Source: Chryseobacterium daecheongense
GTDB taxonomy: Bacteria; Bacteroidota; Bacteroidia; Flavobacteriales; Weeksellaceae
NCBI GenBank assembly: GCA_027920525.1
Contig: CP115858.1
Span: 1,364,001 to 1,428,000 of the forward strand
DNA length: 64,000 nucleotides
Direction of reading: 5' to 3'
Below the pieces are notes generated by a model that saw only the letters and a list, made by a program, of their open reading frames with translations, was not told the origin of the DNA and made no database searches. Shown piece after piece: positions 1 through 64,000 of the stretch. Each line of letters starts with the position of its first letter. The first letter of the stretch is position 1. Position numbers and translations under genes: made by a program.

Positions 1-957
1 TTCTGCAGTCTCTTCAAGAAGCTTTTTCAACGTAGTATCTGCAGGTTTTTCCACAGACTGATCTTTAATAAACTTGTCCTGAACCTTTTCTAATGATTTG
101 TCCGCTGATTCTCCAGTTTGCTCTGGTGTCTTCTGAACAGGTTTTTCTGTATTTCCAGGTTCAGGCTCAGACTCCTGTTTTGCCTGTTTAATTTTTTCAA
201 GGTTGTAAAGATAAAGGTTGTTCGCTTTGATTTCAAAATAAGCAAGCGTGTTTTTATCCACAATTTGTGCATCAGGATCTTCAAAAATTTTCACCAACCC
301 TTTTTCCGGAATATATTTAAGAATTGAATTATTAGTTATGATCAGAACAGACTCATTCTCCCTTCTGAATCGTTTCCCGTTTTCTATGGGAATCTCTGTA
401 AGTTTTTCAAATTTCAGGCTATAGATCCTGAAATGCTTTCTTGTCAGGATATATACTTTATTTTCATAAACCAGAAGATCCATCAGATCATCAAAGCTTG
501 CATCAAAAGGATAGGAATTTATTGTGGTATCATTTCTGAAATTGTACTGAATGAGACGTTTTGAGCTCTCATCCAAAAGCCATATCTGCTGAAGATCTTC
601 TGCATATGCTATTTTTATAAATGCAAACTTCTGTTTGAAATCTATTCTCTGGATCTCATTGAGATTCTGATCTACAAACTTTAATTCCTGGGCATTTTCT
701 GAAAACAAGGGAACTGAAAGTGGATTTTGAACCCCCTGGATTTTAAATGGTACCGTAAGCATCATTTTCCCAATCTGCTTTCCTAAAGAATCATATTTGG
801 TTAAACTGAAATCTTTATTCTTATAGATATACAAATTTCCGTAATCGTCTGCAAAAAGGTCTTTTGCTTCTTTTAATTTCAAGGTATCCAGTGGCAAAGC
901 CTTCTGCGCAGAAATTGAGCAGAAAACAAAAGCAAATATCAGGGGTAATAATTTCAA
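1..957 (-). CDS. Secreted propeller-like hypothetical protein (partial, runs off left edge)
   Basis: An open frame runs from a TTG at 955-957 to the left edge without a stop, so the C-terminus is missing. The first 20 residues form a Sec signal peptide (KLLPLIFAFVFCSISAQ). After it come repeated short beta-strand units such as NLYIYKNKDF, QIWLLDESSKRL and KVYILTRKHF, spaced like beta-propeller blades. The last visible part is a low-complexity Glu/Pro/Lys/Gln tail. No ATG lies in frame between the upstream region and the signal peptide, which is why TTG is chosen. The protein is probably periplasmic or envelope-associated. Function unknown; no catalytic motif seen. Confidence 0.6.
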   Translation of the reverse strand, partial: MKLLPLIFAFVFCSISAQKALPLDTLKLKEAKDLFADDYGNLYIYKNKDFSLTKYDSLGKQIGKMMLTVPFKIQGVQNPLSVPLFSENAQELKFVDQNLNEIQRIDFKQKFAFIKIAYAEDLQQIWLLDESSKRLIQYNFRNDTTINSYPFDASFDDLMDLLVYENKVYILTRKHFRIYSLKFEKLTEIPIENGKRFRRENESVLIITNNSILKYIPEKGLVKIFEDPDAQIVDKNTLAYFEIKANNLYLYNLEKIKQAKQESEPEPGNTEKPVQKTPEQTGESADKSLEKVQDKFIKDQSVEKPADTTLKKLLEETAE

Positions 958-1044
958 TGTTCTTTTACTAATATGATTTCCCGAAGGAATATGACCAATT
1001 TACACACTTTATTTTAATCGTGATTCAATTGTTATTATTTTAAA

Positions 1045-2070
1045 TTATTTAATAGCAACCTCATAAATTTTGGGCCAGTTTTTTCCTGTTACCAACATAT
1101 TATCACCTTTAAAGGCAATTCCATTTAAAACATGCTCAGTGTTATCTCCGGAATTTTCTGCTGTCATTTGCGTAAAGTCAAATGTACCCACAACCTCTCC
1201 GTTCACAGGATTAATTTTTAAAATGATCGGTTTATGCCAGATGTTTGAATAAATAAATCCATTGTGGTATTCCAGTTCATTAAGCTGATCATACACTTCA
1301 GCGCTTCCTGCCACAGGCATTGTTTTTAATATTATAGAAGGATCATTTACATTCAGAAAATAAAGGTTTTTTGAACCATCGGTCGCTATCAGATTCTTAC
1401 CATCATAGGTTAGTCCCCATCCTTCTTTCATCGCTGATGCCAAAGGAAATTCAGAAATCAGTTTCAGAGAATTTTTATCATATACAAAACCTTTTCTATT
1501 TCGGTAGGTTAACTGAAATATCTTATCTCCTGCCGTGGCACAGCCTTCGGAAAAAATATCCGCTGGTTGTTTTGTTACACTAACGGGTATGGTTCCTCCC
1601 AAGTTATATTTTAAAAGCTTAGATGATTTCTCTAACCCTACACTCTCGTACACCGTATTCCCTTCTAAAGTAAATCCTTCAATAAAATTATCGGGATCAT
1701 GTGGATATTCCGCTACAATCTGGTAGGACATTTTCTTTTCAGGATTTTTTGCAAAGACATTGATCGTGGCATCCTGATAAAGTGTTTTTCCTCCTTTTGT
1801 TTTAACAACAAATGTTACATCATTATCCCCAAGACCAAAAAACTTTGGATTAATGGTTAAATCTGAGGTTTCTTTATCCCCGAAACTGATGGTAATCGTT
1901 TCTGCATTTTCTAAGACATCCCCTGGAATTTTCAGTTTATCATTATAATGATAGCCTTTTTGTTCCATGGAAAGATTATAGTCGTTTAAAGAATTTAAAA
2001 TCTCTTTATCTTTATTACAAGACACTAATAATACAACCGCTACAAGACCGGCTATCGGATTTACTTTCAT
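1045..2070 (-). CDS. Glutaminyl-peptide cyclotransferase-like lipoprotein, copy 1
   Basis: A 341-residue protein starting at the ATG before MKVNPIAGLVAVVLLVSC; the signal ends in a lipobox with Cys18, so it is probably a lipoprotein. Residues about 20-110 form an Ig-like domain. The rest resembles the five-bladed propeller family of plant-type glutaminyl cyclases (Glu_cyclase_2), with EYPHDPDNFIEGFTLEGN, GWGLTYDGKNLIATDGS and LNELEYHNGFIYSNIW. Family members convert N-terminal Gln to pyroglutamate; activity here is inferred. It is a close tandem paralog of the next gene upstream. A TAnnTTTG box lies about 22 bp before the ATG. An in-frame TTG 33 bp upstream was rejected because it sits at the promoter box and spoils the signal peptide. 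Confidence 0.85.
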   Translation of the reverse strand: MKVNPIAGLVAVVLLVSCNKDKEILNSLNDYNLSMEQKGYHYNDKLKIPGDVLENAETITISFGDKETSDLTINPKFFGLGDNDVTFVVKTKGGKTLYQDATINVFAKNPEKKMSYQIVAEYPHDPDNFIEGFTLEGNTVYESVGLEKSSKLLKYNLGGTIPVSVTKQPADIFSEGCATAGDKIFQLTYRNRKGFVYDKNSLKLISEFPLASAMKEGWGLTYDGKNLIATDGSKNLYFLNVNDPSIILKTMPVAGSAEVYDQLNELEYHNGFIYSNIWHKPIILKINPVNGEVVGTFDFTQMTAENSGDNTEHVLNGIAFKGDNMLVTGKNWPKIYEVAIK

Positions 2071-2091
2071 TGAGTTTCCAAATAATTTCCT

Positions 2092-2099
2092 CAAAAGTA
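2092..2099 (-). promoter_or_regulatory. Bacteroidota -7 box (TACTTTTG)
   Basis: On the minus strand the sequence reads TACTTTTG, matching the flavobacterial TAnnTTTG consensus. It lies 21 bp before the ATG of the cyclase-like lipoprotein. The paralog has the same arrangement at 3306-3313. No convincing -33 box was seen. Confidence 0.5.
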
Positions 2100-2208
2100 G
2101 CAAAATTTATTGCTTTGTACTAATTTCACTTTGGGCATCATCATGCTGTAACGTCATTTGGAATATGGAAATTTAATTATTAAAACCTCTTTTTCTGTTT
2201 TCCATTAA

Positions 2209-2233
2209 AATAGCGCCCGATGGGAGCGCTATT
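2209..2233 (-). terminator. Hairpin terminator after cyclase copy 2
   Basis: AATAGCGC (2209-2216) pairs with GCGCTATT (2226-2233); on the minus strand the stem is followed by TTTAA. It lies 30 bp after the stop of the 2263-3285 gene and separates the two paralogs into independent units. Confidence 0.6.
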
Positions 2234-2262
2234 CAAATATAATTTTAAATGAGTTGTCTGTA

Positions 2263-3285
2263 TTACTTAATGGCAACTTCATATATTTTTGGCCAGTTCT
2301 TTCCTGTTACCAGCATATTTTCTCCTTTGAAAGCGATCCCGTTCAATACATCATCACTTCCCTTGGTATTCTGCTTGGCAATATCTGTAAAATCAAATGT
2401 TCCCACCACTTCTCCGTTTGCCGGGTTTATTTTAAGAATAATAGGTTTCTGCCATACGTTAGCATAAATAAACCCATTGTGGTATTCTAATTCATTTAAC
2501 TGATCATAAGCCTGTGAGCTTCCTGCTACAGCAATATATTTAACCAATTTTGAAGGATCTTTCGGATCAAGGAAATACAACAATTTACTTCCATCGGAAG
2601 CAATCAGGTTTTGTCCGTCATATGTCAGTCCCCACCCTTCTCCTAATACGTTCGGATAAGCAAATTCAGATAAAAGCTTCAATGAACTTTTATCGTAGAT
2701 ATATCCTTTTTTGCTTTGCCATGTCAACTGATATACTTTATCTCCTACAATCGTACTTCCTTCGGAGAAGTCTTCCTGAGCCTGCTTTGTTGAAGCTAAA
2801 GGAGTTGTTGTCCCCAGAGTGTACTTCAGGATTTGTGAAGATCCGTTTTGCCCGTCACTTTCATAGATCGTGTTTCCTTCGATCTGAAATCCCTGCACAA
2901 AGTTGGCTGGATTATGCGGGTATTCCGCAACGATTTCATAAGAGATCTTTTTTTCAGGATTTTTTGCAAAAACATTGATCGTAGCATCCTGATTTAATGT
3001 TTCTCCTCCTTTTGTTTTAATATTAAAAGTAACGGCATTATCTCCTAATGTGAAAAATTTAGGATCAATCACAAGGTTTGAGGTCTCCTTATCTCCAAAA
3101 CTGATGGTTACACTTTCCGCATTATCTGCAACATCTTTCGGAAGTTCAAGTTTATCCCCGAAGTGATATCCTTTGCTTTCCATTGAATTGTTATAATCAC
3201 TTAAACTATTCAATATTTTTTTATCATTGTTACAAGACGCCAACATCAAAATCGCCGCAAAACCAACTATTATATTTTTTTTCAT
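2263..3285 (-). CDS. Glutaminyl-peptide cyclotransferase-like lipoprotein, copy 2
   Basis: A 340-residue tandem paralog of the downstream gene, collinear along its whole length. The signal peptide ends in MLASC (lipobox, Cys19), so it is probably membrane-anchored in the periplasm. Next come an Ig-like segment (about 25-110) and a propeller domain with EYPHNPANFVQGFQIEGN, YLTW-like strands, GWGLTYDGQNLIASDGS and WPKIYEVAIK at the C-terminus. It fits the Glu_cyclase_2 family, known to form N-terminal pyroglutamate. Own promoter (3306-3313) and own terminator (2209-2233). What the two copies do differently cannot be read from the sequence. Confidence 0.85.
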   Translation of the reverse strand: MKKNIIVGFAAILMLASCNNDKKILNSLSDYNNSMESKGYHFGDKLELPKDVADNAESVTISFGDKETSNLVIDPKFFTLGDNAVTFNIKTKGGETLNQDATINVFAKNPEKKISYEIVAEYPHNPANFVQGFQIEGNTIYESDGQNGSSQILKYTLGTTTPLASTKQAQEDFSEGSTIVGDKVYQLTWQSKKGYIYDKSSLKLLSEFAYPNVLGEGWGLTYDGQNLIASDGSKLLYFLDPKDPSKLVKYIAVAGSSQAYDQLNELEYHNGFIYANVWQKPIILKINPANGEVVGTFDFTDIAKQNTKGSDDVLNGIAFKGENMLVTGKNWPKIYEVAIK

Positions 3286-3305
3286 TGAATTTCTAAATAT
3301 TTCCC

Positions 3306-3313
3306 CAAAAATA
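3306..3313 (-). promoter_or_regulatory. Bacteroidota -7 box (TATTTTTG)
   Basis: Minus-strand TATTTTTG matches TAnnTTTG and lies 20 bp before the ATG of cyclase copy 2. The position is equivalent to the box before copy 1, so the promoter was duplicated with the gene. Confidence 0.5.
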
Positions 3314-3320
3314 GCAAATT

Positions 3321-3704
3321 TTATTCCGTTATGCCAATTTGTTTGGCGGGTTGACCAAATTGTAATATGTACCCATTGTTATCATAAATAGCGAATTCCC
3401 GCATATCCCATTCAAAGGTTTCTATTTCGTAGCAAACTTCAGCCTTGTCTTTTAATTCTTCCCATAAATCATCTACACTGTCGACGTTAAAGTAAAATGA
3501 GCCTGTAAATCCTATTCCATTGAATTTTTCATGATCGTTAGGCTTCGAGAGCATTACCTCAACGTCATCTTTACGGATCGTTGCCCATTCCCATTCATCA
3601 TTCCTTTCTACCAGGTTAAACCCAAGGATATGAAGATAAAAACCAAGGGTTTCATCAAGATTTTGTGTCCAGAGTATGGGACGAAGAGAAGTATATTTTA
3701 TCAT
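3321..3704 (-). CDS. VOC family (glyoxalase/bleomycin-resistance-like) protein
   Basis: 127 residues with the VOC half-module pattern: RPILWTQNLDETLGFYLHIL at the start, GSFYFNVDSVDDLWEELKDK in the middle and REFAIYDNNGYILQFGQ near the end. Glu/His positions typical of VOC metal ligands are partly present (E in DVEVMLS, terminal Q in LQFGQ), so metal use is uncertain. The family contains dioxygenases, lyases and antibiotic-binding proteins; substrate unknown. It starts 19 bp beyond the terminator of the preceding operon, so it is probably its own unit. One of three VOC genes in the first 10 kb. Confidence 0.85.
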   Translation of the reverse strand: MIKYTSLRPILWTQNLDETLGFYLHILGFNLVERNDEWEWATIRKDDVEVMLSKPNDHEKFNGIGFTGSFYFNVDSVDDLWEELKDKAEVCYEIETFEWDMREFAIYDNNGYILQFGQPAKQIGITE

Positions 3705-3722
3705 ATTTTTAATTTATAAAGC

Positions 3723-3758
3723 AAAACGCAAAGACACTCAATCTGCGTCTTTGCGTTT
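3723..3758. terminator. Terminator of the ion-homeostasis operon
   Basis: AAAACGCAAAGAC (3723-3735) pairs perfectly with GTCTTTGCGTTTT (3746-3758), a 13-bp stem with a 10-nt loop and T/A tracts on both sides. It lies directly after the stop of the SRPBCC gene at 3762. Confidence 0.8.
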
Positions 3759-3761
3759 TTG

Positions 3762-4190
3762 TTATTTATTTTCCAGATAGGATTTCAGACTTTCTCCAAC
3801 GATCACATTCCATCCCTTTGTAAAGTTTTCTTTTGAAAATCCCTCTCCCAGGTTTTTAAAGAGATCCGTGTTTTCATGAGTCAGCGTTATCACTGTTCCT
3901 CCATCTTCCGGCTGAAGTTCCCAGATCACTGTAGTTTCAGCATCGGAAAATTCGGGATATGACCATGTATGTTTGAGTCGTTCATTGATGGCAAAATCCA
4001 AAATACTTCCCTGATGGTGGTATTTTTTTTCATTTCCAGGTTCATAGAAATTAAACTGTTTTCCTATTTCCAATTCAAAATCAGAGATATCAAAATACCA
4101 GGATTTCATCTGATCTCTATCTGTCAATGCCATCCAGACCTTATCAGGTGGAGCATCCACTTTCTGTTGAACAATAATAGGTGTACTCAT
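3762..4190 (-). CDS. SRPBCC/AHSA1 family protein
   Basis: 142 residues of the START-like ligand-binding fold, AHSA1 type. The N-terminus has IIVQQKVDAPPDKVWMALTD, the usual first strand and helix, then MKSWYFDISDFELEIG and TWSYPEFSDAETTVIWEL. The C-terminal helix is GWNVIVGESLKSYLENK. Such proteins bind hydrophobic ligands or act as Hsp90 co-chaperone-like domains; no ligand can be inferred. It lies 22 bp after the antiporter gene and is followed by a strong terminator, so it is probably the last gene of that operon. Confidence 0.85.
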   Translation of the reverse strand: MSTPIIVQQKVDAPPDKVWMALTDRDQMKSWYFDISDFELEIGKQFNFYEPGNEKKYHHQGSILDFAINERLKHTWSYPEFSDAETTVIWELQPEDGGTVITLTHENTDLFKNLGEGFSKENFTKGWNVIVGESLKSYLENK

Positions 4191-4212
4191 GTTATTTTTT
4201 TATTTCTCAAAT

Positions 4213-5826
4213 CTATCCGTGGGTAAACCCGGTAATTTTAGCTTCATCAAAATCCAGCTGCATTTCAATCGTCCGCATCACATGATCATCAAATATCTTT
4301 TCACGTTTCATACGGTGCAATTCATTTCGCTGCGCCTGTATTACCTGTCTTAAAACATCCTTATTCTCGTTCATTGCAGAAACATAATCTCCTGTAGAAG
4401 CCATACATTGGGCTTTATCTGCCATCATCATCATTTCATTTTCCAGTTTATGTTTCTGATGACGTACAAGACTGTTTCTTTCTGCAAGATCTGAGAAATC
4501 AGTATCCAGTTTTTGCAAAGCGGTTTCTTTTAATTTTCTCATTAAAATAACCTCCTGCTTTTCTTCAGGTATTTCACTTCCTGCATCACTTATTTTCAAC
4601 AACTTTAAAATAGGAGACAACAATAGCCCCTGCCCCACTAAAGTAATTAAAATAATAACGAAAGTTACGAATAAAATAATATTACGATGTGGGAACGCAT
4701 CTCCGTTAGGTAAAAATGCAGGGATTGACAATGCTGCAGCTAAGGAAACAACTCCCCTCATTGCTGCAAAGCTGATGATAAAGGGCTCTCTCCAATCCGG
4801 TTTGGGGACTTTCAGCCTCAGTTCTTTTGAACAAAGTCTTGGAAAATACATTAATGCGTAACTGTAGATAATTCTTGTGAGAATAATGGCACCACCGATC
4901 ACTACACTATAGAAGATTCCTTCGGAGATGGTATAATCTTGCATTGCAGCAACTACTATGGGTAATTCAAGACCGATGAGGATGAAAATAATGGTATTCA
5001 TCAAAAAGATAAGAACACTCCATACATTACCCGACTGAATTCTTGAAGTATGGCTCAGATAACAATGAGAATTATAAGACATGAGTAAACCTCCGGCTAC
5101 CACAGATAATACTCCTGAAAAATGAAAATGTTCAGCACCAACATACATGATGTATGGGACAATAAGCGTGATAATAGTGTCTATATTGGAATTGGAAGGA
5201 ATGATACGAAGTAGAGCTCCGAATAGGAAACCTACTGCAATTCCTATCGCAATCCCTCCAATAGCCATAATGAAGAAATCCTGGACAGCATCTCTAAAGA
5301 TAAACTGCCCTGAAATAACGGCCGCTAAAGCAAACTTAAATACGATCAAACTCGATGCGTCATTAATCAGGCTTTCTCCCTCAAGAATACTCGTAATCTT
5401 CTTCGGGATCTTCATATTTCTGAGTACCGATGTAGCTGCCACAGCATCTGGTGGAGAATTTACTCCTCCCAACAGGAATCCCATCGCAACAGTAAGTCCC
5501 GGAATGATTGATGATGATAGATACGCCACTACTATTGAAGTAAGGAATACCAGCCCGAAAGCCATCGAAAAAATCTGCTTTCTCCATTTATGGAAGTCCT
5601 GCCATGAGGTAAACCAGGCGGCTTCAAATAAAATAGGAGGAAGAAAAATAAGAAAAACCAGATCCGGTTCTATTTCAATGTGAGGCATACCCGGAATAAA
5701 GCTTATCAATAACCCTGCTATAACAAGGAAAATAGGATAAGCTACTTTCAGTTTTTGCCCGATCATTACTAATATCATCACAGACAGCAATACTGCGATT
5801 GATATTATTACGTAATTGTGAATCAT
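4213..5826 (-). CDS. CPA1-family Na+/H+ antiporter
   Basis: 537 residues with about 12 transmembrane segments followed by a cytoplasmic tail of about 130 residues. Diagnostic parts are the FLPPILFEAAW segment, GGVNSPPDAVAATSVLR and the ion-binding ESLINDASSLIVFKFALA motif with the paired Asn-Asp. The tail is charged and helical (RNSLVRHQKHKLENEMMMM) and could be regulatory. The family exchanges Na+ or K+ for protons across the inner membrane. It follows a bestrophin-like channel gene in the same orientation (75 bp apart), suggesting a joint role in ion or pH balance. Confidence 0.9.
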   Translation of the reverse strand: MIHNYVIISIAVLLSVMILVMIGQKLKVAYPIFLVIAGLLISFIPGMPHIEIEPDLVFLIFLPPILFEAAWFTSWQDFHKWRKQIFSMAFGLVFLTSIVVAYLSSSIIPGLTVAMGFLLGGVNSPPDAVAATSVLRNMKIPKKITSILEGESLINDASSLIVFKFALAAVISGQFIFRDAVQDFFIMAIGGIAIGIAVGFLFGALLRIIPSNSNIDTIITLIVPYIMYVGAEHFHFSGVLSVVAGGLLMSYNSHCYLSHTSRIQSGNVWSVLIFLMNTIIFILIGLELPIVVAAMQDYTISEGIFYSVVIGGAIILTRIIYSYALMYFPRLCSKELRLKVPKPDWREPFIISFAAMRGVVSLAAALSIPAFLPNGDAFPHRNIILFVTFVIILITLVGQGLLLSPILKLLKISDAGSEIPEEKQEVILMRKLKETALQKLDTDFSDLAERNSLVRHQKHKLENEMMMMADKAQCMASTGDYVSAMNENKDVLRQVIQAQRNELHRMKREKIFDDHVMRTIEMQLDFDEAKITGFTHG

Positions 5827-5901
5827 TTATTTATGATTTTATTTAATTAATATTAGGTTAGAAATCTAAATAAATTCTTTTGTCATTGTGTTTTTTATTT
5901 C

Positions 5902-6906
5902 CTACAGAACAATATTATTCTTCGGACTTATTGGTAAAGGAAGGTCATGTTCATCCAGCATATCTCTCATATCGATCTCAATTGTCCGGCTGATCTGTGT
6001 GATAGGAACATCATTAGGACTTCCTTCAAAAGGATTTACAGAAGCCTCTCCCACACTATCCAGTGTATGAAAGCACCAGGTTACCAAAAGTGAAAACGGA
6101 ATATTAAACCATATGGTAAATCCTTCCAATAAAGTTCCCTCTCCCAGTTTATCAAATTCTTTCAACAATCCGAAAGGAACAAAAACAATAAACAACAACA
6201 ACAGGTAAGTAGTAATCGATGAAAAATTCCTGGGATATGGGAAGTTTTTTATTCTTTCAGCTTTTCCCTGATCATCGGTGAATTTTACCAGTTGCTGGTT
6301 GATTTGTGTCCATTGAAAATCATTAATCTCTCCTTTTGCATAAGCCTCCGACAGTTCTTTGCTTTGGGCAGCCATCAATTGTGTAGCCCTGTTCTTTTTA
6401 CTGAGAATATAATGAAGTTCACTTTCAGAAAGATAAAGTTTCAGTTCTTCATCCAGCTTGGAAAGCCTTTCCGGAATGTCATATTTTTTTGAGTATTCGT
6501 CAAACTGTACCGTATTCATATTCTCCCATGCCCTTGGCTCCCTTAGTTGAAAACGTAATGCCGTTAACCATGCATAATGCCGTGAGAACATTTCTTTTAC
6601 TTTAGCAGGATCTTTAGCAGAGAGCGAATCCCTGAGAATATATCCAAAACTCCGGCTGTTGTTAATAATAGAACCATAAATCTGCCTTGCTTCCCACAGC
6701 CTGCTGTAACTTGCATTATTTTTAAAACCTACAATGAAAGCTACCGCTGTTCCCATGATTGCAATGGGCTGCCAGGGAAATGAAACGAATGTTAAACCGA
6801 AATGATAAAGTACCGTAGGAATTGCTGCTAAAACGGCAAGGACATAGATACTTCTCCTTGTCCACATAGCAAATTCACGGGCTCCAAATCTTTTTCCTGA
6901 GTGCAT
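5902..6906 (-). CDS. Bestrophin-family (UPF0187) anion channel
   Basis: 334 residues. The N-terminus has the helix pair RSIYVLAVLAAIPTVLYHFG and WQPIAIMGTAVAFIVGFKNN, followed by SYSRLWEARQIYGSIINNSR, the signature of bacterial bestrophins. A further membrane hairpin lies around residues 215-265, then FEGSPNDVPITQISRTIEID, which matches the conserved NPFxGxxxDVP neck region. Bestrophins form pentameric anion or cation channels in the inner membrane. It lies 10 bp after a DUF2490 gene and before the antiporter, in one operon. Confidence 0.9.
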   Translation of the reverse strand: MHSGKRFGAREFAMWTRRSIYVLAVLAAIPTVLYHFGLTFVSFPWQPIAIMGTAVAFIVGFKNNASYSRLWEARQIYGSIINNSRSFGYILRDSLSAKDPAKVKEMFSRHYAWLTALRFQLREPRAWENMNTVQFDEYSKKYDIPERLSKLDEELKLYLSESELHYILSKKNRATQLMAAQSKELSEAYAKGEINDFQWTQINQQLVKFTDDQGKAERIKNFPYPRNFSSITTYLLLLFIVFVPFGLLKEFDKLGEGTLLEGFTIWFNIPFSLLVTWCFHTLDSVGEASVNPFEGSPNDVPITQISRTIEIDMRDMLDEHDLPLPISPKNNIVL

Positions 6907-6916
6907 AAATGTGTTT

Positions 6917-7591
6917 TTACTTTTTGTTAAATGGTATGTTGTTATAAAATCCGATCTGAATCTGCCCCCTGTTTCTATTCTCCTGGAGCTGATTCATATA
7001 CCCTGCTTCGATTCTTAAATTCTTACTGATCACATATCCCAACGCTCCGTACACCCTGTTCCTGTCAAATACCGGGCTATCAAAGTGAAGAAAAACTTCA
7101 TTATAGAGAGAAGCATAAAAAGTTTTCGGAAGCATTTCTTTATTATTGATCGGAATATTTAGCCCCAGGAAATAACGAAACCTCATTCTGAAATCCTCTT
7201 CAAGAAAGCGTTCTTCCAAACGGTAACGATGCTGAAGATAAAATCTTCCAAATTGTTGTTTGGTGATAAACTGCTGAAAAATCCTGTGTTCAATATTTTC
7301 TTTTTTCTCGCCGTTTACATAGGGCTGACTTAAAATAAATCCGTAACCTAATAAAACATTATTGTTATTTTCCGACAGATCGTATCCGATCCCTGTACGG
7401 ATTAAAAGCTGCTCAAGATCTCCAACCGCATCAAAGTTACGATACTGAATTTCATTGTGCCAGTTCCATTTTTTATTGATTTTATTATTCCCGAAATACA
7501 TATACCAGGCCCCCAAATCATTTTTCTGAGCAAATGAAAGTGTTGTTGCTAAAATAAAAATGACGAGGGATACCGACCTTATAATCTCCAT
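6917..7591 (-). CDS. DUF2490 outer-membrane-like protein
   Basis: 224 residues with a signal peptide ending LATTLSFAQ. The mature part consists of amphipathic strands with aromatic girdles: LGAWYMYFGNNKINKKWNWH, FGRFYLQHRYRLEERF and RFRYFLGLNIPINN. It ends GQIQIGFYNNIPFNKK. This matches DUF2490, a family of about 220 residues predicted to be small beta-barrels in the outer membrane. Function is not known. It lies 10 bp upstream of the bestrophin gene in the same operon. Confidence 0.85.
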   Translation of the reverse strand: MEIIRSVSLVIFILATTLSFAQKNDLGAWYMYFGNNKINKKWNWHNEIQYRNFDAVGDLEQLLIRTGIGYDLSENNNNVLLGYGFILSQPYVNGEKKENIEHRIFQQFITKQQFGRFYLQHRYRLEERFLEEDFRMRFRYFLGLNIPINNKEMLPKTFYASLYNEVFLHFDSPVFDRNRVYGALGYVISKNLRIEAGYMNQLQENRNRGQIQIGFYNNIPFNKK

Positions 7592-7620
7592 ACTAATCTT
7601 CTATGTTTATATTTTATTAA

Positions 7621-8043
7621 TTAATTAGCCTGACCTATTTCCAACTTGTCAAACTTTCCGTCACTGTTGATATTAAATTTAAAAAAAGTTCTGAAATCAC
7701 CCCAGCTTTCTGTGTGAAACCGTCCATAGATGGTTTTACCTTCATTTTCAATAGTATCAATCGAAGTAAATTTCTCGTGTCCACAAGCATCTTTTACGAA
7801 TTTCTTAAAATCCCTTGGATTACCATCGTCATATAATTTAGCATCTGCAGTAAAAAAAGAAGTAAAAGTTTCCGCATCACCTTTTTGCCATGCATCAAAA
7901 GCCTTTTTTACCGTTTCATTTAATTTTGTTGTATCCATATCATTTTTTGTCTGTTGTTGAGTAGGGGTTATTTTAACATCATTTTTCTGGGCACATGCGC
8001 AATACATGGAAAATACCGTCAGTAAATAAATAATTTTTTTCAT
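7621..8043 (-). CDS. NTF2-like (SnoaL-type) secreted protein
   Basis: 140 residues. The N-terminus MKKIIYLLTVFSMYCACAQ is a signal peptide with a possible lipobox Cys. Residues about 35-140 carry an NTF2-like core: VKKAFDAWQKGDAETFTSFF, then ADAKLYDDGNPRDFKKFVKD and a final strand FKFNINSDGKFDKLEIGQA. The fold is used by dehydratases, isomerases and non-enzymatic binding proteins; no catalytic Asp/His pair is obvious. The start codon overlaps the stop of the upstream DoxX-like gene by 4 bp (ATGA), which indicates translational coupling. Confidence 0.8.
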   Translation of the reverse strand: MKKIIYLLTVFSMYCACAQKNDVKITPTQQQTKNDMDTTKLNETVKKAFDAWQKGDAETFTSFFTADAKLYDDGNPRDFKKFVKDACGHEKFTSIDTIENEGKTIYGRFHTESWGDFRTFFKFNINSDGKFDKLEIGQAN

Positions 8044-8390
8044 GAGAATTTAAAGGGATAATTTAAGAAAATAATAAGAAGATTCAAACCCATGAACGGA
8101 AGCTCTATCAAAGCACCTTTTATATCCCCGTGAAAAAGCTCTAGTCCCATAATAAGCAAGATCGTTCCCGCCATTAAAAAATTCCCCCAGAAAAAAGTCT
8201 GTGGAATTATGATCAACACTGCACTGATTATGATAATTATCCCCAAAACCATGATAGCGGTATTGTTCATTCCTATTCTGCCAAGCATCTGTAGCATTTC
8301 AGGTTTCCCGGAAACCATTGCTATACCTTGTTTAAAGCCCATATACACTGCAAAAACAATCAATGCAATGGTGAGTATTTTTAAAATCAT
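8040..8390 (-). CDS. Small DoxX-like membrane protein
   Basis: 116 residues, about four transmembrane helices: LKILTIALIVFAVYMGFKQG, NTAIMVLGIIIIISAVLIII, FFWGNFLMAGTILLIMGLEL and ALIELPFMGLNLLIIFLNY. The helix lengths and the Gly/Glu in helix three resemble DoxX-like families. Function unknown. First gene of the probable operon running down to 3762; its stop overlaps the next start by 4 bp. Confidence 0.7.
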   Translation of the reverse strand: MILKILTIALIVFAVYMGFKQGIAMVSGKPEMLQMLGRIGMNNTAIMVLGIIIIISAVLIIIPQTFFWGNFLMAGTILLIMGLELFHGDIKGALIELPFMGLNLLIIFLNYPFKFS

Positions 8391-8596
8391 ATGTTGTGTT
8401 TTTAATTGTTAAAGTTTGTTGAGAAGGAACCTGATTTATCCGGATTGCACTTTATTTAACGCCATTATATCATAATTATTAAATTCATCATCTTTTGTTT
8501 AATGGGTTTAAAGTTATGAATTCCTTATTTAATCTTCCGAAAAAGTGCTCTTTTTAAAATTAGAAAAACAGGAATGCAAATGTATAATAAAATGAA

Positions 8597-8626
8597 AACC
8601 GACAGGAATTCCTGCCGGTTCTTTTT
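8597..8626. terminator. Terminator of the VOC/SRPBCC operon
   Basis: AACCGACAGG (8597-8606) pairs with CCTGCCGGTT (8611-8620) with one A-C mismatch; T/A tracts flank both sides. It lies 30 bp after the stop of the 8656-9105 gene. Confidence 0.7.
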
Positions 8627-8655
8627 AACTATATTTCGTATACAAAAAATGAATG

Positions 8656-9105
8656 TTACGGATGTACCTGAGCTTTAGCCGGATCATCATAATTTACCAT
8701 CCAGTTGATTCCGAATTTATCTGTAAACATACCAAAATAAGCACCCCAGAAAGTATCTGCAAGTGCCATTGTCACCTGTCCTCCTTCTGAAAGTCCGTTG
8801 AATAATTTTGTAGCTTCTTCTTTTGACTCTGCATTAATGGAAACAGAAATATTATTTCCTGCCACAAAATGAGATGCCCACTCTCCGCCGGTGTCACTTC
8901 CCATTAAGACTGTTTCTTTAGAAATGGGTAAAGAAACATGCATAATCTTATCTTTATCTTCTTCCGGAGTTTCTTTTCCTTCCATTGGCGGCATTTCTCC
9001 AAAAGTTCCGATATAAGGATATTCGCCGCCAAAAACAGATTTATAGAAATCAAATGCTTCCCTGCAGTTCCCATTGAATGTAAGATAAACGTTTACTGTT
9101 GCCAT
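8656..9105 (-). CDS. PhnB-type VOC protein
   Basis: 149 residues. It opens with VNVYLTFNGNCREAFDFYKS and FGGEYPYIGTFGEMPPM, then MHVSLPISKETVLMGSDTGG and, near the end, FWGAYFGMFTDKFGINWMVN. These are the marks of the PhnB/3-demethylubiquinone-methyltransferase-like VOC group. Members are mostly uncharacterised despite the PhnB name. It is the last gene of an operon with an SRPBCC protein (34 bp gap) and another VOC protein, and ends at a hairpin terminator. Confidence 0.85.
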   Translation of the reverse strand: MATVNVYLTFNGNCREAFDFYKSVFGGEYPYIGTFGEMPPMEGKETPEEDKDKIMHVSLPISKETVLMGSDTGGEWASHFVAGNNISVSINAESKEEATKLFNGLSEGGQVTMALADTFWGAYFGMFTDKFGINWMVNYDDPAKAQVHP

Positions 9106-9139
9106 AAAGTATTTTTTTTAATTGAGTTTGTCTGATGTT

Positions 9140-9682
9140 TTAAGGCTTTTCGGAAATTCTTTTCAACATGGAAAGCCCTTGCTCATAGTCTTTTCCAATG
9201 GCACCATCCATATTCATAAACAGCTTCATTATGGTAAAAGGGTATGGAATTTGGGAGGTGAACCCCCAGGTCACCTTGCTTGCGTTTCCTTCATGAGCCA
9301 CTATAACATAAGTATCTGCTTCACTTTCGTAAGGAGTCATGAATTTAATTGAAGTATCTATTCTTTTTAGGAAAGGATCTACTTTTTTTATTTCCTGGCA
9401 CCCTTTTCCTGCTTTATCATTTTTACTGCTCCAGCACATTTTTTCACCCGGTTGTCCTTCGGTTCCGCTCCATTCCTTTTTCATTCCCGCATCCAGCCTG
9501 TTCCATGGACTCCAGAGATCCATTGCTTTTAAAGTGTTGGTATTCTGCCATACTTTTTCTACAGGAGCATTAATTGTTATGGTTTTTTCATATTTGAAAT
9601 CCCCGGAAATTAAGGCGGCTATTACCAACCAAACTATCAGTATTGCGGCCAAAACGATCATGGCCCATTTTAAAATCTTCAT
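9140..9682 (-). CDS. Membrane-anchored SRPBCC (polyketide-cyclase-like) protein
   Basis: 180 residues. Residues 1-27 form one transmembrane or signal-anchor helix (MIVLAAILIVWLVIAALIS). The rest is a START-like domain: YEKTITINAPVEKVWQNTNT, LWSPWNRLDAGMKKEWSG and a C-terminal helix DYEQGLSMLKRISEKP. This arrangement is usual for polyketide-cyclase-type SRPBCC proteins in Bacteroidota; ligand unknown. It lies 8 bp after one VOC gene and 34 bp before another, in one operon. Confidence 0.8.
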   Translation of the reverse strand: MKILKWAMIVLAAILIVWLVIAALISGDFKYEKTITINAPVEKVWQNTNTLKAMDLWSPWNRLDAGMKKEWSGTEGQPGEKMCWSSKNDKAGKGCQEIKKVDPFLKRIDTSIKFMTPYESEADTYVIVAHEGNASKVTWGFTSQIPYPFTIMKLFMNMDGAIGKDYEQGLSMLKRISEKP

Positions 9683-9690
9683 AGGTATTT

Positions 9691-10062
9691 CTATCTGTGC
9701 TGGTCTATTAAAATCATATTCCCATCGGGATCTTTTAGGAAGATATGCTCCGGTCCTGAGGTGGTTTCATCAGCCTCTTTTTCCAGATGAATATTATTTT
9801 CTTTTAAATGTTTCTGAATCTCACGCACGTCATCGAAAGATTCCAGATTCTCTGCATTTTCATCCCACCCCGGATTGAAGGTAAGCATATTCCCGTCAAA
9901 CATAGCCTGAAATAAACCGATCAATGTACTTCCGTTTTTCATGATCAGATAGTTTTGGTCCATGTTTCCTCCCATAGCACTGAATCCCAGCTTTTCATAA
10001 AAGTCTTTAGACTTTTGAAGATCTTTTACACTTAAACTGAGCGAGAATACTCCTAGCTTCAT
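9691..10062 (-). CDS. VOC family protein
   Basis: 123 residues with a complete VOC module: FSLSLSVKDLQKSKDFYEKL at the start, NYLIMKNGSTLIGLFQAMFD, then GPEHIFLKDPDGNMILIDQH at the end. His and Glu/Asp ligands of the fold are partly kept, but a metal-dependent activity cannot be claimed. It stands between a small secreted protein and an SRPBCC gene in a four-gene set that ends at 8656. Confidence 0.85.
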   Translation of the reverse strand: MKLGVFSLSLSVKDLQKSKDFYEKLGFSAMGGNMDQNYLIMKNGSTLIGLFQAMFDGNMLTFNPGWDENAENLESFDDVREIQKHLKENNIHLEKEADETTSGPEHIFLKDPDGNMILIDQHR

Positions 10063-10101
10063 ATTTCTTATTTATTTTATTAACAAGTTTTATCTTCAGT
10101 T

Positions 10102-10572
10102 TTACTGATTGGTTATATGGGTTTTGAAGTTCATTGTTCCATCATAGCTTTTCCAGTCACCAATGAATTCGATATAAGGGGACTCAATTTTCTCAGTCAC
10201 TTTATTCCACTTAAAAGTATAAACAAATTTACCTTTGAAAATACCGGAATGTTTGCCTTTATTCTCCTCTGCCAGTTCGTATTCACCATACACAGTTCCT
10301 TTTCTTTTCGTGTCCTTATACTTTGTAATCGTCAGATTTCCTTCAAATTTAGAATAGGTTTTATCCACTAAAGAATATCCGGAAACAAAATATTCCTGAT
10401 CATTTTTTCTGTTTTGTTCTGAAATATTAATCTTGAGCTTTATAGCCTGTTTATCTTTTCCGATGGTTCCGGAGTATGCTTTACTGTTATTGAGCCATAC
10501 ATTTGAAATATTAGGCATCTGAGCAAAAGCAAAACCGGAAATAAGAATGAGGAGTAGTACAAGTTTTTTCAT
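10102..10572 (-). CDS. Small secreted hypothetical protein
   Basis: 156 residues with a clear signal peptide (MKKLVLLLILISGFAFAQ). The mature part is rich in beta strands and Lys: NVWLNNSKAYSGTIGKDKQA, YFVSGYSLVDKTYSKFEGNL and YIEFIGDWKSYDGTMNFKTH. The pattern suggests an avidin- or lipocalin-like small barrel, but I do not recognise the family. It lies 39 bp upstream of a VOC gene on the same strand and may head that operon. Confidence 0.7.
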   Translation of the reverse strand: MKKLVLLLILISGFAFAQMPNISNVWLNNSKAYSGTIGKDKQAIKLKINISEQNRKNDQEYFVSGYSLVDKTYSKFEGNLTITKYKDTKRKGTVYGEYELAEENKGKHSGIFKGKFVYTFKWNKVTEKIESPYIEFIGDWKSYDGTMNFKTHITNQ

Positions 10573-10703
10573 ATTGTTTTTTGTTTTTAATTGAGTATTA
10601 CGTAAGCAATATCAATAAAAGGAAATTCTGTGACAGCGTAGGGAAAGCCAATATTTCCTTGAGTAATTTTAACCCGTCATTACAGGTTCTAACTCATCCG
10701 AAG

Positions 10704-11159
10704 TTATACTCCGAACTGAGCCAGGTGGTGATTTAAATGTTTCGCAAACATATTGCTCCACTCATGGGATTTTAGTTTACCAAATGAGAATGATTCTTTT
10801 CCATCGAAGGCTTCAGCTCCCAGTTGTTGCGTTTTTTGGATAAATCCTATCAGCCTCTTTTTTTCTTCTTCAAAATCCCTTCTTCCCACAATCATAAACT
10901 GGGGTGCAGTAGGAGAATCTCTGGGATAGGCTTTTTCACTAACGACTTTAGGTTTCACAAAATTTTTCAGGATAAATTTTGCTATAGCTCCGGGCTTCTT
11001 ATGCTTCTCCGGTTCATACACCATCTCATAGGAAACGCAACAGTGAGCCAGCATCTGATCCACCATCATTTTTCCCCAAATACCGTGAGTATCTTCAATA
11101 AGATTATTGATCCTATTGATGTAATTCTGAGCAACTTTTGCATCAAATACGTTTTCCAT
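10704..11159 (-). CDS. DUF1569 (DinB-like) protein
   Basis: 151 residues. Key parts are INNLIEDTHGIWGKMMVDQM followed by LAHCCVSYEMVY, and the C-terminal EWSNMFAKHLNHHLAQFGV. The two His-containing helices match DUF1569, a DinB-like four-helix family whose His residues may bind a metal. Biochemical role unknown. Transcribed alone as far as can be seen: 131 bp separate it from the next gene. Confidence 0.85.
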   Translation of the reverse strand: MENVFDAKVAQNYINRINNLIEDTHGIWGKMMVDQMLAHCCVSYEMVYEPEKHKKPGAIAKFILKNFVKPKVVSEKAYPRDSPTAPQFMIVGRRDFEEEKKRLIGFIQKTQQLGAEAFDGKESFSFGKLKSHEWSNMFAKHLNHHLAQFGV

Positions 11160-11368
11160 TGTTTGTTAATTGTTCGGAAAACAAATATATCAGTTTTTTC
11201 TGATGATTTTATATCCTTTTTTAAAAACCGTAAAAACCCGGGCGATGATATATGGATACCGGGTCTGAGGTATAAATTACGGGGTTACAAAGTACGTGGT
11301 ATGGATTAAGTTTGGGATGCAACTGATGCGATGAACTTATCTGGTCAATTTATATTTTGCTTAAAAAT

Positions 11369-12574
11369 TTATCCGATTTCTTCGAAGGAATCTTCTTCTT
11401 TTGGATTCTCAGGTTTTACGTACCTGAATACCAGCCATAATTTGATCTTCAGGGCAATCCACCCTAAAAAAGCATAGACAAGTAAAAGAATTCCCAAATG
11501 CCTTAAATAGGGAAATGTAAGTTCTACCGATCCTTTTTGAATCAATAATATTTTGAAAGCCTGTAAGAATGGGGTTAAAGGAATAATATTCGCAATAAAC
11601 TGTACAAAAGCAGGCATTGCATTCAATGGCCAGGTGAATCCGCTGATAATAAACGCAGGTGAAGCAATAACCATCAGAATTTGAGTTGCCTTCAAGGCAT
11701 CCGGAATCAGGATACTGATAAAAACACCTAAGAAAGATGCTGAACTCACAAAAACAGAGGTCAGAACTATAAAATTAAAAATCCCCTGAGGCATAGGTAC
11801 TTTAAAAATCATGTGCATGAAATAATACATTCCTACGATCAGTATAGAAAATATCCAGATCGGTATCACTTTGATCAGCATTGTAGGAAATGCCCATTTC
11901 CTCATTCCATAATATTCTTTCACGAAGGTTCCTCCCTGAAATTCTGCAGCAAAACTTACGGCCATAGCCAGCAATATCACCTGTTGTAAAACTACAGCCA
12001 ACATAGCCGGCCACATGAAAATAAGGTAATTGCTGGTTGTATTGAAAAGGGTGATATAATTGGTTTTAAAGGGTTCAAACTGGGTAGCTGCCCTTGTTGC
12101 CGGCATTCCAGCTTTCTGGAGGGCCTTTATCGATGCACCTGCAGAGAAAGTTCCAATCGTCAGCTGAAGGGCTTTTGTGGCAAAATTTGCTGTAAGAACA
12201 TTTCCCGTATTAATGTAAACATTGACTTCCGGATATTTTTTTTGCAGCATTCCAGCTTCAAATTTGGAAGGAATGATTACTACGGCTGCCGCATCATTTT
12301 TAATGACCTCATCTTTTATGCTTAATGGTTCCTGAACATACTTCAAAACCCGGATCCCTTTATTGTCCTGCAACATTTCCACCAGCTGATTCGACAACGG
12401 AGTATTGTCTCTGTCAATAACAATAACCGGTGTATGCTCTACTTTTCCGCTTTTGTATACAAACCCCAGCAATGTGGCATAAAATAGCGGTGCCACAAAG
12501 AATACGGTTCTTAAGGTGGAGTTTTTAATGAACATCTTAAACTCGCGCTTTAAAAGACGGAAAAATTCTTTCAT
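11369..12574 (-). CDS. ABC-2 type transporter permease (YhhJ/YbhR type)
   Basis: 401 residues. The N-terminal transmembrane helix (STLRTVFFVAPLFYATLLGF) is followed by a large extracytoplasmic domain of about 150 residues (TPVIVIDRDNTPLSNQLVEM) and about five further helices in residues 180-385. This is the ABC2_membrane_3 layout. Such permeases export drugs or lipids with a membrane-fusion protein and TolC. Here it is the third gene after TolC and HlyD genes, but no ATPase gene and no second permease follows. The ATPase must lie elsewhere if the system works. Confidence 0.9.
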   Translation of the reverse strand: MKEFFRLLKREFKMFIKNSTLRTVFFVAPLFYATLLGFVYKSGKVEHTPVIVIDRDNTPLSNQLVEMLQDNKGIRVLKYVQEPLSIKDEVIKNDAAAVVIIPSKFEAGMLQKKYPEVNVYINTGNVLTANFATKALQLTIGTFSAGASIKALQKAGMPATRAATQFEPFKTNYITLFNTTSNYLIFMWPAMLAVVLQQVILLAMAVSFAAEFQGGTFVKEYYGMRKWAFPTMLIKVIPIWIFSILIVGMYYFMHMIFKVPMPQGIFNFIVLTSVFVSSASFLGVFISILIPDALKATQILMVIASPAFIISGFTWPLNAMPAFVQFIANIIPLTPFLQAFKILLIQKGSVELTFPYLRHLGILLLVYAFLGWIALKIKLWLVFRYVKPENPKEEDSFEEIG

Positions 12575-12637
12575 TGTTTATATCTGTTTAAACAGCCTTA
12601 TGGAATTTCAAAAATGCCATCGGACTGTATTTCATTA

Positions 12638-13597
12638 TTATTTCAGGATCACATTGGCGTTGACGAGGATATTTTTAGCTTTATTCATATCCTTAGGTTT
12701 TACTTTGATCTCATAAATTGCATCCTGCAACTGATAATCGGGATAGGCAGTAGTAATATCCGCATATCTTGTCAGCTGCTTAATATACAGGATAGTCCCC
12801 TCAATGTTTTCTTTATTATAAACGACCTGCATCGCAACGGTTTGCCCTTTTTTATATTTTGCTATTTCGCTCTCAGGAACGGTAAACCTGAAATACGTAC
12901 TTTCGGGAATGTAACCGTTAAACAGAGCAAAACCTGCAGTCGCAAGCTCTCCGGCATTAAGGCTGATGGTTTCTATTTCCATGTCGTTTGTCGCAATAAT
13001 GTAACGTTCAGAATAAGCAACATTCGCCTCCTGTAAAGCTCCTTTGGCTTGCGAAGCCTGTCCGGCAGCCATCTCCACTTTTTCGAAACGGGTTCCTCTT
13101 TTTACATCATCCAGTTCCGCGACTACAGCGTCATATTGCGCTTTGGCACCCTGTAATTTAGCATATACTTCATCATAAGCCTGCGGAGACATCAAACTAT
13201 CCCTAAACATATTAGAGGCTCTTTTGAAAGATTTCTGTGCGAAATCATACTGCTCTTTTAATCCTTTATATTTAGCCTGAAGCTGTCTTAGCTGATCTGC
13301 GGTAGCTCCGTTCTTAGCCATTTGTTCCTGTGCCGTTGCTGCACTTACGGCTCCCTGAGCCTGTGCAATTTTTGCTGAAACTTCAGGAACATCAAGCAAT
13401 GCCAGGGTATCACCTTTTTTTACGGTCTGACCTTCTGTAACATAAATTTTGAGGATCCTCCCGGTTACTTTAGGAGCAAATGAAACAACATCCTTTTTGG
13501 TTTTTCCTTCCGAATCATTGAGGTTTTCTTTTTTCTGTGCACAACTTCCCAATAAAATCAGAAAGCCAAATAGTATAGAGATATTTTTTTGCATCAT
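12638..13597 (-). CDS. HlyD/membrane-fusion lipoprotein of efflux system
   Basis: 319 residues from the ATG before MQKNISILFGFLILLGSCAQ; the lipobox Cys suggests an inner-membrane lipoprotein adaptor. The first strand after the signal is a half biotinyl-lipoyl motif, GRILKIYVTEGQTVKKGDTL. A long alpha-helical hairpin (about 80-190) and a beta-barrel segment (about 215-290, STYFRFTVPESEIAKYKKGQ) follow. The adaptor would link the permease to TolC. The longer in-frame start at 13636 overlaps the upstream TolC gene and was rejected. It lies 16 bp after the TolC gene. Confidence 0.88.
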   Translation of the reverse strand: MMQKNISILFGFLILLGSCAQKKENLNDSEGKTKKDVVSFAPKVTGRILKIYVTEGQTVKKGDTLALLDVPEVSAKIAQAQGAVSAATAQEQMAKNGATADQLRQLQAKYKGLKEQYDFAQKSFKRASNMFRDSLMSPQAYDEVYAKLQGAKAQYDAVVAELDDVKRGTRFEKVEMAAGQASQAKGALQEANVAYSERYIIATNDMEIETISLNAGELATAGFALFNGYIPESTYFRFTVPESEIAKYKKGQTVAMQVVYNKENIEGTILYIKQLTRYADITTAYPDYQLQDAIYEIKVKPKDMNKAKNILVNANVILK

Positions 13598-13613
13598 TTT
13601 AATTTTAGTGGGG

Positions 13614-15023
13614 TTAATACAATTTCGTGATATCAAGCTCCTGCGTGGACCTCATCAGTTCAATTCCCGCTCTGCGCTGGTTGAAAACCGCATTCTGATA
13701 TTCAAGTTCCGCAACTTCAAGGTCACTTTCCGCTTCTATAAGTTGTGAAGATTTACTCATCCCATACCTGAATTCTTTTTCAGCCTGTACAAGGGCATTT
13801 TTTGCCAATTCTTTTTCTTTACTTTTCAGGGTTATTTGCGCCGTGGCAATATCATAATTGGTTTGATTATTCGCGAGATTTAAGGTCAGTTTTTTCAAGG
13901 CATCTTCTTTTTTGTTTTGTAAAACTTCTTTACCTATCCGCGCCGTCTCTTCGGCATGCTTTCCCTCTCTTCCATCAAATATTTCCCATTTAAAACCTAT
14001 ACCGGCTGTAAATAAGGGCAGAATGTTAATATTCGTGGGCCTCCAGTCCAATCGCGCACCTTCATATCCAAGGGCAGGGATTGCGGGGATTACATTTTCA
14101 GATGTTTTGACTCTGCTTCCATATAACCCGATATAGTATGCAGAAGCCATAAGCTGAACTTTTGGGATCATCCATGTTCTTTCTGCTTTAATTTTGTAAT
14201 CCGCGGCTACAATTCCGTGATCCAATGCTCTGATTTCGGCTCTCTGCTCGATTCCATTTTCCCGGGAAAGCATTTCTAGAGGAGTTAAAACGGGTTCTAT
14301 CAGGCGGAGCCGTTCTTTATTGATACCGGTTAAAATGTAAAGCTGGGTAAGAAGCAGCTCTTTTTTTCCTTCATACTCTACAATCTTAGCATCCAGGGTT
14401 GCTTGGGCAAGCTCTATCTTTTTATGATCGTAAGGTGTGATCAATCCGTATCCTAGGGCTTTATCGGCTGTTTTCCTGTTGATGTCCAGCCTCTTTTTAC
14501 TTTCATCCAACACATTTTTAGACTGATGGATCAGGGCGAGCTGGTCGTATGCTTTAGAAACAGCAGCTACCACGTCATCCCTGGTCTTTTCAAGAAGGAT
14601 GTCCTCTGATGCTTTTTTCTCTTCAATCGCCTTTTTAAGATATTTCACTTTACCTCCCGAGTACACCAACATTTTGGCATCTGCCTTTGCAATACCCGAG
14701 AAACCGGAAATATTAAGGTTGTTATTATACCTTCCTTCAGGAATTGTTAAAAAAGGTTGTAGATTAATTTCAGGAGAAGTTAATCTTGCCGTTGCGTTCA
14801 GATAGCCGGCTTGCCCGCTTAATTCCAACGTCGGAAGGAAGATATCTTTCAGTTTATGACCGTCAAGATCGGTAAGTTTATTTTGGGTGATCTGCATTTT
14901 AAGATCCGAATCCCGAACCATTGCACTATCTAAAAGTTCCTTAAAGTCCGGCGCCGATTGTGCCCAACCAAAAGCTGGAAGTACAAAAAAACCAAGGGCA
15001 AAAATCAATAAATTGTTTTTCAT
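13614..15023 (-). CDS. TolC-family outer-membrane efflux protein
   Basis: 469 residues with signal peptide MKNNLLIFALGFFVLPAFGW. The protein has the repeated TolC pattern of two long helical hairpins: KKASEDILLEKTRDDVVAAV and LDINRKTADKALGYGLITPY in the first half, KELAKNALVQAEKEFRYGMS and LEVAELEYQNAVFNQRRAGI in the second. It forms the outer-membrane channel of a tripartite exporter. First gene of the TolC-HlyD-permease operon. No TetR-type regulator lies upstream, which differs from many related operons. Confidence 0.9.
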   Translation of the reverse strand: MKNNLLIFALGFFVLPAFGWAQSAPDFKELLDSAMVRDSDLKMQITQNKLTDLDGHKLKDIFLPTLELSGQAGYLNATARLTSPEINLQPFLTIPEGRYNNNLNISGFSGIAKADAKMLVYSGGKVKYLKKAIEEKKASEDILLEKTRDDVVAAVSKAYDQLALIHQSKNVLDESKKRLDINRKTADKALGYGLITPYDHKKIELAQATLDAKIVEYEGKKELLLTQLYILTGINKERLRLIEPVLTPLEMLSRENGIEQRAEIRALDHGIVAADYKIKAERTWMIPKVQLMASAYYIGLYGSRVKTSENVIPAIPALGYEGARLDWRPTNINILPLFTAGIGFKWEIFDGREGKHAEETARIGKEVLQNKKEDALKKLTLNLANNQTNYDIATAQITLKSKEKELAKNALVQAEKEFRYGMSKSSQLIEAESDLEVAELEYQNAVFNQRRAGIELMRSTQELDITKLY

Positions 15024-15233
15024 GGTTCATGTTTACAACAAATATAATGCAAAAAAATGTTAAAACCCGTAGAATAATTCTCCTGTACAGTGAATTTAAA
15101 AGATGTTCAATGGTAATCGGCCTCCAACAGTATTTATTAAACAACTGTTTAAATATAGTTTAAGGGTAAAATAATTTTCTATAACCTGTCTCAAGATCCT
15201 TCCTATAATCCATTCTTTTTAGTACTTCACAAA

Positions 15234-15261
15234 AAAACTCCTCAGAAAACTGAGGAGTTTT
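15234..15261. terminator. Bidirectional terminator
   Basis: AAAACTCCTCAG (15234-15245) pairs perfectly with CTGAGGAGTTTT (15250-15261), a 12-bp stem with a 4-nt loop. On the minus strand the stem is followed by seven T. It ends the ecotin transcript. Confidence 0.85.
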
Positions 15262-15279
15262 ATATTTAGAAGTTGGAAA

Positions 15280-15768
15280 TTACTTTTGAACTGCTTTCTT
15301 CATTCCAGCGTCCGGACGTAAAACCCTGTACCGTACTTCCAGGTCTTTAGGTACATAAAATACCAAAGGTAATTTACTGTTATAGCCTACAATTTCCGGT
15401 TTGATATAAATAAACTTTTTTGTTTCCTTTTTATTTAAACATCCCTTTAAAGTTCCGGCCGTCTCTCCATTGGATTCCACTTCATAATAGTTGTAGCCCC
15501 ATCCCTGAAGATCCTGAGATTTTACGCTCCCCATCATAAAATAGTTATTACAATCAACCATTTTCTCCTTACCCACAAAATATTCAACTTTCAGATCTTT
15601 TTCATTTTTAGCGACAGGCAGCTGAATGTATACCTGCTTGTATCCGTCTTTAGCCTTTGGGAACATTTCAATTTCCAATTTTTCAAACTTTTCAGCTTTC
15701 TTTTGAGCAAAAGTATTCACTCCAACCATCATGACTAATCCCGCAACTAGCGTCTTTGAAAATTTCAT
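15280..15768 (-). CDS. eco: Ecotin-like serine protease inhibitor
   Basis: 162 residues with signal peptide MKFSKTLVAGLVMMVGVNTF. The mature protein follows E. coli ecotin along its length: VEYFVGKEKMVDCNNYFMMG, QGWGYNYYEVESNGET and YNSKLPLVFYVPKDLEVRYR. The two disulfide cysteines of ecotin are kept (VDCN and KGC). The reactive loop reads TLKGC where E. coli has TMMAC, so the P1 residue would be Leu and P1' Lys. Ecotin is a periplasmic dimeric inhibitor of trypsin-fold proteases. The gene lies 42 bp after a giant alpha-2-macroglobulin gene, so the two inhibitors are probably made together. Confidence 0.88.
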   Translation of the reverse strand: MKFSKTLVAGLVMMVGVNTFAQKKAEKFEKLEIEMFPKAKDGYKQVYIQLPVAKNEKDLKVEYFVGKEKMVDCNNYFMMGSVKSQDLQGWGYNYYEVESNGETAGTLKGCLNKKETKKFIYIKPEIVGYNSKLPLVFYVPKDLEVRYRVLRPDAGMKKAVQK

Positions 15769-15810
15769 ATTTTTTGTATTTATTTTTTACTGATTCTCTA
15801 AAGCCAAAAA

Positions 15811-18800
15811 TCATTCCAAAATTTGAACATTGTCTCCTTTTGTATGAGCATTCATCTGCGGAGCATAGTAATTTTGCATCGTTGTAATACCATTTGAGAA
15901 CTTTCCGGATGCATTAGCAACATAATCATACTCAAATACATATTTCCCTTTGGGCATATATTGAATATAAAAATTTGTGGACGCATCTTTAGTAGATTGA
16001 TAATATCCTAAATTATTTTTCCACTGATATCCGGATAATACATTAAGGGGCTCAAATCCGGCTGCTCTCATATCTTTTATATGAATATACTCCATCGCAC
16101 GGTCGGTATTTAAAATCATTCTTACTGTTACTTTATCCCCTACTTTCAGTGGTGTTCCCACAGCTATTTTCTGTAGCTCTTCACCATTTACTGTTTTCAC
16201 TTTTTTATAAAGCTCTTTGGTAACGGAGATATAATTTTCTGATGATTTTATTTTATCCAGATCTTCATAATATTGCCAGAACAATCCTCCCTGCACAATT
16301 CCGGGACCCGGTTTGGTAACGGTAACCGTACTCAGGCTTTTGTCTACTGCATCCGTTTTCACTGTTGACTTTACATACCCCGTTGCCTGTGTTTGCGGTG
16401 CCAGTTCTTTTCCGCCCCAAACAATAGTTGCTTTATCACTTTCAGCACCGGTCCATGATTTTCCTGAATTTAATATCGTGAAAATCACTTCTGAAGTACC
16501 CCTTGAGCTTCCCCATGAATTAACTTCCTTCTGTGTTACCAGCCAGATCTTCATATCTTCAATGAACTTCTGATCGTTCGGTTTTAAGGTATTAAAAGCT
16601 TCTAATGCACCGGCATGGTTCACAACTTTTGAACTGAACCAGCCCCAGTCATTAAGATTCTGCTTCCAGTACACTCCCTGGGTTTTGGTATCTGTGGAAG
16701 TTTCTTTAAGATAGGTCATAAGCTTATCAGAAGTTTCCTTCATTCCATAATCGTTCATCAATAAAGCTGCCCGGTGAAGTCCGAAGAATGTAAAATCAGT
16801 GGTTTTTGCAGTTTTTGCTTTTTGTTTGACCAATGATTTTAAAGTTGCCCCTTTTCCTTTCAGAGGATATTGTTTCTCCCAATAGTTACGTGTGTCCAGA
16901 TAATCCAGAATCCAGTTGTTCCAAACATTTTCTTTCGTATCCACATATTTATTGATCTCATTATCTACATACTTTATCAATTGGGTTACCATTTCATTTT
17001 GCGTTGAACTTTGATAATCCTTGGCATTACCTTTTAACCATAAATTGATTTTACCCAGATTTTTAAGGATATACAATGACACTCCGTAAGAGCTAGGATA
17101 CCCTGAATACCATGAAAAGCCTCCATCCGGATTTTGCAGTTTTTTGAAATCATCCCAATCCTGATTGATTGAATTTTTCATTGTGTTGGCATCAAACAAT
17201 AATGCAAGCTTTTGCATCTGCTCCTGCTCATTTTTACTTTCCAGTACCCAAGGAGTTTCCTCTAATAGTAACTGCTTTAATTCCTGATTTTTTTCAAGGT
17301 TAGAATTCAATAATCCTTTGTTCTGATATTCTTCAAAAATGGTTTTCATCTTTGGGTTTGCTTTGAAAATTTCAGATGCCAAAACATCAGAAAACCATTT
17401 GTTAAAGATTACATCAGCTGAACTGTTCTGATCATTTTTCAGGCTTGGAAGGGCAAACATAATTTCCCAGATCGGATTGGTTGTGAGCTCCAGTGTATTT
17501 GAAACATTCGTTATTGTTGCTGAATTCGCATCTTTAAGATGATCCAGAACAAAAGTTTTAGTCTCTCCTTCTTTTACAAAAACAGGGACTGCATCTGTTA
17601 CCAGCATTCTGTTCGGTAAAACAGCAATTGCCTGCTGCTCCCCGTCTGAGAAAGAACCTGCTTTAGCCACTACTTTAAGGATAATAGATGAAACATTATC
17701 CGGAACCTTTACTTTCCATGTTGCAACCGAATTTCCGTTTTCACTTACATCAAAGTTCTGGGTTCCTGCATTCAATCCGAATTTTGAAGAAATGTCTTCA
17801 TTAGTAAATGCATCCAGGATTTGTAAAACAGCAGAACCATTTAATCGCTTATCCGTTAAATTAGAAAGTTTTGTCTGGAGGTTTAATTCATCACCTTCTC
17901 TTAAAAATCTTGGATAATTTGGAGTTACGGAAAATTCTTTCTGTGTAACTACTTCTTTCTCCAATGTCGCCGACCTGGCATCTTTTGTGTGAGCCAGGAA
18001 CATAAGCTTCCATTTCGTAAGCGCTTCCGGAGAAGTAAATTCAAAATTCACATTGCCTTCTGCATCCGTTTTCAGATCCGGATAGAAAAATGCTGTTTCA
18101 TTCAAATTTTGTCGAACCGGAACTTTTTCCAGAGATTCTTTTGACTGTCCACCTTCTTGATTACTTGTTCCTTTACGAACAACAACGACTTCATTTATTT
18201 CAGCCATCGCATCTACAGCGACTTCCTTAGCAGCAACAGCCGGGGCAGGTAACGCTTTACTGTAAGCAGCATTACCCCTAATTCTTATTCCACTTGCTCT
18301 TCCTTCAAGACTCTGAAGAACAGCTCCATCATAATAAAGCGAATTGTCAAACCAGTTAAATACCGGTACTTCCACATATTTACCATTCATATATTTCAGT
18401 CTCTTCTGATAATATTTTTGAAGAAGATTCTCCCTGATATCGTAAGAGGTTATGATGGTATACGGAATATATAATTTTTCCCAATCGAAGCTGTTGGCTG
18501 CAAACTGATCAAGAGACATATCATACATATTGGCCAGAACCTCAGCATTGATCTTCTCCTTATCATTTCCTGAAACTTTTACAGACCATTTCTCCTTTAC
18601 ATTAGGTTCCAGTTTATCTCTGAAAGTCACCGTCTCTATTTTAAGAGGCTTTTCAGAGTCCTTAATTTTTAAATTGACAGATTCAGTCTGCACATCATTA
18701 AATGCAACAATCTGAAATTGAACATTTAAAACAGATACACTTTTATCTTTAGGAATATCTGCTGAATACTCCAGCATTCCGTTTTTCAGCTTATAGCTTT

Positions 18801-21705
18801 CAGAAAGGGTGCTTCCTGACCCATTCTGAACAAATACATTGACTATGGCATCAGGAACAGCCGAGTACACATAGATCTTTGCTTTTTCACCTCTTCCCCA
18901 TTCATTTTTAGGTCCGATAACCTTTAGGAATGTTTTCTGACCAGGCTTTAACGCTCCTTTATCCCAAACACTGAAATTCTGTACGGATTTTATGGTATCT
19001 TTTCCTTCTATATTATACAATTCCAGCCGGTAATCCCCTGTTTCCAGTTTACCCAGTTCCAGATTGGTTGCCAATTGTTTCTGATCTCCAGATGGCTCCT
19101 GTGTTTTGGTAAGAACCACTTTTCCGACTTTCCAATTCTTTAACTCATCATTTTTGTCAAATAAATCATGCGGAAATTTCTTAATGAATTCCTCTTTGCT
19201 CAATTTGGGCTGATTCTGAACTTCTCTCAGGAAATTATCCCTGAAGATCCTGTCCGGAGACTCCAGTTTAGAAAGCTTTACCTGATACGATTTTTTAAGA
19301 TCCTGTTCGTTATAGTTTCTTGTCTCTACTTTCACTTTCACATTCTCATCAGCAAAAGCATTATTAATCTCATCTGCCTTGATATAATGGGATACGGAAG
19401 CTACCTTCAATTGTGTATTCGCCGTCTGCGTTTCTCCGTTAATATCCGTTACAGAAGCATTGATCTCATAATTATCGATTTGGATACCTTCCAGTTTTTC
19501 ATCTTTTTTAAGGTCAAGGCGGATAACAAACTCTCCTTTTTCATTTGTTTTTGCTTCACCCAGGATTGAATTTTCATTATCATCCCCTTCAGGATACCAC
19601 CAGAAATATCTCCAACGGATGTTGCGTTTTTTGATTTCATAACTCACCGTAGTATTGCTTAAAGCAACACCGGAAAACATTGCTGCCTTTCCTTTGAGTT
19701 CTATAGTCTGGCCGTATTTATACTCATCCTTTACAGGATCGAAGGTTACCTCAAATTTTGGTCTCTTATATTCTTCTACCCTTATATCTTTATATCCCTG
19801 CGTATTGCCGTCGGTATTTAAATAGAACACCCCATTGAGTTGTCCTTTCGGTAAAATAAAGCTTCCATGATATGATCCGAATTCATTGGTTGTAAAATTT
19901 TGTGCAGAGACTTCCTGACCATTGGTATCCACAAGCGTTATTTTCTGTTTCAGGCCTGATACCACCCCTTCCGTTTCTTTATCAATCTTTGTATTGATCA
20001 CTTTAAAATAGACTGTCTGACCGGGTCTGTAAATTGCACGGTCTGTAAAGATCTGAGCTTTCGAACGGACCTGCTTATTAGGATCATAATTGGAATAATC
20101 ATCATTCCCATACACCTGCATGATTTGATAATCTTTGGTTTTCGGCTGTTGTATCAAAAATGTCCTGTAGTAATCCTTACTTGATGTAGAAGGAAATTTG
20201 AAAACACCTTTATCATTGGTTTTTCCATCAACTTTATTTAAAGTTTTATTGGCTACAAATTCGTAGAATGTAAGATTTTCATTAGCTACAGGTTTTCCGT
20301 TTTCGCTGTTTACCAGTTTCAATTCGTTTGAAAGTTGATTTCTGTCTGTTTTCGACTGGTAGATCACCTTGTTGTTTGAAACCAGAAAGTAAAAATTCTG
20401 TTTGGCATCATTATCACTGGCGTCAGCTCCTGCAACAAGATACTCAGCAACGTATATACCGGAAGGTAAAGGCTGAATTTCCATTGAGGTTTTATGCATC
20501 TGGTAATCTTTAGGATCCGGAAGCTGATAGCTTTCTTTTCTTACCAGGCTTTTTTTCACCTGTCCGAACGTATTTCCATATGAGTTCCTGATATATTGCA
20601 TGAAAGAAGTAAAATCATCTTTTACTTCGTAAATATTCAATGAAAATTCTGAAACGTTTTTATATTCAGCAACCAGGTGGATAGGAAGATTGGCCTGGGT
20701 TTGCTCTTCATATTTGAGAGTAAGATTCGGATTAAGAACCTGATCTTCTTTATTTTTTATATTCTCAAGAAATGGAGATTTTGGATACTGGCTTTTTGCC
20801 TGGGCAGCAACTGCTAAAGCTTCTTTCGCTTGCTTTTTTACCAGGTATTCATTCATGATCCCTTCCATGATCAATACCTTATAATCTCCTTCGGTATCAG
20901 TCTTCAAAAGATTCTGAAGTTGCGCCAGTTTATCTTTGCACTGATTGGCATCACAGTTTTCAGAAAGCTTCTGGTGCATAAAATACAACTTTGAATTTCC
21001 TTTATTCTGTGCAATTAATTCATCAAAAATTGTATTGATCTGAACCCTGTTTTCGGCAAGCTCATTTTTTGTGAAAATTTCGTTATCCCCCAGAAAGTTG
21101 ATTTTCCTCAGAGAATACCAATCCCACAATGTTGGAAAATAGATAATATCCTTAGTATTTGAAAATGCACTTTTATATTTATCCAAAGAGATTTTTTTCA
21201 TTTGCTCTTTCTGCTGGTCAAGATCTTTGAAGTTTTTCGTCAGATAATTTTTAAAATCCAGCTTGCTCCAGGTTTCAATCTGAGAAACGTCCTGAGAGTT
21301 CAGGTTCGTCCGTCCATTAATCTCCCAGGAATGCCGTTTATAATAATCCTGAAAAAAACTACTTAAGAGTACATCATACACCACCCTTTCATCACCTTTC
21401 AGCTGCTTTTGTGTATCCTGAAGCTTACCGAAGAATTTAGAAGCGGAATTATTCTGATCATCGTCAGTCGTTTGATTTACAATACTAAATTCTGCTTTGA
21501 GGGATCTGATCAGCTGCAGTGTATTATTTTCTTTCATAGCTTGTTTTTGTATGTCTAAAACAATGGGAAGATTCGATTTGTACGCTCCTTTCTGGCTGTT
21601 GTCAGCAATTTTTTTCCACTGATCGTCGTAGTATTTCTGTGCAAAAACTGCTGAGAAATTCAGCATTAAAAGCAAAAGCATAAAAACCTTGGAAAATCTT
21701 TTCAT
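15811..21705 (-). CDS. Giant alpha-2-macroglobulin-like protein without thioester
   Basis: 1964 residues with signal peptide (KVFMLLLLMLNFSAVFAQ). The middle has the macroglobulin MG domains (GQTVYFKVINTKIDKETEGV, FVIRLDLKKDEKLEGIQID); residues about 1200-1400 carry the ANA-type signature ETAFFYPDLKTDAEGNVNFE and TSPEALTKWKLMFLAHTKDA. Residues about 1415-1790 form the terpenoid-like helical domain. The thioester CxEQ expected after ALP around residue 1420 is absent; the site reads ALPSLKNDQNSSADVIF. The bait-region position (about 1130-1195) holds a TonB-plug-like stretch, LEGRASGIRIRGN and EINEVVVVRKGT. The family traps proteases; without thioester, trapping would be non-covalent. Co-oriented with ecotin. 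Confidence 0.9.
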   Translation of the reverse strand: MKRFSKVFMLLLLMLNFSAVFAQKYYDDQWKKIADNSQKGAYKSNLPIVLDIQKQAMKENNTLQLIRSLKAEFSIVNQTTDDDQNNSASKFFGKLQDTQKQLKGDERVVYDVLLSSFFQDYYKRHSWEINGRTNLNSQDVSQIETWSKLDFKNYLTKNFKDLDQQKEQMKKISLDKYKSAFSNTKDIIYFPTLWDWYSLRKINFLGDNEIFTKNELAENRVQINTIFDELIAQNKGNSKLYFMHQKLSENCDANQCKDKLAQLQNLLKTDTEGDYKVLIMEGIMNEYLVKKQAKEALAVAAQAKSQYPKSPFLENIKNKEDQVLNPNLTLKYEEQTQANLPIHLVAEYKNVSEFSLNIYEVKDDFTSFMQYIRNSYGNTFGQVKKSLVRKESYQLPDPKDYQMHKTSMEIQPLPSGIYVAEYLVAGADASDNDAKQNFYFLVSNNKVIYQSKTDRNQLSNELKLVNSENGKPVANENLTFYEFVANKTLNKVDGKTNDKGVFKFPSTSSKDYYRTFLIQQPKTKDYQIMQVYGNDDYSNYDPNKQVRSKAQIFTDRAIYRPGQTVYFKVINTKIDKETEGVVSGLKQKITLVDTNGQEVSAQNFTTNEFGSYHGSFILPKGQLNGVFYLNTDGNTQGYKDIRVEEYKRPKFEVTFDPVKDEYKYGQTIELKGKAAMFSGVALSNTTVSYEIKKRNIRWRYFWWYPEGDDNENSILGEAKTNEKGEFVIRLDLKKDEKLEGIQIDNYEINASVTDINGETQTANTQLKVASVSHYIKADEINNAFADENVKVKVETRNYNEQDLKKSYQVKLSKLESPDRIFRDNFLREVQNQPKLSKEEFIKKFPHDLFDKNDELKNWKVGKVVLTKTQEPSGDQKQLATNLELGKLETGDYRLELYNIEGKDTIKSVQNFSVWDKGALKPGQKTFLKVIGPKNEWGRGEKAKIYVYSAVPDAIVNVFVQNGSGSTLSESYKLKNGMLEYSADIPKDKSVSVLNVQFQIVAFNDVQTESVNLKIKDSEKPLKIETVTFRDKLEPNVKEKWSVKVSGNDKEKINAEVLANMYDMSLDQFAANSFDWEKLYIPYTIITSYDIRENLLQKYYQKRLKYMNGKYVEVPVFNWFDNSLYYDGAVLQSLEGRASGIRIRGNAAYSKALPAPAVAAKEVAVDAMAEINEVVVVRKGTSNQEGGQSKESLEKVPVRQNLNETAFFYPDLKTDAEGNVNFEFTSPEALTKWKLMFLAHTKDARSATLEKEVVTQKEFSVTPNYPRFLREGDELNLQTKLSNLTDKRLNGSAVLQILDAFTNEDISSKFGLNAGTQNFDVSENGNSVATWKVKVPDNVSSIILKVVAKAGSFSDGEQQAIAVLPNRMLVTDAVPVFVKEGETKTFVLDHLKDANSATITNVSNTLELTTNPIWEIMFALPSLKNDQNSSADVIFNKWFSDVLASEIFKANPKMKTIFEEYQNKGLLNSNLEKNQELKQLLLEETPWVLESKNEQEQMQKLALLFDANTMKNSINQDWDDFKKLQNPDGGFSWYSGYPSSYGVSLYILKNLGKINLWLKGNAKDYQSSTQNEMVTQLIKYVDNEINKYVDTKENVWNNWILDYLDTRNYWEKQYPLKGKGATLKSLVKQKAKTAKTTDFTFFGLHRAALLMNDYGMKETSDKLMTYLKETSTDTKTQGVYWKQNLNDWGWFSSKVVNHAGALEAFNTLKPNDQKFIEDMKIWLVTQKEVNSWGSSRGTSEVIFTILNSGKSWTGAESDKATIVWGGKELAPQTQATGYVKSTVKTDAVDKSLSTVTVTKPGPGIVQGGLFWQYYEDLDKIKSSENYISVTKELYKKVKTVNGEELQKIAVGTPLKVGDKVTVRMILNTDRAMEYIHIKDMRAAGFEPLNVLSGYQWKNNLGYYQSTKDASTNFYIQYMPKGKYVFEYDYVANASGKFSNGITTMQNYYAPQMNAHTKGDNVQILE

Positions 21706-21723
21706 AAATGTTATTTTTGATAA

Positions 21724-22479
21724 ATGAATTTCTTAAAAATACTGAAAAAATATGTCATAGACAGTCAAATTTATGTCTCCGTAATGGGAACTCTTTTTGC
21801 AGTATTTTTCATGAAAGAGCAAAACACATTCCGTTTCCCTTCCGTTTTCTTAATTTTTATCACGTATTTCAGTGGTTATCTTTACACTAAGTATCAATAC
21901 ACTAAGCATTTCTTTAAAATATTAATTTTAAATGCTATAGCCGGCGTAATTTGTGCATTTCTCATCATCCATAATCACAATGAAATAAGATTAATCAAAT
22001 GGTTTATCATAGTCGTCCTCGGATTGTTATATAATAGCTTTTTTCTGGACGTTTACATAAGAAAAATCCCCTTACTGAAGGTTTTTTATGTGGGACTGGT
22101 GTGGGCACTGGTAAATTGCTGGCTTACATTACCGGAATTCAGCCTTTCCATATTTCTGATCAGCTTCTTTTTTATTACGGCGCTTGTCCTTCCTTTTGAC
22201 ATCCGGGATATGAAAAGTGACAGGGTGCAAACCTTTCCCAAACTTATCGGTACCCAGAATACAAAATACATAGCTTATCTTTTGGTTTTTATAAGTAGCC
22301 TGCTGGCTTCTTTTTATCTGGATCCGCCCTATGCAGTTTCTTTTTTTCTGGCCAGTGTGATTACCTATATCCTGATCTATTATTCTGAGAACAAAAGAGA
22401 TGAAGCCTATTTTTCTTTTGGGGTAGAAACCTGTTCTGCACTTCCCTTTTTATTTTTGGGAATAATGAAGTATTTTTGA
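21724..22479 (+). CDS. UbiA-superfamily-like membrane protein
   Basis: 251 residues, about eight transmembrane helices. The second half has LPFDIRDMKSDRVQTFPKLI, matching the second Asp-rich motif of UbiA prenyltransferases (DxxD followed by the T-P/F-K/L turn). The first NDxxDxxxD motif is not present; at the equivalent place the sequence reads YLYTKYQYTKH. It may be a divergent or inactive prenyltransferase homolog. The gene starts only 18 bp from the divergent macroglobulin start, so each promoter lies inside the other reading frame. It is followed by recF after 3 bp and is probably co-transcribed with it. Confidence 0.75.
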   Translation: MNFLKILKKYVIDSQIYVSVMGTLFAVFFMKEQNTFRFPSVFLIFITYFSGYLYTKYQYTKHFFKILILNAIAGVICAFLIIHNHNEIRLIKWFIIVVLGLLYNSFFLDVYIRKIPLLKVFYVGLVWALVNCWLTLPEFSLSIFLISFFFITALVLPFDIRDMKSDRVQTFPKLIGTQNTKYIAYLLVFISSLLASFYLDPPYAVSFFLASVITYILIYYSENKRDEAYFSFGVETCSALPFLFLGIMKYF

Positions 22480-22482
22480 CAA

Positions 22483-23562
22483 ATGATTATTAAGAAACTT
22501 TCTCTGTACAATTTCAAGAACCATGCTGAGAAAAAATTTGAATTCTCCCCTCAAATCAACTGTTTTGTAGGTAACAATGGTGTGGGAAAAACCAACATCC
22601 TGGATGCCCTCCACTATTTATCCGTGGGAAAAAGTTTCTTAGGGAACACCGATCTTAATAACATAAAAAAGGAGGAAGACTTTTTCACCATTGATGCCGA
22701 AGTTCAGAATGATGATAGTGAGGATACTTTAAAAATATCGCAGCCCAAAGAGGCTAAAAAGATCATTAAAAAAAATGATAAAAGCTACGACCGGATGTCT
22801 GACCATATCGGTTACCTGCCAAGTGTAATGATCTCTCCTTATGATTCCAATCTGATTTCGGATTCCGGGGAAAGCCGCCGGAAGTTTTTAGATTCTATGA
22901 TCTGCCAGACTGATTCGGGATATCTTTTTGACCTCATCCAATATCAGAAAATCATCCAGCAAAGAAATGCCTTATTAAAGTATTTTGCCAAGAACAGAGT
23001 ATTCGATAAAGATTCCCTAGAGATTTATGATGCTCCTATTCATAATCACGGAACTAAAATTTTTGAGAAAAGAAAAGAATTCGTTTCCCAACTCAATCCT
23101 ATTGTTCAAAACTTTTATCAGATTATTTCCGGAGGTAAGGAAATGGTATCTGTAATCTACGAATCTCATCTATTGGAATCTTCATTCGAAAATTTACTTA
23201 AGGAAAGCCTGGAAAGAGACAGAATGCTAACGTATACTTCCAGAGGAATTCATAAGGATGACCTGCTTTTCGAAATGGATGCCGCACTGATTAAAAAGAT
23301 AGGATCCCAGGGCCAGCAAAAATCCTTTCTTATTTCGCTCAAACTTGCCCAAATGAGTCTCGTAAAAGAGCTTACCGGTAAAACGCCTATTCTTTTACTG
23401 GATGATATTTTTGATAAGCTGGATGACCATCGTGTGGCACAACTTATTGAGTTGGTCAATAAAGAAAATTTTGGGCAGATTTTTATTACAGACACCCATA
23501 GGGAAAGAACGGAAAGCGTAGTTAAGAAAATAAACGAGGAAAGTATAATTTTTGAAATCTGA
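22483..23562 (+). CDS. recF: RecF DNA repair ATPase
   Basis: 359 residues, normal length for RecF. Residues about 30-38 are Walker A (GNNGVGKTN). The C-terminal part has the ABC signature SQGQQKSFLISLKLAQ and the Walker B/D-loop PILLLDDIFDKLDDHR. RecF binds single-strand gaps with RecO and RecR and loads RecA. It starts 3 bp after the UbiA-like gene, and a DUF721 gene follows, a common Bacteroidota context. Confidence 0.95.
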   Translation: MIIKKLSLYNFKNHAEKKFEFSPQINCFVGNNGVGKTNILDALHYLSVGKSFLGNTDLNNIKKEEDFFTIDAEVQNDDSEDTLKISQPKEAKKIIKKNDKSYDRMSDHIGYLPSVMISPYDSNLISDSGESRRKFLDSMICQTDSGYLFDLIQYQKIIQQRNALLKYFAKNRVFDKDSLEIYDAPIHNHGTKIFEKRKEFVSQLNPIVQNFYQIISGGKEMVSVIYESHLLESSFENLLKESLERDRMLTYTSRGIHKDDLLFEMDAALIKKIGSQGQQKSFLISLKLAQMSLVKELTGKTPILLLDDIFDKLDDHRVAQLIELVNKENFGQIFITDTHRERTESVVKKINEESIIFEI

Positions 23563-23772
23563 TGCGAGAAACAAAGTAGGAAGTTCAGAATGCGAGTTAG
23601 AATAAAATTGCTTCTGATCTCTTCTTAAAAACACATAAAAACTCACTTTTCTTTATCAAGAATGAACGTATTAGAGAAAACAGAAACGAAAATATATCAT
23701 ACATTACCCCTAAAAAAATAAAAACTTAATCTACAAATTCTAATACATAATCCTAACCTCGGATCTAAAACA

Positions 23773-24066
23773 ATGAAACGAAAAAAAAGAGAATTTCAAT
23801 CATCCGACCTTGTTAAATCCTTTGCCAGAATCCACGGCTTTGAGGATAAATTGATCGCATTTGAAATCAAAGATTTTCTGGAAGATTATCTTGATGAAAG
23901 TCTTTTTCAGGAAATCAGAAGTGTAGGGATCCATGACCAATGTATTGTGATCAAAATAGATTCCCCTCTTTTAAAAAATGATTTTAAGATGCGGAGAAGT
24001 TTTTACCTGAAGAAATTCCAGGATAAATTTGGTCAAGAGAAGTTTAATGATCTTCAGATTTTGTAG
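23773..24066 (+). CDS. DUF721 (DciA-like) protein
   Basis: 97 residues. Diagnostic are the N-terminal helix LVKSFARIHGFEDKLIAFEI and the strand-helix SVGIHDQCIVIKIDSPLLKN, matching DUF721. Relatives of this fold include DciA, a loader of the replicative helicase; the role here is inferred. It follows recF after 210 bp. Its 3' end overlaps the convergent SpecificRecomb gene by 23 bp, tail to tail. Confidence 0.85.
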   Translation: MKRKKREFQSSDLVKSFARIHGFEDKLIAFEIKDFLEDYLDESLFQEIRSVGIHDQCIVIKIDSPLLKNDFKMRRSFYLKKFQDKFGQEKFNDLQIL

Positions 24067-26074
24067 ATATGGTATTGTTCATCAGGTCATCCGCATGTTT
24101 ATCCAACCTTGAACTTAAAGGGAAAAAGAACTTAAACGGATGACTTAAAAAATACCTGAATATTTCTTTATAAATCTCACTTACCTGCCCGAAATTCAGT
24201 TTTCTGGAACGGAACGCTAAAAACATAGACAGCCCGAAGCTTACCAGGAAGTTAAAGAATCCAATTAAGAATACCGTAAAGAAGGAAATCCAGAATGTGT
24301 AGGCATCCACAGAGAAATCTTTTCCATATAATCCAAGTGCCAGATTTCCTGCAGCAAAGGTAATGTGCCGGATATCCAGATCCAAACCAAAAAATAACCC
24401 TACCGGAGCAGTAGCACCGAGGAAAACCCCGAACCAAAAATTAGATATAATTCCCGGCCAGTTCTTAGCATAGTATTTAGAAAGGTTTTTGGCAAATTTA
24501 ACCCCGAATAATTTTCTAATGGATATATTTTTTGCGATCCTTTCAGGGATCTGATAAAATACGGAGTTGTTTCCTATATTTCCCGAAATAATTCCTGAGA
24601 TGAAAAGATAGAAACCTGCAATACTTGCATGCAAAATAGCTTTTGACTGAAAAGGATCCAGGTCTTTAAGCAGCTTGTCGGATCTGTCGACAGCCAGGTT
24701 TTGGGAGAAAAAAACATCAAGCCCATAAATAATAGCCAGAGCTATCGGAAATGATAACGCTACATTTCCCACAAAAGCAATAAACTGACTTCTAAATAGT
24801 TTAGAGACTAGATGTGCAAATTCCGTGTTATTTCTTTTGCTGTTGCCTTCTTCAGCAAGTACTTTAGTCATAGTTGCAGCAGTCATCGCCGGCTGCTTGG
24901 TTGCTAAAGTAAATCCCATCAGGTAGATCATGACGAATCCCATAGCATAATTCATAGAATATAAAAATGCGTGGGAAAAATCACTTCCCGGAATATATCC
25001 GTACAACATTTTCAACACACAGAGTGCTCCTACGATAATTCCACCACCACTGGCTTTATAGAACATTTTCATATATTCTTTCCTGGTGGAGGTAATATAA
25101 TGTGATCCGGCTTCTGCCGTATGATTTGTAATAAGATGGGAAATCAGTCTTGTACTGTCATTAATAAGCTCTGCGATATTATTCTTATGGGATTTATACC
25201 GGAGAATATTAAACATCAGCTGTTTGGATTTGATAATCACATCTTCATCACCATTGATGACCAAAAGCTTGATGATTTCATTAATTCTCTCAATCTGCTG
25301 ACGGATTTTCAGAAGTGATTGATTGATCTTCCCTGAAATTCCATATTTGGAAGAGTTTTTAAAAGCTATATTAACAAACTCATGACATTGCTGGATGTAG
25401 ATCTTTATCTGCTTGTAGCTGCTGTCTTTTGAGTGAAGCTGCAATCCGGGGTCGGCTTCCAGTTCTGCAGCAAGGCTTTCCAGCTCGTTTTGTAAAGCTA
25501 GAAAAGGATTGTCAAAATTCCTGTATTCGGGAGCCATTCTCACCACTTCCACCTCCATAGCCATTCCTGTAACACGCCAGGAAAGGATATTCATCGAGAA
25601 AATAAGCTCTCTTTTAACATTATTTTTTATAATAAAATCAGAAATCCCTAAAATAGTGAGGAACTCATTGACTTCATTTTCAGGAAGATTGTGAAGATAT
25701 TCAAGATCTTTCTTTGGTCTCAGGCTGATATTATCGATAAGATACCATACCGTTTTCTCCTTTTCTACAGGAGGAAGGACTTTATTAAGGATCCTTTTTT
25801 TCAGTTCCGGTAAAAAGGCATTTTCAGAAAGGATATTTGCCTCTGTAAGCGAAAGGTTAAAAGGCCTTCCCTCAAAAATATTGTAGATATAATGCTTAAA
25901 ATTGGCTGTAAAATCCGGATTACTTTTAAAGAAATTGAGGACGTCTGTAAAATCAGCTCTCTTAATGCTTTCCAAAAACTCGGCAAACGGTTCTAAGGAA
26001 AGAGTTTCGTTCTTAAAAGAAAAATATTTTTTAAGGACGGTTTCAAAATTTGTGCTGGAATTGAAAAATTTCAT
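24044..26074 (-). CDS. SpecificRecomb-family membrane protein
   Basis: 676 residues. The N-terminal half is soluble and helical (residues 1-330). The C-terminal half has five or six transmembrane segments, including GGIIVGALCVLKMLYGYIPG, FSHAFLYSMNYAMGFVMIYL and IAFVGNVALSFPIALAIIYG, with QPAMTAATMTKVLAEEGN between. This matches the family called site-specific recombinase (SpecificRecomb). The name is historical; the membrane topology argues against a DNA recombinase. Function unknown. It overlaps the convergent DUF721 gene by 23 bp. Confidence 0.85.
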   Translation of the reverse strand: MKFFNSSTNFETVLKKYFSFKNETLSLEPFAEFLESIKRADFTDVLNFFKSNPDFTANFKHYIYNIFEGRPFNLSLTEANILSENAFLPELKKRILNKVLPPVEKEKTVWYLIDNISLRPKKDLEYLHNLPENEVNEFLTILGISDFIIKNNVKRELIFSMNILSWRVTGMAMEVEVVRMAPEYRNFDNPFLALQNELESLAAELEADPGLQLHSKDSSYKQIKIYIQQCHEFVNIAFKNSSKYGISGKINQSLLKIRQQIERINEIIKLLVINGDEDVIIKSKQLMFNILRYKSHKNNIAELINDSTRLISHLITNHTAEAGSHYITSTRKEYMKMFYKASGGGIIVGALCVLKMLYGYIPGSDFSHAFLYSMNYAMGFVMIYLMGFTLATKQPAMTAATMTKVLAEEGNSKRNNTEFAHLVSKLFRSQFIAFVGNVALSFPIALAIIYGLDVFFSQNLAVDRSDKLLKDLDPFQSKAILHASIAGFYLFISGIISGNIGNNSVFYQIPERIAKNISIRKLFGVKFAKNLSKYYAKNWPGIISNFWFGVFLGATAPVGLFFGLDLDIRHITFAAGNLALGLYGKDFSVDAYTFWISFFTVFLIGFFNFLVSFGLSMFLAFRSRKLNFGQVSEIYKEIFRYFLSHPFKFFFPLSSRLDKHADDLMNNTISTKSEDH

Positions 26075-26087
26075 TAGTACAAAGATA

Positions 26088-26732
26088 CTATTTCAAACTT
26101 ACATTTCTCATTTGTCTTAAAATCCAGTTGTGTTTCCTTGTCAGGTAGGCTGAAGGATTTTTAGGGTCATACTCTTTAGGGTTTGGCAAAACAGCCGCTA
26201 TCCAGGCCGCTTCCGAACTTGTTAGGTCTTTAGACGACTTCCCGAAATAATATTCGGATGCAGCTTCTACTCCAAATACCCCACGTCCCATTTCAATGGA
26301 ATTAAGGTATCTTTCCAGAATAATGTCCTTACTCCATACTTTCTCAATGATAAAGGTGTAGACAGCTTCTAATCCTTTCCTGATCCAGCTTCTTCCCTGC
26401 CAGAGGAAAATATTTTTAGCCGTCTGCTGGGAAATGGTGCTTCCGCCTCTTACTTTTTTTCCTTTTTCATTATGTTTCATCGCTTTTTCAATAGCCACAT
26501 AGTCAAAGCCGTTGTGCGTAAAAAATTTCTGATCCTCAGAAGCAATGACCGCTTTCTTCACATTATTACCCATTTCATCATAGGAAATGTAATCCCTTTG
26601 TAATTTTCCATACTGGAACAGGCCTCCGATCTGAGTAATTGTAATGGGTGGATTAAAGAATCTGCCCCATATAATGAACACCACATTCAAAATCAGAATG
26701 ATAAACAACAGTTGTTTTATTTTTTTCCACAT
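26088..26732 (-). CDS. mtgA: Monofunctional peptidoglycan glycosyltransferase
   Basis: 214 residues. One N-terminal transmembrane helix (QLLFIILILNVVFIIWG) is followed by the GT51 domain: KKAVIASEDQKFFTHNGFD (catalytic Glu in EDQ), RGGSTISQQTAKNIFLWQGR, then ERYLNSIEMGRGVFGVEAAS and SEAAWIAAVLPNPKEY. The enzyme polymerises lipid II into glycan strands at the inner membrane. No transpeptidase domain is present, so it is the monofunctional type. It lies 13 bp after the SpecificRecomb gene's start on the same strand. Confidence 0.93.
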   Translation of the reverse strand: MWKKIKQLLFIILILNVVFIIWGRFFNPPITITQIGGLFQYGKLQRDYISYDEMGNNVKKAVIASEDQKFFTHNGFDYVAIEKAMKHNEKGKKVRGGSTISQQTAKNIFLWQGRSWIRKGLEAVYTFIIEKVWSKDIILERYLNSIEMGRGVFGVEAASEYYFGKSSKDLTSSEAAWIAAVLPNPKEYDPKNPSAYLTRKHNWILRQMRNVSLK

Positions 26733-26774
26733 ACCTTTAAAAAAAGCACTACAAAAATAAACAAATCCTCCGAG

Positions 26775-27821
26775 TTATTGCAATTCTTTCATATAGACCA
26801 GCTGATATCCCGGCAAAAGTTCGGGATGGAAAATCTTAATATAATCTTTCAGAACCCAATCCGATCTTACCACACCACTTTCAAAAAAGTCATTCGCTTT
26901 TTTGATTTCCCTTCCCGAAATACTGTATATTTTCCCTTTCGAAAATACTCCCAGCTTACTGTAAAAAGGATTTATATTCAGCATTTCTTTTTTTGAAGTA
27001 TGGTTTCCTGCATTGATCCAGTACTGAACTTTATCAGACTTTGAGAAAACTTCCTCAAAACTCATGGTCACAGCTTTTTCCTCATTATTATTTTTCAGGA
27101 TATATTCTGCATTGGCATCTGAAATAAAGTTCGCTACAGACGTTTTTCCTCCGGGTAAATACCAAACATCTCCATACATCTCATTGGCAAGAACTACCGG
27201 TTTATCCTTAGCGGTTAAGGCAAGTTTTTTTAATTCGTTATAGTTCTTTTCAATTTCAGCGTATTTGGCTTCTGCTTCATTTTCTTTTCCAAAAAGTTTT
27301 CCGAACACTTTGAGATATGCTGTTTTTTCAAGTGCTTTTTGCTCAAGGTACTCATCAAAAAAAACAACCTGAATTCCGTTATTTTTTAATAACTGATAGG
27401 TATTTTCGAAGCTTGCAATATAGTTGGTGAAAACGGCATCCGGTTGTAAGGAAATAATCTTCTCCACATCGTATTTCTGATCACTTCCTACATTCTGGAT
27501 CTTCCCTTCTTTAAGCAATCCCTGAATTTTTTCCGAATAAATATATTCGGGACTTGAAATCCCTACGACCAGATTTTCCGCATCCAAAGCTGAAACATAT
27601 CCCATCAAACTTGCGTTGAGAAGGACCACTTTTTTAAATGGAACCTGATTATTTTTGAAATCATAGGTATAATTCCCCGACTTGATGTGTAAAATATTAG
27701 CTTCATCCTTGTATTGAAGCTTTTTTGAGATAACCGTCCAATCATCGGATGAAATTTTTTGCTCTCTTTTACAGGAAATTAGAGTACAAAACGCAAATAG
27801 TAGTAAAATTCTTAGTTTCAT
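26775..27821 (-). CDS. ABC transporter substrate-binding lipoprotein (iron/B12 type)
   Basis: 348 residues with a lipobox signal (MKLRILLLFAFCTLISC). The core is of the FecB/BtuF type: VVLLNASLMGYVSALDAENL, VGSDQKYDVEKIISLQPDAV, then GIQVVFFDEYLEQKALEKTA and a second lobe beginning LANEMYGDVWYLPGG. Such proteins deliver siderophores, haem or cobalamin to inner-membrane permeases. No permease or ATPase gene is beside it. The tRNA-Arg gene follows on the other strand with 60 bp between. Confidence 0.85.
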   Translation of the reverse strand: MKLRILLLFAFCTLISCKREQKISSDDWTVISKKLQYKDEANILHIKSGNYTYDFKNNQVPFKKVVLLNASLMGYVSALDAENLVVGISSPEYIYSEKIQGLLKEGKIQNVGSDQKYDVEKIISLQPDAVFTNYIASFENTYQLLKNNGIQVVFFDEYLEQKALEKTAYLKVFGKLFGKENEAEAKYAEIEKNYNELKKLALTAKDKPVVLANEMYGDVWYLPGGKTSVANFISDANAEYILKNNNEEKAVTMSFEEVFSKSDKVQYWINAGNHTSKKEMLNINPFYSKLGVFSKGKIYSISGREIKKANDFFESGVVRSDWVLKDYIKIFHPELLPGYQLVYMKELQ

Positions 27822-27845
27822 ATTTCAAAGAAAAGAAAAAAGTGC

Positions 27846-27853
27846 TATATTTG
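27846..27853 (+). promoter_or_regulatory. tRNA promoter -7 box (TATATTTG)
   Basis: TATATTTG matches the flavobacterial TAnnTTTG box and lies 27 bp before the mature tRNA start. No clear -33 element was found upstream. Confidence 0.6.
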
Positions 27854-27880
27854 CAAACCTTTAAACGATAAGGATACAAT

Positions 27881-27954
27881 GGCCTCGTGGCGCAACTGAA
27901 TAGCGCATCTGATTACGGCTCAGAAGGTTACAGGTTTGAATCCTGTCGAGGTCA
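27881..27954 (+). tRNA. tRNA-Arg (anticodon ACG)
   Basis: 74 nt with a full cloverleaf. Acceptor stem GGCCTCG pairs with CGAGGTC and has one G-U pair; D stem GCGC/GCGC; anticodon stem TCTGA/TCAGA with loop TTACGGC giving ACG; T stem ACAGG/CCTGT with loop TTTGAAT. Discriminator A; CCA is not encoded. A strong terminator follows at once. Its 3' end appears to be the attachment site for the island to the right. Confidence 0.95.
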
Positions 27955-27962
27955 CAACAGCC

Positions 27963-28002
27963 AAATGGCGCCAATTGAAGACAATTGGTGCCATTTTTTT
28001 GT
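27963..28002 (+). terminator. Terminator after tRNA-Arg
   Basis: AAATGGCGCCAATTG (27963-27977) pairs with CAATTGGTGCCATTT (27982-27996) around loop AAGA with one G-T pair, followed by a T run. A near copy of this hairpin and its flanks occurs at 40239-40278. Confidence 0.85.
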
Positions 28003-28022
28003 TTTTTGATTCCAGAATAATC

Positions 28023-28029
28023 TAAATTA
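28023..28029. repeat. Left target-site duplication of the IS (TAAATTA)
   Basis: TAAATTA directly precedes the left inverted repeat at 28030 and recurs at 29057-29063 directly after the right inverted repeat. Confidence 0.85.
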
Positions 28030-29056
28030 ACGTGAGTTCGGGATAATAATAAATAAATTCATGATACAAAAAGCAGAAAAATTAGCATATTTAAAGTGTT
28101 GAAATTCAAATATTTAACTAAAATTTCTGCTATGATTTCTGATGAAAAAATTACAACTATTTATTACATTGTTGATGAGTTTTTTAAAGAATTTGATAAC
28201 GTTCTCAAAGATTATGCTCTGAAAGATCCAAAAATTAAGATCCGATACCGAAAATCTGCCATGTCTCAAAGTGAAGTAATGACTATTATGATCCTGTTTC
28301 ATTACGGTGCATTCAAAAACCTCAAGCACTTTTACCAGGGTTACGTGCAAAGACATATGAAGAAAGAATTCCCCGTAACAGTTTCCTACAATCGTTTTGT
28401 AGAACTCCAAAAGAAAGTGAATGTTCCCATGGCTGTTTTTGTGAAAATGAGGTGTCTGGGAAAATGTACAGGTATTTCTTTTATCGACTCAACACCAATC
28501 AGAGCTTGCCATATTAAAAGAGAAAAACAACACAAAACCTTTAAAAACATTGCCCAAAAAGGACAATGTTCTCTGGGTTGGTTTTATGGATTTAAACTTC
28601 ATTTGATTATTAATGACAAAGGAGAAGTTTTAGATTTTATCCTAACAACAGGAAATGTAGATGATCGAGAACCACTGAAAAGTATGGATTTGCATAAATG
28701 GATTTTTGGAAAATTATTTGGTGACAAAGGTTATATTGGGAAGGATCTATTTGAACAGCTTTTTATTGATGGTGTTCATCTCATCACAAAAATAAAGAAG
28801 AATATGAAAAATTCATTGATGCTTTTACAAGACAAAATTATGCTCAGAAAAAGAGCTTTGATAGAGTCTGTAAACGATGAACTCAAGAATATTTGTCAAA
28901 TAGAGCATACCCGTCACAGAAGTTTTGACAACTTTGTTCTGAATATTTTATCGGCTTTAGCTGCTTATTCATTCTTTGATAAAAAACCATCAATTAACAC
29001 CAATGAAGACATTATTGATGAAGATAGATTAATTGCTGCTTAAATCGAACTCACGT
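28030..29056 (+). mobile_element. Complete IS982-family insertion sequence
   Basis: A 1027-bp element bounded by inverted repeats ACGTGAGTTCG (28030-28040) and CGAACTCACGT (29046-29056), flanked by a 7-bp direct repeat TAAATTA. One transposase gene fills it. The ends, the uninterrupted gene and the intact duplication point to a recent insertion. It interrupts the short spacer between the tRNA-Arg terminator and a right-end-like repeat. Confidence 0.9.
28132..29043 (+). CDS. IS982-family transposase
   Basis: 303 residues from ATG 28132; the longer frame from 28096 uses a non-ATG start. The DDE domain shows GISFIDSTPIRACHIKRE (first Asp), FGDKGYIGKDLFEQLF (second Asp) and LKNICQIEHTRHRSFDNFVL with the Glu shortly before. 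These are the marks of IS982 transposases. The frame is complete, so the enzyme is likely active. Confidence 0.92.
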   Translation: MISDEKITTIYYIVDEFFKEFDNVLKDYALKDPKIKIRYRKSAMSQSEVMTIMILFHYGAFKNLKHFYQGYVQRHMKKEFPVTVSYNRFVELQKKVNVPMAVFVKMRCLGKCTGISFIDSTPIRACHIKREKQHKTFKNIAQKGQCSLGWFYGFKLHLIINDKGEVLDFILTTGNVDDREPLKSMDLHKWIFGKLFGDKGYIGKDLFEQLFIDGVHLITKIKKNMKNSLMLLQDKIMLRKRALIESVNDELKNICQIEHTRHRSFDNFVLNILSALAAYSFFDKKPSINTNEDIIDEDRLIAA

Positions 29057-29063
29057 TAAATTA
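29057..29063. repeat. Right target-site duplication of the IS (TAAATTA)
   Basis: Exact copy of 28023-28029 directly after the right inverted repeat of the IS982-family element. Confidence 0.85.
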
Positions 29064-29068
29064 ACATT

Positions 29069-29104
29069 TCATCAATAAAAATGGTTGAAGATACGCTCGT
29101 CGAG
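29069..29104 (+). repeat. Island right-end-like repeat, copy 1
   Basis: The stretch shares TCATnnATAAAA and TTGAAGATACGCTC with copies at 40191 and 45485. It ends GTCGAG, like the tRNA-Arg 3' end. A hairpin follows at 29117-29152. Interpreted as the right junction of an eroded integrated element next to the tRNA. Confidence 0.65.
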
Positions 29105-29116
29105 TTAACAAATAGA

Positions 29117-29152
29117 CAAATAGCACCAAATAGTTGCATTGGGCGCTATTTG
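29117..29152 (+). terminator. Hairpin after repeat copy 1
   Basis: CAAATAGC(A)CC at 29117-29127 pairs with GG(C)GCTATTTG at 29142-29152. The T tract behind is weak. It holds the same position relative to the repeat as the hairpins at 40239 and 45528. Confidence 0.5.
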
Positions 29153-29168
29153 TATTGCTTTCGACGTT

Positions 29169-29355
29169 TTATTTCTTCACTTCAGCAATCGCATTTTTAA
29201 TCGCGCCACCTGCGACTTCAAAGAAAGACGGACCTGCCAAAAGATATACTTTTTTTAATTTTTTAGTTTTGGAAAGATTATGCTCTCTTAAATAAATCTC
29301 ATAACAGCTTGCTAAAACAATTTCTTTCACTGGCTTGCCAAGAAAAAAGATTAAC
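29169..29355 (-). pseudogene. C-terminal remnant of an unknown protein
   Basis: An open frame of about 61 residues has no start codon and follows a stop at 29356-29358. It reads LGKPVKEIVLASCYEIYLRE, then KKVYLLAGPSFFEVAGGAIK, and ends EVKK. The regular amino acid usage suggests a real protein end that lost its front part. Family not recognised. Confidence 0.45.
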
Positions 29356-29597
29356 TAACTACTTTTAGACAATTAATCATACGGCCGATTCTAAGCTGAG
29401 ATAAATAACTCAGGTTAAGATATTTATCCTAAAAGTGTTACATCATAGATTCATCACTATTTAAGCGTTTGAAATCGTACTAAGGTTCTTATATTTCTTT
29501 GCCAGTGGTTTATGTAGTCTATTATATTGCTTTATAAATCAGTGCTTTTGCCGAATAATAGTTCTACAATCCTATTTATAGAAGGACAATTTCTTGA
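29356..29597. other. Non-coding stretch
   Basis: About 240 bp between the remnant and the LytTR regulator gene. No gene, hairpin or repeat was recognised. Confidence 0.4.
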
Positions 29598-30356
29598 TCA
29601 GTAACCGATCCAAGCTTTAAATTGTGCAGATTTTTCTCGACTTATGATAATTGCTTCATCGCTTTTTTTTAGTTTTACTTTAAGCTTACCCTTGAAATAA
29701 TTATTGACCTGTAAAATAGAATTAATATGTATAATATACTGCCTGTTGGCTCTGAAAAATAATTTGGGATCAAGTTGCTGTTCAAGTTCTTCCAAGGTTT
29801 CCGGAATTACTTCCTCCTCATCATTAGCCAGCCTGGCTTTCGTCATTTTAAATTCTGAATAGAAGTACATCATATCATCCACCAGTACAGTCTTATAACT
29901 ATCTCTATACGATATCAAAAAACGATTCCTGTAGCCTTTTGGCTTCAGAGAAGTTAAAAGAGTTTCCATTAATGTACGATCAATGTTTACAATCGTCTTT
30001 GCTTCGAGTTTTTCTATAGCCATATGCAACTCATCCAGCTCGATAGGCTTCAAGAGATAAAAAACACTGTTATACCTGAATGCTTTGACTGCATATTCGT
30101 CATATGCAGTGGTAAAGATAACAGGACAAAGCACTTCTGCTTTTTCAAAAATTTCAAAACTTAATCCATCAGATAGCCTGATATCCATCATCACAACATC
30201 GGGCTGCTCATTTTCATTAAACCACTCAACACTTTCCGCAACGCTTTCAATAACAGCTACTATTTCTGCATTTGGTCGTACTTTACCAAGTAAACGAACA
30301 AGTCTTTCTGCATTGGGAATCTCGTCTTCAATAATTAAAATTCTGCTTGTCATCAT
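29598..30356 (-). CDS. LytTR-type response regulator
   Basis: 252 residues (251 if the second ATG is used). Residues 5-120 form a receiver domain: ILIIEDEIPNAERLVRLLG (acidic pocket ED), PDVVMMDIRLSDGLSFEIFE (phospho-Asp in MMD) and VFYLLKPIELDEL (conserved Lys). Residues about 150-250 form a LytTR DNA-binding domain, with KLFFRANRQYIIHINSILQV typical of it. The start overlaps the kinase stop by 4 bp (ATGA), so the pair is translationally coupled. Targets unknown. Confidence 0.92.
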   Translation of the reverse strand: MMTSRILIIEDEIPNAERLVRLLGKVRPNAEIVAVIESVAESVEWFNENEQPDVVMMDIRLSDGLSFEIFEKAEVLCPVIFTTAYDEYAVKAFRYNSVFYLLKPIELDELHMAIEKLEAKTIVNIDRTLMETLLTSLKPKGYRNRFLISYRDSYKTVLVDDMMYFYSEFKMTKARLANDEEEVIPETLEELEQQLDPKLFFRANRQYIIHINSILQVNNYFKGKLKVKLKKSDEAIIISREKSAQFKAWIGY

Positions 30357-31444
30357 AGTTTAAGAAGGGGTATGGTTACTTTGAAACAATTGTTGGCTTT
30401 ACTGATCTCAACCGGCCTGTCCGACAGCAATTGATACCTACGTTTTATATTGGTTAATCCTATGCCAAAAGAATCTTGCACCTTTGCAATTGGTAGCATA
30501 TTATTTTCAACTGTCAATGTTTGTGTATTATCAGTGCTGATGCGTACGATCAGTGGTTCTTTTCGACTCGTTTTATTGTGCTTTAATGCATTTTCAACAA
30601 GCAGCTGCAGGGTAAGAGGTGGCATATAAAGACTTTTTGATAACTCATCTGCAGAGATATGAAACTGTACCCCATTAGAGAATCGGTGCTCAATAAGAAA
30701 TTGGTAAGACTCTAAAAATTTAAGCTCCTGTTCCAGCGTAATAATATCTTTTTTAGCATTTACAAGAAGGTACCGGTATATACGGGAAAAGTTTTCAGCA
30801 TATGCATATCCCAGCATTTGGTCTTTGAGGATGGTCTCAGACAATACACTCAGATTATTGAATACAAAATGTGAATCTATCTGAAGTTTTAATGACTGTA
30901 ATTCAGCATCCAATGCCAATTGCTTAAGCTCTGAAGCCTTTAATGCCTCGTTTTTCCAATTTGATATGAGATAATTGCCAATATGAATTCCTACGATAAA
31001 TAGTGCAATAATAGTACTGACAACCAGCCACTGGATCATCCCTCTTGCTTCTTCTACGGATCCTCCCGGACCAAATCCAAAAGTCAGAGGTTTTCCATTC
31101 ATCCTCGATTTGAAAAAGTTGATAATCAGCTGTACCGCCAAGATTACAAAAAGGTTCAGAAATATTTCAATCGTAAAACGCTTTCCCGGATAATTGGTCC
31201 AGGGAATACTTTGGTTAAACCTGTTGCTGATGAGAATGCTCACTTCTGATACAATAAAGCAAAAAATAAAAGACGTTGCAAGATCCCGGCTTACTTTCGT
31301 CCAATCCCTTTTAAAAAAATTGCCCCAGTAAGGAGAGAACGGATCGATGATGAATGAAATGAGATACATCATTAAAAATGCAAAACAAACAATCAGGATT
31401 CGTTTCCAGCGGTTATTCAAAAATGCATTTTGTTCTTTCTTCAT
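30353..31444 (-). CDS. LytS/YehU-type sensor histidine kinase
   Basis: 363 residues with about four transmembrane segments in the first 160. The His_kinase domain has LKLQIDSHFVFNNLSVLSET (phospho-His in DSHF) and, in the ATPase part, LQLLVENALKHNKTSRKEPL and FGIGLTNIKRRYQLL. It signals to the LytTR regulator whose start overlaps its stop. The short N-terminal membrane unit has no known sensor domain. Confidence 0.9.
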   Translation of the reverse strand: MKKEQNAFLNNRWKRILIVCFAFLMMYLISFIIDPFSPYWGNFFKRDWTKVSRDLATSFIFCFIVSEVSILISNRFNQSIPWTNYPGKRFTIEIFLNLFVILAVQLIINFFKSRMNGKPLTFGFGPGGSVEEARGMIQWLVVSTIIALFIVGIHIGNYLISNWKNEALKASELKQLALDAELQSLKLQIDSHFVFNNLSVLSETILKDQMLGYAYAENFSRIYRYLLVNAKKDIITLEQELKFLESYQFLIEHRFSNGVQFHISADELSKSLYMPPLTLQLLVENALKHNKTSRKEPLIVRISTDNTQTLTVENNMLPIAKVQDSFGIGLTNIKRRYQLLSDRPVEISKANNCFKVTIPLLKL

Positions 31445-31561
31445 AAAATAGATCTCACTCGGTATGATCGAATTATATTATTAAAATTCATTATTAATTA
31501 AAAAATGAGAATTTAAATATACAAAGACTTTTACACCGATAGCATTTTGCCCTTCTTAAGT

Positions 31562-32152
31562 TTATTGGTCAGAACAGATTTCATCAGATTTATTAGTTGG
31601 CTTTTTTTGCCCTATCATTGATTGCAAAATGTTGTCTTTGTAAATAAATCCGTGAATCAAGGCCGCAGAAAGATGCCCAACTATCATAAAGAAAAACGCC
31701 CAAGCCATTATCCGGTGCGAATCGTGCAGCCAGGCATAGGAAGTTGGGTTTTGTTCTAATATTGCGGGAAGATGAAAACCCGGGTAAAGTCTTACAGGAA
31801 AGCCACCGGCTGAAAGCTGTGCCCAGCCGGAAATTGGCAGTGCAAACATCAGTGCATAAAATATCCAATGCAGTATCGTAGCCATATATTTCTGCCAGCC
31901 CGGCATTTCACCGGGAAGCTTTGGAACGGGTCTGGTCAGGCGGTTGATCAAACGGACAATTACCAGCAGCAGTATCGCTACTCCCAACGGTATATGCAAA
32001 TCCAGCAGCCACGGCCTTAATGTCAATGATGTCATCATTCCAACTCCAACGAATAACATGGTCAATATCATTGCGGCCATCAGCCAGTGTAGGATTTGCG
32101 CCGTACTATTAAAAGATGAAAGAGGCATTTGAGTCAGCTTTTTATTATTCAT
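31562..32152 (-). CDS. Cytochrome b561-type membrane protein
   Basis: 196 residues with four main transmembrane helices. Haem-ligand histidines are seen in AQILHWLMAAMILTMLFV, LLDLHIPLGVAILLL, TILHWIFYALMFALPISGW and DSHRIMAWAFFFMIVGHLSA. This is the prokaryotic cytochrome b561 pattern. It starts 2 bp after the catalase-like gene and is therefore co-transcribed with it. It may pass electrons from the quinone pool to that periplasmic haem protein (inference). Confidence 0.88.
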   Translation of the reverse strand: MNNKKLTQMPLSSFNSTAQILHWLMAAMILTMLFVGVGMMTSLTLRPWLLDLHIPLGVAILLLVIVRLINRLTRPVPKLPGEMPGWQKYMATILHWIFYALMFALPISGWAQLSAGGFPVRLYPGFHLPAILEQNPTSYAWLHDSHRIMAWAFFFMIVGHLSAALIHGFIYKDNILQSMIGQKKPTNKSDEICSDQ

Positions 32153-32154
32153 CG

Positions 32155-33255
32155 TTATTTGTTTTGAGAGTTGTCTTTTTTAGGTTTTCCTACAGCATCA
32201 GTCGCTTTGCCATAACCGATTTCTCTTACCCTGTCATTATACGAATGGGAATATATACCTGCCCTTGCTGCTAAAACAGGATCATCAGACAACGCAATTC
32301 CCTTCGGCACAAGCGTTGGATCAAAGTTGATATCCCTGCATCCACCTTCTGCCTGGTCAAAAACACGGTTAACTTCCAAAGTCCCCGCAATGATTTGTTT
32401 ACGGTTTGCAGGCCATTGTTGGGAAGGGTTGTTGACAGGGTCTCCGGGTTCAGCGATAGTCAATACCAGATCCCAATAAAGAGGAGCTTTTTCGAGTCGC
32501 TTTTTCAATTCATCAAATAAATAGTTTGGGGCAGCCTTTTTTCGCTCTTCTGCGCTCATCGAAACAAAGGGAGCGTGCGGACGCATTGACCAACGAACAG
32601 GATGTTCTTTTCCGCTGGAATCTATTAAAAGAAATGCATTGATAACATAATATTCCGAGCCTGCAAAACTTTTAGTCCAGGGTGCCTTGGCATCATATTC
32701 CATAGACTTTTTTGCTTCTGGGTATTCTTTAAGAAAAGCTGCAACCTTTTCAGGATTAGGTTTTCCTGTTGCAGAATCGGGCTTAAAAGCTTCAATCTGT
32801 TTTAGGAAGCCTACGGCATCACGAGTTGCAAAAAAAGGTTTATTATTCAATTTCATTCGCCACTGTTCGCCATCAGCAGATGTCAGCATCAAAGCCATAC
32901 TTACTGTACGGCTGGAATTATCCGGCGCATGCGGATTGCCGGTACCTAAAGAAAATCGACCAACTGCAGGAACATCTTTCTGTTCAAATACCTGCGCTAC
33001 AGATAATGAGGCAGCATTTCCAGATGCGTGGAAAGTGCCTTCAAAGCAAATACCTTTGCCGTGAGCCCGACGGTATCCTGCGGGAAATGATTCGGGTGTA
33101 TTCTCTAAAAATGTCCTGGTTGTATTACGTTGCCCAATAAGACCTGCAGACCAAGCAAAAGCCGAAACTAGCACAAATGCAATAAGAGCTATACCTGCTA
33201 ATCTGAGTCCCGTTTTTCGTTTCTTGGAATCAGCTAGAAAAAAATATTTTTTCAT
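32155..33255 (-). CDS. Catalase-family peroxidase (SrpA-like), membrane-anchored
   Basis: 366 residues from ATG 33255. A transmembrane signal lies at residues 18-40 (LRLAGIALIAFVLVSAFAWS). The catalase core has the distal His in GYRRAHGKGICFEGTF and the segment FSLGTGNPHAPDNSSRTVSM. The likely proximal-haem region near the C-terminus reads LAARAGIYSHSYNDR with a Tyr. At under 370 residues it belongs to the small catalase-related peroxidases. It is followed after 2 bp by cytochrome b561, a frequent partner of this group. A non-ATG start 15 bp upstream is less likely. Confidence 0.88.
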   Translation of the reverse strand: MKKYFFLADSKKRKTGLRLAGIALIAFVLVSAFAWSAGLIGQRNTTRTFLENTPESFPAGYRRAHGKGICFEGTFHASGNAASLSVAQVFEQKDVPAVGRFSLGTGNPHAPDNSSRTVSMALMLTSADGEQWRMKLNNKPFFATRDAVGFLKQIEAFKPDSATGKPNPEKVAAFLKEYPEAKKSMEYDAKAPWTKSFAGSEYYVINAFLLIDSSGKEHPVRWSMRPHAPFVSMSAEERKKAAPNYLFDELKKRLEKAPLYWDLVLTIAEPGDPVNNPSQQWPANRKQIIAGTLEVNRVFDQAEGGCRDINFDPTLVPKGIALSDDPVLAARAGIYSHSYNDRVREIGYGKATDAVGKPKKDNSQNK

Positions 33256-33270
33256 AATATTCTGGTTCAA

Positions 33271-33803
33271 TTATTTATATTTATTAATACAAAGAAATGA
33301 ACGAGAATCCGACACCTGACTTTTATCTTTACCGAAACGGAATAATTGCCTGCTGAAATGGACTTTGGAACAACTGAAATTTAAAACTAATTTCAATCCT
33401 GATTGTCTTAAAGCTTTACGAAACTATCAATTTTGTTTAAAAAAGATTACGTTTAAAGACTTTGAGATAAGTATATTGCGACTCCCGATTTAGCACTTTC
33501 ATTGGTCAAATCATAACTAAAACTATAATCGTGGTTGTAAAACTTTAATCCATTATAGTCGATTGCAATTTTTTTTGCTTCATATGGAAAGTACCATGCC
33601 GAATTTGCACAGCTAAAAACAGACTTATTAGTTTCATTTTTTAATTGATGTATAAAATTAAATATCATTTAAGACGTTCAGAATATTATCAATATCTACT
33701 CTTAACTGGTTTGAACATTTTCCTAGGATGTCACTTAAGGAGAAGACTATGTAAGGAGACAACCATTTATTTGTTGTCTCTTTTTTATAGACATAACAAC
33801 AAT
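33271..33803. other. Intergenic region with no clear gene
   Basis: About 530 bp between the peroxidase gene and the MFS remnant. A 71-codon minus-strand frame at 33453-33668 (ending AIYLSQSL) has no recognisable domain and no convincing ribosome site; it may be a remnant. No repeat or RNA was seen. Confidence 0.4.
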
Positions 33804-33939
33804 GATGCAAGTGCCCTAAATAAGTTAGCAAAGGCACCATTGCAAGGTTGGCAACCGTTAACGCGGTAAACATTATCGAAATGTTTCTTGCTTCCTTTCT
33901 TGGTAGGATCATCTGAGTAGCTACTACATTACTCACTCT
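33804..33939 (-). pseudogene. Remnant of an MFS transporter
   Basis: The translation VSNVVATQMILPRKEARNIS followed by IMFTALTVANLAMVPLLTY and LGHL matches the loop 2-3 and helix region of AraJ/YnfM-type MFS permeases. The sequence before and after is unrelated, so only about 45 codons survive. This is decay, not a functional gene. Confidence 0.6.
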
Positions 33940-34046
33940 TTTGATCAAAAATGTGAATAAAAACCGATAGTATATAGTAACAAGCAACTTTTACTATTTC
34001 AAAAAATAACCGTTACCTTTACATCTTCTTTAAAACTAAAATAGTT

Positions 34047-35348
34047 ATGCAAGGCGATACAGCGTACAGAAAGAAAATAATAAGATCCAGCTATGTCAAA
34101 TTAATCGGGATATCTATTATCGTTAGTATTATCTGTTGTCTTATATCTTATACTTTAAAACATTTGACAGGACAGGTACAGGAATACCTATTTGAAGAAA
34201 TTATAGCCACGGAAAACAAATTGTTAATCTTTTTACCAAGTGTAGGCATTACAGCAATCTATTTCCTACGTAAATATTTCTTTCAGAACAGAAAAAATAA
34301 AGGAATTAAAGAAATATATACAACCCTGGAAACAAGAAAGGATCATCTTCCTTATTTTAAAATACCTTCTCATTGCATTAATGGCTTTTTAACAGTGATT
34401 TTTGGAGGATCTACAGGAGTCGAAGTATCAACAGTAGTTGCCACCGCAACAGTTGGTAATCAGGCATACAAACATTTGCATAGTGCTTGGGCCTACAAGA
34501 CGGAACTGATATGTGCAGGTATTATAGCGGGTGTAACAGTACTCTTTGGAAGTGCGCTGGGCGGTTTTCTATTTGCATTTGAAGTTATTGCACGTAAATA
34601 CAATAAAACCTTACTGATCAGTGGAATAAGTTCGATGATTATAGCTCATCTATTTGTGCATTTTTATGACTCAAACCCATTATTTACATTTAAGGTACAG
34701 GACTGGCGGTGGCAATCCATACCTTTTGCTGTGATACTAAGTTTAATCGGAGGTATATTTGCCCTTTATTTTACAAAAATTGTCATCTACGCAAAAACAT
34801 TTTTTGGTGGGATTAACAACAATTTCATCCGCGTAAATTTAGGTGCCATAACTGTTGGGGTATTTATCTTTTTTCTTCCGGCTTTATATGGTGATAGTTA
34901 TCACGGACTTGGTAAAATCCTCGAATGTAGTTCGTACGACATTGTAAATCCCGCATATTTAATTCCTCTGGTTTTGCTCATCTTCATAAAGCCATTGGCG
35001 GCTTCCCTCACTCTCGGCGCAGGCGGTGACGGCGGTGTATTTGCCCCGAGTATTGTTACAGGTGCATTTTTAGGGGTATTTTTTGCCCAATTCTGCAACC
35101 ATTATTTAGGTACCCATCTTGTGGTTATTAACTTTGCGTTATTTGGAGCCGCTGCCATGCTTTCCGCAGCTATTCACGCCCCTCTTACTGCCATGTTTAT
35201 TATTTCCAGTATAGTACCGTCTGGATATCTATTGCTGTTTCCTTTGTTCATCAGTAGTGTTATTGCTAAAGTCCTGGCAAAGAAAATCTATCCTTACAAT
35301 GTGTATACTTACAAAGAATTTTCAAGAATCCCAAAATCAACAAATTGA
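34047..35348 (+). CDS. ClC-family chloride channel or antiporter
   Basis: 433 residues with about ten membrane helices. The anion pathway motifs are GGSTGVEVSTVV (gating Glu in VEV), GSALGGFLFAFEV and GAGGDGGVFAPSIVTGAF. No C-terminal CBS domains are present, so it is the short bacterial type. The Glu in VEV suggests a H+/Cl- exchanger or gated channel. A near-consensus -7 box, TACCTTTA, lies at 34014-34021, 25 bp before the ATG. It stands alone between gene remnants in the island. Confidence 0.92.
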   Translation: MQGDTAYRKKIIRSSYVKLIGISIIVSIICCLISYTLKHLTGQVQEYLFEEIIATENKLLIFLPSVGITAIYFLRKYFFQNRKNKGIKEIYTTLETRKDHLPYFKIPSHCINGFLTVIFGGSTGVEVSTVVATATVGNQAYKHLHSAWAYKTELICAGIIAGVTVLFGSALGGFLFAFEVIARKYNKTLLISGISSMIIAHLFVHFYDSNPLFTFKVQDWRWQSIPFAVILSLIGGIFALYFTKIVIYAKTFFGGINNNFIRVNLGAITVGVFIFFLPALYGDSYHGLGKILECSSYDIVNPAYLIPLVLLIFIKPLAASLTLGAGGDGGVFAPSIVTGAFLGVFFAQFCNHYLGTHLVVINFALFGAAAMLSAAIHAPLTAMFIISSIVPSGYLLLFPLFISSVIAKVLAKKIYPYNVYTYKEFSRIPKSTN

Positions 35349-35786
35349 TTAAAGCAACTTACGATATTTAGATATGACAAATCACAAGAATAAAATCTTC
35401 TTTGTTTGATAATTGATCTAATATTTTTTTAGATAGCAGAACTGACATTTATACAAATATAATCTGATACATTTAAGTGCATCGTCACGTATTTATTTTA
35501 CTACTTAATAAAAAAAGTGCTATCTTTCGATAACTCATTTCTTTATTTAAAATAGTTATAAAATATTTGTAGAAATAACACCTAAATTAAATTTAGATTA
35601 CAACGCATCACATTGTTTCAATAGTAACAAGTTTGGGCATATTTAAACAGATCATTGAAAATATCGATGGATCTTATCAAGCAATACCTCTTTTGTTTTA
35701 ATTTACAAACTGTTTTCAAGATTCCTGATTTTGATCAACCAAGATCATTATTATCCTCCTGCAGTAATAATACGCAAAAACAACAC
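35349..35786. other. Non-coding stretch after ClC gene
   Basis: About 440 A+T-rich bp. No gene, hairpin or repeat was recognised. Confidence 0.4.
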
Positions 35787-36158
35787 CTACGGTATCTCAG
35801 AGCTTTCCATCACATCAGAAACTCCACCGACTGTAGTCAATACCGTCAGCTTAAAATTGATGACTGCTTTTTTCTGCTCAATAACCGCAGACTCGTAGCC
35901 TGTTCTAAGTTGTCTTTTATTCAAAAGTGGCATTGCCAAATTGGCAGCCAACGTTTTTTTAATAGAACCGGGACGATCAAACCAAGTAATGTTCTTATTT
36001 GAATTAACACCTATTGATGGTGACAAACTTATGCTCGGGTACATTGCAGCTTTTGCCAAACCAGTTTTCGCATTTAGACTTACAACATTTAGTTCGGCTG
36101 CTTTTAATTCTGGCCTTTTACTTAATAGATGTGAAGGACTCAGGAAGAAATTTGATTG
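35787..36158 (-). pseudogene. Remnant of a TolC/NodT outer-membrane factor
   Basis: The open part reads SPSHLLSKRPELKAAELNVV, then AKTGLAKAAMYPSISLSPSI, NKRQLRTGYESAVIEQKKAV and NFKLTVLTTVGGVSDV. This is the second repeat of RND-type outer-membrane factors. There is no start, a stop lies just upstream (36159-36161), and the C-terminal hairpin is cut off after about 120 codons. A remnant of a lost efflux operon. Confidence 0.75.
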
Positions 36159-36179
36159 TCAATGATCAATGCTTCAAAA

Positions 36180-36509
36180 TTCTTAGTTCTTTCCAAAGAA
36201 GCTGGATATTCGCGCGACAGTCATTCCACTGACGCTGAATATTCGGAAGACGAAAAAACCAAACTAATCATTGATGGACTGGTAGCAATTGCAGAAAAAT
36301 ATGAAGCTACGTTTGGCCAGATTGCATTTGCATGGACTTTATCCAAGAATGCATTTCCCTTGCTTGGAGCACGAAATATCGATCAATTTGAGCAAAGCAT
36401 CAAAGCTGCTGAAATCAATTTGACAGCAGAAGAATTAGCACATTTAGATGCCTTAAGCTCCATTAGTTTGGGGTATCCACACGATCTGTTGAATACTGTA
36501 CGGGGTTGA
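36180..36509 (+). pseudogene. C-terminal remnant of an aldo/keto reductase
   Basis: The frame reads GYSRDSHSTDAEYSEDEKTK, then IAEKYEATFGQIAFAWTLSK and PLLGARNIDQFEQSIKAAEI, ending DLLNTVRG with a stop. It matches the last 110 residues of aldo/keto reductases including the NADP-binding GARN segment. The barrel start with the catalytic Asp/Tyr/Lys is missing, and the preceding DNA belongs to the opposite-strand TolC remnant. A terminator hairpin follows. Confidence 0.75.
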
Positions 36510-36530
36510 TTAGAATGATCAACCGACTGT

Positions 36531-36573
36531 AAATATGAAAGAAGTAATCTCAAAGGCTACTTCTTTCATATTT
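36531..36573. terminator. Bidirectional terminator
   Basis: AAATATGAAAGAAGTA (36531-36546) pairs with TACTTCTTTCATATTT (36558-36573), a perfect 16-bp stem with an 11-nt loop. It separates the aldo/keto reductase remnant from the convergent HxlR gene. Confidence 0.85.
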
Positions 36574-36598
36574 GCACTTTTAAAATCATTATTTGAAT

Positions 36599-37009
36599 CT
36601 AACTTTTATCGGTTATCAGTCTTTTATGCTTCTTTCCCCACTCGATCATATCGGTAATTAAAGCTCCATATTCCTTTGCATACTCTGTAAACTCATATTC
36701 TATAATTGATGGGAAATCTATGTCAACTTTACGCGTGATCAGTTTATTGGCTTCCAGCTCCTTTAAATTTAGTGACAACATTCGTTTGGTAATTGTGGGA
36801 ATACTTTTTTCGATATCACTGAAACGCTTATTCCCATTACATATTGAGTAAATTATAGGCAGTTTCCACTTACCCCCGATCACATAAATTGTATCCTGCA
36901 ATGCTTTTATATCCTGAGCATCAATTGTTGTTTTTACACATTCTTTCATATCCTTATTCTTTACTATTCGGTTATCAGCGCAAATTTTGCCTTCATTCAA
37001 GACTTCCAT
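36599..37009 (-). CDS. HxlR-family transcriptional regulator
   Basis: 136 residues. The winged-helix core is YVIGGKWKLPIIYSICNGNK, RFSDIEKSIPTITKRMLSLN and ELEANKLITRKVDIDFPSII, ending with the helix EYGALITDMIEWGKKHKRL. HxlR regulators often respond to electrophiles or quinones through an N-terminal Cys; here Cys is present in MKECVKT. A second ATG at 36949 would give the usual family length of about 116 residues and may be the true start. It is divergent from an NADP-dependent oxidoreductase and they share a symmetric operator. Confidence 0.9.
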   Translation of the reverse strand: MEVLNEGKICADNRIVKNKDMKECVKTTIDAQDIKALQDTIYVIGGKWKLPIIYSICNGNKRFSDIEKSIPTITKRMLSLNLKELEANKLITRKVDIDFPSIIEYEFTEYAKEYGALITDMIEWGKKHKRLITDKS

Positions 37010-37043
37010 TTTTGCTCCCGAGTATCAGCCATGATACTGGTTA

Positions 37044-37073
37044 CAAAGTTATACCTAATTGCTTATAACTTTG
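37044..37073. promoter_or_regulatory. Symmetric divergent promoter/operator for HxlR and oxidoreductase
   Basis: CAAAGTTATA (37044-37053) and TATAACTTTG (37064-37073) form a perfect 10-bp inverted repeat with a 10-bp spacer. Each arm holds a TAACTTTG -7 box, one for each direction. A dimeric regulator bound here would control both genes at once. Confidence 0.75.
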
Positions 37074-37147
37074 CATAAGAAATTGAGATAAAGATCAAAA
37101 TTTTAAAAAATTTATCACATTCTCAACAATATTATATAATCATTCAA

Positions 37148-38104
37148 ATGAAAGCAGTCATACTAAAAAAACAGGGAGATGTTGACCAATTATCAATGGT
37201 AGAGCTCCCTATTCCAACACCCAATGATGATGAGGTGCTCATCAGGGTACATGCAATAAGCATTAATCCCACAGATATCTATGCCCGGCAAAACCCTGCA
37301 TTAGACTACATATTTAACAATGAAACCCCCAAAATATTGGGTTGGGATATTTCGGGTGTCATTGAAACTGTAGGAAACAATGTCAGCACATTTACTGTTG
37401 GTGATGAGGTGTTTGGTCTACTCAATTTCCCAACTTTTACAACAGCCGGACACGCTAAAGCTTATGCAGAATATGTAGTTGCCAACATAGCTGATATTAC
37501 AATAAAACCTGATAATATCTCCCATGATGAAGCTGCTGCTGCAGGCATGGCAGCATTAACTACCTGGCAGCCGCTCATTAAAAATCCTATAAAAATGGGT
37601 GATCGTGTACTTATAACCGCAGCAGGTGGCGGTGTGGGGCATTTTGCAGTGCAGTTTGCCAAATATTTTGGTGCTTATGTTATTGCTATAGCGTCCGGAT
37701 CAAAAAAGGATTTGGTGATGAGCCTCGGCGCAGATGAATTTGTCGATTATCAAAAGACTGACTTCCTAAAGGTAACCGAACCGGTAGACTATGTTATTGA
37801 AGGATTGCGGGAGGAGCATATCCAAAAAACCCTTAGTATAGTGAAAAAAGGAGGTACATTATTAAGCCTATGGTCTCACATTGAGGGAAGCGAATGGGAA
37901 AAGCGTGCTAAAGAATTAGATGTGCATGCCTATTACAATGCTGTTGTTTCAAACGGGAAAGATATGACCGCCATTGCAGGATTAATGAAAGAAGGTTTAG
38001 TAAAATCACATGTTTCCAAGAAGTTTAAACTTGAAGAAATAGCACAGGCTCATACAGAACTTGAAAAAAATCACACTGCAGGTAAAATTATCGTCAATCC
38101 GTAA
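37148..38104 (+). CDS. NADP-dependent zinc-type alcohol dehydrogenase/quinone oxidoreductase
   Basis: 318 residues of the medium-chain dehydrogenase/reductase family. The N-terminal GroES-like domain has PNDDEVLIRVHAISINPTDI and LGWDISGVIETVGNNVSTF. The Rossmann part has VLITAAGGGVGHFAVQFAK. The structural and catalytic zinc Cys residues are absent, so it belongs to the zinc-free quinone-oxidoreductase branch. It is divergent from HxlR across a palindrome, which suggests induction by a reactive carbonyl or quinone. An SDR gene follows 106 bp downstream. Confidence 0.92.
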   Translation: MKAVILKKQGDVDQLSMVELPIPTPNDDEVLIRVHAISINPTDIYARQNPALDYIFNNETPKILGWDISGVIETVGNNVSTFTVGDEVFGLLNFPTFTTAGHAKAYAEYVVANIADITIKPDNISHDEAAAAGMAALTTWQPLIKNPIKMGDRVLITAAGGGVGHFAVQFAKYFGAYVIAIASGSKKDLVMSLGADEFVDYQKTDFLKVTEPVDYVIEGLREEHIQKTLSIVKKGGTLLSLWSHIEGSEWEKRAKELDVHAYYNAVVSNGKDMTAIAGLMKEGLVKSHVSKKFKLEEIAQAHTELEKNHTAGKIIVNP

Positions 38105-38210
38105 CGATAAAGCCTCAATGAAAGTCTTAGAAATTTTACATGATCAGTGCTACATACATTAGATTATTTATAAACTGATATTAACGAAATTAAAATAAAA
38201 TTTAAATAAA

Positions 38211-38960
38211 ATGTCAACATTAAAAGGAAAAGCAGCCTTCGTTACCGGAGGAACTCGCGGAATGGGAAAAGCAATTGTAGAACGCCTTGCAAAAGAAGGC
38301 GCAATGGTTGCCTTCACTTATTTAAACTCAGAAAGCAGCGCTCAGCAAATCGTATCTGATATTGTTGAGGCCGGAGGAAAAGCAGTAGCCATAAAAGCTA
38401 ATGGAGCAATTCAAGGAGCTGTCGAAAATGCTATCGAAAATGCAGCAGCAGCATTTGGCAAAATCGATATACTGGTCAATAATGCTGCAGTAGCCGTAAA
38501 CGGTCCGATTGAAACTGCAAGCGAAAAAGCAGAAGCATACAATATCCAGATTGATGTAAATATTCGTTCTGTTGCCGAAGCCGTTAGAACTGCACAGAAA
38601 TATATGCCTGACGGAGGAAGAATCATCAACATTGCCTCGGTTGGTGGAATCAGGATTGGCAGTCCGGGTATGTCTGATTATATAGCCACAAAAGCCGCTG
38701 TCTCTGCTTATACCCGAGGTCTTGCATGGGATCTCGCGCCCAGAAAAATTACAGTGAACAGTGTAGAGCCGGGAGCTACGGAAACAGATATGCTGATTAA
38801 TGCTGATGAAAATATACGCCAGTATCTTATGGAATCCATTCCATTAAAGCGTTTTGCCCTTCCAGAGGAAGTAGCATCTTTGGTTAATTTTCTCGCGGGT
38901 GATGAAGCAGGATACATCACAGGCAGCAGCTTTAAAATTGATGGCGGTATTTCCGCATAA
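38211..38960 (+). CDS. SDR-family oxidoreductase
   Basis: 249 residues of the classical short-chain dehydrogenase type. The cofactor motif is TGGTRGMGKAI (TGxxxGxG), then DILVNNAAVAV (NNAx), and the active site has Ser in IASVGG and Tyr-x-x-x-Lys in DYIATKAA. It ends with the usual SFKIDGGISA. Substrate unknown. It may share a transcript with the oxidoreductase upstream. A hairpin ends the unit. Confidence 0.92.
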   Translation: MSTLKGKAAFVTGGTRGMGKAIVERLAKEGAMVAFTYLNSESSAQQIVSDIVEAGGKAVAIKANGAIQGAVENAIENAAAAFGKIDILVNNAAVAVNGPIETASEKAEAYNIQIDVNIRSVAEAVRTAQKYMPDGGRIINIASVGGIRIGSPGMSDYIATKAAVSAYTRGLAWDLAPRKITVNSVEPGATETDMLINADENIRQYLMESIPLKRFALPEEVASLVNFLAGDEAGYITGSSFKIDGGISA

Positions 38961-38981
38961 TTGATTTTGAAACAATATAAA

Positions 38982-39011
38982 ACAGGACAAGGTTTTCAAA
39001 CTTTGTCCTGT
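38982..39011. terminator. Terminator after SDR gene
   Basis: ACAGGACAA (38982-38990) pairs with TTGTCCTGT (39003-39011), followed by CGTTTAAA. Confidence 0.7.
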
Positions 39012-39052
39012 CGTTTAAATAATCCATTATATAGTATTAAAAATAGCTAAGT

Positions 39053-39850
39053 ATGAATGTTACGGTATGTGAACTCAGTAATGACAGAAAGGAATTTTTA
39101 GAAGACTGGCGAGAACTCCAAATTTATCTCAACCAAAATAAGACAGATTTATTACTCTTACCTGAAATGCCTTTTTATTCATGGTTTGTTAATAGCAAAG
39201 AGGTCTCAGAAGATGTACAGCAAAAAAGTGTAGAACAACATCAGCTTTGGCTTAAGGAAGTAGAAAAGCTTGAGGCCAAGTATATTGTTTATTCTGCTCC
39301 CGAAACTGTTGGTACAAAATTTTACAATACTGCATTTGTTTTTCAAAAGGGAAAAGGCCATCGGAAAATTCATACCAAAGCCCTTTTTCCGGAAGAAGAT
39401 CATTTTTGGGAAGAAAGCTGGTTCGACAGAGAAGACAATATTTCCTTTGAGACAGTTCAGCTTGATGACTTGAGAATTGGTGTGCTTATGTGTACTGAAC
39501 TGTGGTTCACAGAAAGGGCCCGTCAATATGGAAAACAAAATGCAGATCTATTGTTATGTCCCAGAGCAACGGGGAAATCTTCTGTTGAACAATGGTTAAC
39601 AATTGGCAGAGCGTCAGCAATTATATCGGGAGCCTACTGTTTGAGTTCAAACAGGTCAGGACAAAGTGCTGAATTCGATTGGGGTGGCACAGGCTGGATT
39701 ATAGAACCGATGACTGGCAATTTGTTAGAATCAACCACCCCGGAAAGAAAATTTGTTACTCATTCCATAGATTTAAAAAAAACAGCGCAAGCAAAGAAAG
39801 AATACCCTCTCTATGTTAGAGATATCAAACGTTATCTCGAAAAGGAGTAA
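39053..39850 (+). CDS. Nitrilase-superfamily carbon-nitrogen hydrolase
   Basis: 265 residues with the Glu-Lys-Cys triad in order: LLPEMPFYSW (Glu), HTKALFPEEDHFWEE (Lys) and IGVLMCTELWF (Cys). The residues after the Cys (TELWF) are also typical. The superfamily cleaves nitriles, amides or carbamoyl groups; the substrate cannot be told. The shorter C-terminus ends at the family's core. It lies 92 bp after the SDR gene behind that gene's terminator. Confidence 0.9.
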   Translation: MNVTVCELSNDRKEFLEDWRELQIYLNQNKTDLLLLPEMPFYSWFVNSKEVSEDVQQKSVEQHQLWLKEVEKLEAKYIVYSAPETVGTKFYNTAFVFQKGKGHRKIHTKALFPEEDHFWEESWFDREDNISFETVQLDDLRIGVLMCTELWFTERARQYGKQNADLLLCPRATGKSSVEQWLTIGRASAIISGAYCLSSNRSGQSAEFDWGGTGWIIEPMTGNLLESTTPERKFVTHSIDLKKTAQAKKEYPLYVRDIKRYLEKE

Positions 39851-40190
39851 TATTATCTTTTCTTGATACCATTAAACTCTGATCGAATAACATCATTGTA
39901 AAATATCTTTGCAAATTTAGTAAGATTATCGGATTATATTAAGCAAAATATATATTTGAATGCACACATTATATTTTCAATATATTATTCACTAATATTC
40001 TATGAATCATTGATTAAATCTTTACTCAACCGATAGAAGAAGGTGGAAGCCAACCATGGTCTAACAATACATATTGGATAATTACATTTACCTAAAAAGT
40101 AATTTGCAAATAACTTTACAACCACAAGTGATCAAATGTTAAAAATTTTGAATTGCAAACTCCTTTTTAATTTGACCCAAACCAACCAAA
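39851..40190. other. Non-coding A+T-rich stretch at island junction
   Basis: About 340 bp. Its last part, TAATTTGACC onward (about 40168-40190), is similar to the sequence before repeat copy 3 (TTAATTTGAC at 45461). This may be the right end of an integrated element. Confidence 0.5.
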
Positions 40191-40231
40191 TCATTGATAA
40201 AAGTGTTTGAAGATACGCTCGTTAAGGTCAC
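40191..40231 (+). repeat. Island right-end-like repeat, copy 2
   Basis: Shares ATAAAAGTGTTTGAAGATAC and the following GCTC with copy 3, and continues TTAAGGTCAC, which resembles the tRNA-Arg 3' end GAGGTCAC. Read as a junction between two integrated elements. Confidence 0.7.
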
Positions 40232-40238
40232 CAAAGCC

Positions 40239-40278
40239 AAAAGGCGCCAGCTGAAGACAGTTGGCGCCTTTTTTTTTG
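40239..40278 (+). terminator. Hairpin, copy of the tRNA-Arg terminator
   Basis: AAAAGGCGCCAGCTG (40239-40253) pairs with CAGTTGGCGCCTTTT (40258-40272) around loop AAGA and is followed by a long T run. The same hairpin with compensating changes and the same flank (ATTCCAGAAT) stands behind the tRNA at 27963. Confidence 0.85.
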
Positions 40279-40333
40279 CTTTTAATTCCAGAATCCAGAT
40301 TAATCTTTTTTAACTTGCCTAAAAATTCAATTA

Positions 40334-40447
40334 CTAAAGTTTCACCACCGCTCTCCCCTTCATTTTCCCGCTGTATTTTATATCAACATATTCGGACAGC
40401 TCTTCAAGACTTATTACTTTTGCTAAATCTTTAAGCTGTTGAGAGTA
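40334..40447 (-). pseudogene. C-terminal remnant of a medium-chain dehydrogenase
   Basis: Reads LKDLAKVISLEELSEYVDIK then YSGKMKGRAVVKL with a stop. This is the last stretch of zinc-type or quinone oxidoreductases. Upstream the frame enters unrelated DNA of the convergent AraC remnant. Confidence 0.65.
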
Positions 40448-40606
40448 GACAAGGCAAAAAATATCCTTTTGGGAACCACAAAACCGGTAAGCGAAATTGC
40501 TTACGAACACGGTTTTGAACATCCTTCCCACTTCATCAAAATTTTTAAAACCAAAGCCGGAATTTCTCCACTGCACTTCAAAAAGCAGTCTCCTGAGCAG
40601 AATTAA
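40430..40606 (+). pseudogene. C-terminal remnant of an AraC-family regulator
   Basis: Reads RVDKAKNILLGTTKPVSEIA, then YEHGFEHPSHFIKIFKTKAG and ISPLHFKKQ before a stop at 40604-40606. This is the second helix-turn-helix of AraC proteins. Only about 55 codons remain, without a start. It faces the dehydrogenase remnant tail to head with a short overlap. Confidence 0.75.
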
Positions 40607-40615
40607 ATTAAGTCT

Positions 40616-41413
40616 TTAAAGTGTTGCTGCGATATTTTTCGGGCTAAATCCAAACTGTTTTTTAAAGGCATATGAAAAATGAGAAAGATCTTCAAAGCCC
40701 AAATCTACATAAATTTCTGAAGGTGACTGCTGTTTTTCCTTCATTAAAAAATAAGCTTCATCCAGTCGTTTCTGTAAGATCCATTTGTGTGGAGAAGAGT
40801 GAAAAATCTTCTCAAAATCGCGTTTGAAAGTTGCTAAACTTCTTCCTGTGAGATAAGCAAAACGTTCGAGATTGACGTTATATTTATAATTTTGAATCAT
40901 AAAAGATTCCAAATCAATTTTAAAAGGCTCTGAAAAATCGAAAAGAATATTTTTGAGCTCAGGCTGAATCTCGATTAAAATAAATAATAACTCTTTAATT
41001 TTAAGGTCAATAAAATCTTTGGTCAGCAGTTTCGGGTTTTCAAGAATGGTTTGCAACGAGGTGATGTAATTTTGAAGCACAGCATTCACTTCTATTGAAA
41101 CCAAAGGCTTTAAAGCTTCAGAATGGTTGGATAAAAAATGATATTCTTTCGCCATAGTCTGTAAAACCTCCTGATTCAGATAAATATTCATGCTTTCAAA
41201 ACTTCCTTTTTCGGGCGGACATTTGGTAAATTTCACCAACTGATTTTTCCGGATTAAATTAAAATCACCTTCCTTCGCAATGTATTTTTCCTTACCGTCA
41301 GACAGCACAAATTGTCCCGAAATTTGAAAAGCAAGGACGTGCTGAGGAACAAAATTTTCACCTTTTCGGCTTACCTCGTGATAGCAGGAATAGACAATAT
41401 CAGATTTTTCCAT
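40616..41413 (-). CDS. AraC-family transcriptional regulator (paralog 1)
   Basis: 265 residues from ATG 41413. The N-terminal part is a cupin-like sensor (VLAFQISGQFVLSDGKEKYI, FNLIRKNQLVKFTKCP). The C-terminal HTH pair reads NLERFAYLTGRSLATFKRDF, PHKWILQKRLDEAYFLMKEK and FEDLSHFSYAFKKQFGFSP. It shares the FDFSEPFKIDLESFM linker with the paralogs at 44353 and 61042. It lies 65 bp after the aldehyde dehydrogenase gene and probably controls it. Longer in-frame starts upstream lack homology to the paralogs. Confidence 0.9.
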   Translation of the reverse strand: MEKSDIVYSCYHEVSRKGENFVPQHVLAFQISGQFVLSDGKEKYIAKEGDFNLIRKNQLVKFTKCPPEKGSFESMNIYLNQEVLQTMAKEYHFLSNHSEALKPLVSIEVNAVLQNYITSLQTILENPKLLTKDFIDLKIKELLFILIEIQPELKNILFDFSEPFKIDLESFMIQNYKYNVNLERFAYLTGRSLATFKRDFEKIFHSSPHKWILQKRLDEAYFLMKEKQQSPSEIYVDLGFEDLSHFSYAFKKQFGFSPKNIAATL

Positions 41414-41478
41414 TTTAATTGATGCTAAAAGACAAAGCGTCATTTTTTGAAACAACGCTTTATCAAATGTACAAAATA

Positions 41479-42894
41479 TTATTGCAGAACTGCTTTCGGT
41501 TCAAGATAAGCTTCCAAACCATACACACCGTATTCTCTCCCAATTCCAGACTGTTTGAAACCGCCAAACGGAACCATTGGGTCGTGGCGGAAACCGTTGA
41601 TACATACCCTTCCCGCATCAATTTGTGAAGCCACTTTCTGAGCTCTTTCCACATCAGATGAACTGATGTAAGCCGCTAAACCATAAGGCGTATCGTTCGC
41701 AATTTCTATCGCTTCTTCTTCCGTTTTGTAAGGGATAATGGATAAAACAGGACCAAAAATCTCTTCCTGAGCAATTCTCATTGTATTGTTTACGTTGGTA
41801 AAAATGGTCGGTTTTACAAAGTTTCCGGCTTCCAGTCCTTCAGGCTTGCCTTCTCCTCCGGCTAATAAAGTTGCCCCTTCTTCCAACCCTATTTTAATAT
41901 AATTCTGAACTCTTTCAAATTGTTTTACACTCACCATCGGTCCCACATTTGTGTTTTCACTTTGTGGCAATCCTACAATTACTTTTTCTGCCGTTGCTCG
42001 TGCAATTTCATTCACTTTATCAATCTGATTTTCAGGAACAAGAAGTCTTGTTGGTGCGATACAGGCCTGTCCGCTGTTCATATACGCCCCGAAAATCGCT
42101 GTAGGAATAACTTCTTCAAGATTGGCATCATCCAAAATAATATTGGGTGATTTTCCTCCCAACTCCAGAGTTACTCTTTTCATTGTATCGACCGCAGTTT
42201 TTGCAATAAGTTTCCCTACCGCCGTAGAACCTGTGAACGAAATCTTGGAAACATCAGAATTAATAGTTAATTCCGTTCCGACTACATTTCCCAAACCTGT
42301 CACAAAGTTGATAATTCCTTTGGGCAAACCAGCATCGTGAAAGGCTTCCATCAAAACCTGAGTCTGCAGACCGCTCATTTCACTTGGTTTAATGACCACT
42401 GTACAACCTGCCGCAATCGCTGTCGCCACTTTACTGCAAACCGAACTGTTACTGGCATTCCACGGGGTGATAATTCCTACAACACCGACAGGTTGTAAAA
42501 GAACTTTTGAAGAATTAATGGTTTGTTCAAATTCAAAATTTCTGATAGATTCTATCATTGAATCGAACCAACTGTTGGTGTTATTACTGCTTAAAGTAAC
42601 AAACTGTTTGCTTCCTCCGTATTCTTCGATCATTACGTCGATGAGCTCCTGATTTCTTTTCTCTACCGCATCTTTAAGCTTTTCAAGATAGGAAATTCGC
42701 TCATCCACTGTAGATTTTGAGAAGGTTCTGAAAGCTTCTTTTGCTGCTGCGATGGCGTTTCTGGTATCAACTTCGTCTGCCAGAGTTATCTCTCCTATTT
42801 TTTGGTTATTAGACGGATTGATTAAATCTAAAGTTTCTGTTCCGTGAGGCGTTACAAACTCGCCATTGATGTAAATTTTGTTTACTGTTTTCAT
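41479..42894 (-). CDS. Aldehyde dehydrogenase family protein
   Basis: 471 residues from ATG 42894. Motifs are VVGIITPWNASNSS, TLELGGKSPNIIL (catalytic Glu), NSGQACIAPTRLL (catalytic Cys) and EEIFGPVLSIIPY. It oxidises an aldehyde with NAD(P)+; the substrate is not predictable. A TAACTTTG -7 box and two direct repeats of a likely AraC site lie upstream. An AraC gene follows on the same strand. Confidence 0.93.
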   Translation of the reverse strand: MKTVNKIYINGEFVTPHGTETLDLINPSNNQKIGEITLADEVDTRNAIAAAKEAFRTFSKSTVDERISYLEKLKDAVEKRNQELIDVMIEEYGGSKQFVTLSSNNTNSWFDSMIESIRNFEFEQTINSSKVLLQPVGVVGIITPWNASNSSVCSKVATAIAAGCTVVIKPSEMSGLQTQVLMEAFHDAGLPKGIINFVTGLGNVVGTELTINSDVSKISFTGSTAVGKLIAKTAVDTMKRVTLELGGKSPNIILDDANLEEVIPTAIFGAYMNSGQACIAPTRLLVPENQIDKVNEIARATAEKVIVGLPQSENTNVGPMVSVKQFERVQNYIKIGLEEGATLLAGGEGKPEGLEAGNFVKPTIFTNVNNTMRIAQEEIFGPVLSIIPYKTEEEAIEIANDTPYGLAAYISSSDVERAQKVASQIDAGRVCINGFRHDPMVPFGGFKQSGIGREYGVYGLEAYLEPKAVLQ

Positions 42895-42912
42895 TTCTAA
42901 AATTTTATAGGA

Positions 42913-42976
42913 CAAAGTTAGATGAGAAATGAAAGGTAAACTTTGTAAAAAAGCTCAATGTCAGTTTGTAAAAAAG
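42913..42976 (-). promoter_or_regulatory. ALDH promoter with AraC-type direct repeat
   Basis: The plus strand has TTTGTAAAAAAG twice (42942-42953 and 42965-42976), 23 bp apart, the spacing of AraC half-sites on one helix face. Downstream on the minus strand a -7 box TAACTTTG lies at 42913-42920, 18 bp before the ATG. Confidence 0.65.
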
Positions 42977-42996
42977 TTCAGATTATAATACTGAAT

Positions 42997-43095
42997 TTAC
43001 TTGACTGCTTCTTTTTTATACTGAACAGGTGTTACGCCAGGAAAGCCTGTTTGCACACTCTGCTGTCCATTAATAGATGAACAGGAAGTGAAAGA
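42997..43095 (-). pseudogene. Short C-terminal remnant of an AraC-like gene
   Basis: Minus-strand codons read SFTSCSSINGQQSVQTGFPG then VTPVQYKKEAVK and a stop at 42997-42999. The GVTPVQYKK end is typical of AraC proteins, but only about 30 codons are seen, so the call is tentative. Confidence 0.4.
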
Positions 43096-43289
43096 TTCAG
43101 ATATTTGTTGTATGATATTAAATCATTAAAGGTTTTCATAGCTTCAAAATTGCAAAATTCTTTCAAAAAACTTTTAGCAAATGTTTCGATATTTCTTCAT
43201 TCAAATAAAAAAAAGCGGACGAAAAAATTAAACCAGGTTATGTTATTTTTTCTGCTCAAAGATTTAAGTATAAACGATCAATACTTTTC

Positions 43290-43334
43290 TTGAACCACAC
43301 AAGCAAGTAAATTGAACCGTACACAAAAGTAGAA
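43290..43334 (+). promoter_or_regulatory. AraC-type direct repeat before aldo/keto reductase
   Basis: TTGAACC with a following ACACAA and AGTA occurs at 43290 and again at 43312, 22 bp apart. A near -7 box GAACTTTG at 43350-43357 and the shared AACTTTGTCCTAT string link this promoter to that of the ALDH gene. Confidence 0.65.
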
Positions 43335-43381
43335 TATGCAATAATACCTGAACTTTGTCCTATTAAATTAAATAAATCAAA

Positions 43382-44353
43382 ATGTCAGAAATTAAAAAAA
43401 TACAGTTAGGTCAAAATGGACCTATGGTTTCAAAACTTGGTTTGGGATGCATGAGAATGTCATCAGTTTGGGGCGGTTCGACACCTGATGAAGCAGAAAG
43501 TATTGCTACTATTCGTCAGGCATTGGATAATGGAATAAATTTTCTCAATACCGGAGATTTTTATGGTGCAGGTCATAACGAGATGCTCATTGGAAAAGCA
43601 ATTAAGGGAAGACGTGAAGATGCATTCATCAGTGTCAAGTTTGGCGCTATTTTCCACAATGGTCAGTGGATTGGAATGGATCTTCGTCCTGTAGCAATCA
43701 AAAATTTTGTCAATTACTCTCTTACCCGTCTGGGAATTGAGACCATTGATCTTTATCAGCCAAGCAGGATGGATGACAGTGTTCCTATAGAAGATATTAT
43801 TGGAACAATCGCCGGTCTTGTTGAGGAAGGGAAGGTACGTCATATCGGAGTATCGGAGATCACAACGGATCAGCTTCGTAAAGCTAATAATATATATCCA
43901 ATCAGTGCTTTGGAAATCGGATACTCTTTGGCAGACCGCCAGATAGAAGAAGATTTATTACCTGCCGCCCGAGAATTAGGAATCGGTGTCATCGCCTTCG
44001 CAAATACTGCGGAAGGGCTTTTGAGCGGGGATCTTCAGTCACCATTATCAGAGAATGATTACCGAAATCATTTCTCCCGTTTTAAGGGTGAAAACCTGAT
44101 TCATAATCTTGAAAAAGTAGAAGTGCTCAAGCAGATGGCTCTACGCAAAGGTTTCACACCGACACAGCTTGCTATTGCCTGGGTAAAGGAACAAGGTAAG
44201 AATATAATGCCGCTCGTAAGTATGAGCCGCAGATCGAGACTACCTGAGAATATTTCTGCAATGGAAATTATATTCACTCCTGAGGAAATGAACATTTTAA
44301 ACACTACATTTGCAATAGGCACCATAAAAGGCGGTACCTATCTTCAAAGATAA
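43382..44353 (+). CDS. Aldo/keto reductase
   Basis: 323 residues of the AKR TIM-barrel family. The N-terminus has LGLGCMRMSSVWGG and FLNTGDFYGAGHNEMLIGKA (catalytic Asp and Tyr); Lys lies in FISVKFGAIF. The NADP site near the end reads IMPLVSMSRRSRLPENISA. The usual catalytic His region reads LYQPSRMDDS, with Ser where many members have His; this variant is known in some subfamilies. Its stop overlaps the next AraC start by 1 bp, so the two are coupled. Confidence 0.92.
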   Translation: MSEIKKIQLGQNGPMVSKLGLGCMRMSSVWGGSTPDEAESIATIRQALDNGINFLNTGDFYGAGHNEMLIGKAIKGRREDAFISVKFGAIFHNGQWIGMDLRPVAIKNFVNYSLTRLGIETIDLYQPSRMDDSVPIEDIIGTIAGLVEEGKVRHIGVSEITTDQLRKANNIYPISALEIGYSLADRQIEEDLLPAARELGIGVIAFANTAEGLLSGDLQSPLSENDYRNHFSRFKGENLIHNLEKVEVLKQMALRKGFTPTQLAIAWVKEQGKNIMPLVSMSRRSRLPENISAMEIIFTPEEMNILNTTFAIGTIKGGTYLQR

Positions 44354-45162
44354 TGGAAAGTCCAGCAGAGATTTTACCCGGCGTTATATTTTATTCCTAT
44401 CTTTCTTCGGAGCAGAAACAAAAGGTCTGCTTTTGGAATCATCATACCTTAGTTTTACAGGTTTCAGGTCAACTTGTCTTGGAGACCTCAGAGCAGAATA
44501 TTTCCATCTCTGCGGGAGAGGTTTTATTAATACGAAAAAATCAACTGGGAACCCTTACCAAAACACCTCTTCCCGGCGGACATTATGAAACTATCGTTAT
44601 ATCTCTGCAGGAAGATCTAATGCGTAAGATTATTTTGGAGGAGAGAATGGAGGCGGCTGGTAAATACATTGGACTTCCTAATTTGATAATCCCTCATAAT
44701 GAATTTCTAAAAGGATATTTCCAGTCTATTGTTCCCTATGCCAGAAACTCAGGTGCTCAAATGACCGACGAAATGGGACTTTTAAAAGTGAAGGAAGGCA
44801 TTAAACTTATGATTCTTGCCATGCCTGAACTACAAAACTTTCTATTCGATTTTTCTGAGCCTTACAAAATAGATCTTGAAAAATTTATGCTCAGCAATTA
44901 TCATTTTAATATTTCGGTTGAAAAATTTTCCCAATTGACAGGAAGAAGCCTTTCAGGATTTAAGAGAGACTTCCAGAAAACATTTGGAATGCCCCCGCGA
45001 AAATGGCTGCAGGATAAAAGATTGAATGAGGCAAGACATCTCATCGAAAGTAAAAACCAACGTCCATCTTCCATTTATCTTGACCTGGGCTTTGAAAGCC
45101 TTTCTCATTTTTCCCATGCTTTTAAAAAGAAATTCGGAAAAGCACCTACATTAGTTTTGTAA
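44353..45162 (+). CDS. AraC-family transcriptional regulator (paralog 2)
   Basis: 269 residues. The sensor part has TLVLQVSGQLVLETSEQNIS and VLLIRKNQLGTLTKTPLPGG. The HTH pair is SVEKFSQLTGRSLSGFKRDF, PRKWLQDKRLNEARHLIESK and FESLSHFSHAFKKKFGKAP. It shares the FDFSEPYKIDLEKFM linker with paralogs 1 and 3. Its start overlaps the aldo/keto reductase stop (TAATG), and the repeat at 43290 is its likely binding site. Confidence 0.92.
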   Translation: MESPAEILPGVIFYSYLSSEQKQKVCFWNHHTLVLQVSGQLVLETSEQNISISAGEVLLIRKNQLGTLTKTPLPGGHYETIVISLQEDLMRKIILEERMEAAGKYIGLPNLIIPHNEFLKGYFQSIVPYARNSGAQMTDEMGLLKVKEGIKLMILAMPELQNFLFDFSEPYKIDLEKFMLSNYHFNISVEKFSQLTGRSLSGFKRDFQKTFGMPPRKWLQDKRLNEARHLIESKNQRPSSIYLDLGFESLSHFSHAFKKKFGKAPTLVL

Positions 45163-45186
45163 AAAAATGATAATTAATACATATGC

Positions 45187-45224
45187 GGCTCTGAATAGTT
45201 TAAAACTATTCAGAGCCGGCTTTT
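45187..45224 (+). terminator. Terminator after AraC paralog 2
   Basis: GGCTCTGAATAGTTT (45187-45201) pairs perfectly with AAACTATTCAGAGCC (45203-45217) and is followed by a T-rich tract. Confidence 0.85.
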
Positions 45225-45484
45225 ATATGAGTCTGATACTATTTGATATTTTAATGTACCAGACTATATTTTCCAATCTAATTACCTAGTAATATCATAC
45301 TATTTCCTATTTCTTAATTAAATCTTCATTTATAATTAAAAGACCGTTGAATCCAACGTAAGGCCTACTATTCCACTATTTTTTTTGATTTGTAGAATTA
45401 AAAGCCATAGACAAAAAATGAATAGAAATTATTTGTAAAAATGAATTTTGTAACTCTTGGTTAATTTGACTTAATCGAACCTAA

Positions 45485-45523
45485 TCATCGATAAAAGTGT
45501 TTGAAGATACGCTCTTAAGGTCA
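45485..45523 (+). repeat. Island right-end-like repeat, copy 3
   Basis: Nearly the same as copy 2 from TCATCGATAAAAGTG through TTGAAGATACGCTC and TTAAGGTCAC. Likely right border of the island; the genes beyond it look like ordinary chromosome. Confidence 0.7.
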
Positions 45524-45527
45524 CAAG

Positions 45528-45570
45528 ACCGACATTTGAAGATTTCACTCTTGGATGTCGGTTTTTTTTT
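45528..45570 (+). terminator. Hairpin after repeat copy 3
   Basis: ACCGACAT (45528-45535) pairs with ATGTCGGT (45555-45562), with additional imperfect AAG/CTT pairing inside, then a run of nine T. It differs from the tRNA hairpin copies and may be the original tRNA-Arg terminator. Confidence 0.7.
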
Positions 45571-45651
45571 GTCCTAATCCGTTATACATTTCGTATATAA
45601 ATATATTGTTCCCTAATATTTACAAAAAATTGATTCCTTTTTTCATAGATT

Positions 45652-48615
45652 CTAAACACTAATATACTTTTTGAGTACTTCAAGAAGATCTGCCTGCTTT
45701 ACAGGTTTGGGAAGAAAATCATTCATTCCGGCCTCAAGGCACTTTTCTTTTTCACCCAACACATTTCCTGCCGTAATGCCTATGATAGGTATATGTTCAT
45801 ATCCCGGCAGCATTCTGATATTGCGTGTTGCCTCAATACCGTCCATTATTGGCATCTGTACATCCATCATGATAATGGAAAAGTGTTTTTTCCTGCATTC
45901 TTCCAAAGCCTGTAGTCCATTGACTGCTTCCGTCAGATTTATATTGGGAGCAAAAGATTTCATTATCCTATTATTCAGGACCATATTTACTACGTTATCA
46001 TCAACCAAAAGCACTTCTAATTCCGAGGTAAATACATGCGTAACTTTCTCAGAATAATCCTTAGTAATTTCTACTGAATAGCTTTGGTCTACTTTTTTTA
46101 AAGTTTTGTATAAATCATGTGATTTGATGGGTTTTAAAAGTAAATGTGCATTATCAATTTTTCTAACTGAATTAAGTATGCTCAGTTCTTCAGAAGAAGA
46201 AGAAAGTACTATAAATGGTGAAGTCTCTTTTCGCTGATTGAACAGCTCTGTTATTTTATTTATTGTTTCCAATCCGGACATAATAGGCATATGATAATCC
46301 ATCAGGATAACATCAAATCTCTCACCTTTCAACAAGATCTCTAAGGCTTTCATCCCATTAGAAGCTAAGGTAGACTTGATATTTTTATAGGTAAGCATGT
46401 GCTCAAGAATAATCCTGTTGGTTTCATTATCATCAACCACTAAGGCCGTTTTAATAGTTATTTCCTCCTCCTCTCTCACTTGAGGAATCTCGTAAGGAAT
46501 CTCAATGTCAAAGAAAAATACAGACCCTTTTTCCCTTACGCTGTTCAGCGACAAATGACTTCCCATATATCCCAGGATAGTGTTAGAAATGGTAAGCCCC
46601 AGACCCGTGCCACCATATCGTTTACTGATGGAACTGTTTTCCTGAGTAAAGGCATTAAAAATGTATTTCTGTTTCTCAACAGGGATGCCAATTCCTGTAT
46701 CTCGTACCGAGAAGCGCAAAGCGATTGTACGATCATTCATGTGCAACTTCTCTACTTTTAGCTCAATCTCTCCCTTTTCTGTAAACTTCACAGCATTCCC
46801 CAGAAGATTGATCAAGATCTGTTTTAACCTTGCTTCATCCATATAAAGTATTTTTGGAAGGCCCGGCTCAATATTGAGAAGTAGTTCGATATCTTTTTTC
46901 TGGGATTGATAAATGATCACATTTATTACCTGGCTTAACATATCATAAACATCACATTTTTCAATCAAAAGCTCCATTTTTCCGGATTCTATCTTAGAAA
47001 AATCCAATATATCATTGATGATGCTAAGCAGGTTTTCTCCTGACTCATTGATGTAATTCAGATATTGCATCTGTGTTTCATTCAGCGGTGTCGTAAGGAG
47101 AAGGTCTGAAAAACCAATAACTCCGTTTAAAGGAGTCCTAATCTCGTGACTCATATTGGCCAGAAATTCGGATTTTGCCTTGCTGGCTATATCTGCTGTT
47201 TCTTTGGCATTTTTCAATTCTTCATTTATCTTTACAGCATTTGTAATATTCTGTATAGAAATAATTACACCACCTATTTCATCTTTTGTAAGATACCAGG
47301 GTCCAACTTTAAGGTCGTAATGCTGGATTTCTTCTTTACCTTCCACTTTTAGCGTAAAATCACCGTTAATATACGTTTTCCCCAATAGTGCATTCTCATA
47401 GATCTCTTTTCCTTTTTCGGGAATATTAGGTGATATCGTGAATAGATTATTGCCGATAAGATCTACATTATTCATACGGAATTCCTCTCTCCATCTGCTG
47501 CTTACAGCAATATAGTTAAGGTCTTTATCAAACATGGCCAAAGGAACAGGAACATCAGTGACAAAAGATTGCATTATTGCCTCTTTCCGGGAAACCTCGA
47601 GAAACATTTTTTTGAATGCATCAATGTCCTGAATGATTCCGAAAACCCTTTTGCAAATATCATCTTCAAATTCAGGAATACCTTTTACTCTTACCCAGGT
47701 CGTAACTCCATCATTACGTAAAAGCTGAAGCTCCTCATCAAAAGGAATTCCTTGTTGTATTGCCCTGTTAAACAAATATTTTATTCTTTCTCCACTTTCT
47801 CCTTTGTAAAATCCCAAGGCATTTTCAAAAGTAGGCTGGAGATCATCTTTCAGTTTGTGAATTTCTCTTGTACTTTGAGACCAAAAGATCTTTCCGGTCT
47901 TCATATTGACCTCCCAACCTCCAACCTGGGCTACTGAACTTGTTTCCTCAAGCATTTCCTTAGTATCAAACAGATCTTTTTCTAACTTACCACGACGAAT
48001 AAGGTCAGATTTTAGTTGTATATAAACAAAAATGGTTACACCAATGGCTGCAATGGCAGAAAAGATGATGAACAAAACCGTCCACTGGGAAGATTTTTTC
48101 AGATCTTCATTTTTTATAGCAAGTTGAACTTCCTCGTGTTTTACAAATTTCTGAACGAGTCTGCGACATCTGTCCATAGCCTCCTTGTTTTGTACAAGTT
48201 CTTCCGGACTCATTAATATTCCTTGTTGACGATTATTAATAAGTAAGGCATATTCCTTCATCATCATTTGTGAAGCGTCTAGCAGTTCATTTAAGACCTT
48301 AATCTGATCTTTATTTTTAAGATTAAGCCTATCTTTATTCGAAACGAGCAACGGATATTCATCTTTGCTTTTATTGAAAGGTTCAAGAAAATTTTCCCGG
48401 CCGGTAAGCTGATATCCTCTATTTCCCGTTTCAGCATTTAAAAGAGTATTTAATAAATCTTTTGCTAAGCTTATAGATTCTTTACTTTTTATGAGGTTTT
48501 CCCTATTCTCCATCTGCTTATGTATGCTGACATAAGATGCTATAGAACTAGCAATCAGAAGTACCAAAGAAATCACTACACCAATTTTAAGATTTCTTAT
48601 AATTTTTTTCGGCAT
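45652..48615 (-). CDS. Hybrid sensor histidine kinase with two receivers
   Basis: 987 residues. Domains in order: transmembrane helix (10-30), CHASE3 sensor (about 40-175, LLNAETGNRGYQLTGRENFL), second transmembrane helix (about 180-200), two PAS domains (about 225-460), HisKA (SEFLANMSHEIRTPLNGVIG, phospho-His), HATPase (RYGGTGLGLTISNTILGYMG), receiver 1 (VDDNETNRIILEHML, Asp in VILMDYHMP) and receiver 2 (VDDNVVNMVLNNRIM, Asp in IMMDVQMP). No phosphotransfer domain and no DNA-binding domain are present, so it must signal through other proteins. Single gene; partner not evident. Confidence 0.93.
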   Translation of the reverse strand: MPKKIIRNLKIGVVISLVLLIASSIASYVSIHKQMENRENLIKSKESISLAKDLLNTLLNAETGNRGYQLTGRENFLEPFNKSKDEYPLLVSNKDRLNLKNKDQIKVLNELLDASQMMMKEYALLINNRQQGILMSPEELVQNKEAMDRCRRLVQKFVKHEEVQLAIKNEDLKKSSQWTVLFIIFSAIAAIGVTIFVYIQLKSDLIRRGKLEKDLFDTKEMLEETSSVAQVGGWEVNMKTGKIFWSQSTREIHKLKDDLQPTFENALGFYKGESGERIKYLFNRAIQQGIPFDEELQLLRNDGVTTWVRVKGIPEFEDDICKRVFGIIQDIDAFKKMFLEVSRKEAIMQSFVTDVPVPLAMFDKDLNYIAVSSRWREEFRMNNVDLIGNNLFTISPNIPEKGKEIYENALLGKTYINGDFTLKVEGKEEIQHYDLKVGPWYLTKDEIGGVIISIQNITNAVKINEELKNAKETADIASKAKSEFLANMSHEIRTPLNGVIGFSDLLLTTPLNETQMQYLNYINESGENLLSIINDILDFSKIESGKMELLIEKCDVYDMLSQVINVIIYQSQKKDIELLLNIEPGLPKILYMDEARLKQILINLLGNAVKFTEKGEIELKVEKLHMNDRTIALRFSVRDTGIGIPVEKQKYIFNAFTQENSSISKRYGGTGLGLTISNTILGYMGSHLSLNSVREKGSVFFFDIEIPYEIPQVREEEEITIKTALVVDDNETNRIILEHMLTYKNIKSTLASNGMKALEILLKGERFDVILMDYHMPIMSGLETINKITELFNQRKETSPFIVLSSSSEELSILNSVRKIDNAHLLLKPIKSHDLYKTLKKVDQSYSVEITKDYSEKVTHVFTSELEVLLVDDNVVNMVLNNRIMKSFAPNINLTEAVNGLQALEECRKKHFSIIMMDVQMPIMDGIEATRNIRMLPGYEHIPIIGITAGNVLGEKEKCLEAGMNDFLPKPVKQADLLEVLKKYISV

Positions 48616-48906
48616 GGAATAGTATTTTGTAATAAAAATAGGTCATTTTATATTAGTAGCAAATTAATTTAGAAATTTGTCAGAAAATATTGGAAATGAG
48701 TACAGATCATAATGAGTCTATATTCCGGAGAGAAATTCTATATTAAAATGCTTATTATCAATTCCGAAAAATTTCAGTTCTGTATGAGAATTGATGCGTC
48801 ATTCTCCCGATCTGACTGCTGCTTTGCACGAAGAAGCAGATAAGGAGAAAGAAAAGCAGCATATTGCATCATTTCATTGAATCACAATCAATTTATGATA
48901 GAATAT
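48616..48906. other. Non-coding stretch
   Basis: About 290 bp. A plus-strand string reading HSPDLTAALHEEADKEKEKQ near 48799-48876 looks codon-like but has no start and no family; it may be a gene remnant. Confidence 0.35.
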
Positions 48907-49551
48907 TTACTGATTATATAGCCTGAGAATTTCCACCAATTCAGGTATGGATCGTATCTTCAGCTTCTCAAACAACCTGTTTTTATACGTACTGATCGTT
49001 GATGAATGGAGATTCAACTGATTAGAAATTTCTTTAAGGGGAAGGCCTTCTGCAAGTTTATTGGCAATTTGCAATTCCCGGTCTGATAGTGCTTCAAGGG
49101 GAGAATTTTTTCCTGAACCGGTTAATGATTCAAAAAAAATCGCTTCTTTTATATTATCACTGATATATCGGCCTTTACTGACCATCGCCGTTAAAGCGGT
49201 CTCAATTACTTCAGCGGAACTCAGCTTGCTTAGATAGCCTCCTGCCCCCATTTTTAGATAGCGCATCCCATACAGCTCTTCATCCTGTGAAGAAAATATC
49301 AGAGTTTTTAATTCAGGCTGGTGAATCTTTATGTAATCTATTGCTTCCTGAACAGTACCATTAGGCATATTAACATCCATAATGGCCAGATCCAGCTTTT
49401 CATTCAGAATTAATTTGTACAGCGATTTATAATCCTCTACTTCTGAAATGATGGCATCGGGTATCAATCGTTTGATCGTTTGTATCAAGCCCATCCGAAC
49501 GATACCATGATCATCTGCTACTACAATACGAATGTTTACTTTTAAACCCAT
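48907..49551 (-). CDS. NarL/LuxR-type response regulator
   Basis: 214 residues. The receiver domain has RIVVADDHGIVRMGLIQTI and LDLAIMDVNMPNGTVQEAID (phospho-Asp), ending with YLSKLSS (conserved Lys). The C-terminal HTH reads LSDRELQIANKLAEGLPLKE and LHSSTISTYKNRLFEKLKIR. Its start overlaps the kinase stop by 1 bp. It sits between the hybrid kinase and the pilin-type cluster and is the nearest candidate regulator for the TGTAGT sites before the pilin genes (inference). Confidence 0.92.
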   Translation of the reverse strand: MGLKVNIRIVVADDHGIVRMGLIQTIKRLIPDAIISEVEDYKSLYKLILNEKLDLAIMDVNMPNGTVQEAIDYIKIHQPELKTLIFSSQDEELYGMRYLKMGAGGYLSKLSSAEVIETALTAMVSKGRYISDNIKEAIFFESLTGSGKNSPLEALSDRELQIANKLAEGLPLKEISNQLNLHSSTISTYKNRLFEKLKIRSIPELVEILRLYNQ

Positions 49552-50285
49552 TATTCTATAAATTTATGTAAAAAAAGGGAAACCGTAGTGCCATTATCTT
49601 CAGTGGAAATGATTTGGATGTTTCCATGCAGCAAGGATATAAAATTTTTTACAATTTTCAAACTTAACCCAGCTCCTTTCTCGCCGGCAGTCCCCAGGAA
49701 TATAGGATTACCATACGTATAGATCGCAGGTAAATACTTTTCATTGATTCCCATTCCGGAATCAATTACAGAAAGCACAACCTGATCATCCTCTGTAATC
49801 ACCTGTAAATAAACATCCTGTCCCGGAAAGGAATATTTTACCGCATTGTTAAAAATTTTATCTAAAACGTATTCGATCAACAGGCGGTCGCTTGTAAGAA
49901 ACGCGTTATGATCTCCCTTAAAATAAAATTGAATATTTTTTTCTTTTAATTTAGCAGCGTATTTTTCTTCTAAATAGTGAAAAAGATCTATCACCATAAT
50001 TTTAACGGGTCTAATCTTAAATTCCCCGTATTGCGTTTTTAGCCAGGCAACGCTGTCCTGGATAGTTTGCAGATTCTTCTGGGCATCTTTTTTTACCTGC
50101 GGCAACAACTTAAAAAAATCTTCCTCACTTATGGTCTTCTGCTCTAGCTCCTCTATAAGCCAAAGGAAGGTTCCAAACAGTTCTTTTGAGTCATGAGACA
50201 ATATCGAGATCAGTCCGTTCTTAAAATTGATTTCGTTTTCGAGTCTTTCAATTTTCAATTGTAGTTCGTTGATAAAATCACTCAT
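49551..50285 (-). CDS. Soluble sensor histidine kinase
   Basis: 244 residues, no signal peptide and no transmembrane segment. A coiled coil (residues 1-25) leads to a His box, GLISILSHDSKELFGTFLWL, and the ATPase part has DKIFNNAVKYSFPGQDVYL, VIDSGMGINEKYLPAIYTYG and EKGAGLSLKIVKNFISLLHG. It lacks a known sensor domain, so it may read a cytoplasmic cue or act through another protein. The start of the response regulator overlaps its stop. Confidence 0.88.
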   Translation of the reverse strand: MSDFINELQLKIERLENEINFKNGLISILSHDSKELFGTFLWLIEELEQKTISEEDFFKLLPQVKKDAQKNLQTIQDSVAWLKTQYGEFKIRPVKIMVIDLFHYLEEKYAAKLKEKNIQFYFKGDHNAFLTSDRLLIEYVLDKIFNNAVKYSFPGQDVYLQVITEDDQVVLSVIDSGMGINEKYLPAIYTYGNPIFLGTAGEKGAGLSLKIVKNFISLLHGNIQIISTEDNGTTVSLFLHKFIE

Positions 50286-50479
50286 AAATTAAGTATCACA
50301 GTTTTAGAAGCTTTTGAATTACTTTTTTGAAGAAGGCAGAAAGGTAAATTGTTTCAATATGATTAAAAAATACAGTTCAGCCCTTTCTTCCAGGAGTTAG
50401 CAAGTTATAAAAAATATCATATTAGTAAAAAGAAAAATGAAATAGTATCTATTTGGAAACAATAAATGCATTATTTTAT

Positions 50480-50870
50480 TAATTAAAACTTGCTTTGCAT
50501 GACGTGATATTTCGGCAGAGTTTCTACCCTGTAAAAACCGTTTACCGGCACTACCGGAAATGGTAAAAGATGGAGCATGGGACAATATCATCAGATTACT
50601 GATCGAATCTGGCTCAATGATGCAAATTAAAAATAGGTGCCTGAAGCGGTAATAATTGATAGCCAGACACCAAAATATATTAGGAATCCTGGACAGTTTT
50701 GTGTTTGGACCAACCGCTATAATTGACCCTCAGCCATGAAATATTGGAATGAAATACTTACAAAAAGAATTATTTGAAGGTATAAAGCTTATTTGTGCCT
50801 ATGGAGCTTTTTAAGGAACTCCGCCGACATTTGAAAACAAGAGATGAAATTGAAGTTGAAATTCTAAAAT
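50480..50870 (+). pseudogene. Degenerate IS5-family transposase remnant
   Basis: Broken plus-strand frames read FYPVKTVYRHYRKW, KDGAWDNIIRLLIESGS, then VIIDSQTPKYIRNPG (Asp of the DDE triad in IIDSQ). These are N-terminal and central pieces of IS5-type transposases separated by stops and frame shifts. No inverted repeats were found. Remnant of a past insertion beside the fimbrial cluster. Confidence 0.65.
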
Positions 50871-50891
50871 ATTGACTGCTCTAAAGTATTG

Positions 50892-52325
50892 TTAAATTGC
50901 CGTAAAGCTATAATAAACATTGATAGAGTAAGTGGTATTTTCCTTTCCTACCAAACTTTGAGCACCCGCAGGTGGTATGGTGTATCTTATGTTCAGTCCC
51001 CGGTCCAAAACCGGTGCTCCGTTAAAAAGTATTTTTTGAGGAGTTTTGGATAAGGGAACATTTACAGAACTTCCATCTATGCCTATTTGTAATATGTTGG
51101 AATTGATATCGGTCTGGAGGCCACCTTTCTTGAAATAATTTTCGTCCGATTTAACATAGAGCTCGAAATTTTCATTGTTGGAAAGCATAATTTGGTTTGG
51201 AACCATTTGTGACTGACCATTGGTGTAATGGGCAGCGGTATTAAAATTGAAATTTACATTTCGGCCGGAACTGGGAATGGTAATCTCCGACAGAGGGAGC
51301 ACTTTTATCTGAACAGCCGTATTTTGTAAACTATTGATTGAGTTATCTGTGCTTCTGGCATTGAAATTCAATTCAAACGTATAAGTTCCAGCTTCAAAAA
51401 AATAGTTTTTAAAATCTTCAGCAGACACATGAAGCTCTGGAATGAAGCTATTTCTGTTTCCCGCTACAACACTGAAATTAGCCGTGGAAAAATTCTGAAA
51501 ATCGGCAGATAAGGCTTTGGTCGTGAGAGCTGAGCCATTGCTAGCCAATTTAATGCTTGCTATATTTCTGGCTCCTGAAACACCTTTAGAGGAAGTGAAC
51601 TGAACGTTAGTGGAAGCAGCTTTTGCCCAAAAATTAAAATCGACCGTATGCGCGATTTCCGTATTCCCCAAATCCCATACCCGCGTGCCCGTATTGCGAT
51701 AGTCATTCAAAGAAGATATTTCTATGTATTTTGTTAAAGAGTTTGTAATCCATCGTATAGATGAAGGAATCACTAAAATAGTTTTAAAATTACGTGGTGT
51801 AAAGTCATTATAATTTTGAGTAATTTCCATGGAGTAATTCCCAGCCCGAAAGGTATTGGCAGTAAATTGTGAAGCGGGAATTTTAAATGTAAAATTGATA
51901 TTTCCCCGATTGAACCCTCCCCCAAGACTGGTCGATGGTGGTTCAAACCATTTTATGGCGCTTGTACTGAACGACTGAAAACCTGGTAAATAACCTGTTA
52001 ATCCGGTATATGGCAGCTGCCCACCCATACTTTCCAACTGCCACAGTAGAATGGAAGCGGGTAAAGTAAGCGAGGAAGAAGAGTGGGTAAAAGTTGGTCC
52101 CGAAACAGAGGTAAATGTAGGAGCTGTCGGGAGTATCCCTAAAAAGGCATAATCCCAGTTTGTTCTGTTGGCGTTCGTCATTACTCTTGTAGGTACTGAG
52201 GTAAATTCGCTCCTGTTAAAAATATTATTTTCAGGAACCGAAAGGTACACATCCTGAGCTTTCGTAGCTGTAGATCCGCAAAGTACAGTAAAAATTCCTA
52301 TTAAAAAAGCCCTCTTCTTTTTCAT
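50892..52325 (-). CDS. Two-part tip-adhesin-like secreted protein
   Basis: 477 residues with signal peptide (MKKKRAFLIGIFTVLCGSTA). The N-terminal two thirds are beta-rich and unlike known families (GGQLPYTGLTGYLPGFQSFS, RWITNSLTKYIEISSLNDYR). The C-terminal part resembles the pilin subunits of the cluster: it has the RYTIPPAGAQSLVGKENTTY segment and ends SINVYYSFTAI, parallel to DYTIPAAKSSSSDILGKPAG and TYTQTVTYTATAL. This is the layout of a receptor domain fused to a pilin domain, as in chaperone-usher tip adhesins. It is the last gene after chaperone and usher-like genes, 10 bp after the usher. Confidence 0.7.
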   Translation of the reverse strand: MKKKRAFLIGIFTVLCGSTATKAQDVYLSVPENNIFNRSEFTSVPTRVMTNANRTNWDYAFLGILPTAPTFTSVSGPTFTHSSSSLTLPASILLWQLESMGGQLPYTGLTGYLPGFQSFSTSAIKWFEPPSTSLGGGFNRGNINFTFKIPASQFTANTFRAGNYSMEITQNYNDFTPRNFKTILVIPSSIRWITNSLTKYIEISSLNDYRNTGTRVWDLGNTEIAHTVDFNFWAKAASTNVQFTSSKGVSGARNIASIKLASNGSALTTKALSADFQNFSTANFSVVAGNRNSFIPELHVSAEDFKNYFFEAGTYTFELNFNARSTDNSINSLQNTAVQIKVLPLSEITIPSSGRNVNFNFNTAAHYTNGQSQMVPNQIMLSNNENFELYVKSDENYFKKGGLQTDINSNILQIGIDGSSVNVPLSKTPQKILFNGAPVLDRGLNIRYTIPPAGAQSLVGKENTTYSINVYYSFTAI

Positions 52326-52335
52326 ACTTTTAAAT

Positions 52336-55140
52336 TTAAAACTTTTTCACCTTAATGATGGTGTCTTTCTTCTTGTATTCAAAAATCACGGTTTTTGAGT
52401 AACCTTCTTTTGTCACCAAAATGGTTTGGGTGGGTTGTGTATAGCTGTATTTGTCATTTTCAATATAGAGATCATACTTGCCGTCTTTGAGGAAAAACTC
52501 AAACTCATTCTTTGGGTTAACCACTGCGGTATAAATTTTACCATCTTCCCCTTTTGCATATACTACAATTCCTGTTACATCTGTTTCTACAGTATCGTAA
52601 GCTTGTTTAATCTCCGTTAATTTCCCAGTTACTCTGATGTTTTTTACCAAGCCCACTTTGCGGTTGATATTATTGTGCACCATAATGACAGGATCCGTCA
52701 TCAACCGGGAGCCCGCACTTTCGTTCACCTTCAGGGTATAAGTACCTTCAGGAACATTCTGAAAAACTACTTTTCCATTCTTATCCGTCATCGCTACATA
52801 ATTGTCCAGTTTTACAATTTCATTAGCAAGTACCGATTCACCGGACTCCAGAAGTCCATTATAGTTTTTATCTTCAAAGAACTGGAATGCCACTTTATGA
52901 TTTCCTAGAGCCGTAGCGGTGGTAAAATATTTTTTAATTCCCACCCTGAACTGGTAATAAATGCCGCTGCTTGCATATTCAGCCGTAGATTTATAACCGG
53001 AAAGATTAAAATAACCTGTGGTGGACCAGGAAGGCGAAATCTTATATTCCAGATTACCGGTAATATTGCTGTTTAAATTTTTATAAAGTTCCGAATAGAA
53101 GGCTCCGGCAGAAAAAGATCCGGTCAGATTATGATTGAGCATCTGGAAATTATACGAGGCGTATACATTGTAGTTGGCAAAATTACGGTCTGCATTGTAA
53201 TAAGAAGTTAAATCAAAGACACTGGTAGCATTCCATTGGGCAGTTCCGTTAAGGGAAAATGATTTATATCTGTAAGATAAAGTTGTTTTCAGACTATTGA
53301 ACCAGTCCTGTTTATTGTTCTCTTTTGAATAAGAATATTCCGCCGTTAGGTTGAATCCATGAGCACCTAATGTCGTGCTTATATTGGCTTCCAACTTGTA
53401 TGAAAAAAGCTCCTGTGATGTATAAAAATTAGCTGTTTTCTGGTTTTCAACCTTTGGAGAAAGTAGAAAATTCCACTTCTTTAAAGAAAACTGATAGCCT
53501 AACCCCAAAGCTTCTGTACTGTTGAAATAATAGCGCAAATTAGCGGTATTCCCCGGTTGGATTGGCTCACTTTGGAAACTTAGGAACTCAGGTTCTACCT
53601 GCGAATTCTGATATTGTATAAAAGCGCGTTGAGAAGCGGAAAATTGGTGACCGATTCGCTGATTTGAGAAAAAAGATCCCCGCTTGATCCCTGCATAGCT
53701 TTTGGTGGCAAAGGAATTGAAAGATTGTATATCCCATCTCCCTATTTTCCCCTCATAATTGGCTCCCATTAAAGCTCCAGCATTTTCATCTTTATTCAAA
53801 AGACCTTCTTCGTGGCTCAGGCCCATCTCCATGCGGATGGTGTGTTTATCATTAATTAGCAATGAAGTTACTGCATTCGCTACCTGTGTATCTATGTTAA
53901 AGCGCGGATCATGGTCAAATATATAGGATACTTTCCCGTTGAAAGATTTAGCATTCCCAAAACCATATTTTGCACCCACCATGGTAGATCCTTTTGTTTG
54001 TTGGAAATAAGTACCATACAAGTTATAATTATTTTCAAGCGCAAGAATTTCAATCTGATTGTTTTTACCAAATTTCGTAGAAACTTTCCCTCCTCTACCG
54101 AAAATCGGGTAATCGTAATCATTGCTATTAACATTTCCCACCCGTAATACCGTATTTTTTCTCTCCAATTCCAGCCAGGTATCATAGAAGTTATAACGGC
54201 CGTCTTCATGATAGTAATCTGCATTAATATTGAAACGCGATCTCAAATTATCTGTCACCCGAAACGCTGTATTCCCTCTCAATTGAAAATAATTGAAACC
54301 TGAACTGTTTTCATTATAACTAATTTCCGCAAAATTACTTCCGCCCATCGCTTCGTTTCCCCGGGCAATTTGTCTGTTGTGCGATAAAACGACCAGATAG
54401 AGCGTGTTGCTTCCTACTATTTTATTATCAAGCAGATCTGTGACTATTGCATTAATATTAAATTCGGGATAAATTGTATTCTGTTTTCTGACCGCAATTT
54501 TGATCTCAATCGTTTGTTTTTCTAAGCCCTCCAGAGATACGGTTTGTTGCTTTGGCATCATTTCCAAACCATCGGGAATGGATTGCAAATCAATCTTAAC
54601 GGTTCGTTTACTGTACCCTTGGTTTTCTACAGTCAGCAGGATTGAGGATTCGGGCACAGCAGGGTTAATGAAATTTTCGTATGTAGCTGTATAAATTGCG
54701 ATATTTTTGTTCTCGCCTTTGGTAACGAAGAAAGAGGCATTTTCAGTTCTGGTAATCGTCGGGGTAACGTACGAAATCTGGAATTGGATCTCATTGGACC
54801 GAAGTTTCATAAAATCCACGTTGGCGATCAGTTTCACAGGAAGATTTTTAGACTGGCCCGCACCTAAGATAAAATCATTTTTAGGATAGAAAAGCAATCC
54901 CGGATATTTTTCCTTGGGTATAATATTCTGAATGGTAATCTCTTCAGAACTTTTATTCTCAATAACCAGGAAATTGCTAAAAGTAGAACCTTTCTCAACA
55001 GCTACGCTGTCATTTTCAAAATGGATTTGAATATCCTTCTTTTCCTGCGCAAAGGCCAACGAAAAGTGCAGAAAAACAATTACAAAAAATAAGATTGTTC
55101 TTCTTAGCAATGATATCGGTATTCCATTCTGTGGTTTCAA
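52336..55140 (-). CDS. Usher-like outer-membrane beta-barrel protein
   Basis: 934 residues. Signal peptide RRTILFFVIVFLHFSLAFAQ. Residues about 35-255 are two Ig-like domains (FLVIENKSSEEITIQNIIPK, ILLTVENQGYSKRTVKIDLQ). Residues about 260-740 are amphipathic aromatic-rich strands with alternating polarity (NYFQLRGNTAFRVTDNLRSR, NFLLSPKVENQKTANFYTSQ), as in a large outer-membrane barrel. The end has two more Ig-like domains (QFFEDKNYNGLLESGES, YTAVVNPKNEFEFFLKDGKY). This order mirrors ushers (N domain, barrel, C domains). The start is TTG at 55138-55140, 9 bp after the chaperone stop; no ATG precedes the signal peptide. I recognise no exact family. Confidence 0.7.
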   Translation of the reverse strand: MKPQNGIPISLLRRTILFFVIVFLHFSLAFAQEKKDIQIHFENDSVAVEKGSTFSNFLVIENKSSEEITIQNIIPKEKYPGLLFYPKNDFILGAGQSKNLPVKLIANVDFMKLRSNEIQFQISYVTPTITRTENASFFVTKGENKNIAIYTATYENFINPAVPESSILLTVENQGYSKRTVKIDLQSIPDGLEMMPKQQTVSLEGLEKQTIEIKIAVRKQNTIYPEFNINAIVTDLLDNKIVGSNTLYLVVLSHNRQIARGNEAMGGSNFAEISYNENSSGFNYFQLRGNTAFRVTDNLRSRFNINADYYHEDGRYNFYDTWLELERKNTVLRVGNVNSNDYDYPIFGRGGKVSTKFGKNNQIEILALENNYNLYGTYFQQTKGSTMVGAKYGFGNAKSFNGKVSYIFDHDPRFNIDTQVANAVTSLLINDKHTIRMEMGLSHEEGLLNKDENAGALMGANYEGKIGRWDIQSFNSFATKSYAGIKRGSFFSNQRIGHQFSASQRAFIQYQNSQVEPEFLSFQSEPIQPGNTANLRYYFNSTEALGLGYQFSLKKWNFLLSPKVENQKTANFYTSQELFSYKLEANISTTLGAHGFNLTAEYSYSKENNKQDWFNSLKTTLSYRYKSFSLNGTAQWNATSVFDLTSYYNADRNFANYNVYASYNFQMLNHNLTGSFSAGAFYSELYKNLNSNITGNLEYKISPSWSTTGYFNLSGYKSTAEYASSGIYYQFRVGIKKYFTTATALGNHKVAFQFFEDKNYNGLLESGESVLANEIVKLDNYVAMTDKNGKVVFQNVPEGTYTLKVNESAGSRLMTDPVIMVHNNINRKVGLVKNIRVTGKLTEIKQAYDTVETDVTGIVVYAKGEDGKIYTAVVNPKNEFEFFLKDGKYDLYIENDKYSYTQPTQTILVTKEGYSKTVIFEYKKKDTIIKVKKF

Positions 55141-55149
55141 GACTTAATT

Positions 55150-55950
55150 TTAAAATTTAAAGTTTTTTTCTCCTACGCGTAAATCATTTGATTCTGCCAT
55201 TTTGATAATAACCACGCCAAGGAAGTTCCCTGAAATGTTCTCTGGCAAGGAAAATTGAACGACCTGATTGGTATCGGGAAGCATAGAGATGGAAATTGCG
55301 GGTAATTTTATTTCCTTACCACTGTCTGTATTGGTGAGTTCAAACTCAACGGTGGCATCATTGATGGTGTTTCCATCATTATGGATACTTACTGCGACTT
55401 TTCTGTTCGCTGCATTCTCATTACTCGCTTCTGAAATATTGGTAATATCCAAACTTTTTACGTGGTTACCCGGTGGAGTATAAAAGATGTGGAGCCCCAC
55501 CTCAAATAAGGTGATAATACCAATACCATTCTGAATACGTGCCTTATCAGCCTGCTGAGGAAGTTGGGTGAAAAACAACATACTGTTTGTGACGGCAGAC
55601 TTTGATGCATTTGCAGGAATCTGCATGGTTACTACAATTTCCTTTGTACTTTTTGCAGGAACTGTTACAGTATTTTCTAAAGTAGATATCCAGGATGCGT
55701 TGGAAGTTTTTGAACTGCCTGCTTCAAGATAAACCTTATTTCCGTCTTCTTCTCTAACCCAATCTTTATAGTTGAGATTAAAAACATAATCCTTATCGGA
55801 GCTGTTTTGAAGCGTGACTGTCTTTGTTACTTTTTCACCTGGATTACCTGTGAAAAACAAGCGTGTAGGCGACATTGAAATACTTTGTGCCAGAAGTGAG
55901 GAATATCCCGCGAGGATAAAGAAAATGAAAAGATGAATGAACTTGTGCAT
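55150..55950 (-). CDS. PapD-like periplasmic chaperone
   Basis: 266 residues with signal peptide (MHKFIHLFIFFILAGYSSLL). The first Ig domain reads SISMSPTRLFFTGNPGEKVT and KTVTLQNSSDKDYVFNLNY, then TVPAKSTKEIVVTMQIPANA, matching pili-assembly chaperone N-terminal domains. The second domain begins after the HIFYTPPGNHVKSLDITNIS segment. A chaperone of this type would complete folding of pilins by donating a strand. It lies 80 bp after a pilin gene and 9 bp before the usher-like gene. Confidence 0.8.
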   Translation of the reverse strand: MHKFIHLFIFFILAGYSSLLAQSISMSPTRLFFTGNPGEKVTKTVTLQNSSDKDYVFNLNYKDWVREEDGNKVYLEAGSSKTSNASWISTLENTVTVPAKSTKEIVVTMQIPANASKSAVTNSMLFFTQLPQQADKARIQNGIGIITLFEVGLHIFYTPPGNHVKSLDITNISEASNENAANRKVAVSIHNDGNTINDATVEFELTNTDSGKEIKLPAISISMLPDTNQVVQFSLPENISGNFLGVVIIKMAESNDLRVGEKNFKF

Positions 55951-56030
55951 GGTGTAAATAGTTTAATAATAAAGATTCCCAAAACTACTGAAAACGCATC
56001 AAAATGGACCTTTACAAACTAAAAATTTTA

Positions 56031-56576
56031 TTATAAAGCAGTCGCTGTATAAGTTACTGTTTGCGTGTAAGTTCCGGCAGGTTTACCTAAAATATCAGAT
56101 GATGATGATTTTGCAGCTGGAATGGTGTAGTCCAGATTCAGTGTTAATGCGCTTCCGAGAGGAGCGTTTGCTACTAAAGTTTTTTCTCCTGCTGATAAAA
56201 TCACATCAGTTTTTGTTCCGCCCATATTTCCAGGAGCAGCTGCGGCTTTGATTGTCAAAACATCTACAGGGATGGAGTTTAAACCATTGACGAAAGTCGG
56301 GCCACCTGCTTTTACCTTTACATTAAAGTTCTTCGTTGAGGTGATTTTCAAAGCCGAGGCTTGAGCCACTGTTTTTTCCGAATTATAGTCCATTGCAGTA
56401 ACATAGTTAAAGGCAACTGTTCCTCCCATTGCAGTACTTCCTGCATCAATAGAGATTACATCGTTCAGGGTAATGTTTACGGTTGTGGTTGCGGTTGTAT
56501 TTTGAGCTTGAACATTGTTAGATCCTAACATGATTGCTCCAATAGTTAAGGCTGCGATTGCGATTTGTTTTGTCAT
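56031..56576 (-). CDS. Pilin-like subunit 1
   Basis: 181 residues with signal peptide (MTKQIAIAALTIGAIMLGSN then NVQAQ). The mature N-terminus alternates polar and hydrophobic residues (NTTATTTVNITLNDVISIDA), as expected for a donor-strand extension. The body has KITSTKNFNVKVKAGGPTF and the end LDYTIPAAKSSSSDILGK then YTQTVTYTATAL. Length, all-beta pattern and termini fit a secreted fibre subunit; no named family can be assigned. It is the pilin gene directly before the chaperone gene, with no terminator between. It has its own promoter block (56627-56695). Confidence 0.72.
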   Translation of the reverse strand: MTKQIAIAALTIGAIMLGSNNVQAQNTTATTTVNITLNDVISIDAGSTAMGGTVAFNYVTAMDYNSEKTVAQASALKITSTKNFNVKVKAGGPTFVNGLNSIPVDVLTIKAAAAPGNMGGTKTDVILSAGEKTLVANAPLGSALTLNLDYTIPAAKSSSSDILGKPAGTYTQTVTYTATAL

Positions 56577-56626
56577 GGTAGTATTATTAATTTTTATTCT
56601 TGTTTATTTGCTCTCTTTGAACACTA

Positions 56627-56695
56627 CAAATCTACAGTGGCGATAAAAGTTTCTTTGTAGTGGAAAGAGGAAGTTGATGTAGTAAAATAACTACA
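56627..56695 (-). promoter_or_regulatory. Promoter/operator block before pilin 1
   Basis: Minus-strand -7 box TAGATTTG (56627-56634). Upstream lie TGTAGT at 56656-56661 and 56678-56683 (plus-strand reading, 22 bp apart), the second forming an inverted repeat with ACTACA at 56690-56695. The same block precedes pilins 2 and 3. Confidence 0.65.
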
Positions 56696-56723
56696 GTATT
56701 ATTCATCTGGTTTAAATAGAAAA

Positions 56724-56750
56724 CCCTCAACACTTTACCGGTATTGAGGG
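56724..56750 (-). terminator. Hairpin after pilin 2
   Basis: CCCTCAA (56724-56730) pairs with TTGAGGG (56744-56750), with extra AC/GT pairing inside. On the minus strand TTTTC follows. It separates pilin 2 from the promoter of pilin 1. Confidence 0.65.
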
Positions 56751-56776
56751 CATATTTATATATAAATGTGTTTTTA

Positions 56777-57322
56777 TTATAAAGCAGTCGCAGTATAAGT
56801 TACTGTTTGAGTATAAGTTCCGGCCGGTTTACCTAAAATATCAGAAGATGATGATTTTGCAGCTGGAATAGTGTAATCCAAATTCAGTGTTAATGCGCTT
56901 CCTAGTGGGGCATTTGTAACTAAATTCTGATCAGTTGCAGATAAAACTACAGCATTTTTTGTTCCCCCCATGGTTCCGGCAGCTGTAGCTGCTTTGATGG
57001 TCAAAACATTGACAGGGATTAAGTTCGTTCCATTCATGAAATTAGCACCTCCTGCTTTTACTTTAACATTAAAGTTCTTCGTTGAAGTTACTTTTAAAGA
57101 GTTAGCCTTAGTAATCGTCTGATCAGAATTATAGTCTGCTGCAGTAACATAGTTAAAATCAACCGTGTTACCAATGGCTGTACTTCCTGCGTCGATAGAT
57201 ATTACGTCGTTCAGGGTAATGTTTACGGTTGTAGTTGCAGTTGTATTTTGAGCTTGAACATTGTTAGTTCCAAATATGATTGCTCCAAAAGTTAAGGCTG
57301 TGATTACGATTTGTTTTGTCAT
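56777..57322 (-). CDS. Pilin-like subunit 2
   Basis: 181 residues; the protein is the same as subunit 3 except residue 2 (Thr instead of Lys). Signal peptide to NVQAQ, N-terminal NTTATTTVNITLNDVISIDA, core SLKVTSTKNFNVKVKAGGAN, C-terminal strand YTQTVTYTATAL. The nearly unchanged DNA against 57776-58321 shows a recent duplication or gene conversion. Own promoter block (57376-57444) and own terminator (56724-56750). Proposed role: main or alternative fibre subunit assembled by the chaperone and usher-like proteins downstream. Confidence 0.72.
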   Translation of the reverse strand: MTKQIVITALTFGAIIFGTNNVQAQNTTATTTVNITLNDVISIDAGSTAIGNTVDFNYVTAADYNSDQTITKANSLKVTSTKNFNVKVKAGGANFMNGTNLIPVNVLTIKAATAAGTMGGTKNAVVLSATDQNLVTNAPLGSALTLNLDYTIPAAKSSSSDILGKPAGTYTQTVTYTATAL

Positions 57323-57375
57323 GATAGTAATATTTTATTGTTATTTTTTACTTAATTGTTATCTTTTGTATACTG

Positions 57376-57444
57376 CAAATTTATAGTGGTGCTAAAAGTT
57401 TCCTTGTAGTGGAAAACGGAAGTTCATGTAGTAAAATAACTACA
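57376..57444 (-). promoter_or_regulatory. Promoter/operator block before pilin 2
   Basis: Minus-strand -7 box TAAATTTG (57376-57383). Plus-strand TGTAGT at 57405-57410 and 57427-57432, 22 bp apart, and ACTACA at 57439-57444. The block is almost the same as the one before pilin 3. Confidence 0.65.
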
Positions 57445-57474
57445 AGGTTTATTCATTTAACTTAAATAGTAAAG

Positions 57475-57501
57475 CCCTCAACACTTTCTAATTGTTGAGG
57501 G
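57475..57501 (-). terminator. Hairpin after relic pilin tail
   Basis: CCCTCAACA (57475-57483) pairs with TGTTGAGGG (57493-57501). It follows the relic C-terminus at 57527 in the same order as hairpins behind the intact pilins. Confidence 0.65.
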
Positions 57502-57526
57502 AGTATATAAATTCCTGTAATTTCTA

Positions 57527-57571
57527 TTATAAGGCTGTCGCAATATAAACTACCGTTTGCGTATAATTTTT
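57527..57571 (-). pseudogene. Relic C-terminal tail of a further pilin
   Basis: Minus-strand codons read KNYTQTVVYIATAL and a stop at 57527-57529, clearly derived from the YTQTVTYTATAL end of the intact pilins. The rest of the gene is gone. The relic still has a hairpin behind it, so a fifth pilin unit once stood here. Confidence 0.75.
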
Positions 57572-57775
57572 ATTTAGGTTTTCACAAAAAATATTTATAG
57601 GTTGGTAAATGTGTTATCATTGTTATTTAAAACAAAGATTCTACCTTACATCTGACAGATACTTATTCCCGGATTTTGAATTGTATTTATACCGGTACAA
57701 TATATATAAAATCAAAGGCCTCCTGAGGAAGCCTTCGAAACACCAAATCACAAAATATTAATATGAAAAATTAAT
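57572..57775. other. Spacer between relic and pilin 3
   Basis: About 200 bp. A weak hairpin AAGGC..TCC/GGA..GCCTT at about 57715-57735 may end the pilin 3 transcript. No promoter block is present here. Confidence 0.4.
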
Positions 57776-58321
57776 TTATAAAGCTGTTGCAGTATAAGTT
57801 ACTGTTTGAGTATAAGTTCCGGCCGGTTTACCTAAAATATCAGATGATGATGATTTTGCAGCTGGAATAGTGTAATCCAAATTCAGTGTTAATGCGCTTC
57901 CTAGTGGGGCATTTGTAACTAAATTCTGATCAGTTGCAGATAAAACTACAGCATTTTTTGTTCCCCCCATGGTTCCGGCAGCTGTAGCTGCTTTGATGGT
58001 CAAAACATTGACAGGGATTAAGTTCGTTCCATTCATGAAATTAGCACCCCCTGCTTTTACTTTAACATTAAAGTTCTTCGTTGAAGTTACTTTTAAAGAG
58101 TTGGCTTTAGTAATCGTCTGATCAGAATTATAGTCTGCTGCAGTAACATAGTTAAAATCAACCGTATTACCAATGGCTGTACTTCCCGCGTCAATAGATA
58201 TTACGTCGTTCAGGGTAATGTTTACGGTTGTAGTTGCAGTTGTATTTTGAGCTTGAACATTGTTAGTTCCAAATATGATTGCTCCAAAAGTTAAGGCTGT
58301 GATTACGATTTGTTTTTTCAT
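57776..58321 (-). CDS. Pilin-like subunit 3
   Basis: 181 residues, signal peptide MKKQIVITALTFGAIIFGTN to NVQAQ. From residue 3 on it is the same as subunit 2. It ends LGKPAGTYTQTVTYTATAL. All cysteine-free, all-beta, with an alternating N-terminal stretch, as expected for a strand-exchange fibre subunit. Own promoter block (58375-58443). Only a weak hairpin follows before the relic pilin tail. Confidence 0.72.
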   Translation of the reverse strand: MKKQIVITALTFGAIIFGTNNVQAQNTTATTTVNITLNDVISIDAGSTAIGNTVDFNYVTAADYNSDQTITKANSLKVTSTKNFNVKVKAGGANFMNGTNLIPVNVLTIKAATAAGTMGGTKNAVVLSATDQNLVTNAPLGSALTLNLDYTIPAAKSSSSDILGKPAGTYTQTVTYTATAL

Positions 58322-58374
58322 GGTGGTAATATTTTATTGTTATTTTTTACTTAATTGTTATCTTTTGTATACTG

Positions 58375-58443
58375 CAAATTTATAGTGGTGCTAAAAGTTT
58401 CTTTGTAGTGGAAAACGGAAGTTCATGTAGTAAAATAACTACA
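58375..58443 (-). promoter_or_regulatory. Promoter/operator block before pilin 3
   Basis: Minus-strand -7 box TAAATTTG (58375-58382). Plus-strand TGTAGT at 58404-58409 and 58426-58431, 22 bp apart; ACTACA at 58438-58443 makes a palindrome with a 6-bp spacer. Confidence 0.65.
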
Positions 58444-58465
58444 AGATTTACTCATATGATAAATG

Positions 58466-58502
58466 AAAAGCCCTCGATACTTTTGTAGTATCGAGGGCTT
58501 TT
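58466..58502. terminator. Strong terminator after pilin 4
   Basis: AAAAGCCCTCGATACT (58466-58481) pairs with AGTATCGAGGGCTTTT (58487-58502), a perfect 16-bp stem with a 5-nt loop. Confidence 0.88.
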
Positions 58503-58523
58503 CTATTTAAAATTGATATTTAC

Positions 58524-59066
58524 TTACAATGCAGTGGCAGTATAAGTTATTTTTTGTGTATAAGTTCCTTGTGGTTTTCCTAAAAGTACCTTTGATGCAT
58601 TTTCCGCAGAAATAGAGTAAGCAATATTTAAAGACTGTTTGGTACCCAAACTTGCATTACTCACCAATACCTGATCATTTGGAGATAAAGTGACCTCATT
58701 CAGAGTTCCCACCAAACTTCCGCCTGGTATCGCTTTTACCTGTAATATATCTACAGGAATAACGTTTGCGCCATTTACAAAGTGTGCCCCTTCAGATTTT
58801 ACTTTTACATCAAAATTTTTAGAGGAAATAATGACTAAACTATTGGGAACGGTCACATTTTTTGATGAATTATAATCTTTTGTGCTCCCATAATTAAAAC
58901 CTACGGCACCTTCTGAAGCAGCAGAGCCAATATCCATTGCAATAACGTCTGATAAAATAATATTGACTGATGTACTCACCTGCTCTGAATTTTGTGCCAT
59001 AACCCGGTGGGTTCCTAAGGCAGTTGCTCCCAGAGATAACGCAACGATAAAGATTTGCTTTTTCAT
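58524..59066 (-). CDS. Pilin-like subunit 4 (divergent)
   Basis: 180 residues with signal peptide MKKQIFIVALSLGATALGTH. The protein keeps the family plan (VSTSVNIILSDVIAMDIGSA, VIISSKNFDVKVKSEGAHFV, LGKPQGTYTQKITYTATAL) but differs from the other three throughout the middle. It may be a minor or anchoring subunit. It lacks the TGTAGT promoter block; its upstream DNA has a 7-bp tandem repeat instead. A strong terminator isolates it from the other pilins. Confidence 0.7.
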   Translation of the reverse strand: MKKQIFIVALSLGATALGTHRVMAQNSEQVSTSVNIILSDVIAMDIGSAASEGAVGFNYGSTKDYNSSKNVTVPNSLVIISSKNFDVKVKSEGAHFVNGANVIPVDILQVKAIPGGSLVGTLNEVTLSPNDQVLVSNASLGTKQSLNIAYSISAENASKVLLGKPQGTYTQKITYTATAL

Positions 59067-59103
59067 GATTAAATAAATTTAGTGAGGTGTAATAATATTG
59101 TCA

Positions 59104-59128
59104 TTCAGAATTCAGAATTCAGAATTCA
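59104..59128. repeat. Tandem 7-bp repeat upstream of pilin 4
   Basis: TTCAGAA occurs three times in a row and continues with TTCA. It lies 38 bp before the pilin 4 ATG and could alter promoter spacing by slippage. Confidence 0.6.
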
Positions 59129-59351
59129 TTATAAAGCTAATAACATTATATGACATTACCAAGACTTTTTCATTATTAAGTGTATTATCATAAAGATATT
59201 CAATTTGATAGAGTTATTTCTTATTATAATATCAGACTTGAAGAATGAAGATCTGCCTTCGAAATCATATCCTTAAATTGCAATGTCTCTGACTCAATTA
59301 TTACTTCTTCCTTATATTTACAGTCTATTCAATTTTCAACTAGAAATCAAA

Positions 59352-60035
59352 ATGAATTTAGACTTTGAAACATTTAAAAAAGACATCAATTGGTTTATGA
59401 GACCAAATGATCTTGTTACATTTTATGATATAGAATCAGTTCTGAATCTTTCCGAAAATTTTACATCAAAATTCCCTAAATTATCTCAACTTATTCAAAA
59501 GGCCAGAAAGCTGGAATTTAGTGTAAATAATCATCCCTACCGATTGTTCTCATGGACCAATAAGTATAATAAAAGCTGTGGCTGGTTAACCAAAATTGAG
59601 TCAGATTATACGGATAACTTTATGTTAGCAAAAGAACATGAATTATTACTTGAAGAGATAGGCGGTATTGTAGAGTCTTATCATCAGCCGGAACCATCCC
59701 TTACTAATAATCAGGACTATTTATTCTTAAAATCTGCCTGCATAACGGGAATCGGCGAATGGGAAGAATATTATGAAAATCTTTGTGAAGAAGAACACAA
59801 ACAACCGATACAATATAATGACTTCATTTGCTTTGCCCTTGAAGCTAATGGCAATATGACAATGTATGAAAAGAATTCAGGGAAGGTACTTTTATTTGCA
59901 CATGATCATTGGTTTGAGAATGTTGATCCTCTTGAAGATCAGCCTGAATACACTTTTTACACAATACAAGATGTTGACAATTTTGTAGATTATGTTGAAA
60001 AGATGGCTGAGGAATGGTCAGAGGCTGTATTATAA
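59352..60035 (+). CDS. Hypothetical protein, possible SUKH-like fold
   Basis: 227 residues from ATG 59352; a longer start at 59283 reads through a hydrophobic, unlike stretch. The protein is acidic and has GIGEWEEYYENLCEEEHKQP and YNDFICFALEANGNMTMYEK, then NSGKVLLFAHDHWFENV. The order Trp/Tyr-Phe-FA-x-G-Y-x-V resembles SMI1/KNR4 (SUKH) proteins, many of which are immunity proteins. That is a weak resemblance, and no toxin gene is beside it. Stands alone between the pilin cluster and an SDR gene. Confidence 0.5.
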   Translation: MNLDFETFKKDINWFMRPNDLVTFYDIESVLNLSENFTSKFPKLSQLIQKARKLEFSVNNHPYRLFSWTNKYNKSCGWLTKIESDYTDNFMLAKEHELLLEEIGGIVESYHQPEPSLTNNQDYLFLKSACITGIGEWEEYYENLCEEEHKQPIQYNDFICFALEANGNMTMYEKNSGKVLLFAHDHWFENVDPLEDQPEYTFYTIQDVDNFVDYVEKMAEEWSEAVL

Positions 60036-60141
60036 TGTAATTGAGACTGCTGGATATAGATCCGAAAGCTGGATAATTTTTACTGATCAGATGCAGCTGA
60101 TATAAAAAATTTAGATTTGATAAACTTAAACAGTAATTTCC

Positions 60142-60182
60142 AAACCTGCTTTCAGATTACTAAATTCTCTGAAAGCAGGTTT
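60142..60182. terminator. Bidirectional terminator
   Basis: AAACCTGCTTTCAGA (60142-60156) pairs perfectly with TCTGAAAGCAGGTTT (60168-60182). It lies between two convergent genes. Confidence 0.88.
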
Positions 60183-60272
60183 AATCTTCAAATATCAACA
60201 GAGAATCTAGCTGAAGAAACTGATAATACCAGATTTGAATAATGTTTTTCCCATCTTCTTATTAAACCTCAT

Positions 60273-60995
60273 CTACCATGGAAGTTCGCCTTCTTCACCA
60301 AAAAATTTTCCTGTTGGGCCATTCTCATCAAGCATTGCATATTTTGCAAGGTTGATACAGTTTTCAGCTGGAGATTTTCCTCCGCTGTTACCATTGAAGT
60401 CGGTGGAAGTCCACCCCGGAGTAACACAATTGATCTTAAACCCTAAGTCTTTATATTCATATGCCAGCGCAACAGTATAGGCATTTAAAGCTGTTTTTGA
60501 AGGGCCATAACTTATCGATTTTGCATTGTAAAGCAACCAATCCGGATCCTGATGCATTGTAAGGGAAGAAAGATCACTGGTAATATTCTCGATAACTGGA
60601 AGAGATGATTTTTTCAGAAAAGGCAGAAATGCTTCTGTAACGGCAATCGTACCAAAAAAGTTGGTTTCAAAAACTTCCCTTACATCAGAAATTGACAATG
60701 GATTATCCTCACTCTTTCTTTTTCCGAGAATACCTGCATTATTGATCAGAATATCAAGAACATCACTATATTTTCCAAATTCATTAGCCGCCCTATTCAC
60801 TGATTCTTCTTTCGATATATCGATTTCCAGCAGCATACAGTTTTCAAATCCTGAATTTTTTAATTCTCGAACAGCATTCTTCCCCATTTCAGTATTCCGG
60901 CATCCCAGATATACAAAATAATCTTTCTGAAGCAGATATTTGGCCAGCTCAAAACCGAGGCCTTTATTAGCGCCCGTAATAAGTACTTTTCTCAT
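60273..60995 (-). CDS. SDR-family NAD(P)-dependent oxidoreductase
   Basis: 240 residues. Cofactor motif TGANKGLGFELAKYL, then DILINNAGILGK, and the active-site YGPSKTALNAYTV with Tyr and Lys. It ends GKFFGEEGELPW. The C-terminal layout is like plant-type carbonyl/menthone reductase relatives. Substrate unknown. It follows an AraC gene on the same strand after 46 bp, probably as one transcript under its control. Confidence 0.92.
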   Translation of the reverse strand: MRKVLITGANKGLGFELAKYLLQKDYFVYLGCRNTEMGKNAVRELKNSGFENCMLLEIDISKEESVNRAANEFGKYSDVLDILINNAGILGKRKSEDNPLSISDVREVFETNFFGTIAVTEAFLPFLKKSSLPVIENITSDLSSLTMHQDPDWLLYNAKSISYGPSKTALNAYTVALAYEYKDLGFKINCVTPGWTSTDFNGNSGGKSPAENCINLAKYAMLDENGPTGKFFGEEGELPW

Positions 60996-61041
60996 TGTAA
61001 TTTATAATTTATTAAGTATAATAGACGTTGACAGATCAAAC

Positions 61042-61863
61042 TCACTGATAAACCTTTTCAGATGAAGGGTTGAAGCCGTAGTATTTTTTAAAAGCTGTAG
61101 AAAAATGAGACAGATTCTCAAAGCCTACAAACAGATAAACAGATGAAGGTGTCTGGTTTTCTTCAATAATAAGACGTCTGGCTTCTTCCAGGCGCATTTT
61201 CATCAGCCATTTATGTGGAGACAAACTGTGTATTTTTTTAAAATCCCTTTTGAAAGCGGCCAGGCTGCGTCCTGAAAGATATGCAAAACGTTCTAAGGTA
61301 ACGTTATAACTATAGTTTTTCTTCATAAACTCTTCCAGATCAATTTTCCCAGGCTCAGAAAAATCAAAAAGGCTGTTTTTAATACCAGGCCACAACATTT
61401 CAAGCAGCAAAAAAATTTCTTTGGACTTTGTTGTACTTAAAAGACCCTGAGAATTCTGCCCCGCATTGATATAAATCTTTAGTGAGGTAAAAAACACGGA
61501 CATAAGCTCATGATCTGTAACAAGAAAACTATCAGGATATTCTAGTGAACACTCTGACCCGCACAAAACAAATGATGGATCCTCTTTAATCAGCTTATTC
61601 AAAAAATCACGGGTCAGCATTATCTTTAGCATCTGAAATTGCTCACCATTTTCACCATTCATCAGGGAAGCCTTTACAAGTTGGTTTCTACGTAGCAGGA
61701 TGGTCTGTCCGGCATCTGCCCGATAGGTTTTACCATTTTCATAAAATAATATATATCCGCTCTGTATATGCCATATTTTATGTTCGGTCATAAAAGATTC
61801 TATCGATGAATAATTATGATCCGTACAATAAAAGAATACCTGTGGCTGTTCATTACTCTCCAT
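61042..61863 (-). CDS. AraC-family transcriptional regulator (paralog 3)
   Basis: 273 residues. The sensor part has KIWHIQSGYILFYENGKTYR and TILLRRNQLVKASLMNGENG. The HTH pair reads TLERFAYLSGRSLAAFKRDF, PHKWLMKMRLEEARRLIIEE and FENLSHFSTAFKKYYGFNPS. The FDFSEPGKIDLEEFM linker marks the same subfamily as the genes at 40616 and 44353. Direct repeats upstream suggest autoregulation. The SDR gene follows. Confidence 0.92.
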   Translation of the reverse strand: MESNEQPQVFFYCTDHNYSSIESFMTEHKIWHIQSGYILFYENGKTYRADAGQTILLRRNQLVKASLMNGENGEQFQMLKIMLTRDFLNKLIKEDPSFVLCGSECSLEYPDSFLVTDHELMSVFFTSLKIYINAGQNSQGLLSTTKSKEIFLLLEMLWPGIKNSLFDFSEPGKIDLEEFMKKNYSYNVTLERFAYLSGRSLAAFKRDFKKIHSLSPHKWLMKMRLEEARRLIIEENQTPSSVYLFVGFENLSHFSTAFKKYYGFNPSSEKVYQ

Positions 61864-61882
61864 GTGTTATGATTTACAACAG

Positions 61883-61950
61883 CAAAATTAGGATCAATTT
61901 TACTTTGTTGGTTTTCTATTCGGCTCAAATTTGCTTTTCTATTTGGCTCA
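61883..61950 (-). promoter_or_regulatory. AraC promoter with direct repeat
   Basis: Minus-strand -7 box TAATTTTG (61883-61890), 19 bp before the ATG. Upstream TTTTCTATTCGGCTCA (61912-61927) and TTTTCTATTTGGCTCA (61935-61950) are direct repeats 23 bp apart, as for AraC half-sites. Confidence 0.72.
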
Positions 61951-61987
61951 CTATAGCTTTTTTGCTCGGGTTAATTTAGTGAAGAGT

Positions 61988-62770
61988 CTAGATAATCCCC
62001 ATCATACCGGCAATATAGCAGGCTTCAATAGCACTCTTTACCCGCAGCTTTTCCATAATATTCTGCCTGTGCCGGTCTACGGTATTTTTACTTATAAAAA
62101 GTTTTTGTGAAATTTCTTTACTTGGCTTGCCAACAGCAATTTCTTTTAAAATTTCTATTTCTCTTCTGGTGAGAATTTTTTTTGTATTAAAAGCTGTATT
62201 GGGAATGATCTGCCCATTTGAGGAATCGATAATTACAGCAGCAGGAGCCTGTTCAATACTACTACTAAAACTATACTGATATAAAACAAGCTGAATACTG
62301 TCTGTTGATGAAGCATAAAATATCTTCAGTTCTACAGGAATGTACTTCCCGTCTTTATTTAAGATCCTGATGATAAGAATAATATGATAATTCAGGCGTT
62401 CTACAGGCGTTTTATTCTTAAGGAAATGAAATAATCTGAGTTCTGTAAGATGCTTCATCGTAAGATCCTCCGGATGAATAAGTTTTAAAATGTTGTCATT
62501 TTGAACAGAGCTGGTTACCTCGCCGGTCTGCTCATCAGCAATTCCGAGATACACGGATAAGCCTCCATGGTACACATAATTTTTTTTGAATTTTAAATCT
62601 ACTAGAACCGCAGTAGAATTCTGGAGTACTGAAAAGATAAACGCCACATGCCTATATTTTTCCAATGACATTTTAGGATCAAGCTCACCTTTAAATGCCT
62701 GATTAAAAATTGTCTCCGAGAGTAGATTTTCTGTCGCTGAAAAATGGTCATTTTTTACTATTTTATTCAT
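61988..62770 (-). CDS. PAS-like/LuxR-type regulator
   Basis: 260 residues. The first 180 form a PAS-like sensor (KLIHPEDLTMKHLTELRLFH, ILNKDGKYIPVELKIFYAS). The C-terminal GerE/LuxR HTH is TRREIEILKEIAVGKPSKE and then FISKNTVDRHRQNIMEKLRV. No receiver domain is present, so it is a one-component regulator. Its ligand and targets are unknown. Divergent from a small membrane protein gene at 62862, with 91 bp between. Confidence 0.85.
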   Translation of the reverse strand: MNKIVKNDHFSATENLLSETIFNQAFKGELDPKMSLEKYRHVAFIFSVLQNSTAVLVDLKFKKNYVYHGGLSVYLGIADEQTGEVTSSVQNDNILKLIHPEDLTMKHLTELRLFHFLKNKTPVERLNYHIILIIRILNKDGKYIPVELKIFYASSTDSIQLVLYQYSFSSSIEQAPAAVIIDSSNGQIIPNTAFNTKKILTRREIEILKEIAVGKPSKEISQKLFISKNTVDRHRQNIMEKLRVKSAIEACYIAGMMGII

Positions 62771-62861
62771 TAAACCATCATTATACCTTTGTCAAAGATA
62801 ATAATTATATGGTAATTATTGTGAAAAGATAAAATATTGTCCAATCAAATAAAAAAATAAA

Positions 62862-63425
62862 ATGAAACAAAAATTTGAAAACTTATGTCTTAAGATCAAT
62901 ATATGGTTATTTATAGTACCAATGGGTATACTATTCGGAATAATGTCTTTTTTTCTTATTCCGGGTCTGCAGGCGCACCTTGGCACTACCCAGCTTTTGG
63001 ACACCATGTTCAGTGGATATTCTACGGAATATGCCGAATATTTAATGCAGAAACTCGGTCATGAAGGAAGACATTCCTATCTGTCTCTTGAGCTATATGC
63101 AGATGTCCCGTTTATTTTCTTTTATGTGACAGTATTTACCCTTCTTACCGTGCGATTACTTATCAAAAACAGATTATGGAATAGCTGGTTCCGGTTTATT
63201 GCTTTTCTTCCGTTACTGGCTGGAATTTTCGATTGGTTAGAAAATAGTATGATCATTAGTGTACTTATTCAATATCCTGATATTAACGGCAAATTGATAT
63301 CAATATCATCATTTGCTACGCATATGAAAGGATGTTTTCTTATACTGATGTTTCTCTCATTGCTTCTGAATTTAATGATGATATTATACAGATTCATTGT
63401 TTCCAAAAGTAATCATGATTTTTAA
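62862..63425 (+). CDS. Four-helix membrane protein of unknown function
   Basis: 187 residues with four transmembrane helices: WLFIVPMGILFGIMSFFLIP, FIFFYVTVFTLLTVRLLI, FIAFLPLLAGIFDWLENSM and CFLILMFLSLLLNLMMILY. An extracytoplasmic loop after helix 1 has GLQAHLGTTQLLDTMF and YSTEYAEYLMQKLG. No family recognised. Divergent from the PAS/LuxR regulator, which may control it. Confidence 0.7.
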   Translation: MKQKFENLCLKINIWLFIVPMGILFGIMSFFLIPGLQAHLGTTQLLDTMFSGYSTEYAEYLMQKLGHEGRHSYLSLELYADVPFIFFYVTVFTLLTVRLLIKNRLWNSWFRFIAFLPLLAGIFDWLENSMIISVLIQYPDINGKLISISSFATHMKGCFLILMFLSLLLNLMMILYRFIVSKSNHDF

Positions 63426-63510
63426 TGCCCCCATACTTCTTAATTTCTGTAGAAAAATCGGGGTACTGTATATTGCAGCGCTTGATACAATATCAAAATT
63501 GTAAATAAAA

Positions 63511-63533
63511 AAATCCCGGATGATCCGGGATTT
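63511..63533. terminator. Bidirectional terminator
   Basis: AAATCCCGGAT (63511-63521) pairs with ATCCGGGATTT (63523-63533), with A and T tracts on the two sides. Lies between convergent genes. Confidence 0.85.
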
Positions 63534-63551
63534 TTTTTCTTGTATCTCAAT

Positions 63552-64000
63552 TTATTTGATCTCCACAGGAACTGAGATTTTATCCCAATCCATTGTGAAT
63601 CCATTACTGTTGATTTTATACACTAAATTTTCCTGTGTTGCCGGTAAAGCTTTTGTTTTTACATCAACACGTAAAGCATCTTTTGCCTGTTCGTATTTGT
63701 AAGCACCCCATTGTTTCGGCTCTTTGTTGAAAATTGCAGTCCATGTTCCACTTTCTTTAGGAATCAGGAAGAAGCTGTATTTCCCTGCAGGCAGCGGTTT
63801 ACCCTGAACAGTAATATTTTTATCCGTTTCAAAAGTAGTTGCTTCATTAGCTCCCGCACGCCAAACTTTATCGTAAGCTTCCAAACCACCCCAGATGGTA
63901 CGCCCTTTAACAGAAGGGCTACTATAGTTTATGGTAATGGTGGCATCTTTAATTTTTCCCGTAGCAGTAGCCGGAGGGCTGGCAGGCTTTTTAGTGTCCT
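63552..64000 (-). CDS. DUF2911 protein (partial at right edge)
   Basis: The frame is open to the right edge, so the N-terminus with its probable signal peptide is missing. Visible parts are [58 protein letters not shown] and [17 protein letters not shown] at the end. These match DUF2911, a secreted all-beta family common in Bacteroidota. Function unknown. Confidence 0.88.

Follow-up and report, generated by a model that had tools for sequence, protein, structure and literature searches.

The seven-gene operon described here, from the genome of Chryseobacterium daecheongense, probably encodes a chaperone-usher-like pathway that assembles an adhesive fibre on the cell surface, and comparison of its proteins with known families suggests that its usher belongs to a separate lineage and is not a plain FimD-type protein. 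The operon occupies positions 50892-59066 of the 64,000-nucleotide stretch of DNA that was analysed (the window). A distinct chaperone-usher-like lineage had already been proposed in a reading of the window by eye (the sequence-only reading), and the proposal is now supported by the gene order, the profile match between its chaperones and those of PapD type, the co-inheritance of chaperone and usher genes, and the lack of a match to transporters.

Gene order and content of the operon

All seven genes, which had been placed on one strand, are indeed open frames on the minus strand at the coordinates listed below, in the order of four pilin-like subunits, a chaperone, a 934-aa usher-like protein and a two-part subunit.

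58524..59066, minus strand: pilin-like subunit 1, 180 aa; first gene and most divergent copy
58465..58503, minus strand: stable hairpin after subunit 1, with T-rich tail
57776..58321, minus strand: pilin-like subunit 2, 181 aa
57712..57738, minus strand: hairpin after subunit 2, with T-rich tail
56777..57322, minus strand: pilin-like subunit 3, 181 aa
56723..56751, minus strand: hairpin after subunit 3, with T-rich tail
56031..56576, minus strand: pilin-like subunit 4, 181 aa; adjoins the chaperone gene
55150..55950, minus strand: predicted periplasmic tandem-Ig chaperone, PapD-like, 266 aa; putative G1-type strand at about residues 143-159
52336..55140, minus strand: usher-like protein, 934 aa; TTG start; without PF00577
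50892..52325, minus strand: two-part subunit, possible tip adhesin, 477 aa; pilin domain at residues 334-476
49551..50285, minus strand: histidine kinase-like ATPase protein, candidate regulator; HATPase_c 5.4e-16
48907..49551, minus strand: LuxR-type response regulator, candidate regulator; Response_reg 4.7e-16, GerE 3.4e-14

The last three genes (chaperone, usher-like protein, two-part subunit) are separated by gaps of 9 and 10 nt, and the TTG start of the 934-aa protein aligns with the first residue of its relatives. In the full-length alignment, identity to these relatives falls as low as 13-20%, and for the chaperone 201 relatives were found at E<=1e-3; on this evidence, the seven frames are real genes. 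By eye, all seven proteins have signal-peptide-like starts. The pilins and the 477-aa protein have no Pfam match below E 0.2, and six of the seven proteins were queried in NCBIfam, with no model scoring above its cut-off; the only NCBIfam match of the chaperone is the sub-cut-off TIGR04090 (0.0017). The host genome is a single contig of 4.86 Mb.

The chaperone and its relation to PapD

The Pfam models PapD_N and PapD_C give no match to the 266-aa protein up to E 1; the protein is matched over the cut-off by WxLIP_PGBD (PF06030, 29.4 bits against a cut-off of 27.3), and fn3_5 and others were also matched. Its relation to PapD is seen when families are compared. The profile of the Bacteroidota chaperones (26 rows) matches that of six chaperones from E. 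coli K-12 (FimC, SfmC, ElfD, YraI, YehC and EcpB) at 95.5%, with E 1.5e-8 over 201 columns that cover both Ig domains, while the reversed control gives 0.3%; this bears out the PapD-like chaperone of the sequence-only reading. Used as a single sequence, the chaperone of this operon matches the K-12 chaperones at 15.4%, and 15 other proteins of the window, also as single sequences, reach at most 1.2%. Profile search of the PDB gave the Gram-positive EfmWxLIP1 as the best solved relative of the family (E 3.8e-5, both Ig domains); PapD-type chains were absent from its matches up to E 10, and single usher and chaperone sequences found nothing useful there. The chaperone profile fits the Ig pair of the usher-like protein (see below) as well as it fits PapD types, so the tandem-Ig kinship is broad. 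Judged by profiles, these chaperones are related to those of PapD type, and have broader tandem-Ig kin as well.

The chaperone strand before the domain linker shows alternating hydrophobic positions 145, 149, 151, 153 and 155; column 145 is Ile or Val in 24 of the 26 rows, and the other four are mostly hydrophobic. Assigned by eye, this putative strand (about residues 143-159) looks as expected of a G1-type donor strand. According to the parts of PMC4654587 that were consulted, classical chaperones anchor the C-terminus of the subunit by one Arg and one Lys, and one proline is invariant across the chaperone superfamily. When these places are located by eye in the Bacteroidota family, the Arg-like place holds Arg in 14 of the 26 chaperones, including that of this operon, the classical Lys place holds Gly in 23 of the 26, and the superfamily proline place holds Pro in only 12 of the 26 (E92 in the chaperone of this operon). 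These columns are presumably the counterparts of the PapD anchor positions, the equivalence having been drawn by eye. On these counts, anchoring of the subunit appears to differ from that in classical chaperones.

The usher-like protein

Divided by eye, the 934-aa protein consists of an Ig pair (about residues 30-255), a barrel-like middle part (about 256-735) and two C-terminal domains (about 736-934). The protein has an usher-like order of domains, as noted in the sequence-only reading, but the Ig fold of the C-terminal domains is widespread and a weaker argument than was implied. Pfam matches to the protein are all below cut-off and mostly to Ig-like and carboxypeptidase-regulatory-like models. 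PF00577 (Usher) gives no match in it up to E 1, finds nothing in its own genome, and is over the cut-off in none of 247 Bacteroidota genomes, the E. coli control being positive, so that the earlier verdict that the protein cannot be recognised by eye as a FimD- or CfaC-type usher is upheld. Two weak matches of PF00577 among these genomes are in open frames of 1010 and 1455 aa (genomes G175 and G235, respectively), which are also matched by the C-terminal part of the 934-aa usher profile. An unrelated transporter family was looked for too and rejected: the 934-aa protein has no match to such a family in Pfam, NCBIfam or the PDB sequences, and NCBIfam gave nothing over cut-off for six of the seven proteins of the operon.

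Aligned with their relatives (alignment A7, 36 rows), ushers of the 934-aa type match the K-12 ushers at 7.1% as whole proteins (hhalign) and at 4.4% in the C-terminal part. Their barrel segment matches K-12 barrels at 6.0% in local and 6.9% in global mode, and matches at 0.5% the barrels of family A, a second group of Bacteroidota ushers (see below); six subgroups of the 934-aa type are all below 3% against FimD-type barrels. Whole profiles, segments, sliding windows and the six subgroups all gave no sign of homology between this barrel and that of FimD or of family A. In one of these subgroups, the match to family A extends into the barrel, over 452 columns. A likeness of the first barrel strands to those of FimD, noticed by eye, was lost in the sliding-window test. 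A crude count of amphipathic strands gave 22-30 in this family and 17-28 in the K-12 ushers, on a rough scale too loose to compare with the 24 strands of a FimD-type outer-membrane barrel.

Against the chaperone profile, the Ig pair at the N-terminus scores 95.5% within the whole protein and 89.2% as a segment (reversed, 0.2%). The same segment matches the N-domains of K-12 ushers at 0.1%, the N-domains of other ushers all being below 1%, and the pair has weak matches to other Ig-type proteins as well (FixG_C; E 0.0034-0.02). On these comparisons, the N-terminus of the protein is a tandem-Ig module resembling the operon's own chaperone, a likeness that the sequence-only reading did not note. 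Plug profiles found no plug in the 36 ushers of the 934-aa type, the best matches (E 0.15 and 0.21) both being in the C-terminal part. In a control, the C-terminal profile of family A matches 33 of these 36 proteins. From family A to E. coli, however, the plug profiles have no success either, nor do they detect EcpC inside the E. coli set; as cross-family detection of plugs fails too, these searches suggest, rather than show, that the plug is absent.

Searched against the PDB, the usher profile matches NOMO2 (1e-10) and SdrD (2.7e-9) best, both in the C-terminal part, and the first C-terminal domain is of the widespread SdrD_B/carboxypeptidase-regulatory type that is common to many other large proteins. 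One locus found by a C-terminal-domain match (L111) is without chaperone- or pilin-like neighbours, so that these domains alone are not diagnostic. We do not assign the 934-aa usher to the FimD family, because three defining features of that family, i.e., a PF00577 match, barrel homology by sequence and a FimD-type N-domain, were sought in it and not found.

FimD-like ushers in other Bacteroidota

Family A is made up of five loci (L107, L108, L109, L110 and L113) in other Bacteroidota genomes; its ushers, of 850-1171 aa, have adjacent chaperone genes and pilin-like ORFs. This family matches the six K-12 ushers at 96.3% (E 1.9e-9; reversed, 0.6%) over 623 columns that include the plug stretch. 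When the two sets are compared in pieces, the barrels match at 95.0% globally and 62.8% locally, the C-terminal parts at 37.4% and the N-domains at 0.9%. Family A resembles the operon under study in its neighbouring chaperone and pilin-like ORFs, the chaperones matching at 99.3%; it is unlike it in having a FimD-like plug stretch and another N-domain, neither of which was found in the 934-aa type. The ushers themselves match at 98.8% (E 6e-17), and this match is confined to the two C-terminal domains (99.2% when these are compared as a segment), which the 934-aa protein thus has in common with a FimD-like family of the same phylum. The link to FimD through these domains is soft, because their fold is widespread, NOMO2 and SdrD are the best relatives in the PDB, and family A itself matches K-12 ushers weakly in this part.

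Pilin-like subunits and the two-part protein

The four pilin-like subunits recognised in the sequence-only reading, each of 180-181 aa, are confirmed. Pilins 2 and 3 are identical at 180 of 181 protein positions, and pilins 1 and 4 have 53% identity. The pilin genes include three tandem copies, with 82-99% DNA identity over 300 nt, and an 85-nt leader is repeated ahead of copies 2-4. By eye, the mature pilins start with an alternating strand straight after the signal peptide, as would be expected of a donor strand. Weak matches of the pilin profile in the PDB are to two solved proteins named 'TLP', with E 0.0015 and 0.005.

The last protein of the operon was rightly described as two-part: in a one-sequence search, its residues 334-476 match the pilin profile with E 3.7e-24, and about 300 residues of unrecognised kind stand ahead of this domain. 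This layout is that of a two-part adhesin and makes the protein a likely, if putative, fibre tip. Because the mature protein also begins strand-like, its role at the tip is uncertain, and other positions in the fibre are possible. Relatives of the two-part protein occur in several of the related operons, and in four of the loci (L072, L074, L106 and L145) the two-part gene precedes the usher gene.

Hairpins and candidate regulators

A hairpin with a T-rich tail is located after each of the first three pilin genes; ahead of the chaperone gene, after pilin 4, no hairpin was called. The region has 6 terminator-like sites, against 5.7 expected from shuffles; as this is not above chance, the argument is from the position of the hairpins and their recurrence in relatives. 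Among the loci L001-L051, which are close relatives and not independent, the best 45-nt folding energy has a mean of -18.7 at 101 pilin-to-pilin junctions, compared to -10.5 before the chaperone (49 junctions) and -8.5 at 204 random places. A similar hairpin device is found in the pap operon, and the placement seen here fits a tuning of subunit ratios. The histidine kinase and LuxR-type regulator pair flanks the operon, and ORFs of 244 and 212 aa, almost equal in size to this pair, are found near the related operon L075.

Recurrence and co-inheritance

The usher sequence itself matches 15 of 296 Bacteroidota genomes, several in the C-terminal part only. A 10-row usher profile extends this to 94 of the 296 genomes at E 1e-3, most of the places found being short C-terminal-domain matches; full-length copies are present in just 7 of the 94 genomes (12 copies), and the genome of C. 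daecheongense holds two, the second being elsewhere in the genome and missed by the sequence-only reading. With an 11-row profile, 54 of 395 Bacteroidia genomes are matched at E 1e-10 (many initially by the N- or C-terminal part alone), from which it appears that a large phylum may hold the fibre pathway. Within the genus, matches at E 1e-50 are present in 91 of 148 genomes, in many cases two per genome, some of these being pieces; so strong a presence may bear on attachment and biofilm formation in Chryseobacterium. A tblastn search of the plasmid collection with the usher found none.

Twenty loci were taken from the class-wide search, mostly the strongest matches, and each includes an ORF of 901-1196 aa in agreement with the usher profile. 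A match to the chaperone profile is found no more than 6 kb from the usher in 17 of the 20, and a match to the pilin profile also in 17, the two profiles holding no row from these loci. No chaperone was called in L152 and L158, no pilin in L163 and L164, and neither in L156, which is at a contig end. Tree distances of ushers and chaperones were compared for 24 loci, consisting of this operon, 16 of the 20 and a further seven loci collected earlier (L152, L156 and L158 were dropped for want of a chaperone, and L164 for its short chaperone). The correlation is r 0.88, a value reached by none of 5000 permutations, and it shows co-inheritance only, not contact.

Some of the relatives have automatic names, such as 'fimbria/pilus outer membrane usher protein' (P0108), 'fimbrial biogenesis chaperone' (P0121, P0136 and P0201) and 'P pilus assembly chaperone PapD' (P0125 and P0134). 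The name 'TonB-dependent receptor', given to P0075 in one source, was taken as an automatic error.

Proposed pathway and alternative explanations

From the features of these proteins we infer the following pathway. The subunits would be brought into the periplasm by their signal peptides and held, one by one, by the tandem-Ig chaperone, with its G1 strand in the groove of the subunit. The 934-aa protein, predicted to be in the outer membrane, would take the chaperone-subunit complex, probably via its own chaperone-like Ig pair. The N-terminal strand of the next subunit would then displace the chaperone strand (donor-strand exchange), and the growing fibre would exit through the pore of the barrel, with the two-part protein as its likely tip.

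It may be that the protein defines a separate secretion lineage, with an export barrel that is either not derived from FimD or plugless, and with a copy of the operon's chaperone serving as N-terminal docking or gating module; subunits would then pass from the free chaperone to the built-in one before strand exchange. This stronger form is offered tentatively, as something short of an even prospect. The reverse possibility, that the protein is an ordinary FimD-family usher, plug and N-domain included, which has drifted beyond sequence detection, so that the locus would be a remote member of the archaic group, draws on the C-terminal domains in common with family A, which does match FimD types, on the one subgroup of six whose match to family A runs into the barrel, and on the middle part, which, with boundaries set by eye, has about the length of a FimD barrel without plug. 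It is opposed by the N-terminus, which matches the chaperone and not the N-domains of other ushers, and weakly by the plug profiles (0 of 36), given their failure across families. We regard such drift as unlikely.

Two other readings keep the genes and dispense with usher-driven polymerisation. The locus could encode a Gram-negative WxL surface complex, with pilins that coat the cell and a 'chaperone' that is retained as a WxL-interacting-like partner. The chaperone is indeed over the cut-off for WxLIP_PGBD, its family has the solved relative EfmWxLIP1 matching over both domains, and the chaperone of locus L112 also carries WxLIP_HBD (1.9e-8), but Pfam finds no WxL domain in the pilins or the two-part protein up to E 1, an usher-like partner travels with the chaperone, the chaperone family is kin to PapD profiles, and the two-part protein has a pilin domain; this makes such a complex improbable. 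Even less probable, by our estimate, is an export of the subunits through the barrel protein as individual surface proteins that form no fibre: the operon has several copies of the subunit, its two-part protein includes a pilin domain, and its hairpins could promote strong expression of the subunits, all of which fit a polymer. A fibre assembled by a chaperone-usher-like pathway thus appears to be the best explanation of the operon. Such a pathway was possibly overlooked by the standard Usher model, given its failure to pass the cut-off in any of the 247 genomes. If the separate lineage is real, it would be a further route of surface building in Bacteroidota, beside type V pili and the type IX secretion system (T9SS), and if the usher is plugless and has a chaperone-like N-domain, it would test which parts of an usher are needed for fibre assembly.

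Comparison with known systems

In the consulted parts of the literature, the usher family is recorded in Proteobacteria, Spirochaetae, Cyanobacteria and Deinococcus/Thermus (PMC4827864), and archaic systems in Proteobacteria, Cyanobacteria and Deinococcus-Thermus (PMC4654587), Bacteroidota being absent from both lists; the genome scan of PMC4793230, as described in the part consulted, excluded the chaperone-usher pathway. A literature search gave no title on a Bacteroidota chaperone-usher system among the matches listed, subscription papers being mostly uncovered by it.

The WxL-interacting proteins (DUF916/DUF3324) resemble the chaperone through EfmWxLIP1, matched over both Ig domains, and through PF06030; unlike a WxL cluster, the operon has an usher-like partner and no WxL domain. 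In the main text of PMC10599100, the terms PapD, chaperone and donor do not occur, according to a term search. Type V pili (FimA/Mfa1) are found in the same phylum, and their subunits are made as lipoprotein precursors; the operon differs from them in its chaperone and usher-like genes. A type V pilus was rejected as an identity for the operon, as the signal peptides of the pilins end in ...AQN, without Cys, and the pilins have no FimA-type match in Pfam. A donor-strand mechanism has been proposed for type V pili, too (PMC4789730, in the part consulted). The proteins were likewise rejected as T9SS cargo, since Por_Secre_tail is unmatched in all seven of them up to E 1.

Compared with chaperone-usher pili of the classical and archaic kinds (type 1, Yra and Yeh of E. 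coli K-12; Csu), the operon is unlike in that it has no PF00577, FimD-type N-domain or detectable plug, its barrel is unmatched by sequence, and the Lys anchor place of its chaperone family is mostly Gly. It is like them in its gene order, which is the same in yraHIJK and yehDCBA of E. coli K-12 (each with a single pilin), in the two-domain Ig chaperone of PapD kinship, in the alternating N-terminal strand of the subunits (by eye), in the two-part last protein with a pilin domain, and in the usher-like order of domains in the 934-aa protein.

Relatives of the chaperone-usher-like system

A divergent second copy of the chaperone-usher-like system is found outside the window in the same genome (locus L106, G000:C1:1664104-1666890). 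The gene for the two-part protein precedes the usher gene there, and an ORF lies upstream that, judged by eye, has an AraC-like appearance.

Other Bacteroidota have a second usher family (family A; loci L107, L108, L109, L110 and L113), made of proteins of 850-1171 amino acids with a FimD-like plug stretch. The same five loci also hold chaperone and pilin-like ORFs, and the tails of two of these ushers give weak matches to TPR or SPOR.

Possibly degraded and plasmid-borne genes

In two members of the genus (genomes G723 and G699), the usher match is in pieces and contains internal stop codons, so that the system may have been lost in some strains. Two Chryseobacterium plasmids (NZ_CP033935.1 and NZ_CP033916.1) carry DNA that resembles the pilin genes at a level of about 83%; it matches window positions 56777-58498 and is annotated as 'peptidoglycan-binding protein LysM'. 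Since a tblastn search of the plasmid collection gave no match to the usher, these are possibly orphan pilin genes.

Other genes of the window

15811-21705: alpha-2-macroglobulin-like protein, 1964 amino acids, with bMG10, MG2 and A2M domains
28096-29043: gene for a DDE transposase, listed among the ORFs as starting with GTG
45652-48615: hybrid sensor kinase near the operon, 987 amino acids, with CHASE3, PAS, HisKA and two receiver stretches

At L075, one of the fetched loci with relatives of the operon, the operon is adjoined by an ORF of 932 amino acids.

Chaperone and WxL-interacting proteins

The family of the window's chaperone (55150-55950, minus strand) has sequence kin in the WxL-interacting proteins of Gram-positive bacteria. 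This kinship hints at a possible common ancestry of WxL complexes and chaperone-usher systems.
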